Of a stretch of 28,705 bases of DNA, positions 1-28,705 are shown piece after piece. The number at the start of each line of letters is the position of its first letter. The first letter of the stretch is position 1. A program made the translations under genes and the position numbers. Origin of the DNA: a virus; the IMG/VR virus record IMGVR_UViG_3300021962_000490, positions 1 to 28,705 of that record; one strand, 5' to 3'. Below the pieces are notes generated by a model that was not told where the DNA came from, did no database searches, and worked only from the letters and a program-made list of their open reading frames with translations.

Positions 1-2208
1 CCATTAGCATCAAGTGTAAATGATTTTTACAATGGTTTAACGATTTATATAACATCTGGTACAGGTGCTGGTCAGTCAGCTGTGATTTCAGATTATGTTG
101 GATCAACAAAAGTAGCAACACTTGCAACACCTATAGCAGTAGCTTCAGTTGTTGGATTGCCAGATAAAGAAACATATTCCATTGGTTCAAACACAGGTTC
201 AATTGAAACTAATGAACGTGGTGATTTTTTTGGTGTGTTTACGGTACCAGCAAACAGTTTCCATACTGGCCAAAAAGTCTTCCGTTTAGACAATCGCATT
301 AACAATAATGCTGCTACAGTATCAACATATGCAGAAGGTACCTTCTATGCAGAAGGACTACAAGTCAATAAACAAAATATTGATTTTGGTGCATCACCAT
401 CTGGAGCAAAAGATACTTTCAGACAAACATTGTATAAAGATTCTTCTTATACAACCAATACAACAGAAGTACAATCAAGAAGAATAGTTACAGATTTGGA
501 ACCACCGCCGCCTTGGACAGGTGATCCTGTTGCTCAAACTTTCCAGATTGACCCAACAAACTTTCCAAATGGTGCTTTTATATCAACAATCAGAGTGTTC
601 TTTGCATCAAAACCAACATCAACAAATGATGGTTCACCAATAACACTTTCAATTGTTGGTACACTGAATGGTTATCCAAACGGAGTAACATTGGATCATG
701 CGGTGGCCACTTTGGATCCAACTAAAGTTAGAGTTTCTTCTACACCACAATACTTGGATACAAACGCATACACAGAATTCACATTTAGTTCACCAGTTTA
801 TATTCAATCTGGTGTATTGTATGCGTTTATGGTAAAATCTTCGTCAAATGAATATACATTGTGGACCGCATCAAACAATGAAGAAGCATTACCGTCAACG
901 GTAAAAAATCTTCCGACTGATCCATATCCAAGTTCAATTACAAAGATATCTGCTGCACATTATGTTGGTGGTTTATTCCTTTCTCAGAATTCACAAACAT
1001 GGGAAGCAGATCAAAACCAAAATCTAATGTTTACAATTGAACGTTGTGTGTTTAACACTGCTGTTACACCATCAATCAGAATGGTTATACCTAAAAAGTT
1101 GCCACAAAGAACTTTGGTTGATTCTGAAATTGATTTCTATAAAAATGCAAACACAATGACAGATTTGATATCAACAACATCAAATTCTAATATATTAGTG
1201 GATGCTTTTAATATATCAACAACCGATTTTGTTCCATCATCAACCTCAATCAACTATACCTATGATGCAACACTGCAAGGTGGTACATCTGCTGGCCAAG
1301 TTGCAATAAATCCAGGTAAATTTGGTACAACAATGTATGAACACATTTATTTGGATGATAATCAACGACAAAGAGTTTTGGTTGCCAATTCGGAAACATC
1401 TTTCTCATTGTACGGCCAGTTATCATCACAAGATAATGCAGTTTCTCCAGTCATTTCTGATGCTGGTACTACTGTATTTACAGTTCAATACAACATAAAC
1501 AATTGTGAATTGTCAAATAGTTTGATATCTATTGTTTCTCAAGGAAGCAGTTATGCAACAGGCAATACAACAGTTGCCATTTCTGCGCCAACAGGTGTAA
1601 ATGCAGTACAAGCTTATGCATCACCTGTGATTGAAGCTGGTAAAATTACTTCAATTTACCTAACAACACCAGGTTCAGGATACATAGAAACACCAACTGT
1701 TTCAATTGATGTTTCTGGTGGTTCTGCGGCAGGTGCATCTGCAATCATTACAGGTGAAACTTCCAAGAATGGTGGTCCTGCAGCAACAAGATATATAACC
1801 AAGAAGGTTGTGTTGGAAGCAGGTTTTGATTCTGGAGATTTGAATGTCTATTTGTCTGCATATCGTCCCGCAAAAACAGATATACAAGTGTACTACAAGA
1901 TTTTGAATAGAAATGATACGCAATCTTTTGCTGATGGTTCTTGGATCCTAATGACCAAAACAAAGAATTCTAATACATTGTATTCTAAATTCAGAGGTGA
2001 TTTGCATGAATACACTTTTGCACCAGGAAGTTTAGGTACAGAACAAGGTTATGTTTCTTATACATCAACAAATGGCCAAACATATAACTCATTCAATCAG
2101 TTTGCAATCAAAATTGTTTTGTTGACTACAGATACAACTATTGTACCTTATTTGACAGACATGAGATGTATTGCACTACCTTCAAATATCAATAGTTCGA
2201 TTGCATAA
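1..2208 (+). CDS. Large virion structural protein, 5'-truncated (T4-like marine phage type)
   Basis: The frame is open from the first base, so the gene begins outside the window; a GTG at 82 lies inside the reading frame and is not a convincing start. 735 residues are visible and end in TAA at 2206-2208. The visible start has a TSGTGAGQ motif followed by VGSTKVATLA, a pattern I recall from large virion proteins of T4-like cyanophages. The middle (from about base 540 to 1060) resembles the beta-sandwich segment of those proteins, with NGYPNG and SPVYIQSGVLYAFMV. A GSGYIETPTVSI segment near base 1675 looks like a short all-beta repeat module. There is no signal peptide or membrane segment. The gene sits 2 nt before the next small gene. 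I infer a baseplate- or fibre-associated structural role; the exact position in the virion cannot be told. Confidence 0.75.
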   Translation, partial: PLASSVNDFYNGLTIYITSGTGAGQSAVISDYVGSTKVATLATPIAVASVVGLPDKETYSIGSNTGSIETNERGDFFGVFTVPANSFHTGQKVFRLDNRINNNAATVSTYAEGTFYAEGLQVNKQNIDFGASPSGAKDTFRQTLYKDSSYTTNTTEVQSRRIVTDLEPPPPWTGDPVAQTFQIDPTNFPNGAFISTIRVFFASKPTSTNDGSPITLSIVGTLNGYPNGVTLDHAVATLDPTKVRVSSTPQYLDTNAYTEFTFSSPVYIQSGVLYAFMVKSSSNEYTLWTASNNEEALPSTVKNLPTDPYPSSITKISAAHYVGGLFLSQNSQTWEADQNQNLMFTIERCVFNTAVTPSIRMVIPKKLPQRTLVDSEIDFYKNANTMTDLISTTSNSNILVDAFNISTTDFVPSSTSINYTYDATLQGGTSAGQVAINPGKFGTTMYEHIYLDDNQRQRVLVANSETSFSLYGQLSSQDNAVSPVISDAGTTVFTVQYNINNCELSNSLISIVSQGSSYATGNTTVAISAPTGVNAVQAYASPVIEAGKITSIYLTTPGSGYIETPTVSIDVSGGSAAGASAIITGETSKNGGPAATRYITKKVVLEAGFDSGDLNVYLSAYRPAKTDIQVYYKILNRNDTQSFADGSWILMTKTKNSNTLYSKFRGDLHEYTFAPGSLGTEQGYVSYTSTNGQTYNSFNQFAIKIVLLTTDTTIVPYLTDMRCIALPSNINSSIA

Positions 2209-2210
2209 TT

Positions 2211-2432
2211 ATGACATACTTGAGGGTTGAAGGTACAAAATTGGTTAGAGACACTAGAAGTGGTGCAATCATAAACCAAGATAAAAATGGTTTGGATGAA
2301 TATTTAAATAAACGCCGAGCACTAGAGTCTCAAAAAGAAGAAATAAATAATGTTAAGTCTGAGGTCAAAGTGCTCAGGGAAGATATAACGGAAATAAAAA
2401 GTTTGTTATTAAAACTATTAGAAAAAGGTTAA
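2211..2432 (+). CDS. Small coiled-coil virion-associated protein, 73 aa
   Basis: The protein has a short N-terminal part (LRVEGTKLVRDTRSGAIINQ) followed by a charged, heptad-like helix from about residue 35 to the end, rich in Lys, Glu, Leu and Ile. This two-part layout, an R-V-E-G start, a VRDxxSGAI motif and a C-terminal coiled coil ending in LLLKLLEKG, matches a small protein I recall from T4-like cyanophages, where it lies beside large structural genes. Its function is not known to me. It begins 2 nt after the upstream stop and ends 1 nt before the next ATG, so it is probably co-transcribed and translationally coupled with both neighbours. A role as a trimerising or bridging component is only inference. 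Confidence 0.75.
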   Translation: MTYLRVEGTKLVRDTRSGAIINQDKNGLDEYLNKRRALESQKEEINNVKSEVKVLREDITEIKSLLLKLLEKG

Positions 2433-2433
2433 A

Positions 2434-5400
2434 ATGGCTAATACAGTATCCTCATTAAGTTATGCCAATACATTTGGTGATTGGATGGTTGCGACCAACA
2501 ATCTGGTTACCGAAAACAACATTCTTGCCAAAGAAAATTATGTCAAAGATTCTGGAACATTATTCCTTTCAGAAAATTCACAGACAGCATTACAATCAAA
2601 CGGAAATGTTATTGTTCAAAAGACATTTTCAGTGCAAGGTATTGGTTCTTCTGCAATCATTCAAAACAATTTGAATGTGGAAGGGCAAGGTTACTTTTCA
2701 AATGGAAATCTAAGTCTTGCAACAACAGGAACAGCCAATGTTGGTAATGTATTAAACGTTTTAGGATCAGACACAGCACTAAGAGTTGCAAACAATTCAC
2801 GATTTGGTGGAAGCATTTCTGTAGTAGGTGGAACATTTACAGAAACATTGCAGTCAAACAATTCTGTCAACACTTCTAATGCTTCAATTTTCAACACACT
2901 GTATACCAACAGAATACAATCAAATACCAGTGTATTGACAGGTACACTTTCTGCAAACAACAAAGTGTTTACTAATGATGTGCAAGCAAACACAAGTATT
3001 CTTACTGCAACTATTCAGGCCAATACACATGTTACTACAACATCTGTTGGTGTAAGTGGCACAGCTTGGGTAAATGTGTTACAAGCAAACACATCTACCA
3101 ATACAGCCAATGCATCCGTTATACATACCTTGTGGGCAAATGTAGTACAGGCAAACATATCTACAAATACAGCAACAGCTTCTGTTACTGGTACCACATT
3201 TACAGATGTATTACAAGCCAATACATCATCCAACACTTCCAATGCATCGGTTATGCACACACTATATGCAAATGTAGTGCAAGCCAACTCATCAACCAAT
3301 ACATCTAATGCATCGGTTATGCATACACTATATGCTAATGTTGTGCAAGCTAATGTGTCAACCAATACAACAACAGCTTCTGTCACTGGTACCACATTTA
3401 CAGATGTATTGCAAGCAAATACATTTACAACAACTGCAACAGCTTTTGTATCTGGCATCACACACACGAATCAATTGCAAGCAAATACATCAGCAAATAC
3501 TACAACATTATCAGTAACAGGAACTTCTTTTACTAATGTGTTACAAGCTAATACATCATCTAATACATCCAATGCATCTGTTGTATGGACATTATATTCC
3601 AATGTAGTTCAGGCTAATGTATCAACAAATACAAGAACTGCTTCAGTTACTGGTACCACATTTACAGATAAACTTCAAGCCAATACATCTGCAAACACCG
3701 ATACATTATCTGTGTATGGTACCACATATACAGATAAACTTCAAGCAAACACATTTATTAATACTAGCACATTGTCTGTATATGGTATCACATTTACTGA
3801 TATATTACAAGCAAACACCCGTGTTAACACAGTAAATGTTTGGGCAACCGACACAGTAAGAGCAAACACAATAAGAGCAAATACTGATGTTTGGACACCA
3901 AATGTACGCATTTCCAATTTAATTGATGCCGGAAGTGCTGAAGCGAGAGTTCACAACCTACAAGTCGGTGAAGGTGGTTTAAGTATTGCTGGTAATTTCA
4001 CACTTAATGGAAGAACAGTATTTAATTCAAATGAATTTATAATAAGTCAAGGAACACCAAATCAAACATCAAAATTTAGCACTTTCAGAACAGCTAATGG
4101 TGTAGCAAATGGTGTTGCATCAAATGCATCTATTCGTTGGAATGAAACAGGAAATTATTTTGATATTAATGATGTAGATAGTTTTGAATCATCTTCATAC
4201 TACAGAATTATTACCGAACAACAAATTAGTGATTCAATATCAACTACTGATGGAACTAAAGCTGCATCACTGACTGCTGCAAAAACACTAAATGATAATA
4301 TAACAGCAGCAAATACTTGGTTAAAAAGTCGTTCAGATTCCGCATCATTGTATGCAAATGGTGCATTCCGTGATGCAAACTCCGTTTCAATTTATGCCAA
4401 TAGTGCATTTGGTGCTGCCAACTCAGCATCATCTTATGCCAATTCTGCTTTTGCTTCGGCCAACAACGTTGCTCCACAAATTGCGCCTGCATTTGCACAG
4501 GCTAATGCGGCTTTCGGTAAAGCTAATGCTGCAACTGCTGAGATTAAAGGAACAAGAGGTTCAATATCACCAACAAGTGCATCATTAACCTTAACATCTA
4601 ATAACGGCATTGCAATACATTCAGTTACTGCAAACACATTGGCAATTAGTACATCACAAGATTTGCAAACAACCGCAAGTCCATCATTTACAGGATTGAC
4701 AGTAACAGGAACTCCTTTATCAACATCATCTGGTGGTACTGGTTCAACATCAGCTTCGTCAGCTTTCAATACATTGATTGCAGCTGCTACAGGTACAGCA
4801 AGTGGAACTTCAGGTTACGTACTTGCAACTGGTGGTACAGGTAATTTCTACTGGACTGCTGCTGGTGCAGGTGGTGCAGGCACTCAACCTGGTACTAGAA
4901 TTACATCAAATAGATTGTCATATACTGGAGATGGTACAACAACAATATTCACAACACCAACATTCAGTCAGGCCAACCAAGTCAGAGTGTATATTAATGG
5001 TGTTCGACAATTAGAATCTGAATATACTTTAAATTCTGGCACATCTAGAGTAACAATGTCTGTTGCACCAGTTATTAATGATAAAATATTGGTTGAAGTT
5101 GATGGTTATACAGTGTATGAATATTTTGCAAATAACATTGTATATGGTCCAGCAACAGGAGCACTTACAACAGGTACTATTCAGTCTGCAATTGATGGTT
5201 TGGAATCTGGTAAAATGCCAAAAACTGGCGGCACATTTTCTGGTCAAGTTATTGGTCAAACAATAAACAAAGCAACCGCAAACACTTCATTCGCAACTGG
5301 ACAATATGTACACGATTTAGCAAATTCTAGTTGGACATTCTCACACAGTATAACCGGTAATGCAGGTACAGTAACAAATGGATTGTATTCAACAGGAAGT

Positions 5401-7317
5401 TATGCAAATCCTACTTGGTTAACATCATTAAATGCAGATAAATTATCTGGTGGTACAATTTCAAGTACTATACTAGGCAATTCATCACACTTTATTGGTA
5501 CAACTTCTATTGCATTGAATCGTGCAACTGGATTCCAAAGACTGACAGGTGTGAATATTAACGGAATTGCTGATAGTGCTAATAATCTTATTAGTACTGC
5601 TGGAGATTTAGGTTATACTGTGTCTGGCCAAGATGTTTCTTATGTTGGCCATTTAGGACCACAAGTTCAATCACAAGGCGCTGGTGCTGCGGCCATGTCT
5701 TTTCACAGACCTGGATTATATGCAATTAATTTTGGACTTGGTACCGATAACCAATTAAGAACTGGCGGATGGAGTCGAGGCGGCGCTTCTTATGTTATAC
5801 TAGATTCTGGTAACTATAATTCATATGCACCATCATTAACAGGCACTGGTGCTTCTGGAAATTGGAATATCACTTCTGCATTTGCTACGAATTCTACTTA
5901 TGCAAATAACGTAACAATGGGTTTCAATTCCAATTGGAATACCGATTTCTCACACGCTCCGGCCGGAAGTACAGTTCTTCGTGGTGATACTTCATCAGGA
6001 AGCTCAACTGGTGGTCCAGGTGGAAGTTGGTGGTTCCAACAGAACATGCGTCACACCAATGCATCTAATTTATGGGGTGTTCAGGTTGCATGGGGTTGGG
6101 AAGACAATGCTAATTTACTTAGAACCAGAAATATACAAAATGGTAATTATGGTGGCTGGGTAACATATATCAACAGCACCAACATTGGTTCACAGTCTGT
6201 TTCTTATGCTACAAGTGCTGGTTCTGCTACAAATGCAGGTTATGCTACAAGTGCTGGAAATTCAACAACTGTTGCTGGATTAAATGTACATGCAGATAGA
6301 AACAATGAATCAAACAAAATTGTAAGAACTGATGCAAGCGGTTATTTACAAACCGGTTACATTAATTCAAGTAATGGTGACGAAAATAATGCTAGCAACC
6401 CACCAAGAGTTTGGGGTACAAACGGTAGTGATAGTTACTTGCGTTCATATCAAACCGGATCGTTGAGTGTTGGTTATGCTGGAAGTGCTGGAAATGCCAC
6501 TTATGCTGGAAGTGCTGGATATGCTGGAAATGCTGGATATGCATCAAGTGCTGGAAATGCTGGATACGCCACAACTGCTGGTTCAGCATCAAATGTTACT
6601 CAAGGCACAGCATACTTTACTTATCAAGAAATGGCTGGAATGGGATCAGTTGGAGGTGTTATTTACACTTCCACTGGAGGACCCGCAGGAGGTTGGAATT
6701 CAGTTCAGTATTTAAATATTCCTAGCGCAGGTTGGTGGAACATAACCGAACCAGATATGTTCTATCGTGGTCAAAGATTAAATAGCAGTATGTGGTTAGG
6801 CGGCACTGTTTATCTATGGTTGGTTGTTGAAGTTCTTGTTGATGGTATTTGGAGATTAATTAAATTAACAACACAAAATTATGATACGGTTAATTATATG
6901 CCAGCTGACGGTAATGTCTATGTTGCAGGAAGACCATTTCAAACATACGGACCTTATGGTTATTTTCATTGGTCTAACGAGGACACCACTTTTGCGGCGT
7001 TAGGTCGCCAAAAAACACCATATTACCTAGCTGCAGGTAATAACGTCAGAGTTACAATGAGATGGGTTAATGATTATTTTAGACCAGGTACGCATTGGTG
7101 GGAAACATCTGGGTTAGCTACCAGTAGAGCACATTATGCGGATAGTGTTCTTGGCTGGAGAAATGATGGAACTATTCCAAGCGCCACAAACAAACATGTT
7201 TATAGAATACCAGATACCGTTAATGTTGAATGGAGAGCATATGCTAACTACCAACCCGCAGGATATTGGTATGCTGGAGGCCATGTAAGATTTATGGCAT
7301 ATAAAGTTGGTACATAA
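2434..7317 (+). CDS. Giant tail fibre protein, 1627 aa, with 22-residue repeat shaft and aromatic-rich tip
   Basis: Start chosen at the ATG 1 nt after the upstream stop, with an AAAGG ribosome site at 2424-2428. Regions in order: N-terminal beta-rich part (1-138); a shaft of about 15 repeats of 22 residues (139-479) built on L/V-Q-A-N-T-S-x-N-T; a middle domain; Ala-Asn heptads (about 633-703); a beta domain starting near residue 828 with TGDGTTTIF and a VYINGVRQ strand; a beta region with a GGSWWFQQNMRHTNASN stretch near 1190; a Gly-Ala-rich part with YAGSAG units (about 1348-1386); and a Trp/Tyr-rich C-terminal domain (about 1391-1627). Long tail fibres of T4-like phages have this plan: N-terminal attachment, repetitive trimeric shaft, receptor-binding tip. 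No chaperone or S74 domain is seen at its C-terminus, so it may depend on a separate chaperone. Fibre identity is strong; which fibre it is remains unknown. Confidence 0.85.
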   Translation: MANTVSSLSYANTFGDWMVATNNLVTENNILAKENYVKDSGTLFLSENSQTALQSNGNVIVQKTFSVQGIGSSAIIQNNLNVEGQGYFSNGNLSLATTGTANVGNVLNVLGSDTALRVANNSRFGGSISVVGGTFTETLQSNNSVNTSNASIFNTLYTNRIQSNTSVLTGTLSANNKVFTNDVQANTSILTATIQANTHVTTTSVGVSGTAWVNVLQANTSTNTANASVIHTLWANVVQANISTNTATASVTGTTFTDVLQANTSSNTSNASVMHTLYANVVQANSSTNTSNASVMHTLYANVVQANVSTNTTTASVTGTTFTDVLQANTFTTTATAFVSGITHTNQLQANTSANTTTLSVTGTSFTNVLQANTSSNTSNASVVWTLYSNVVQANVSTNTRTASVTGTTFTDKLQANTSANTDTLSVYGTTYTDKLQANTFINTSTLSVYGITFTDILQANTRVNTVNVWATDTVRANTIRANTDVWTPNVRISNLIDAGSAEARVHNLQVGEGGLSIAGNFTLNGRTVFNSNEFIISQGTPNQTSKFSTFRTANGVANGVASNASIRWNETGNYFDINDVDSFESSSYYRIITEQQISDSISTTDGTKAASLTAAKTLNDNITAANTWLKSRSDSASLYANGAFRDANSVSIYANSAFGAANSASSYANSAFASANNVAPQIAPAFAQANAAFGKANAATAEIKGTRGSISPTSASLTLTSNNGIAIHSVTANTLAISTSQDLQTTASPSFTGLTVTGTPLSTSSGGTGSTSASSAFNTLIAAATGTASGTSGYVLATGGTGNFYWTAAGAGGAGTQPGTRITSNRLSYTGDGTTTIFTTPTFSQANQVRVYINGVRQLESEYTLNSGTSRVTMSVAPVINDKILVEVDGYTVYEYFANNIVYGPATGALTTGTIQSAIDGLESGKMPKTGGTFSGQVIGQTINKATANTSFATGQYVHDLANSSWTFSHSITGNAGTVTNGLYSTGSYANPTWLTSLNADKLSGGTISSTILGNSSHFIGTTSIALNRATGFQRLTGVNINGIADSANNLISTAGDLGYTVSGQDVSYVGHLGPQVQSQGAGAAAMSFHRPGLYAINFGLGTDNQLRTGGWSRGGASYVILDSGNYNSYAPSLTGTGASGNWNITSAFATNSTYANNVTMGFNSNWNTDFSHAPAGSTVLRGDTSSGSSTGGPGGSWWFQQNMRHTNASNLWGVQVAWGWEDNANLLRTRNIQNGNYGGWVTYINSTNIGSQSVSYATSAGSATNAGYATSAGNSTTVAGLNVHADRNNESNKIVRTDASGYLQTGYINSSNGDENNASNPPRVWGTNGSDSYLRSYQTGSLSVGYAGSAGNATYAGSAGYAGNAGYASSAGNAGYATTAGSASNVTQGTAYFTYQEMAGMGSVGGVIYTSTGGPAGGWNSVQYLNIPSAGWWNITEPDMFYRGQRLNSSMWLGGTVYLWLVVEVLVDGIWRLIKLTTQNYDTVNYMPADGNVYVAGRPFQTYGPYGYFHWSNEDTTFAALGRQKTPYYLAAGNNVRVTMRWVNDYFRPGTHWWETSGLATSRAHYADSVLGWRNDGTIPSATNKHVYRIPDTVNVEWRAYANYQPAGYWYAGGHVRFMAYKVGT
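2848..3870 (+). repeat. 66-bp (22-residue) tandem repeat array in the fibre shaft
   Basis: Units begin at 2848, 2914, 2980, 3013, 3079, 3145, 3211, 3277, 3343, 3409, 3475, 3541, 3607, 3673, 3739 and 3805. Every step is 66 bp except 2980 to 3013, which is 33 bp, half a unit. Each unit starts L/V/I-Q-A/S-N. Two flavours occur: one continuing SVTGTTFTD and one continuing SVMHTLYAN. Neighbouring units at 3211-3342 are close copies with mostly silent differences, which points to recent tandem duplication. Expected structure is a trimeric beta shaft. Confidence 0.9.
6475..6590 (+). repeat. Gly-Ala-Tyr repeat (YAGSAG-type, about 18 bp units)
   Basis: Imperfect units coding for YAGSAG, YAGNAG and YASSAG follow one another just before the aromatic C-terminal domain of the 1627-aa fibre. 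A looser upstream copy (YATSAG) lies at about 6205-6260. It probably forms a flexible or collagen-like neck below the receptor-binding tip. Confidence 0.7.
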
Positions 7318-7349
7318 GTTGAAACTTAATTTTTAATGGAGCAAAATAA

Positions 7350-7655
7350 ATGACACTTTCAATCAATAAAATTTTACAAGTAGATTATATTCAACATACT
7401 TCCAAATTTCCACATAACACTATACGAGCCTATGTTAAAGTAAACGCTTTGCCAGAAGATCGCATTGTTGTGGAAGAATTTGAACGAGGAAAAAATATAA
7501 CACCAAATGATGTTATTCAAATCATTAATGTTGAACCCAGTCATCCTTTGTATCAAGAAATAATTGACAAATTTAATCCTCAAAAAATAAATTTTGAATC
7601 CAATGAAAATGTACATTTTTATGAAAATGTATTGGATGAAAACAAAAATGCATGA
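7350..7655 (+). CDS. Hypothetical protein, 101 aa, between two fibre genes
   Basis: I do not recognise this protein. It starts at an ATG with a TGGAG ribosome site at about 7337-7341 and ends in TGA. It is mildly charged, mixed alpha/beta in appearance, has no signal peptide, membrane segment or cysteines, and lacks the Ser/Thr/Ala/Asn bias of the fibres around it. Its composition is that of a compact soluble protein. It lies 32 nt after the giant fibre and 18 nt before the S74 fibre. In T-even phages small fibre-assembly chaperones are coded next to the fibre genes, so such a role is possible, but nothing in the sequence shows it. Confidence 0.65.
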   Translation: MTLSINKILQVDYIQHTSKFPHNTIRAYVKVNALPEDRIVVEEFERGKNITPNDVIQIINVEPSHPLYQEIIDKFNPQKINFESNENVHFYENVLDENKNA

Positions 7656-7673
7656 AATAAAAAGGCAAAATAA

Positions 7674-8906
7674 ATGACAACAAAGATTACGCCGTCAGTT
7701 CTAGAAAATACGGATGTTGTAGCAGCCACACACGGTACTGGTGCCGCAATACCAGTTATAGTTGTTGATCCACAAGGTAGAATTACTGGTGTCACCAATA
7801 CTACTATTGGTATAGCTACATCTCAAATTACTAGTGGCACACTGGCTGATGCGAGATTGCCTGATACTGGTGCTGCAGCAGGTTCATATGGAAGCGCAAG
7901 TCGTGTTCCAAGAATTATAGTGGATGCAAAAGGCAGAGCAACTGGAGTGGCCAATATTGACATACAAATTGCAACTTCTCAAATCACTGGTTATCCAACA
8001 TTTGCGGCTTCAGCAACCACAGACACAACAAATGCTTCTAATATTAGTTCAGGCACATTACCTGATGCTAGATTAAGTAATGCTGGTACTAACACCGGTT
8101 CATTTGGTTCAGCATCAGCAGTTCCTGCAATTACCGTTGATGCAAAAGGTAGAGTTACGGCTGTAACTGCAACAAATATTGCAATTGGTGCTGGTGCAGT
8201 TTCTGGTTTAGCATCTTCTGCAACCTCAGACACAACAAATGCTGGTAATATCAGTTCAGGTACATTACCGGATGCTAGATTAAGTAATGCTGGTACTAGC
8301 ACTGGTACATTTGGATCAGCATCAGTAGTTCCAAGAATTGCGGTAGATGCAAAAGGTAGGGTTACATCTGTAACTGCAACAAATATTGGAATTGCTGCCG
8401 GTTCAGTTTCTGGTTTAGCAACTGTTGCAACATCTGGAGCATACGGAGATTTGAGTGGAAGGCCCGCCATCCCCGCCATCTACTCACCACCCCAAGGTAT
8501 TGATACTAGTTCAAATCCTCAATTTAATTCATTAGGTATTGGTACTGCAGCCACTGGTACCGGGGGTGAAATTCGTGCAACTAATAACATTACTGCATAT
8601 TATTCTGATGACAGATTGAAAACTAAACTTGGTGACATTGAAAATGCACTAGATAAAATTGAACAATTAAGTGGTTTCTACTATGAAGAAAATGAATTAG
8701 CAGAATCATTAGGGTATACAAAACATCGTCAAATTGGTATATCTGCACAACAGGTTCAAAAACAATTACCGGACTGTGGAGTTGTTGTGCCTGCACCAAT
8801 TGATGAGAAATACTTAACAGTACGTTACGAAAAGTTAATTCCATTATTAATTGAAGGTATTAAAGAATTACGTGCAGAAGTAAAAGAATTGAAAAATAAT
8901 ATTTAA
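7674..8906 (+). CDS. Tail fibre/spike with C-terminal peptidase S74 self-cleaving chaperone, 410 aa
   Basis: The N-terminal two thirds consist of four related beta segments. Three carry GTLxDARL motifs at residues 55, 127 and 196 (spacing 72 and 69), each followed by a VDAKGRxT motif. A linker with YGDLSGRPAIP precedes the last 100 residues, which match the peptidase S74 (endosialidase-type intramolecular chaperone) family: SDDRLK at 311-316, an ISAQQVQKQLP motif, then YEKLIPLLIEGIKEL and a terminal coiled coil. In this family the domain trimerises the fibre and then cuts itself off just before the Ser of S-D-x-R-L-K, using a Ser/Lys pair; here these are Ser311 and Lys316. The mature fibre would therefore be about 310 residues. 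Ribosome site AAAGG at 7661-7665. Confidence 0.9.
   Translation: MTTKITPSVLENTDVVAATHGTGAAIPVIVVDPQGRITGVTNTTIGIATSQITSGTLADARLPDTGAAAGSYGSASRVPRIIVDAKGRATGVANIDIQIATSQITGYPTFAASATTDTTNASNISSGTLPDARLSNAGTNTGSFGSASAVPAITVDAKGRVTAVTATNIAIGAGAVSGLASSATSDTTNAGNISSGTLPDARLSNAGTSTGTFGSASVVPRIAVDAKGRVTSVTATNIGIAAGSVSGLATVATSGAYGDLSGRPAIPAIYSPPQGIDTSSNPQFNSLGIGTAATGTGGEIRATNNITAYYSDDRLKTKLGDIENALDKIEQLSGFYYEENELAESLGYTKHRQIGISAQQVQKQLPDCGVVVPAPIDEKYLTVRYEKLIPLLIEGIKELRAEVKELKNNI
7836..8400 (+). repeat. About 70-codon tandem repeats in the S74 fibre body
   Basis: GTLxDARL starts recur at 7836, 8052 and 8259 (216 and 207 bp apart). The second and third copies are nearly identical over about 50 bp around CTAGATTAAGTAATGCTGG. 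Each unit carries the VDAKGRxTxVTxxNI motif common in phage fibres. Confidence 0.8.
8604..8903 (+). other. Peptidase S74 intramolecular chaperone domain (coding segment)
   Basis: The segment codes for 100 residues starting at the Ser of SDDRLK. Predicted cleavage is between codons 8601-8603 (Tyr) and 8604-8606 (Ser). Catalytic Ser is coded at 8604-8606 and Lys at 8619-8621. Both are intact, so self-cleavage should be functional. The basis is the known S74 family motif. Confidence 0.88.
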
Positions 8907-9002
8907 CAACAAATTTCGAATTTTTGCGTTCCGGCCCGAAAATTTTCTCCGACAGATCCAAAAGTCCAAAAAGCGAATTTACTTTTTACGATTTCCTTTG
9001 AG

Positions 9003-9010
9003 TATAAATA
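9003..9010 (+). promoter_or_regulatory. T4-type late promoter box TATAAATA
   Basis: A perfect match to the T4 late promoter -10 box lies in the 124-nt gap at 8907-9030, the largest gap of the window. It is followed by CCTC. If transcription starts 6 nt after the box as in T4, the leader is about 15 nt and begins with the ribosome site AAAAGGGG (9016-9023) for the gene at 9031. The rest of the gap (8907-9000) shows only a weak AT-rich inverted repeat. Confidence 0.85.
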
Positions 9011-9030
9011 CCTCCAAAAGGGGTTAAACA

Positions 9031-9372
9031 ATGCCAGCTGGTTACCAAGAATTATTTCTAGAACAAGGTTCAAACTTTAGTACATCCATTACATTGGATC
9101 AAGCCGATGGTTCACCTTTTACCCTAACTGGTAGCCAAGTAAAAGCTGCCATGAAAAAGTCATACTATTCTAGTAGCACAACCGCAAATTTTGTAATAAC
9201 AGTTAATGATCCAACTGAAGGTATTCTAATATTATCTTTACCGTATGCAAATACGGCAAATATTTCTGCTGGTCGTTATGTGTATGATGTGGTTATCAAA
9301 GATTCTTCAAACACAGTGATACGTGTTTTAGAAGGAGTTGTGAACGTTTTACCTCAAGTTACAGTATTTTAA
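9031..9372 (+). CDS. Small beta-sandwich virion protein, 113 aa
   Basis: First gene behind the TATAAATA promoter, with a strong AAAAGGGG ribosome site 7 nt before the ATG. The sequence reads as an all-beta domain: an N-terminal LEQGSNFSTSITL strand pair, then FTLTGSQVKAAMKK, an ILILSLP strand, and a closing RYVYDVVI and VLEGVVNVLP. This order (GSxF, TLTG, AxMKK, G-RYVYDV, EG-x-V) is one I recall in small structural proteins of tailed phages and in N-terminal domains of some baseplate upper proteins (BppU-like). I cannot tell which applies. There is no catalytic motif. It is probably a virion component or adaptor for the fibres that follow. Confidence 0.7.
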   Translation: MPAGYQELFLEQGSNFSTSITLDQADGSPFTLTGSQVKAAMKKSYYSSSTTANFVITVNDPTEGILILSLPYANTANISAGRYVYDVVIKDSSNTVIRVLEGVVNVLPQVTVF

Positions 9373-9381
9373 AGGAATAAC

Positions 9382-9915
9382 ATGCCGACCGTAACTGTTA
9401 GACAACCTGCAACCGTAAAAGTTAGAGTTGAAGGTCAGAGAACTAAAGTCCAGACGTTATCCTATGGTACAAAGACACTTAGGAGTTTAACTGACCTTTC
9501 TTTGGAAGGCGCAAACACTGGTGATGTAATTGTCTATAACTCACAAACCAAAACATTTTCTGCCAGGGGCCTTGGTACCGACACTCCTGTACACGGAAAT
9601 CTATTACCAACATCTTCCAGAGCGTTTGACCTTGGTAGTAGAACAAATAAATTCCGAAGTCTATATCTAAGTGGTAACACAATTGACTTGGACGGAACAC
9701 AGATCAAAGCTGAAGCGACAACTGGTGCAATTTCATTTGCAGCTGCACCAACAGACATTAATCCTAACCCGATTGCGATTGTGGTATCACCGGTTGGTGG
9801 TTTTGCGCCTGTTCAAACAGTTGGTGGTGTAATTTCAGATGCAGCAATTCAGGCCGCAGTAGCAAACTCAGTAACTTATTTGGCTTTCCAAGGTGCTGAT
9901 TCAGGGTTCTTCTAA
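9382..9915 (+). CDS. Fibre-like structural protein, 177 aa, with SRAFDLGSRTNKFRSLYLSG motif
   Basis: Starts at an ATG with an AAAGGA site 10 nt after the previous stop. After a short basic N-terminal part (VTVRQPATVKVRVEGQ) and an ANTGDVIVYNS strand, it carries the FDLGS-TNKFRSLYLSGNTI motif at about residues 81-100. That motif recurs in tail-fibre and fibre-tip proteins of T4-like cyanophages and other tailed phages. The C-terminal third is Ala/Val-rich and ends GADSGFF, a weak form of the DGGxF ending of the next genes. The next ATG follows its stop codon directly, so the two are probably translationally coupled. The fibre family is likely; the position in the virion is unknown. Confidence 0.75.
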   Translation: MPTVTVRQPATVKVRVEGQRTKVQTLSYGTKTLRSLTDLSLEGANTGDVIVYNSQTKTFSARGLGTDTPVHGNLLPTSSRAFDLGSRTNKFRSLYLSGNTIDLDGTQIKAEATTGAISFAAAPTDINPNPIAIVVSPVGGFAPVQTVGGVISDAAIQAAVANSVTYLAFQGADSGFF

Positions 9916-10152
9916 ATGGCATCTAATACAACAATACAGATTCTCCGTTCATATGCGAACACGGCACCTGGCAATCTAGCAGACGGAGAATTAGCTTACT
10001 CTTTTCTTTCCAATACACTTTTTATTGGTAGTTCCACATTAAATGTGGAAAGTCAATTGTGGACCAACAATATAATTAGCATTGGTGGATCAGAATATAT
10101 TAGTAATACTATTTTAAATACGGTTAGCGATTTTGACGGTGGCACATTTTAA
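9916..10152 (+). CDS. Miniature fibre-anchor protein, 78 aa, with DGGTF C-terminus
   Basis: The ATG directly follows the previous stop. Residues 4-38 (TTIQILRSYANTAPGNLADG, then ELAYSFLSNTLFIG) are a clear paralog of the N-terminus of the next gene, the 635-aa fibre. The pattern resembles the N-terminal beta domain seen in many phage fibres and in the major tropism determinant family. Where the large fibre continues into a long shaft, this protein has only about 30 further residues and stops at FDGGTF. It thus looks like an anchor plus a C-terminal tag with no body. It could be a cap, a connector or the remnant of a fibre. The ORF is clean, with an intact start and stop, and its stop overlaps the late promoter of the next gene. 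Confidence 0.75.
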   Translation: MASNTTIQILRSYANTAPGNLADGELAYSFLSNTLFIGSSTLNVESQLWTNNIISIGGSEYISNTILNTVSDFDGGTF

Positions 10153-10158
10153 TAAATA
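10151..10158 (+). promoter_or_regulatory. T4-type late promoter box AATAAATA
   Basis: Matches the N-ATAAATA late promoter form reported for T4-like phages. It overlaps the stop codon of the upstream gene and lies 43 nt before the ATG at 10202. The predicted leader is about 38 nt, the longest of the five late leaders here, and contains a 12-bp palindrome at 10166-10177 and the ribosome site AAAAAGGA at 10187-10194. Confidence 0.7.
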
Positions 10159-10165
10159 GATCATA

Positions 10166-10177
10166 GGATTTAAATCC
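10166..10177. repeat. 12-bp perfect palindrome in the leader of the 635-aa fibre gene
   Basis: GGATTTAAATCC is its own reverse complement. It lies between the late promoter box and the ribosome site. As RNA it would make only a short hairpin with no room for a loop unless partly opened; as DNA it could be an operator-like site. The function is unproven. Confidence 0.35.
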
Positions 10178-10201
10178 ATTTAACATAAAAAGGATAACAA
10201 C

Positions 10202-12109
10202 ATGTCAGGCGCAAATACAACACTAAGAATTAGACGTTCCCTTACCACAGGCGTACCAGCCAGTCTACAAGCAGGTGAATTAGCATATTCATATCAATCC
10301 AATACCATGTTCATTGGTTCGCCTGCTGGTACAGGTGTTGTTAATATTGGTGGGCAATACTACACATCAACAATTGATGCTGCATCCAGTGCAAATGGTA
10401 GTAACACACTTGTTAAGCGTGACATAAATGGTAACATTGCTGTTGGTTATCTTACTGCCGCAGGTATTGATGTAACAAGCATCACAGGTAACGCCAATTC
10501 TGCAACGCAATTCCAAACAGACAGATATATTGATGTTACTGGTGGTGACATTACTGCATCTGCACAGTTGTTCAATGGTACTGCAAATGCAACATTAAGC
10601 GCAGCACTGAATTCAATTGGTGGACTTACTGCTGGTACATATGGTGGCACAACAGTCATACCTATCATTCAAGTAGCTGCAAACGGTCGTGTTATGACCA
10701 TTGCCAATTCGGCAACCATTTCTACATCATTGAATTTTGCTGGCGATACAGGCACTGATGCAATTGACCTAGTTACCGATACACTAACATTCACTGGTGG
10801 TGCAGGTATTACATCAACAGTTGGTACAAATTCTGTAACCTTTGATGTTGATAACACGGTTGTTCGTGCAAATACACCTAATTTAAGACAAACAATTGAT
10901 GGTGATATTATCATCAGTGGTAACTTGGCCATCTTAGGTACATCTACAACATACAACGTTGAAACACTTACTGTCGAAGACTCGTTGATTGCACTTGGTA
11001 AAAACAATGCATCAGATGCAGTCGATATTGGTTTCTACGGCCACTACAACAATGGTGCAGACCGCCATGCAGGTTTGATGCGTCATGCTGGTGATGGTTT
11101 CTTCTATTTGTTTGACAATTACAACATAGAACCAACAGGTAACGTTATCAATGTTGCAGATGGAAGCTTCCGCCAAGCAAACTTGAAATCTAATTTGATT
11201 TCACAATGGGCAAATGCAGCAGTATTGCAAGTTGGTACATTGAATGTTGCTGGTGCAACAACACTTAAATCACTATCATTAACAGATGACTTGACAGTAT
11301 CCAACGGTGGTACTGGTGCAAGTTCATTCACTGCTGGTGGTATTGTTATTGGTGATGGCACAGATTCACTAAAAGTGCTTGCTAACAGTTCATTCGTTGC
11401 AACGCAAAGTGGACCAACAACAGGTACACAAAACAATACCATTACATCAGTAACAGTAGATGCATATGGTAGATTCACTGCGGCCACATTCAATCAAATT
11501 GCTGGTCTAACAGTCGGCCAAGGTGGTACAGGTAAATCTACTTTTGCTTCAGGTAAAGTTGTTATTGGTAATGGTACAGATGCTCTAGTAGAACTTGCAA
11601 ACGTTACCTATACACTGACTGGTTCATTAAGTGCATCTAAAACAATCACATCGTTGACTGTAGATGAATATGGTCGTGTATCAGCAGCAACTGCCGCAGA
11701 CATTTCTGGTCTAACAGTTACACAAGGCGGTACTGGTGTATCGACATTCACTAGTGGCCTGATGTTGATTGGTAATGGCTCTGGTGCAATTCAATCAATC
11801 GCTAATGCTGGTTATTCATTAACAGGCACATTGGGTGCTGCAAAAACAATCACTTCATTGACTGTTGATGCTTATGGTCGTGTAACAGCAGCAACTGCGG
11901 CAGACATTTCTGGTTTGACTGTTGCTCAAGGTGGTACAGGTGCCGCAACATTCACCGCAAAAGGTATCGTATACGGTGATGGAACAAATGCATTGGCTGT
12001 TACAGCTGCATCCGGTTCATCAGACCAAACATGGTCTAATCAAATTCTTACAGTCACAGATGCAGGTGTACCAGTGTGGTCATCAGCAATAGACGGAGGA
12101 CAATTCTAA
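10202..12109 (+). CDS. Tail fibre, 635 aa, with GGTG repeats and DGGQF C-terminus
   Basis: ATG with ribosome site AAAAAGGA 7 nt upstream, behind its own late promoter. Domains in order: N-terminal anchor (4-45, GELAYSYQSNTMFIG), paralogous to the 78-aa neighbour; a beta region; a conserved block at about 236-335 with SGNLAILGT, VEDSLIALGKNN and DIGFYGHYNNG, also present in the 892-aa fibre downstream; then four tandem repeats starting at residues 364, 436, 504 and 572, each with LTVxxGGTGxxTF and SLTVDAYGRVTAAT. The GGTG and YGRV motifs are common in tail fibres of tailed phages. It ends with PVWSSAIDGGQF, sharing the DGGxF ending with its neighbours. There is no S74 or other self-chaperone. 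It is probably a trimeric fibre used in attachment. Confidence 0.85.
   Translation: MSGANTTLRIRRSLTTGVPASLQAGELAYSYQSNTMFIGSPAGTGVVNIGGQYYTSTIDAASSANGSNTLVKRDINGNIAVGYLTAAGIDVTSITGNANSATQFQTDRYIDVTGGDITASAQLFNGTANATLSAALNSIGGLTAGTYGGTTVIPIIQVAANGRVMTIANSATISTSLNFAGDTGTDAIDLVTDTLTFTGGAGITSTVGTNSVTFDVDNTVVRANTPNLRQTIDGDIIISGNLAILGTSTTYNVETLTVEDSLIALGKNNASDAVDIGFYGHYNNGADRHAGLMRHAGDGFFYLFDNYNIEPTGNVINVADGSFRQANLKSNLISQWANAAVLQVGTLNVAGATTLKSLSLTDDLTVSNGGTGASSFTAGGIVIGDGTDSLKVLANSSFVATQSGPTTGTQNNTITSVTVDAYGRFTAATFNQIAGLTVGQGGTGKSTFASGKVVIGNGTDALVELANVTYTLTGSLSASKTITSLTVDEYGRVSAATAADISGLTVTQGGTGVSTFTSGLMLIGNGSGAIQSIANAGYSLTGTLGAAKTITSLTVDAYGRVTAATAADISGLTVAQGGTGAATFTAKGIVYGDGTNALAVTAASGSSDQTWSNQILTVTDAGVPVWSSAIDGGQF
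11291..12000 (+). repeat. Four GGTG fibre repeats (72, 68 and 68 codons apart)
   Basis: Unit starts are at 11291, 11507, 11711 and 11915. Each codes for LTVxQGGTGxxTFxxG followed by a GNGT-like turn. The first three also carry a TITS-LTVD-YGR-T strand set, and the last is cut short before the C-terminal tail. Codons differ between units, so the array is older than the shaft repeat at 2848. Confidence 0.85.
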
Positions 12110-12154
12110 GCTGACTATATAATGTAATAGATTTTTTTATGATAGGAGTTTGAA

Positions 12155-12910
12155 ATGGCAAATGAGAAGTATTTAAATTATTATGTTGAGACTTTGACAA
12201 GCACAATGACAGATTGTGTTATTCGAAATATCTCAATGCAAGCGAATGCGAAAATAACTGATGATGTTGTAAAAGAACAGTCGGAAAAGATTGATGCGTT
12301 AGTAAAATCAAATCTTGAGTTGCAACAAACAATTCAAGAATTGAAACAAAACGGCGAATCAAATCAAAGTAAGGCTGTTCAAGAATTGGAAAATAAATTA
12401 TCTGAAAGTGAAAAACTTGTAACAAAATTAGGTAACGATGTTAACGAATTGAAAAGTAAACATCAAACCGAAATTGATGAATTGATTACTAAATTTCGTG
12501 ACTATGATAGTGTTAAGAATCAAGCTGGGCATGTGGAAACATTTAAAGGTGAATTGGTTAGAGCAAGAGAAGAAACTAATAGGGTTCGTTCAGAACTTGA
12601 AAATAGAATCAACTCTCTTGCATCTGAAAATAATGGAAAAATTAATACATTAACGGAACAGAATGAAAAGACTGTTGCGGCATTATTAAAACAAAATGAA
12701 GATGCTGTTAACAATTTGATTCAGAAACATGAAACTGAAAAAAGTGAATACAACAACAAGATAGACGAATTACTTGCTAAAATTGATTACTTACAACTAC
12801 CTCCTTCCAAAAGAAAAAAAATTGATGAGCTAAATAAAGAAGTGGTACCAACAACCCTAACAGGTTTAATTGGTACTGATGGCCCAATCAAGGATGGCGG
12901 AACGTTTTAA
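12155..12910 (+). CDS. Coiled-coil virion-associated protein, 251 aa, with KDGGTF C-terminus
   Basis: ATG with a strong TAGGAG site at 12143-12148. The N-terminal 36 residues (KYLNYYVETLTSTMTDCVIR, then NISMQANAKI) are followed by a long charged coiled coil from about 38 to 215, rich in Glu, Lys, Asn and Leu. Near the end is a conserved-looking YLQLPPSKRKKIDELN, then a Thr/Gly tail ending DGPIKDGGTF. I recall a family with this exact plan (N-terminal TSTMTD-VIRN-SMQANAKI, SYDSVKNQ-like core, YLQL-P-KRKK) in T4-like cyanophages, annotated only as hypothetical or structural. It contrasts with the Ser/Thr/Ala fibres around it but shares their C-terminal tag. A bridging, length-measuring or assembly role is possible; none is shown. 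Confidence 0.8.
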   Translation: MANEKYLNYYVETLTSTMTDCVIRNISMQANAKITDDVVKEQSEKIDALVKSNLELQQTIQELKQNGESNQSKAVQELENKLSESEKLVTKLGNDVNELKSKHQTEIDELITKFRDYDSVKNQAGHVETFKGELVRAREETNRVRSELENRINSLASENNGKINTLTEQNEKTVAALLKQNEDAVNNLIQKHETEKSEYNNKIDELLAKIDYLQLPPSKRKKIDELNKEVVPTTLTGLIGTDGPIKDGGTF

Positions 12911-12914
12911 GTAA

Positions 12915-13844
12915 ATGTCAAATACAGCAATACGATTAAAAAAATCAGGCGTCACAGGAAACACACCAACAGGCCTGGCCAATGGTGAGTTGGCGCTTAA
13001 CTTTGCCGATGGTAAACTGTATTATAAAAACAGTCTTGGTGGAACATCATACATTTCTAACCAATTTTCTTTTGACACAATCAATGCTAATAGTTCCTTA
13101 ATATTAGCCACAAGTGGTTCAGACACATTGTCTTTTGTTGCTGGTAATAATGTAACCATCAGCACCAATACAACCACAAAAACAATCACGATTAATTCAA
13201 CATCAGGTGGTGATCCTAGCTTCGCTTTTGATAAAGCGAACGCAGCATTTAACAAAGCGAACAGCGCACTTGCTAACACTAATGGTGCCACATTTCAAGG
13301 TCAATTGAATATTACAGGAACACTTAGAGCTCTAACTCAAGGTGGAGATGAAGGTGGTGAAATATTCTTAGACAAAGCTCAAAGCAATACAACTTTGGCA
13401 GCTGGTGTAACAATTGACATTTGGCAAAATAGATTAAGATTTTTTGAAACTGGTGGTTCTGTTCGTGGTGCATATATTGACTTGTCTGCTGCAGGTGCAG
13501 GTGTTAGTAGCGATTTGTTATCTGGTGGGGGTGGTGGTACAGTAGATACTACAGCAAGAGTAAGTGCAGCTGCAGCATTCTTACAAGCTAATTCAGCCTT
13601 TATTGCAGCAAACTCCGCATACGGCGCACAAAATACCACAGGTACATACGCCAACACAGCATTTTCTTTCGCAAATGGTGCATTTATAGCTGCTAACTCA
13701 GCATCCAACTTTGCAAACAGTGCATTTGCAGCAGCCAACATTGCATACATTCATGCAAATGCGGCCTTCAATAAGGCAAATACTGGTGCAACCGCACTTG
13801 ATGTAAACGCCGATATTGTTGCATTTACAATCGCCTTTAGTTGA
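12915..13844 (+). CDS. Tail fibre with Ala-Asn heptad repeats, 309 aa
   Basis: Starts 4 nt after the previous stop. The N-terminal anchor (3-50: IRLKKSGVTGNTPTGLANG, then ELALNFADGKLYY) is the same module as in the 78-aa and 635-aa proteins and matches the common phage-fibre pattern G-E-L-A-x-N-x-A-D-G-K-L. Heptads (DKANAAFNKANSALAN) follow at about 107-122, then a compact domain at about 135-199 (GGEIFLDKA, IDIWQNRLRFFE, RGAYIDL), a Gly-rich hinge, and a second heptad run at about 222-295 (NSAF, ANxAF). The protein ends in a short hydrophobic strand (IVAFTIAFS). The 892-aa fibre downstream ends in a similar strand, and both are followed by a small paralogous protein. Probably trimeric. The ribosome site is weak; coupling to the upstream gene is likely. 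Confidence 0.82.
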   Translation: MSNTAIRLKKSGVTGNTPTGLANGELALNFADGKLYYKNSLGGTSYISNQFSFDTINANSSLILATSGSDTLSFVAGNNVTISTNTTTKTITINSTSGGDPSFAFDKANAAFNKANSALANTNGATFQGQLNITGTLRALTQGGDEGGEIFLDKAQSNTTLAAGVTIDIWQNRLRFFETGGSVRGAYIDLSAAGAGVSSDLLSGGGGGTVDTTARVSAAAAFLQANSAFIAANSAYGAQNTTGTYANTAFSFANGAFIAANSASNFANSAFAAANIAYIHANAAFNKANTGATALDVNADIVAFTIAFS

Positions 13845-13847
13845 TGA

Positions 13848-13855
13848 AATAAATA
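13848..13855 (+). promoter_or_regulatory. T4-type late promoter box AATAAATA
   Basis: Lies 3 nt after the stop of the 309-aa fibre and 18 nt before the ATG at 13874. If the start is 6 nt past the box, the leader is about 13 nt and begins with the ribosome site TAAGGA (13861-13866). It would drive the small beta protein and the 892-aa fibre. Confidence 0.75.
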
Positions 13856-13873
13856 GAGGATAAGGAAATTTAA

Positions 13874-14200
13874 ATGGCAAATACTTTCAAAAATCAACTA
13901 CAAGCAGCAGTCGGAACATCACCAACAACCATCTATACTGCTGGTTCTGGTGTGTCTACTACAGTTATTGGTATGACAATCGCAAACATACTAAACACAA
14001 CCATAACAGCCAATGTGATATTGACTTCTGGTGGATCAGACTACTATATGGTTAAGATGGCTGAGATTGAACCAGGGAATTCACTGATTACAATTGGTGG
14101 TGAACAAAAATTGGTCATGGAAGCCGCAGATGTACTTAAAGTTTCGACAAGTAATGCTTCAGCAGCCGATGTTATCGTAAGTTTATTGGAAATAACATAA
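13874..14200 (+). CDS. Small beta-type virion protein, 108 aa (paralog A)
   Basis: ATG with AAGGA at 13862-13866, directly behind a late promoter. After an N-terminal TTIYTAGSG segment it is a run of beta strands (VIGMTIANILNTTITANVIL, YYMVKMAEI, VIVSLLEIT). It aligns along its length with the gene at 16890: IGMTIANI with INSLIISNI, TANVILTS with AADITVDLF, KLVMEAADVLKV with LSIYLLEGDELRL, and final LLEIT with SFEEIS. The partial gene at 28626 starts in the same way as other members of this family that I recall from T4-like marine phages, where they are annotated as virion structural proteins. It follows a heptad-repeat fibre, as do the other two copies. It may cap or decorate the fibre. Confidence 0.8.
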   Translation: MANTFKNQLQAAVGTSPTTIYTAGSGVSTTVIGMTIANILNTTITANVILTSGGSDYYMVKMAEIEPGNSLITIGGEQKLVMEAADVLKVSTSNASAADVIVSLLEIT

Positions 14201-14201
14201 C

Positions 14202-16880
14202 ATGCAATTCACCTACATTGGCAGTCAAAGTAAAAAGGATGTAAGACTAGCCAGTTCAATTGCCAATGGTGCATTTGTAACTGCTAACTCAGCATCGTTG
14301 TTTGCCAATGGTGCTTTTAGTGCAGCCAACTCCGCATCATTATATGCGAATGCGGCATTCGCAGCGGCCAATTCTGGATCAAGTTCTAGTTTTGCATTTG
14401 ACCAAGCCAATGCAGCCTTTGGTGCGGCCAACTCTGCAAGTCTATATGCCAATGGTGCTTTCAGTCAAGCCAACTTGGCATATGATGCAATTATCACAAG
14501 CAGTAATACTGCTTCATTGTATTATTTGACAAGAACATTTACTGGTGATGGTAGTACAACCGCATTTACAGTAACAGCTAATACTACATCAAATAGTATT
14601 CTTGTTTTTGATAATGGTATTACACAAAATCCAATAGTTGATTATAGTGTAACTGGTACAACATTAACTTTCACAACTGCACCAAGTACCGGATCGGTGA
14701 TACAAGTTCGTGAATTGTTAAGTAATGTACCAGTAGTTACAGATAATTCAAACTCAGCATTCGATAGAGCCAATGCGGCATTTGCTGCAGCGAATTCTGG
14801 TTCTAGTGCCAGCTTTGCTTTTGCTCAGGCAAATGCTGCTTTTATCCAGGCAAATGCTGTATTCAGCCAATCTAATAACCAAGTATGGCCACAAGCTAAT
14901 GCCGCATTTAGTGTTGCAAACTCTGCTTCCAATTTTGCCAACGGAGCTTTCACCAAAGCCAATTCTGCAAATGTTCTGGCACAATCAGCATTCGATGCGG
15001 CAAATTCAGCATCCTCATTTGCTAACGGTGCATTTACAGCCGCCAACCTAAAATTCAATTCAACTGGTGGTACAATTTCTGGTGATGTTTCTATCACAGG
15101 CAACCTTTCTGTAACAGGAAACACATTTAGTACTAGTGCCACACAGATTGTTGCTAATGATACTTTGTTTATTATGGGTACCGGAAATTATTCTGGTGAT
15201 GTACTGGACATTGGATTTGCTGCACACTATAATAACGGAACCAATGCACACACTGGTCTAATCAGAGATGCTAGTACCAAAGAATGGCAATTGTTTGAAG
15301 AATACACTCCAGAAGTTGGTTCAAACAACAACATCATTATCACTGATGGTTCATTTAAACTTGCAACATTAAATGCAAATCTAAAATCGACAACGATTAC
15401 AATCAAGGGTATAGATTTATTACCATATGTTAATAATGCTTTTGATAAGGCTAACTCCAGTGCATCGTTTGCTAACGGTGCTTTTGTTCAAGCCAATTCA
15501 AATTATACAAGTGCTGTCACCAAGTTGGCAGTTACAACTCCTGGAATGTACTACAGTATTGACCAATATTCAGGAAATAATCCAACAATTTATATTCGTG
15601 CTGGTGAAACAATAGCATTTGATCTTGATGTTTCTGGTCATCCATTTATGATTCGTGTGTCATCAGGAGGATCCAATTACAACACAGGTTTAATTCATGT
15701 AGATACAGACGGAACATTAACCACAGGATCTTCAGCTCAAGGAAAAATTACTGGAACATTATATTGGAAAGTTCCTTACGATATCGTTGGTTCAACTTAT
15801 GTATATCAATGTTCTGTTCATTCTGGAATGGTTGGAAATATTGTAATTGACCAACCAACAGCAATTGCATTTACTCAAGCAAACAATGCTTATGATAAAG
15901 CAAATTCGGCTGGTTCATTTGCTAATGGTGCTTTTGATGCAGCCAACTCTGCGGCATCTTTTGCTAATGCATCATTTATAACAGCTAATTCATCTTACAA
16001 TTCACAAAATATAACGGCTGGGTTTGCTAATGGTGCTTTTGCTCATGCTAATGCTGCATTTAATCAAGCAAACACAGGTGGTTCAGATGCATGGGTAAGA
16101 ACTCAGGCTAATAATGCTTATGATACCGCAAATTCAGGAGCCATTTTTGCCAACGGTGCATTCACTGCCGCAAACACCGCAGATTCAAAAGCCACAAGTT
16201 CTGGTTTATTTGCCAATGCAGCTTTTGATAGAGCCAATGCTGCGTTTATTGCTGCAAATACTGGAGGTGGCGGACCAGGAACACCAGTATCAATTTATTC
16301 TGATAGGTTTACTGCAAACGGTGCAACAACAACATTCACTTTAAGTACATCACCAACAAATGAAAATTATATAATTGCTGTTGTAGATGGTATCACACAA
16401 TTCAAAGACACCTATGCTGTTTCTGGTAATGTAGTAACATTCGATAGTACATTTGAAAATGGTGCAAATGTAGAAGTGACCACAATAACAGGCGGTGGTG
16501 CTATAGACCCTTATGCAGCAAATACTGCAAACTTGGCATACGCACAAGCTAATGCTGCATTTAATCAAGCAAACACAGGTGGTTCAGATGCATGGGTAAG
16601 AACTCAGGCTAATAATGCTTATGACAAAGCCAACTCCGGTGCAACCTTTGCTAATGGTGCATTCTTAACAGCCAATTCTGGTGCAGTTTTTGCAAATGCA
16701 GCATTCATTACAGCCAATGCGGCCTTTGCTGCAGCAAATGCAGGTGGCGGTGCGGATACATATGCTAGAACAACCGCAAATGCTGCATTCATTCAGGCCA
16801 ATGCTGCATTCACACAAGCAAATACAGGTGGTACATCATTATCAAAGGCGATTGCAATGTCAATTGTTTTCGGATTCTAA
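14202..16880 (+). CDS. Mosaic tail fibre, 892 aa, with heptad repeats and an internal cupredoxin-like domain
   Basis: Starts 1 nt after the previous stop. Runs of the heptad A-N-x-A-F/S-x-x (about 16-95, 180-285, 405-435, 555-690, 765-880) are predicted trimeric coiled-coil shafts. Between them lie discrete domains: a beta domain at about 112-175 (FTGDGSTTAFTV, ILVFDNGITQ, DYSVTGTTLTF); the DIGFAAHYNNG block at about 290-400 shared with the 635-aa fibre; a cupredoxin-like domain at about 436-550; and a second beta domain at about 697-763 (FTANGATTTFTL). It ends in a short hydrophobic strand (IAMSIVFGF). An exact 77-bp direct repeat lies inside (16047 and 16548). Fibre identity is strong; the copper site is discussed separately. 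The following gene is a small paralog of the preceding one. Confidence 0.85.
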   Translation: MQFTYIGSQSKKDVRLASSIANGAFVTANSASLFANGAFSAANSASLYANAAFAAANSGSSSSFAFDQANAAFGAANSASLYANGAFSQANLAYDAIITSSNTASLYYLTRTFTGDGSTTAFTVTANTTSNSILVFDNGITQNPIVDYSVTGTTLTFTTAPSTGSVIQVRELLSNVPVVTDNSNSAFDRANAAFAAANSGSSASFAFAQANAAFIQANAVFSQSNNQVWPQANAAFSVANSASNFANGAFTKANSANVLAQSAFDAANSASSFANGAFTAANLKFNSTGGTISGDVSITGNLSVTGNTFSTSATQIVANDTLFIMGTGNYSGDVLDIGFAAHYNNGTNAHTGLIRDASTKEWQLFEEYTPEVGSNNNIIITDGSFKLATLNANLKSTTITIKGIDLLPYVNNAFDKANSSASFANGAFVQANSNYTSAVTKLAVTTPGMYYSIDQYSGNNPTIYIRAGETIAFDLDVSGHPFMIRVSSGGSNYNTGLIHVDTDGTLTTGSSAQGKITGTLYWKVPYDIVGSTYVYQCSVHSGMVGNIVIDQPTAIAFTQANNAYDKANSAGSFANGAFDAANSAASFANASFITANSSYNSQNITAGFANGAFAHANAAFNQANTGGSDAWVRTQANNAYDTANSGAIFANGAFTAANTADSKATSSGLFANAAFDRANAAFIAANTGGGGPGTPVSIYSDRFTANGATTTFTLSTSPTNENYIIAVVDGITQFKDTYAVSGNVVTFDSTFENGANVEVTTITGGGAIDPYAANTANLAYAQANAAFNQANTGGSDAWVRTQANNAYDKANSGATFANGAFLTANSGAVFANAAFITANAAFAAANAGGGADTYARTTANAAFIQANAAFTQANTGGTSLSKAIAMSIVFGF
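15520..15850 (+). other. Cupredoxin-like (type 1 copper) domain inside the 892-aa fibre
   Basis: Residues about 440-550 read as a Greek-key beta domain: TIYIRAGETIAFDLDVSGHP, then a long middle, TLYWKVPYDIVGSTYVYQC, and SVHSGMVGNIVI. Plastocyanin-like proteins bind copper with one His in the first half and a Cys-x2-His-xn-Met loop near the end. Here His480, Cys537, His540 and Met543 fit, with a short C-x2-H-x2-M loop as in amicyanin. No other Cys is near. Similar GHPF and YYCxxHSGM sequences occur, as I recall, in virion proteins of marine T4-like phages. Copper binding is inferred. Confidence 0.65.
16047..16123 (+). repeat. 77-bp exact direct repeat, copy 1
   Basis: Identical, base for base, to 16548-16624. 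The offset is 501 bp (167 codons), so recombination between copies would keep the reading frame. It codes for a heptad segment with AFNQANTGGSDAWVRTQANN. Confidence 0.95.
16548..16624 (+). repeat. 77-bp exact direct repeat, copy 2
   Basis: Second copy of the sequence at 16047-16123. The interval between the copies holds a heptad run and the second beta domain of the 892-aa fibre. Confidence 0.95.
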
Positions 16881-16889
16881 GGATTTAAA

Positions 16890-17249
16890 ATGGCAAACCC
16901 AAACATAGCAGCACTAACAACAATTAATGGAAATACACAAGTACAATCGGTGACAACATCGGCGACTTCGATTGCAAACAATCCTTCATCCAGTGGTAAA
17001 ATATTAAAAATTAATTCGTTGATTATTTCCAATATTCATGCAACTAGTGCGGCAGATATAACAGTTGATTTGTTTAGAAGTGCGACTGCATACAAATTGG
17101 TTAGCACCATTTCGGTTGCAGCAGATACTTCCTTCACAGCCATTGACAAAACACTTTCCATTTATTTGTTGGAAGGTGATGAATTGAGATTAACGGCCAG
17201 TACCAATAGTATATTACAAGCAGTGTGTTCGTTTGAGGAGATCAGTTAA
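16890..17249 (+). CDS. Small beta-type virion protein, 119 aa (paralog B)
   Basis: ATG preceded by AAGGA at 16879-16883, which overlaps the upstream stop. Paralog of the 108-aa protein at 13874 and, by its start, related to the one beginning at 28626. Key segments are SVTTSATSIANNPSSSGKIL, INSLIISNI, AADITVDLFRS, AYKLVSTISV and LEGDELRLTAS, ending SFEEIS. I recall near-identical patterns in T4-like cyanophage proteins annotated as virion structural. All-beta, no signal or membrane segment, one Cys near the end. Its stop codon overlaps the ATG of the 2320-aa protein by 1 nt, so the two are translationally coupled. It probably sits on or between fibres. Confidence 0.82.
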   Translation: MANPNIAALTTINGNTQVQSVTTSATSIANNPSSSGKILKINSLIISNIHATSAADITVDLFRSATAYKLVSTISVAADTSFTAIDKTLSIYLLEGDELRLTASTNSILQAVCSFEEIS

Positions 17250-20200
17250 TGTTTAATGCCGGTGTTAGAGGCAAAAGAGCAAAAGATTCAACAGGTCTTA
17301 TTACAGTTGGTGAACATTTTAACCAACAAACTTTCCTGGTACCTACTGTTACCCGTTTTGCGGTAACTGATGGCTCTTATGTTGACACAAATGATACCGC
17401 AGCCGACACAGTAGGTGGTCAAACAATCGTTCTGTATGGGTCAGGTTTTGCACCAGGTGCAACCGTTTTGGTTGGGTCTACTACGATAGGCGTAGTAACA
17501 TTCCTGGATTCTGGCCGTCTGGCATTCAGTTCTCCTGCATTAGGTTCTGGTAGTTATACCATTTTTGTTACCAATGCAAATGGTGGTACTGGTATTCTTG
17601 TACCAGGTTTGGTATATTCTGGTGTACCAACATTCACCACATCAGCCGGTTCATTGGGTTCTGTATATGAAACAACTGCAATCAACACAACTGTTGTTGC
17701 AACCGGCGATGCACCAATTACATATGCATTATCTTCTGGTTCTTTGCCTTCAGGTTCAACACTGAGTTCTGGTGGTACAATTTCAGGCACTGCACCTGTG
17801 GATGGTTCAAGTACAACATATTCGTTTACTATACAAGCAACTGATGCGGATAATCAAGATTCTGTTCGTTCATTTTCTCTTACAATCAATACAGATGTTG
17901 TTTCATTTTCATCACCAGCAAACAACACAACAACCACTGCAACACAAAATACTGCAATATCAAATGTGACAGTTGTTGCAACTTCTGCGGCCGGTTATGG
18001 CGTACTGTATACCTCCAGTGGATTGCCAACTGGTCTATCAATGAATACCTCTACTGGTATTATTTCTGGTACACCAACTATTGTTGCAAGTAACACATCA
18101 ATCATAACTGCGACTGCAAATACAACAAATAGAAGTGCAACAAGATATTTGAACTGGACAATAAATCTTCCTGGTGACTTGTTCTGGAAGTATGCATCAT
18201 TATTAATGAGTGCAAGCACAGTACCAAACGGAAATACATTCAATACAGATGCGAGTACATTTAATAATGAAATTGTGGTTAGTGCAGATACAAAGCCAAA
18301 TGAGTTTCATCCTTTTAAAGAAGGATATTACAGCAATTTATTTGATGGTACTGGGGATTATTTGGCCATATTGACCAGTTCCGCTTTCAACATTGCTACC
18401 AATAGTTTTACAGTAGAAGCATGGATCAATACCAGTTCAGCAACACAACAATCAATTTTTAACATTTCAGATACTGGCAGTTCAGGATATGGAGCAGTCC
18501 GTGTTCAAGTATTGGCCAATCAAACCGTACAATGGTTAATGGGTCCAGGCGGTTCTTGGGGTGTGGCAGTAACCGCAGGATCAATTGTTTTGGGAGCATG
18601 GAACCACATTGCAATTACTCGCAACGGATCATCTGTATATTTCTTTATTAATGGATTGCAAGTAGGTACAACACAAACTTACGCAACTTCTTTAACAACT
18701 GGTGGCACAACATACATTGGTTTTAATAGCGGCACATCATTTGCATTTAACGGTTATATTTCCAATCTTAGATTTGTAAATGGCACCGCATTATATACCG
18801 CAAATACAACTCCAGCGACTGCACCACTAACATATGTGGCCAACACCAGTTTGATAACATGTCAATCTAATAGACTGATTGACAATTCAAATAATAACTT
18901 TACAATCGTAAAGGGTGGTGATACAAGAGTTAATCCATTTAGCCCATTCAACGGCACACCAACAACAATCACTGTGCCTGATGCAAACAATTACAGTGTT
19001 TATTTTGATGGTACTGGTGATTATTTGAGTGGACCTTCAAACTATCCTTTAATTACAACCGGTCCATTTACAATTGAATTTTGGGTATATCAGCCAACCC
19101 TTGCAGCAAAAACCTTGATTTTTAATGCACATTGGGATATTGGCCAGAATGGTGGATTTAGGGTTAATTTGTCAGCATCTGGTGCTGTTGTTTTTGATGC
19201 ATCAACTGGAACATATAATACATTTCCAAATGTATTTACCAGCACATCAACTATATCTGCAAGCACTTGGTCGCACATTGCAATTGTTAGAAATTCTAGC
19301 AATAGTATTTCTTGTTACATAAATGGCGTACTTGCACGAACTCCTGTAACATATGCTTCTAGTTTAAGTTTATCTTCGGATGGTAATATTGGCCAACTGA
19401 GAATTGGAGCTGGTATATATGATGGTGGAGCTGCCGATTTATTTACTGGATACATCAGTAATCTTAGAATATTAAATACTGCTTTATATTCTGGCAATTT
19501 CACACCATCAAACTCACCATTGGGATTTACACAATCATCATCAGCAAATACTGCCGCACTAACAGCACTACCAACAAATGGAGCTAGTGTTTATTTTGAT
19601 GGTACTGGAGATTATTTGACCTTTACTAATACCACTGCACAAGGTGTTAATTTTGGAACAGATGATTTTACAGTTGAATTATGGTATTACATGACAAATA
19701 ATACTACGAATTCAACATATCATACTTTTATTAGACAAGATACTACTACCGGTGCATTTGATTTTGGATACAGACCTAGCGCCACACAATTAGTATTGGC
19801 AAGAAACGGTACCGGTGAGGTTACCGCTTCAGTTACTCTGGCGTTGAATACTTGGAATCATATTGCAGTTTCTCGTTCAGGTACAAATTTAAGATTTTTT
19901 GTAAATGGTACTCAAGTTGGTTCTACTGCTACAAATTCATATAATTTTTCAGTTACTGGTGGAACTGTTCGTATAGGTAGTAATAATTTTAATGGTACAT
20001 ACACTGCGTATGGCTACATATCTAACCTACGCAGTGTTCGTTCAGCAGTCTATACTTCTACATTCACTCCAAGTACCGTACCACTAACAGCAATTGCCAA
20101 CACCAGTTTGCTGACTTGCCAATCATATTCGTCATCCAATAATAGAGTAATAATTGATAATTCTACAAATGCATACACTATTTCATCAGTTGGTGACTCA

Positions 20201-23200
20201 ATTGGAAAAACATTAAGTCCATTTGCCAATACACCATCAATTTTGATGGCTCAAGCAAATACAATTATTGATAGTAGTAATAATGGAATAACATTCACAG
20301 TAAGTGGTGATACAAGACCAGCAATAAACGGGCCTTTTGCAAACACATCAACAGTTACTTTAGTTGGTAATGAAGGCTCAGCATACTTTGATGGTGCTGG
20401 GGATTGTTTAGGAGCAGAATCATCAAATGGTATTTTACCTGCGGATTTTACTGTAGAAATGTGGGTGTACTTAACATCATCTATAGCAAACCAACCGCTC
20501 GTTGCGTTTGGCACTGAAGTATCTGGTAGATTTGCTTTGTTGACAAATGCATCGGGACAGTTGAAATATGGTATTTATGGAGATGCAACAGAATATATAT
20601 ATACAACAATTGCTATGGTACTCAATACTTGGACACATGTGGCCTTTTCGAGAACTGGCACTAACATGTATGCATTTATAAATGGCGCTTCAGCAGGCGC
20701 AGTAAGGACATTATCTGGTTCTAGAGGTAATGGTACTAGAATTAGTGTGGGGGCATCAGCAGCTCGAGATTCATCTATGACTGGATATCTGTCCAATGTA
20801 AGAGTTGTTAATGGTACTGGATTATACACCAGTGCGTTTGTTCCTTCTTTTGCACCACTAATGCCTGTGGCCAATACAGTATTGTTGACAGCACAAACAA
20901 ATTTATCTTCGAATACAAAAGTAATAGTTGATGAAAGTAATTTTGCTGGTGTAGTTTCAGGATTTGGAAATGCAAACTTAGGCACATTTAGTCCATCTGG
21001 CAGTTCATGGAGTGTATATTTTGATGGTACTGGAGATTATTTGAGTGGATCATCTTCACGATTAAATTTTGGTGCCAATGATTTCACTGTTGAATTTTGG
21101 ATGTGGCCAGTAAACATATCCACAAACTCTCAAATAATTTTTCAAGCAGGATCAGGAAATCTTGCAATACTATTAATGACTAATGGTTTGATAGAACCTG
21201 GACAATATCAAACAGCAGGTATTAGTCAAAGTACAGCAGGAGCAATAGTAGCAGGAGCATGGCACCATGTTGTTGTAACAAGAACAGGCACCGCATTTAG
21301 AACTATTATTGATGGTGTGTTGCGTGGTTATGGAACAAGAAGTTTTTCACCAAATAACAGTTCATATACAATTGGTGGTGCAGCTTCTGGTACTGCTTAT
21401 ACCGGTTATATTTCCAATTTTAGAGTGTTTGCAAATAATATACCAACACTATACAGCACATCATCAACAACACTTGCAACAACAATATTCACGACACCAA
21501 CAGATCCATTTGTTGTTGATGCAAACACAGTATTACTAACTTGTAACTCAAATCAATTTGTTGATTACTCTGCGGCCAATAATGTGATTACAAGAACTGG
21601 TGATACTGCTGTATCCAAATTCAGCCCATTCAGTTCAGTTACAGTAACACCTGCAAGTTATAGTGGTTATTTTGATGGTACTGGGGATTATTTAACAACT
21701 TCTGCGGCATTTAACTCCGCAATGGTTGGTCTTGCAGGATCAAAATGGACAATTGAGGCTTGGGTAAACATTAGAACAATAACCGCACTCAACTCATATT
21801 ATGTTCCAGTAATTGGAACTTATGCGGCCGTGGCAGCAAACGGCCGTTGGTGGTTTGGTTATGATGGTAATGCTGCATCAGGTACCAATGCAAGAGGGCA
21901 TTTTACTTATACTACAGGCACAGGAACTCAAGTAGATTTAATTGCTACCGCAACATTTAGCTTTAATGTTTGGACTCATATTGCAGTTACAATTGATGCA
22001 ACTACATCTTCATCAAGTACCATTACAATATACACCAATGGTGTGGGTGAAACATTCACTGCACAAAATATGTCAACACAAACTTCCAATTATAGTGCGC
22101 CAAATATTGGCGGAAACTTGTATTTAAATGCACACATTGGTTACATTTCAAATCTTCGTGTAGTTAAAGGCACCACAGTCTATACCGAAACATTTACTCC
22201 ACCAACTACACCTCTCACAGCAATTGCCAACACCAGTTTGTTAACTTGCCAGTCAACAACATTTATTGATAATTCAAACAATGCATTTGCAATCACAGTC
22301 AACGGTGACGCAAAGCCTGTGATACAAAATCCATTTACTGATACTGTTGGTGTGACAACAAATTATTCTGCAAACACTTTTGGTAACAGTGTGTATTTTG
22401 ATGGTACGACAGATTACTTGACGATACCATATAATCCTAGTTTTAATATACCCGCAAGTACACCTTTTACTTGTGAAGCATGGGTTTATCAACCTTCTTC
22501 CACAGAATTCCATGTTTTAAATAGAAATTGGGCGTATGGTTCTTCTGGATCAACTTATGGTTTTGGTATTGGTAACGATATGAAACCTTTTTGGTCTATT
22601 GGTGGCACTGGTGTATCTACATATAATATGATAAATGCCGGCACAGCTGGTAAACCTGGCCAATGGAACCATTTTGCTTGGTCAAGAGATACTAGTAATG
22701 TTTGTAGAGTGTTTACAAATGGTGTTGAGACAGTATCGGTGACCAGAACAGATTCACAGGCAATGTCTACCACATCAGGTAGTGCGTTTGTTGGTGTTAC
22801 ATCTAACTTAGCTTCACCTTATGCAAGCGGTTATCTTTCAAATTTAAGATTTATTGTTGGTTCATGTTTATACAATAGAAACTTTGTACCTTCCAATCAG
22901 CCATTACCAGTAACATCAAATACCTCAATATTACTTGCGAGCACAGTAGGTCCATCAACAGCAGATGCAACAAGAAACCACAATATAGAAACTTTTGGTA
23001 CCGCAAGACATGTGGCCAACAATTCACCATACTACGATACATACAGTGGTTACTTTGATGGTACTGGAGACTATTTGACTTTTGGTGCAAACCAAGAAAA
23101 CTTAGGCCTTGGCACAGGAGACTTCACATTAGAATTCTGGTTCAACGCAGCAACAATACCATCAACAGAAATTGATATTTTTGAATCACAAACAAACAAC

Positions 23201-24211
23201 TCACTCAGAATACTCAAAAGAGCTTCAAGTTCTGGATTGTCATTCGATCCATATGGAGGTTCTGCCACTTTGATTATGGCAGATGCAAGTATTACAACAA
23301 ATACATGGCACCATGTTGCAATCTCAAGAACTTCTGGAACTACAAGTGCATATTATGATGGTACCAGAGTTGTTAACCAAGCAGATTCAACAAATTATGC
23401 AACACCAACAGTAAACTATGGTGTTGGTGGTCGTGCATCTGGTGCAAACTATTTTAACGGTTACATTTCAAATATGAGACTGGTCAAAGGTACTGGTTTA
23501 TATTCAGGCACAACGATTACGGTTCCTACAGGTCCTTTGACAGCAGTAACAAATACACAGTTGTTAATTTGCAATACAAATAGGTTTATTGATAGTTCAA
23601 CCAATGCATTTACCATTACAAAAGCTGGTGATGCAAAGATAACCGCATTCGAACCTTTTGTCGGCAGCAATATCTCAAGATTCAATTCTGTGTATTTTGG
23701 TACCAAAACAGATTATCTTGCTGTAAGACAACAAGCAAATCTTAAAGTTTTCCCTGGTGACTTTACATTCGAATGCTGGGTGTATCCAACAGACACTACA
23801 CTTAGTACTACTTGGGGTATTTGGGATAGTAGACAATCCAATGCAACAGCAGCAGCAATGACTTTTTCTTTAGGTCCTCTGGCATCACCAGTAAGTGGTT
23901 CATGGAGACTGGCATATTTTAACGGAACTACTTATTATGGTACAGGAATAGTTTTATCGAATCAATGGTCACATGTGGCTTGGGTTCGTAGTGGAACAAC
24001 AATGACTTTCTATGTAAATGGTGTTGCAGGTGGAACAGCAACAATTTCTGGCACACAAACCGCTACCGTAACAACCAATCCTATTTACATTGGCGCAAAA
24101 GATAACGGCTTGGCCAATTATGGAACAGTTGGTTATATTGCAGATTTCAGAATCACAAACGGTTATGCAAGAACTATAACTGTACCGACAGCCCCATACG
24201 ATATCAAATAA
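17249..24211 (+). CDS. Giant adhesin-like virion protein, 2320 aa: IPT, two Ig-like and nine LamG lectin-type domains
   Basis: ATG overlaps the previous stop, with GAGGAG at 17235-17240. A short N-terminal anchor (1-35) is followed by an IPT/TIG-like domain (about 37-125: GGQTIVLYGSGFAPGATVLV), two Ig-like putative domains (about 127-215 and 219-308: GLPTGLSMNTSTGIISGTPT), then nine LamG/concanavalin-type domains whose YFDGTGDYL motifs begin at residues 364, 585, 782, 1046, 1257, 1474, 1716, 1935 and 2149. Each continues FTVEFW, a W-H-A-R strand, a NG turn, and GYISNLRxVxGTxLY, then LLTCQ and NSNNxFT. LamG domains commonly bind glycans. The fourth copy has GAGDCL and the ninth FGTKTDYL, departures from the motif. 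No self-chaperone or enzyme motif is seen. I infer a long multivalent glycan-binding fibre or side appendage. Confidence 0.85.
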   Translation: MFNAGVRGKRAKDSTGLITVGEHFNQQTFLVPTVTRFAVTDGSYVDTNDTAADTVGGQTIVLYGSGFAPGATVLVGSTTIGVVTFLDSGRLAFSSPALGSGSYTIFVTNANGGTGILVPGLVYSGVPTFTTSAGSLGSVYETTAINTTVVATGDAPITYALSSGSLPSGSTLSSGGTISGTAPVDGSSTTYSFTIQATDADNQDSVRSFSLTINTDVVSFSSPANNTTTTATQNTAISNVTVVATSAAGYGVLYTSSGLPTGLSMNTSTGIISGTPTIVASNTSIITATANTTNRSATRYLNWTINLPGDLFWKYASLLMSASTVPNGNTFNTDASTFNNEIVVSADTKPNEFHPFKEGYYSNLFDGTGDYLAILTSSAFNIATNSFTVEAWINTSSATQQSIFNISDTGSSGYGAVRVQVLANQTVQWLMGPGGSWGVAVTAGSIVLGAWNHIAITRNGSSVYFFINGLQVGTTQTYATSLTTGGTTYIGFNSGTSFAFNGYISNLRFVNGTALYTANTTPATAPLTYVANTSLITCQSNRLIDNSNNNFTIVKGGDTRVNPFSPFNGTPTTITVPDANNYSVYFDGTGDYLSGPSNYPLITTGPFTIEFWVYQPTLAAKTLIFNAHWDIGQNGGFRVNLSASGAVVFDASTGTYNTFPNVFTSTSTISASTWSHIAIVRNSSNSISCYINGVLARTPVTYASSLSLSSDGNIGQLRIGAGIYDGGAADLFTGYISNLRILNTALYSGNFTPSNSPLGFTQSSSANTAALTALPTNGASVYFDGTGDYLTFTNTTAQGVNFGTDDFTVELWYYMTNNTTNSTYHTFIRQDTTTGAFDFGYRPSATQLVLARNGTGEVTASVTLALNTWNHIAVSRSGTNLRFFVNGTQVGSTATNSYNFSVTGGTVRIGSNNFNGTYTAYGYISNLRSVRSAVYTSTFTPSTVPLTAIANTSLLTCQSYSSSNNRVIIDNSTNAYTISSVGDSIGKTLSPFANTPSILMAQANTIIDSSNNGITFTVSGDTRPAINGPFANTSTVTLVGNEGSAYFDGAGDCLGAESSNGILPADFTVEMWVYLTSSIANQPLVAFGTEVSGRFALLTNASGQLKYGIYGDATEYIYTTIAMVLNTWTHVAFSRTGTNMYAFINGASAGAVRTLSGSRGNGTRISVGASAARDSSMTGYLSNVRVVNGTGLYTSAFVPSFAPLMPVANTVLLTAQTNLSSNTKVIVDESNFAGVVSGFGNANLGTFSPSGSSWSVYFDGTGDYLSGSSSRLNFGANDFTVEFWMWPVNISTNSQIIFQAGSGNLAILLMTNGLIEPGQYQTAGISQSTAGAIVAGAWHHVVVTRTGTAFRTIIDGVLRGYGTRSFSPNNSSYTIGGAASGTAYTGYISNFRVFANNIPTLYSTSSTTLATTIFTTPTDPFVVDANTVLLTCNSNQFVDYSAANNVITRTGDTAVSKFSPFSSVTVTPASYSGYFDGTGDYLTTSAAFNSAMVGLAGSKWTIEAWVNIRTITALNSYYVPVIGTYAAVAANGRWWFGYDGNAASGTNARGHFTYTTGTGTQVDLIATATFSFNVWTHIAVTIDATTSSSSTITIYTNGVGETFTAQNMSTQTSNYSAPNIGGNLYLNAHIGYISNLRVVKGTTVYTETFTPPTTPLTAIANTSLLTCQSTTFIDNSNNAFAITVNGDAKPVIQNPFTDTVGVTTNYSANTFGNSVYFDGTTDYLTIPYNPSFNIPASTPFTCEAWVYQPSSTEFHVLNRNWAYGSSGSTYGFGIGNDMKPFWSIGGTGVSTYNMINAGTAGKPGQWNHFAWSRDTSNVCRVFTNGVETVSVTRTDSQAMSTTSGSAFVGVTSNLASPYASGYLSNLRFIVGSCLYNRNFVPSNQPLPVTSNTSILLASTVGPSTADATRNHNIETFGTARHVANNSPYYDTYSGYFDGTGDYLTFGANQENLGLGTGDFTLEFWFNAATIPSTEIDIFESQTNNSLRILKRASSSGLSFDPYGGSATLIMADASITTNTWHHVAISRTSGTTSAYYDGTRVVNQADSTNYATPTVNYGVGGRASGANYFNGYISNMRLVKGTGLYSGTTITVPTGPLTAVTNTQLLICNTNRFIDSSTNAFTITKAGDAKITAFEPFVGSNISRFNSVYFGTKTDYLAVRQQANLKVFPGDFTFECWVYPTDTTLSTTWGIWDSRQSNATAAAMTFSLGPLASPVSGSWRLAYFNGTTYYGTGIVLSNQWSHVAWVRSGTTMTFYVNGVAGGTATISGTQTATVTTNPIYIGAKDNGLANYGTVGYIADFRITNGYARTITVPTAPYDIK
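18335..24200 (+). repeat. Nine tandem LamG-coding repeats (about 590-790 bp each)
   Basis: Motif codons for L/Y-F-D-G begin at 18338, 19001, 19592, 20384, 21017, 21668, 22394, 23051 and 23693 (the ninth reads YFGTK). Spacing is 197-264 codons. Short stretches such as CAATTGCCAACACCAGTTTG recur exactly between units (about 20092 and 22222), but most of the units have diverged, so the array is old with local homogenisation. Confidence 0.85.
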
Positions 24212-24214
24212 ATA
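24207..24214 (+). promoter_or_regulatory. T4-type late promoter box AATAAATA
   Basis: Overlaps the stop codon of the 2320-aa gene and lies 20 nt before the ATG at 24235. The predicted leader is about 15 nt and begins with AAAAGG (24220-24225), the ribosome site. It would drive the fibre and glycine-rich genes that follow. Confidence 0.75.
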
Positions 24215-24234
24215 GTATAAAAAGGCTATAATTA

Positions 24235-25818
24235 ATGTCAACTCAAGTACCTCCATCAAGATTAGATTCAACTAAAGATTTTTCATCTTTGGTTCCTTCT
24301 GCATTTGCACAGGCTAATGCCGCTTATGCACAGGCAAACACTGGAGGTGCCGATTCTTGGGCTAGAAATACAGCCAATGCAGGATTTATTACTGCAAATT
24401 CGGCATCATTATTTGCCAATGGAGCTTTTGATAAAGCCAATGCGGCATACAATGCAGCCAATAATGCATCAGATACATGGGTAAGAACACAAGCAAACAA
24501 TTCTTATGATACTGCAAACTCTGCTGGTCTATATGCTAACGGAGCATTTACGGCAGCCAATACTGCCGATGAAAAATCAACCAGTGCAGGATTATACTCA
24601 AACGGAGCATTTAATTCTTCCAACTCGGCCAGTCTGTATGCCAATGGTGCATTTGGTGCAGCCAATTCGGCAAGTTTGTATGCAAATGGAGCATTTGCAG
24701 CGGCCAATTCTGGTTCAAGTGCAGGTTTTGCTTTTAGTCAGGCCAATGCTGCTTTTGCACAGGCTAATGCTGCGTTTGCTCAAGCAAATACTGGTGGTTC
24801 TAGTGCAGATTCGTGGGCTAGAGATCAAGCCAATTCTTCTTTTGACAAAGCCAACTCAGCCAATACTTTAGCACAATCTGGATTTGATAAAGCTAATAGT
24901 GCTAATACTCTAGCACAGTCAGGGTTTAATGTATCCAATGCGGCATTCATTCAAGCCAATGCTGTTTTCACTCAATCTAACAATCAGGTTTGGCCTCAGG
25001 CAAATGCTGCTTTTAGTGCAGCCAACTCCGCATCATTATATGCCAATGCAGCCTTTGCTGCAGCAAATGCAGGTGGCGGTGGTGGTTCTGATACATGGGC
25101 CAGAGAACAGGCCAATGCAGCATTCATAACAGCCAACTCAGCATCAACTTACGCAAATACACCTTATATCAGTAGTGGAACAAGTAATGTGAGTATGACC
25201 ACATCTGGTGGAAATATTTACATGAATGTTGGTGGCGTAAATATGGTCAACATTTCCACCACATGGGCAAATGTAACAGGTAATATTGCTGCAACACAAG
25301 GTGTTTATTCTGCTGTAGTAAACACAACATCAATATATGCAACAAGCAATATAATTACTGCAAATATTAGAACAACTGGTAGTGCTGGTAACATATCTGG
25401 TGCAAATTATGTTACCTCAAACTTCTTTATTGGTGAAGGCTCAGCACTAACAAACTTGAAACCAAACACTCATATGACAATTGCATTGAGTGATGAAACA
25501 ACTTCAATCACAACAGGTGTGGCCAAAATTACATTCAGAGCACCTTTTGCCATGACTTTGACTCAAATTCCAAGAGCATCATTGTCTGTTGTAAGTTCAT
25601 CTGGTAATCCAACAGTTGATATTGATAAAAATGGTGTATCAATTTTCAGTACACAGTTATCTATAGATGCCAACGAAAAAACAAGCACTACTGCTGCAAC
25701 ACCAGCTGTTCTTTCTACAACTACATTTGCTGATGATGATGAAATAACTATGGATGTTACTACGGCAGGAACAGGTGCAAAAGGTCTAAAAGTTACATTA
25801 TATTATAGGAGAACATAA
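24235..25818 (+). CDS. Tail fibre with long Ala-Asn heptad shaft, 527 aa
   Basis: First gene behind the late promoter at 24207. The N-terminus (STQVPPSRLDSTKDFSSLV) is paralogous to that of the 65-aa protein at 28419. Residues about 21-320 are an almost unbroken heptad A-N-x-A-F/S-x-x, a predicted trimeric coiled coil, with the peptide QSNNQVWPQANAAFS also found in the 892-aa fibre. A beta region follows (about 310-410, with GNISGANYVTSNFFIGEGSA). The C-terminal domain (about 415-527: VAKITFRAPFAMTLT, STQLSIDANEKTSTTAATPA, LKVTLYYRR) is one I recall at the ends of other phage tail proteins. It overlaps the next gene by 1 nt, so fibre and glycine-rich protein are probably made together, as adhesin and fibre are in T-even phages. 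Confidence 0.85.
   Translation: MSTQVPPSRLDSTKDFSSLVPSAFAQANAAYAQANTGGADSWARNTANAGFITANSASLFANGAFDKANAAYNAANNASDTWVRTQANNSYDTANSAGLYANGAFTAANTADEKSTSAGLYSNGAFNSSNSASLYANGAFGAANSASLYANGAFAAANSGSSAGFAFSQANAAFAQANAAFAQANTGGSSADSWARDQANSSFDKANSANTLAQSGFDKANSANTLAQSGFNVSNAAFIQANAVFTQSNNQVWPQANAAFSAANSASLYANAAFAAANAGGGGGSDTWAREQANAAFITANSASTYANTPYISSGTSNVSMTTSGGNIYMNVGGVNMVNISTTWANVTGNIAATQGVYSAVVNTTSIYATSNIITANIRTTGSAGNISGANYVTSNFFIGEGSALTNLKPNTHMTIALSDETTSITTGVAKITFRAPFAMTLTQIPRASLSVVSSSGNPTVDIDKNGVSIFSTQLSIDANEKTSTTAATPAVLSTTTFADDDEITMDVTTAGTGAKGLKVTLYYRRT
24295..25164 (+). repeat. Heptad (21-bp) repeat run coding for A-N-x-A-F/S-x-x
   Basis: Codons for Ala-Asn recur at 7-residue steps, often as a 14-residue double unit (ANSASLYANGAFAA). 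The same unit appears in four other genes of the window. The segment near 25045-25080 (CTTTGCTGCAGCAAATGCAG) is almost identical to one near 16724-16750 in the 892-aa fibre. Confidence 0.85.
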
Positions 25819-26705
25819 TGTCTGGGTTTTTACTTAACCCTTATAGTTATGCAGTTGCAGCTTTAAGTGGACCTCTAACTGTAGATATACTAGTTCTTTC
25901 TGGTGGTGCAGGCGGCGGTGGTCGAAGCGGCGGTGGTGGAGGTGCAGGTGGTTATACCTCATACACAAGTCAAACTCTCACTAGAGGTGTTACATATACA
26001 GTAACTGTTGGTGCTGGTGGTTCTTCTGGTGGTGGCGCATCAAACCTTAGAGGTGGCTCAGGAAATCCAACAAGTATATCTGGTTCAGGCTTTACAACAC
26101 TATCAACATCAGGTGGCGGTGGCGGCGGTTCAGGTACAGCTGCTACAACTGGCAACTCAGGTAATAGTGGTGGTTCAGGTGGCGGCGGCGGCAAAGCATC
26201 CACTGGTGCCAGCGGTATTGCTGGCGAAGGTAATAACGGTGGTAATGGTGCAGCTGGTACAAACAGAGGCGGTGGTGGCGGTGGTGGCGCTGGAGCTGTT
26301 GGCGGCACTGCTGCAACGACACCAACTCCTTCACCTGCTGGCGCAGGCGGTAATGGATCAGCCTGGTTAAACAGCACCACTTACGGTGGTGGTGGCGGTG
26401 GCGGCGGTTATTTCCCTGGCGGTAACTCACGAGCAGCAGGTGGTGGCTCTGGTGGTGGCGGCGCTGGCGGCGAAACACTAAACACAGGCAATGGCGGCGA
26501 CGGCGGCAACAACCTAGGTGGCGGTGGTGGTGGTGGAGGCGGTGGTCCTACAGCTGGTGGTGCCGGTGGTAAAGGTATTTTAATTGTAAGATTTATAAAC
26601 ACTGAACCTGATGCTCAAGGATACACTGGTTCAAACGTGGTATTTGCAGACGTTGGTGGTTATAAGTATTACACATTCAATGAATCAGGAACACTCTTAG
26701 CTTAA
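25818..26705 (+). CDS. Glycine-rich adhesin-like protein, 295 aa (copy 1)
   Basis: ATG overlaps the previous stop (TAATG). After a short N-terminal part (SGFLLNPYSYAVAAL) comes VDILVLSGGAGGGG, the usual opening of the phage and bacterial glycine-rich (Gly_rich_2-type) domain, then repeated GGGGGG tracts separated by short variable loops, and a closing KGILIVRF strand. The last 30 residues (NVVFADVGGYKYYTFNESGT) recur in the next gene. In T-even and S16-like phages the fibre-tip adhesin gp38 has a core of poly-Gly helices and carries the receptor-binding loops. A comparable role is inferred here from composition and from the coupling to the fibre; there is no evidence of strict homology. Codons are GC-richer than the neighbours because of Gly. 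Confidence 0.8.
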   Translation: MSGFLLNPYSYAVAALSGPLTVDILVLSGGAGGGGRSGGGGGAGGYTSYTSQTLTRGVTYTVTVGAGGSSGGGASNLRGGSGNPTSISGSGFTTLSTSGGGGGGSGTAATTGNSGNSGGSGGGGGKASTGASGIAGEGNNGGNGAAGTNRGGGGGGGAGAVGGTAATTPTPSPAGAGGNGSAWLNSTTYGGGGGGGGYFPGGNSRAAGGGSGGGGAGGETLNTGNGGDGGNNLGGGGGGGGGGPTAGGAGGKGILIVRFINTEPDAQGYTGSNVVFADVGGYKYYTFNESGTLLA

Positions 26706-26720
26706 CATAGGAATTACAAA

Positions 26721-27653
26721 GTGGTTTTTAGAATAGGTCCAGGAATAACAATAGAAGGCGGTATAACATATACAAGACCAACTGTTGATTTGTATGAAGT
26801 AGAATATCTTATCGTTGCTGGCGGTGGCGGCGGCGGCAGTCGTAGAGGTGGTGGTGGCGGTGCTGGAGGATATGTAACAGGAAACACAATATCACAACTA
26901 GGGCACACATTCACCGTAACAGTAGGCACAGGAGGAACGGGTACAGCTTCAGGAAGCTCAGCCACAGCAGGAAGTGGCAATGGTAGTTCATTAGCTGGTT
27001 CAAACATATCAACAGTCACGGCCACCGGCGGTGGCGGCGGCGGTACAAGTGGTTCACCAAGTGGTGGCACAGCTGGTGCCGGTGGCGGTTCTGGTGGTGG
27101 CGCAAGTGGATCATTTGCTCCATCGGGTAGTGGAGGAGGCGCCGGAACTTCTGGCCAAGGTAATAATGGCGGCGGCGGATCAGGCATATCTAACGGGCTA
27201 GGTGCTGGCGGTGGTGGCGCAGCGAGTGCAGGTATAAACAGTGGTAGTGATACTTATAATAATGGTTATGGTGGTGATGGTAAATATTGGATTGATGGAA
27301 TTAAATATGCCGGTGGTGGTGGCGGTGGCGCTGTTTCAGGTTCCGCTTATGTTGGTGAAGGTGGCGGCGGCACCGGCGGTTTTGGTGATGGTGGTGGGCT
27401 TGGTGGTTTTTTCGGCGGTGGTGGACAATATGTTGAAGCAAGCGCTGGCGGAGAAAATAGAGGTGGAGGCGGCGGTGGTGGCGGTGGCGGTTCACCAGTA
27501 GGAGCTGGCGCCAATGGTGGTAAAGGTGTAGTAATTATTGCTTGGCCAGATTCATATCCGCCAGCAACAAGTACCACAGGAAGCCCAATATACACTTTGA
27601 TTGGAGAATATAGATACTATACTTTCACTTCTTCAGGAACTATGACAATTTAA
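26721..27653 (+). CDS. Glycine-rich adhesin-like protein, 310 aa (copy 2), GTG start
   Basis: The start is GTG at 26721, supported by AGGAA at 26709-26713 and by the 15-nt gap to the previous stop; no ATG in frame lies near. The order matches copy 1: VEYLIVAGGGGGGSRRGGGG, AGGYVTGN, FTVTVGTGG, several poly-Gly tracts with differing loops, KGVVIIAW, and a final YRYYTFTSSGTMTI. The two copies agree in framework and differ in the loops, as expected for proteins that recognise different surface targets or for a duplicated gene under diversifying selection. The gene is followed by AGAGGA, the ribosome site of the next gene. Adhesin function is inferred; the GTG start is unusual for this window. Confidence 0.8.
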   Translation: MVFRIGPGITIEGGITYTRPTVDLYEVEYLIVAGGGGGGSRRGGGGGAGGYVTGNTISQLGHTFTVTVGTGGTGTASGSSATAGSGNGSSLAGSNISTVTATGGGGGGTSGSPSGGTAGAGGGSGGGASGSFAPSGSGGGAGTSGQGNNGGGGSGISNGLGAGGGGAASAGINSGSDTYNNGYGGDGKYWIDGIKYAGGGGGGAVSGSAYVGEGGGGTGGFGDGGGLGGFFGGGGQYVEASAGGENRGGGGGGGGGGSPVGAGANGGKGVVIIAWPDSYPPATSTTGSPIYTLIGEYRYYTFTSSGTMTI

Positions 27654-27663
27654 AGAGGAAATA

Positions 27664-28026
27664 ATGAGTCACTTTGCACAATTAGATGAAAATAATATTG
27701 TAACTAGAGTAATAGCCATAGAACAAGACCTGATTGACACTGGTCTTTGGGGAGAACCGAGTAGTTTTGTTCAAACCAGTTATAACACACTTGCTGGAGA
27801 ACACAGATTAGGTGGTACACCCCTAAGAAAGAATTTTGCAGGCATAGGATACACATACGATCCCGTTCGTGATGCTTTTATACCACCAAAGCCATTTCAA
27901 AGTTGGTCATTAAATGAGAGCACCTGCCAATGGGACAGCCCTGTGCCTTATCCTTCAGATATTTCTAAGGATTATGAGTGGGATGAAGCCTCACTTTCTT
28001 GGATAGAAGTATCATTCGACCAATAA
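27664..28026 (+). CDS. Conserved phage structural-region protein, 120 aa (copy 1)
   Basis: ATG with AGAGGA at 27654-27659. The pattern HFAQLDENNIVTRVIAIEQ, QTSYNT, GGTPLRKNFAGIGYTYD, RDAFIPPKPFQSW, LNESTCQWDSPVPYP and a final YEWDEASLSWIEV marks a family I recall in many T4-like cyanophages and marine phages, where it is hypothetical or structural and often multicopy. It is followed by a close paralog with about two thirds of residues identical by eye. Trp- and Pro-rich, about 120 residues, soluble, with no known catalytic motif. Because it lies among fibre and adhesin genes it is probably a virion or fibre-assembly protein. What it binds is unknown. Confidence 0.85.
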   Translation: MSHFAQLDENNIVTRVIAIEQDLIDTGLWGEPSSFVQTSYNTLAGEHRLGGTPLRKNFAGIGYTYDPVRDAFIPPKPFQSWSLNESTCQWDSPVPYPSDISKDYEWDEASLSWIEVSFDQ

Positions 28027-28033
28027 AATAAAG

Positions 28034-28041
28034 AATAAATA
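28034..28041 (+). promoter_or_regulatory. T4-type late promoter box AATAAATA
   Basis: Lies 8 nt after the 120-aa gene and 17 nt before the ATG at 28059. It shares the 11-nt string ATAAATACCTC with the promoter at 9003. The predicted leader is about 12 nt, starting AAGAGGA, which is the ribosome site. Confidence 0.78.
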
Positions 28042-28058
28042 CCTCTAAGAGGATAAAA

Positions 28059-28412
28059 ATGGCACACTTTGCACAGATAGATGAAAACAATATTGTAACA
28101 AGAGTTCTTGTCATTGAACAAGATGTAGTTGATACTGGTATGTTTGGTCCAAAAGAATCTTGGATACAAACAAGTTATAACACTATTATGGGTGAACATA
28201 GATTGGGTGGCACACCTTTGCGTAAAAACTATGCGGGTATTGGATACACCTACGATAAAGATCGTGACGCATTCATACCACCTAAACCATTTCCAAGTTG
28301 GGTACTAAATGAAACAACTTGTTATTGGGATGCACCTGTTGCAAGGCTCGAAGATGAAAAATCATATGAATGGGATGAAGCAACCTTGGCTTGGGTTGAA
28401 TACACACCTTAA
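28059..28412 (+). CDS. Conserved phage structural-region protein, 117 aa (copy 2)
   Basis: Tandem paralog of the preceding gene, with its own late promoter and AGAGGA site. The N-terminus HFAQIDENNIVTRVLVIEQD, the GEHRLGGTPLRKNYAGIGYT core and RDAFIPPKPFPSW are nearly unchanged. The divergent parts are residues 27-36 (GMFGPKESWI against GLWGEPSSFV) and the C-terminal 25 residues. The DNA of the two copies differs at many silent sites, so the duplication is not recent or the copy was acquired separately. Having a separate promoter suggests different dosage or timing from copy 1. Function unknown, as for copy 1. Confidence 0.85.
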   Translation: MAHFAQIDENNIVTRVLVIEQDVVDTGMFGPKESWIQTSYNTIMGEHRLGGTPLRKNYAGIGYTYDKDRDAFIPPKPFPSWVLNETTCYWDAPVARLEDEKSYEWDEATLAWVEYTP

Positions 28413-28418
28413 TAAAAA

Positions 28419-28616
28419 ATGACAACAAAAATAAAATTACCTAATATAGACACAACGTATGATTATTCATCGTTGGTTGGTTCATCATATGCTCAAGCCA
28501 ATGGAGCATTTGATGCAGCCAACTTAGCATTTACACGGGCTAATTCGGCATTTGCTGCAGCCAATACCGCAACATCGACCACCTCTTTTAATCCATTTCT
28601 ATTATCAGGTATGTAA
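28419..28616 (+). CDS. Miniature heptad-repeat fibre protein, 65 aa
   Basis: The N-terminus (MTTKIKLPNIDTTYDYSSLV) aligns with that of the 527-aa fibre at 24235 (D-x-T-x-D-F/Y-SSLV, then AQAN). Only about four heptads follow (AQANGAFDAANLAFTRANSA, then FAAAN), and the protein ends FNPFLLSGM after a Thr/Ser linker. It has an anchor and a short coiled coil but no beta domain or tip. No clear ribosome site is seen before the ATG; it starts 6 nt after the upstream stop, so translational coupling is likely. The next gene begins 9 nt later and belongs to the small beta family, which follows two of the larger heptad fibres. This suggests a real minimal fibre, not a remnant, but either reading is possible. 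Confidence 0.7.
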   Translation: MTTKIKLPNIDTTYDYSSLVGSSYAQANGAFDAANLAFTRANSAFAAANTATSTTSFNPFLLSGM

Positions 28617-28625
28617 GGACTACAA

Positions 28626-28705
28626 ATGCCAACCGTCTATAAAATTTTAGGACAAGTAAATCCTACCGCAGCAACACTAAGCACATTATACACCGTACCA
28701 GCTTC
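28626..28705 (+). CDS. Small beta-type virion protein, 3'-truncated by the window (paralog C)
   Basis: ATG at 28626 with AAGGA at 28616-28620. The 26 visible codons read PTVYKILGQVNPTAATLSTL then YTVPA, still open at the window end. This start (VYKxLGQ, a polar stretch, LYTVPA) is one I recall from T4-like marine phage structural proteins in the same family as the genes at 13874 and 16890. The assignment rests on that pattern and on position after a heptad-repeat protein. Only the first quarter of a typical protein is visible, so the paralogy cannot be confirmed here. Confidence 0.6.
   Translation, partial: MPTVYKILGQVNPTAATLSTLYTVPA

Follow-up and report, generated by a model that had tools for sequence, protein, structure and literature searches.

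The closest known relative of the domain analysed here is the C-terminal domain of cyanophage gp9 (PHROG 677, 'baseplate wedge tail fiber protein connector', Kyanoviridae), which is homologous to it and carries the same four ligands. In gp9 the domain ends a protein of 400–500 aa, whereas in the fibre described below it lies in the middle of an 892-aa heptad-repeat protein. The two domains share about 30–43% identity in the best tblastn matches; outside the domain the fibre has no counterpart in those matches, and the whole-protein architecture of gp9 was not found in it. The predicted fold and the ligand order are also shared with amicyanin, plastocyanin and rusticyanin, and the C-x2-H-x2-M loop is of the same length as in amicyanin. 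These three proteins, however, are soluble electron carriers, whereas the fibre domain is displayed, has a long additional stretch separating the first His from the Cys, and is only 14–20% identical to its fold matches. Another phage-encoded cupredoxin is the cyanophage PetE plastocyanin, the product of an auxiliary metabolic gene (PMC3037559); petE is a standalone gene of 324–369 bases tied to host photosynthesis, while the present domain is part of a structural protein. As for metal-holding phage fibres, iron is borne by the HxH tail fibres of T4 (gp37) and of Alteromonas phage R22Y, for which a siderophore-receptor hypothesis has been put forward in marine phages (PMC11705849). The iron in these fibres sits on His pairs repeated along the fibre, in contrast to the one mixed His/Cys/His/Met cupredoxin site considered here. 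No description of a cupredoxin or plastocyanin-like domain in phage tails was found in the open-licence literature, in which absence is weak evidence; this agrees with the preliminary description of the locus, which knew of no functional account.

The DNA analysed, hereafter the window, comprises 28,705 nucleotides (IMG/VR record IMGVR_UViG_3300021962_000490, positions 1–28,705), and the source of the fibre is an uncultured T4-like aquatic phage. The features of the fibre gene, in coordinates of the window, are as follows.

14202..16880, + strand: tail fibre gene, 892 aa (ORF; tail-fibre PHROGs; heptad periodicity)
15414..15515, + strand: helical heptad-repeat segment immediately before the domain (AF2 helix 3–29 of the 219-residue model; Asn lag-7 autocorrelation 0.53)
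15516..15851, + strand: cupredoxin-like domain, residues about 439–550 (AF2 model, Foldseek, PDB profile matches, PHROG 677 profile positions 299–409)
15639..15641, + strand: His480, first ligand, in GHPF (sequence; invariant among relatives)
15810..15812, + strand: Cys537, ligand (sequence; invariant; only Cys of the fibre)
15819..15821, + strand: His540, ligand (sequence; invariant among relatives)
15828..15830, + strand: Met543, axial ligand (sequence; invariant among relatives)
15858..16067, + strand: heptad-repeat shaft following the domain, predicted as a single continuous helix (AF2 helix 149–218 of the 219-residue model; Asn lag-7 autocorrelation 0.62)

The ORF, its PHROG matches and its periodicity show a fibre in which Ala/Asn heptad-repeat shafts alternate with globular domains. 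The flanks of the cupredoxin-like domain consist of such Ala/Asn-rich repeats, with an Asn autocorrelation at lag 7 of 0.53–0.75 over five segments. A 219-residue AF2 model, which is a single-chain prediction and not one of a trimer, runs from a helix (3–29, of modest confidence with a pLDDT of about 55–74) through the domain into a single continuous helix (149–218), so that the domain plausibly forms a knob flanked by two shafts. Both the heptad periodicity and this predicted arrangement bear out the earlier proposal of a displayed domain between two coiled-coil shafts. Its position in the ORF is mid-fibre and not at the tip.

Several neighbouring genes deserve mention in their own right. Adjoining the fibre gene, positions 17249–24211 encode a very large putative adhesin of 2320 aa that contains nine lectin-like Laminin_G_3 domains, and positions 7674–8906 encode a fibre protein with a C-terminal Peptidase_S74 (endosialidase chaperone) domain. 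The ORF at 1–2208, open at the start of the window, resembles adsorption-associated tail proteins and VrlC-like proteins from T4-like Rhizobium and Agrobacterium phages at about 25% identity. At 25818–28412 there are two adjacent gene pairs, each pair matching one PHROG (2295 twice and 7759 twice), which suggests tandem duplications.

The four candidate ligands were read in the ORF where the preliminary description had placed them, with type 1 spacing and a C-x2-H-x2-M loop; His480 lies in SGHPFM, and Cys537, His540 and Met543 lie in YQCSVHSGM. The domain alone was modelled by AF2 as 130 residues from alignment A1 (34 sequences from the window and IMG/VR), giving a mean pLDDT of 88.7 and a pTM of 0.83. 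In this model, as assigned by DSSP, the first His (model residue 57, fibre residue 480) is found between strands 47–53 and 59–62, strand 109–114 ends at Cys114 (537), and His117 (540) and Met120 (543) belong to the loop preceding the last strand, 121–127. The predicted strand order is that of cupredoxins (Greek-key β-sandwich), and on this order His480 would lie at the pole of the domain that also bears the Cys/His/Met loop. A further histidine, His499 (15696–15698; GLIH/GLTH), is invariant in window-type domains and absent from those of the gp9 type; it could represent an additional contact or metal site.

Foldseek comparison with the PDB gave 42 matches at E ≤ 0.001, and all 50 matches listed were cupredoxin-fold proteins, among them rusticyanin, amicyanin, plastocyanin, pseudoazurin, copper nitrite reductases, laccases, purple cupredoxin and EfeO, although the query-normalised TM-scores to solved cupredoxins were moderate (0.40–0.52). 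A profile of 22 diverse relatives, searched against PDB sequences, found plastocyanin (4.9e-5) and amicyanin (8.1e-5); the HMMER alignment with amicyanin sets Pro against Pro and leaves the first His out of register, and the pairing of this His therefore rests on model topology. The Pfam family PF00127 (plastocyanin/azurin) gave no match over the window record, which is a sensitivity limit of that model, and the domain alone scored 15.2–15.6 bits against the curated cut-off of 21.2; the domain is thus not filed in that Pfam family. The structural comparison that had been proposed for this region therefore yielded a confident model with only cupredoxin-fold proteins among the matches listed, and on the predicted structure the domain is confirmed as cupredoxin-like with the His, Cys, His, Met type 1 ligand set in order.

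Because this ligand set is that of electron-transfer proteins, and because rusticyanin, amicyanin and plastocyanin are among the close structural matches, the copper might be supposed to pass electrons at the cell surface or to act there as a sensor of redox or copper state, for instance so as to time a change in the fibre. The genes of the window offer no evident redox partner, however, and a virion has no energetic need of electron transfer; such a redox use appears highly improbable.

The conservation of the ligands was followed in a scan of IMG/VR with the four ligand residues masked, in order to avoid selecting relatives for sharing them. Among the 51 different sequences recovered, the first His was present in all 51, and Cys, His and Met were present in all 50 that covered the loop. 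The ligand codons of these relatives vary synonymously (CAT/CAC, TGT/TGC), which indicates that conservation acts at the protein level. Invariance in this set extends beyond the ligands, 31 of 112 well-covered columns showing no variation; in a 22-sequence alignment that includes cyanophage domains, at 32–81% identity to the window domain, only nine columns remained invariant, four of which were the ligands. When masked scanning was repeated with a P-SSM2-type query, it yielded 18 full ligand sets and two degenerate copies, and five alignments that end before the loop belong to loci that all continue into an intact C-x2-H-x2-M. Free variation of the ligands among homologues, which would have spoken against the original assignment, is clearly ruled out by the masked scan. 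A chance occurrence of the motif was likewise considered and was rejected by the invariance of the ligands.

A wider search, with a profile whose ligand columns were blanked and which was run over all fetched loci, found all four ligands in 180 of 189 different domains; as some of these loci came from ligand-containing patterns, the masked scan and not this proportion is the free estimate. Of the nine exceptions, three (L011, L257 and L195) are truncated where a contig or an alignment stops, the L195 sequence itself continuing as far as its Met; two more (L094 and L187) contain only part of the domain, and the remaining four (L024 copy 2, L306 and the copies in L307 and L240) are degenerate, retaining one ligand at most. 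No full domain with two or three ligands was found among the 189, and this all-or-none loss is as expected of one metal site. The degenerate copies in L024, L306, L307 and L240 represent rare natural metal-free controls, and in L024 the ligand-free copy (ORF residues about 429–540) and an intact one form a tandem pair within a single fibre.

The distribution of cysteine points in the same direction. Each of the 73 different window-type fibre ORFs has exactly one Cys per domain, and outside the domain these ORFs hold 22 Cys in 35,922 residues, 55 of the ORFs having none there. That a single Cys should be invariant in proteins which otherwise avoid the residue is difficult to account for unless it serves as a metal ligand. 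An intrachain disulphide involving Cys537 was rejected, this being the sole Cys of the 892-aa fibre. One may still argue that the domain holds no metal and is a cupredoxin-derived β-sandwich adhesion domain that retains the four residues solely because folding or trimer contacts require them. The few phages with degenerate copies lend this some support, since the persistence of ligand-free copies shows that the fold can survive without metal. The reading is nevertheless very unlikely, given that the unpaired Cys is invariant where Cys is otherwise avoided, and that the four residues are kept or lost together and do not vary down to 32% identity. Judging from its ligand residues, the domain probably binds copper.

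The earlier expectation that similar sequences occur in phage virion proteins was borne out, the domain being found in structural proteins of aquatic phages. It matches PHROG 677 with E = 1e-26 at profile positions 299–409 of 412. A relative is present in 336 of 50,697 phage records, 329 of them named Synechococcus, Prochlorococcus or 'cyanophage', and most of these relatives are annotated 'baseplate wedge tail fiber connector', which is the name of gp9. The gp9 of S-SM1 carries the domain, and virion proteomics exists for this phage (PMC3037559). The domain also occurs in PSSM2_028, a collagen-like fibre encoded by P-SSM2, as well as in other structural proteins, some of them peptidase-like. 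The wedge protein gp123 of S-CREM2 (55 unique peptides, PMC10665884) was considered as virion evidence and discarded, as it lacks this domain; nor was the domain found in the neighbouring and long-fibre proteins among the six S-CREM2 proteins checked. In Syn33, the protein after gp9 (L081, 2116–3903) contains a divergent domain with HPM...YYYCKVHRYM, and by its sequence two neighbouring genes of this cyanophage may each encode a copper-type site. In S-CAM1 (L094, 757–3012), a protein annotated as proximal tail fibre joins a partial domain copy to a subtilisin-type-like peptidase.

Uncultured contigs are the source of the window-type fibres; of 21 contigs tested, 4 encode the T4-type major capsid protein gp23, and psbA was found on none of the tested contigs of window-type relatives, which may be fragments. 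The window-type alignment found no relative in the bacterial and archaeal genomes scanned. A scan with the P-SSM2-type query recovered 24 relatives from assemblies of bacteria and archaea (Flavobacteriaceae, Myxococcota, Bdellovibrionales and others). Some are small proteins of about 140–150 residues and others lie inside large proteins, and the complete cellular domains retain the ligands; most of these assemblies are MAGs, so that some relatives may be phage contamination. In a 61-row tree, which is poorly resolved (102 columns), the window type adjoins the gp9 domains, and the P-SSM2-type and cellular domains are mixed.

With regard to function, a cupredoxin domain may have been recruited into the fibre as a displayed copper-binding module. 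In the host cytoplasm free copper is very low and Cys is reduced. Since the fibre is made in this reducing, copper-poor compartment, copper would be acquired after assembly or lysis; the fibre would be made as an apo-protein with a free Cys and would then take up probably one ion per chain. The copper would tie the loop of the first His to the Cys-His-Met loop and so rigidify the exposed pole, which could then serve as a generic contact surface for the cell envelope or for adjacent parts of the fibre. The ligand pole is the most conserved part of the domain across phages of different hosts, which makes a generic contact likelier than a host-specific one; recognition of a host-specific component fits poorly with a site that is the least variable part of the domain. 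A copper-locked displayed surface is the most economical role, and a rigid surface-contact module of this kind is tentatively proposed as the likeliest use of the domain, with somewhat less than an even chance of being correct.

Cupredoxins hold copper tightly, and type 1 copper is buried. This general property weighs against a copper Trojan horse, in which a host surface protein for copper binding or uptake would recognise the fibre-bound copper as an attachment handle, and so do the mid-fibre position of the window domain and the fact that no host receptor is known. Such a mechanism would be in keeping with an invariant metal site displayed on a fibre, and it has an analogy in the iron-bearing HxH fibres and the siderophore-receptor hypothesis for marine phages (PMC11705849). 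By that analogy it may be entertained as an unlikely explanation, the redox use being less likely than it. A broader version, in which the fibres of T4-like aquatic phages load type 1 copper from the water after lysis and use it to capture a component of the host envelope, the virions being copper carriers as other phages are of iron, is distinctly unlikely.

Metal-bearing tail fibres and cupredoxins are already known; what seems to be new is a cupredoxin domain on a phage fibre. Should the site indeed bind copper, a common structural module of cyanophages and uncultured T4-like phages would be a blue-copper-type domain, one that seems undescribed although hundreds of public phage records contain it under a name taken from T4. 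Binding of copper would also provide a simple coloured assay for the domain and would make phage metal content and copper-dependent adsorption directly testable in cultured cyanophages, and the idea of iron in phage tails would then extend to copper.

Follow-up and report, generated by a model that had tools for sequence, protein, structure and literature searches.

Exact 77-bp direct repeats in a T4-type tail-fibre gene: a likely footprint of recent in-frame copying

A tail-fibre-like gene of an uncultured virus carries two identical 77-bp segments in direct orientation and in one reading frame. We consider it likely that this pair is the footprint of recent in-frame copying within a T4-type tail-fibre gene, and that the same process is continuing in the gene family. 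The window, that is the whole stretch of DNA analysed, is a 28,705-bp IMG/VR virus record taken in its entirety, and is a metagenome contig. The features of the fibre gene are listed below in window coordinates, L followed by a number designating related loci and contigs.

14202..16880, + strand: tail-fibre-like ORF of 892 aa, with an Ala/Asn-rich heptad shaft, several beta-rich modules and the C-terminus ...GTSLSKAIAMSIVFGF.
14532..14726, + strand: first XD/T7-fibre-N-like beta domain, about aa 111-175, with a DNGITQ motif.
15495..15848, + strand: gp9-like module, aa 432-549, resembling the C-terminal part of cyanophage gp9.
16047..16123, + strand: repeat copy 1, aa 616-641; it falls in shaft that is predicted to be helical and has a TGGSDAW break, at a position common to L024 and L037.
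16290..16490, + strand: beta domain lying between copies 1 and 2, about aa 697-763 (residues 137-203 of the structure model), with a predicted fold like CBA120 TSP4 187-250 (XD2).
16548..16624, + strand: repeat copy 2, aa 783-808; its sequence is that of copy 1, and it is likely the derived copy.
16571..16747, + strand: copy-2 stretch, comprising most of copy 2 and the next shaft heptads, which L024, a close relative, lacks and which shows as an alignment gap in other relatives.

The two copies match at 77/77 positions, and the match is maximal, no further base being shared on either side. They are spaced by 501 bp, or 167 codons, and lie in a single frame of ORF 14202-16880, exactly at the coordinates given in the initial annotation. 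No other exact direct repeat in the window is as long, the runner-up measuring 36 bp. According to the structure model, both copies sit in helical shaft around the TGGSDAW break. Inside the repeat, residues (25/25) and codons (25/25) are identical between the copies. Directly downstream, 11 of 14 residues agree, yet only four of those 11 are encoded by the same codon; directly upstream, 5/14 residues agree and none of these five has an identical codon. Given the same residues and the codon usage of the gene, the chance of a 25/25 codon agreement is about 10^-8.2. When synonymous codons of the gene were shuffled, 0/1000 shuffles reached a repeat of 77 bp, the maximum being 41 bp. Because the copies are exactly identical, beyond what synonymous shuffling produces and with all codons matched, we conclude that they most likely arose by recent copying, which upholds the initial interpretation of the identity. 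A purely selective origin, in which a constraint on the protein or the DNA would keep the copies alike without recent copying, is consistent with the recurrence throughout the family of the WVRTQANNAYD motif encoded by the repeat. However, a match of every codon, synonymous choices included, next to a stretch where similar residues are encoded by different codons, makes this explanation highly improbable, the more so as the best other versions of the 77-mer among the fetched loci have at most 88% DNA identity.

By its sequence, ORF 14202-16880 is a member of the T4-type tail/baseplate fibre family: aa 119-550 match PHROG 677 (baseplate wedge tail fiber protein connector, E 1.1e-18), and part of this region, the module at aa 432-549 that we take to be cupredoxin-like, resembles cyanophage gp9. 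A Pfam PF03906 match at aa 111-211, which includes the first beta domain, is weak (E 0.002) and below the cut-off. A search of the fibre gene against GenBank phages by blastn gave no match, and a sequence search against solved structures gave none either. The major capsid protein gene of T4-type phages (gp23) was found in 9/9 long contigs with related genes and a RecA-family gene in 7/9, from which we infer that the fibre-gene family is T4-type; the same would hold, through these relatives, for the window phage, represented here by a 28.7-kb fragment.

Related loci numbered 71, plus more reached via neighbouring genes. In an alignment of the C-terminal third of the window gene with six relatives, copy 2 and the next ~100 bp were missing from all six, L033 carrying another, shorter insert at the same site. 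L024 and L033 match the 5' flank of copy 2 at the equivalent position. The context of copy 1 (VRTQANNAYDTANSGAIFANGAF) is also present in L024 and L037, as is the sequence following it (DTANSGAIFANGAF...). From these comparisons, copy 1 probably occupies the older site and copy 2 is probably a recent in-frame derived copy. Since the aligned relatives are without copy 2, the repeat pair does not look like a conserved device. Copy 1 itself is identical to L037 at 67/77 positions and to L024 at 64/77, and the sequence directly downstream at 114/127 and 121/127, respectively. Because of this low identity of copy 1 the direction of copying is not certain, and copy 1, too, may have been overwritten at an earlier stage. 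A degenerate DNA pattern of the repeat, searched against viral contigs, matched 0 contigs.

The copy-2 module could also have been imported from the fibre gene of a co-infecting relative that carried the same segment, rather than from the gene's own copy 1. Such an origin would fit the known mosaicism of T4-type fibre genes, as presented in PMC2993671. It would also fit the resemblance, at ~80%, of the stretch after copy 2 to the shaft of other loci, and the existence in family members of 77-mer versions up to the 88% identity mentioned above. The segment nevertheless has 100% identity with the gene's own copy 1, more than with any fetched relative, and we regard import as possible but rather improbable.

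Repeats are a classic source of assembly error, and a mis-join or a mixture of strains in this metagenome contig might have created copy 2; moreover, 77 is among the k-mer sizes of a common assembler. Several observations argue against this, and we judge an artefact very unlikely. Each copy has its own unique flanks on both sides, and the 5' flank of copy 2 is the one shared with L033 and L024. The repeat, like the 65-bp repeat described below, is shorter than typical (150-bp) reads. Among the 114 repeats of 40 bp or more found in the family, the k-mer sizes of assemblers were not over-represented and only three repeats measured 77 bp, so that a k-mer artefact was rejected.

Our preferred explanation, copying within the gene, can be set out as follows. 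A shaft segment at the older place (copy 1) would have been copied into the shaft beyond the next beta domain, giving copy 2. The most likely route would be homologous recombination between shaft repeats, which are numerous and alike, whether these belong to a single genome or to different phages in a co-infection. This process would still be at work in the family, where the shaft would grow and shrink by whole codons, often by whole 7-residue units, and where one shaft repeat would overwrite another. The 77-bp repeat may, in addition, permit the reverse event, a 501-bp loss that would carry away an XD2-like putative docking domain.

Exact repeats were found to be widespread in this family. 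The set used for shuffling comprised 90 distinct fibre-like ORFs chosen by motif density, with near-identical ORFs retained, and 71 of them were at least 300 aa long; 100 synonymous shuffles were made per relative ORF and 1000 per window ORF. Of these 71 ORFs, 41 contained an internal repeat that was exact over 40 bp or more, and in 50/71 the repeat length exceeded that in all of the ORF's own shuffles. The spacing of the 114 distinct repeats was divisible by 3 in every case (114/114) and by 21 in 44. In-frame repeated segments, a mark of repeat-mediated remodelling, are found inside the fibre gene. Two exact matches connect ORF 14202-16880 with the fibre ORF 24235-25818, one of 36 bp (14312-14347 = 25008-25043) and one of 31 bp (16722-16752 = 25051-25081), which suggests, at the sequence level, that exchange may also occur between fibre genes, besides within one.

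Natural length variants were observed in the relatives. Pooling several comparisons of near-identical phages, which concern relatives and not the lineage of the window phage itself, gave eight distinct fibre indels, of 42, 42, 63, 63, 84, 231, 393 and 771 bp, all in frame:

42 bp: L040/L038, also L181/L176.
42 bp: L027/L031; the repeats bounding the two 42-bp indels measure 48 and 11 bp.
63 bp: L049/L050.
84 bp and 63 bp: L010/L012; the 84-bp indel is bounded by a repeat of 89 bp, and the two 63-bp indels by repeats of 125 and 20 bp.
231 bp: L009/L007, bounding repeat of 19 bp.
393 bp: L019/L020, bounding repeat of 27 bp, counted by eye from the alignment.
771 bp: L058/L055, with a junction homology of just 2 bp.

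The sizes of 6/8 are multiples of 21 bp, and exact direct repeats (11-125 bp) bound seven of the eight in the longer form. As judged from translations, each of the eight takes away shaft sequence only. When 180 pairs of loci were surveyed, indels divisible by 3 accounted for 7/7 in fibres versus 4/14 in other ORFs. We had expected a clearly higher indel rate in fibre genes, which this crude survey did not reveal: the seven indels per 331,920 compared bases in fibres were not clearly above the 14 per 1,002,750 in other ORFs. The surveyed pairs are not independent, and the survey did not pick up the 231-bp indel, probably because of its filters. The indels of fibre genes thus differ from those of other genes in kind, being in frame and often bounded by repeats, and not clearly in rate. 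A non-fibre ORF of two near-identical contigs (L043:6892 versus L044) also showed an indel, of 138 bp, with an exact direct repeat of 119 bp at its boundaries.

Single-base differences between near-identical fibre genes were analysed in 12 non-redundant contrasts chosen out of 17. A donor 21-mer existed elsewhere in the other gene for 29/107 SNPs, forming 11 tracts in the 12 contrasts, compared with 2/214 for control bases seen in neither allele at the same sites; five of the 12 contrasts had no donor SNP. A clustering of SNPs in one copy of a repeat is seen in four near-identical fibre genes that contain a 65-bp repeat with a spacing of 816 bp:

L018:4026-6197
L019:7674-9845
L020:5603-7774
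L021:7674-9845

Three of their four variable sites fall within the second copy of the repeat, and at each of the three the variant base is that of the other copy. Such tracts are what intragenic conversion predicts, although switching during assembly could mimic them, since all sequences are metagenome assemblies in which repeat-driven errors can take the form of conversion. Ongoing gene conversion, which the initial annotation had offered as an alternative to recent copying, finds support in these tracts for this kind of gene. In the literature covered, which was seen in part and included few subscription journals, we recognized no description of gene conversion between the shaft repeats of a single tail-fibre gene, and we do not claim that none exists.

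We also considered what lies between the two copies. The structure model covers aa 561-892 and has a mean pLDDT of 48, a low confidence overall. In it, a single beta domain (model residues 137-203) interrupts the helices; over most of this domain the local pLDDT is ~74-82. The best structural match of this domain is CBA120 TSP4 187-250 (Z 10.4, rmsd 1.2 over 64 residues, 27% identity), so that in the model it has a fold of the gp10/TSP4 XD2 type. Because the N-terminus of T7 gp17 (7boz, Z 8.7) and T4 gp10 (5iv5, Z 7.5) also match, more weakly, its exact subtype is less sure. According to PMC8825819, TSP4 187-250 is XD2, a trimeric site at which a partner tailspike docks, and XD2/XD3 of T4 gp10 serve likewise as docking sites for gp12 and gp11. 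The segment between the copies may thus be a docking module. It has the same beta-domain fold as the domains of these proteins, but is embedded in the helical shaft of a fibre, close to the C-terminus, and a docking function would have to be read from the fold. If the XD2 match is correct, loss of the 501 bp would take away a putative docking site, beyond shortening the fibre. The name "second beta domain" given to it initially is apt insofar as it is the second XD-like domain of the gene, other beta-rich regions being present between the first (~aa 111-175) and this one.

Computed loss of one repeat-to-repeat unit keeps the frame and leaves 725 aa. To this extent the in-frame 501-bp deletion proposed at first is sound, and repeat-bounded in-frame indels in near-identical relatives lend it plausibility, but no such allele was found among the sequences collected. 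The further suggestion of a switch in fibre form, in which recombination between the 77-bp copies would recurrently drop and restore the 501 bp and so maintain long and short fibres in the population, would account for identical in-frame copies that flank a whole beta domain and could make use of the RecA-family gene known from the relatives. It fares badly on other grounds. The domain motif is retained, 88-166 residues before the end, in 9/9 ORFs with the GTSLSKAIAMSIVFGF end (about seven independent ones, as two near-identical pairs are included), and because of this retention the sequences suggest that the domain may be needed. The natural indels remove shaft only, copy 2 has the appearance of a derived element, and the segment, once lost, cannot come back from that genome alone. 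We therefore consider the switch unlikely and did not retain this suggestion.

Two other known types of variation were rejected. In a diversity-generating retroelement, a template and a variable repeat differ mainly at adenines and a reverse transcriptase is encoded; here there are 0 differences between the copies, both are coding, and no reverse transcriptase was detected among the scanned window proteins, some small ORFs lying outside the scan. In invertible tail-fibre switches, inverted repeats flank the variable segment and an invertase is present; here the copies are direct, and positions 12900-28705 contain only four inverted pairs (20-24 nt, between shaft motifs), none of which flanks the segment.

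Intragenic copying could have a wider consequence, which we put forward as a doubtful idea only. Shafts might be self-templating, exact repeats kept alike by ongoing conversion letting the phage's own recombination insert, remove or swap gp10-like docking domains. One genotype could then yield fibres with different partner spikes, and the 77-bp pair would be the boundary of such a cassette.

Remodelling of fibres by in-frame duplication is already established, the conversion signal and the docking-domain reading being the fresher parts of this work. The T4 gp37 adhesin undergoes in-frame duplications of small segments with an effect on host range (Tetart et al. 1996, as cited in PMC2248197). 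The window gene similarly shows a small in-frame duplication inside a T4-type tail-fibre gene, but what is duplicated there is shaft sequence around a docking-like domain; the host-range effect belongs to T4, and any such effect in the window phage would be presumptive. In the Xanthomonas phages OP1, Xp10 and Xop411, tail-fibre domains are duplicated or deleted, and repeats have been suggested to act in both gain and loss (PMC2248197). As here, fibre domain copy number differs between related phages; that case, however, concerns another phage group, direct repeats of 5-8 bp and N-terminal domains, and host-range mutants were isolated. Enterococcus phage EfV12-phi1 acquired 1.8-kb tandem duplications in its tail fibre under coevolution (PMC6365445). 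Its copies are in frame within one fibre gene, like those of the window, and several forms co-exist in the population; they are much longer, tandem and experimentally evolved, whereas the window has a dispersed 77-bp pair in one contig. Hypervariable host-recognition clusters are known in aquatic T4-type phages (PMC7029224), and the fibre length classes of tailocins are a further parallel (PMC13250502).

Judged by its predicted proteins, the entire window resembles a cluster of fibre and adhesin genes, including those for an S74 endosialidase-chaperone protein, a 2320-aa laminin-G-like protein and a glycine-rich protein. Besides ORF 14202-16880, fibre proteins are encoded at, for instance, 12915-13844 and 24235-25818. 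The laminin-G-like ORF (17249-24211) contains nine such stretches (Pfam PF13385, E 2.4e-150). The S74-chaperone ORF (7674-8906) contains a 207-bp tandem duplication at 8001-8414, whose units are 86% identical. The neighbouring ORFs 27664-28026 and 28059-28412 encode clearly similar proteins and represent a tandem gene duplication, the first matching PHROG 7759. A further Ala/Asn shaft segment begins near the end of the record (28497-28570), where an additional fibre gene is probably cut by the contig end.

Tail fibres decide to which bacteria a phage can attach. Many separately assembled contigs of uncultured T4-type phages suggest that fibre genes bear their own recombination substrates. Among the few SNPs that separate near-identical phages, a considerable fraction look like copies of sequence from other parts of the gene. 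Should reads confirm this, natural populations could be used to gauge the speed of fibre remodelling, and could reveal which modules, shaft or docking domains, selection lets vary.
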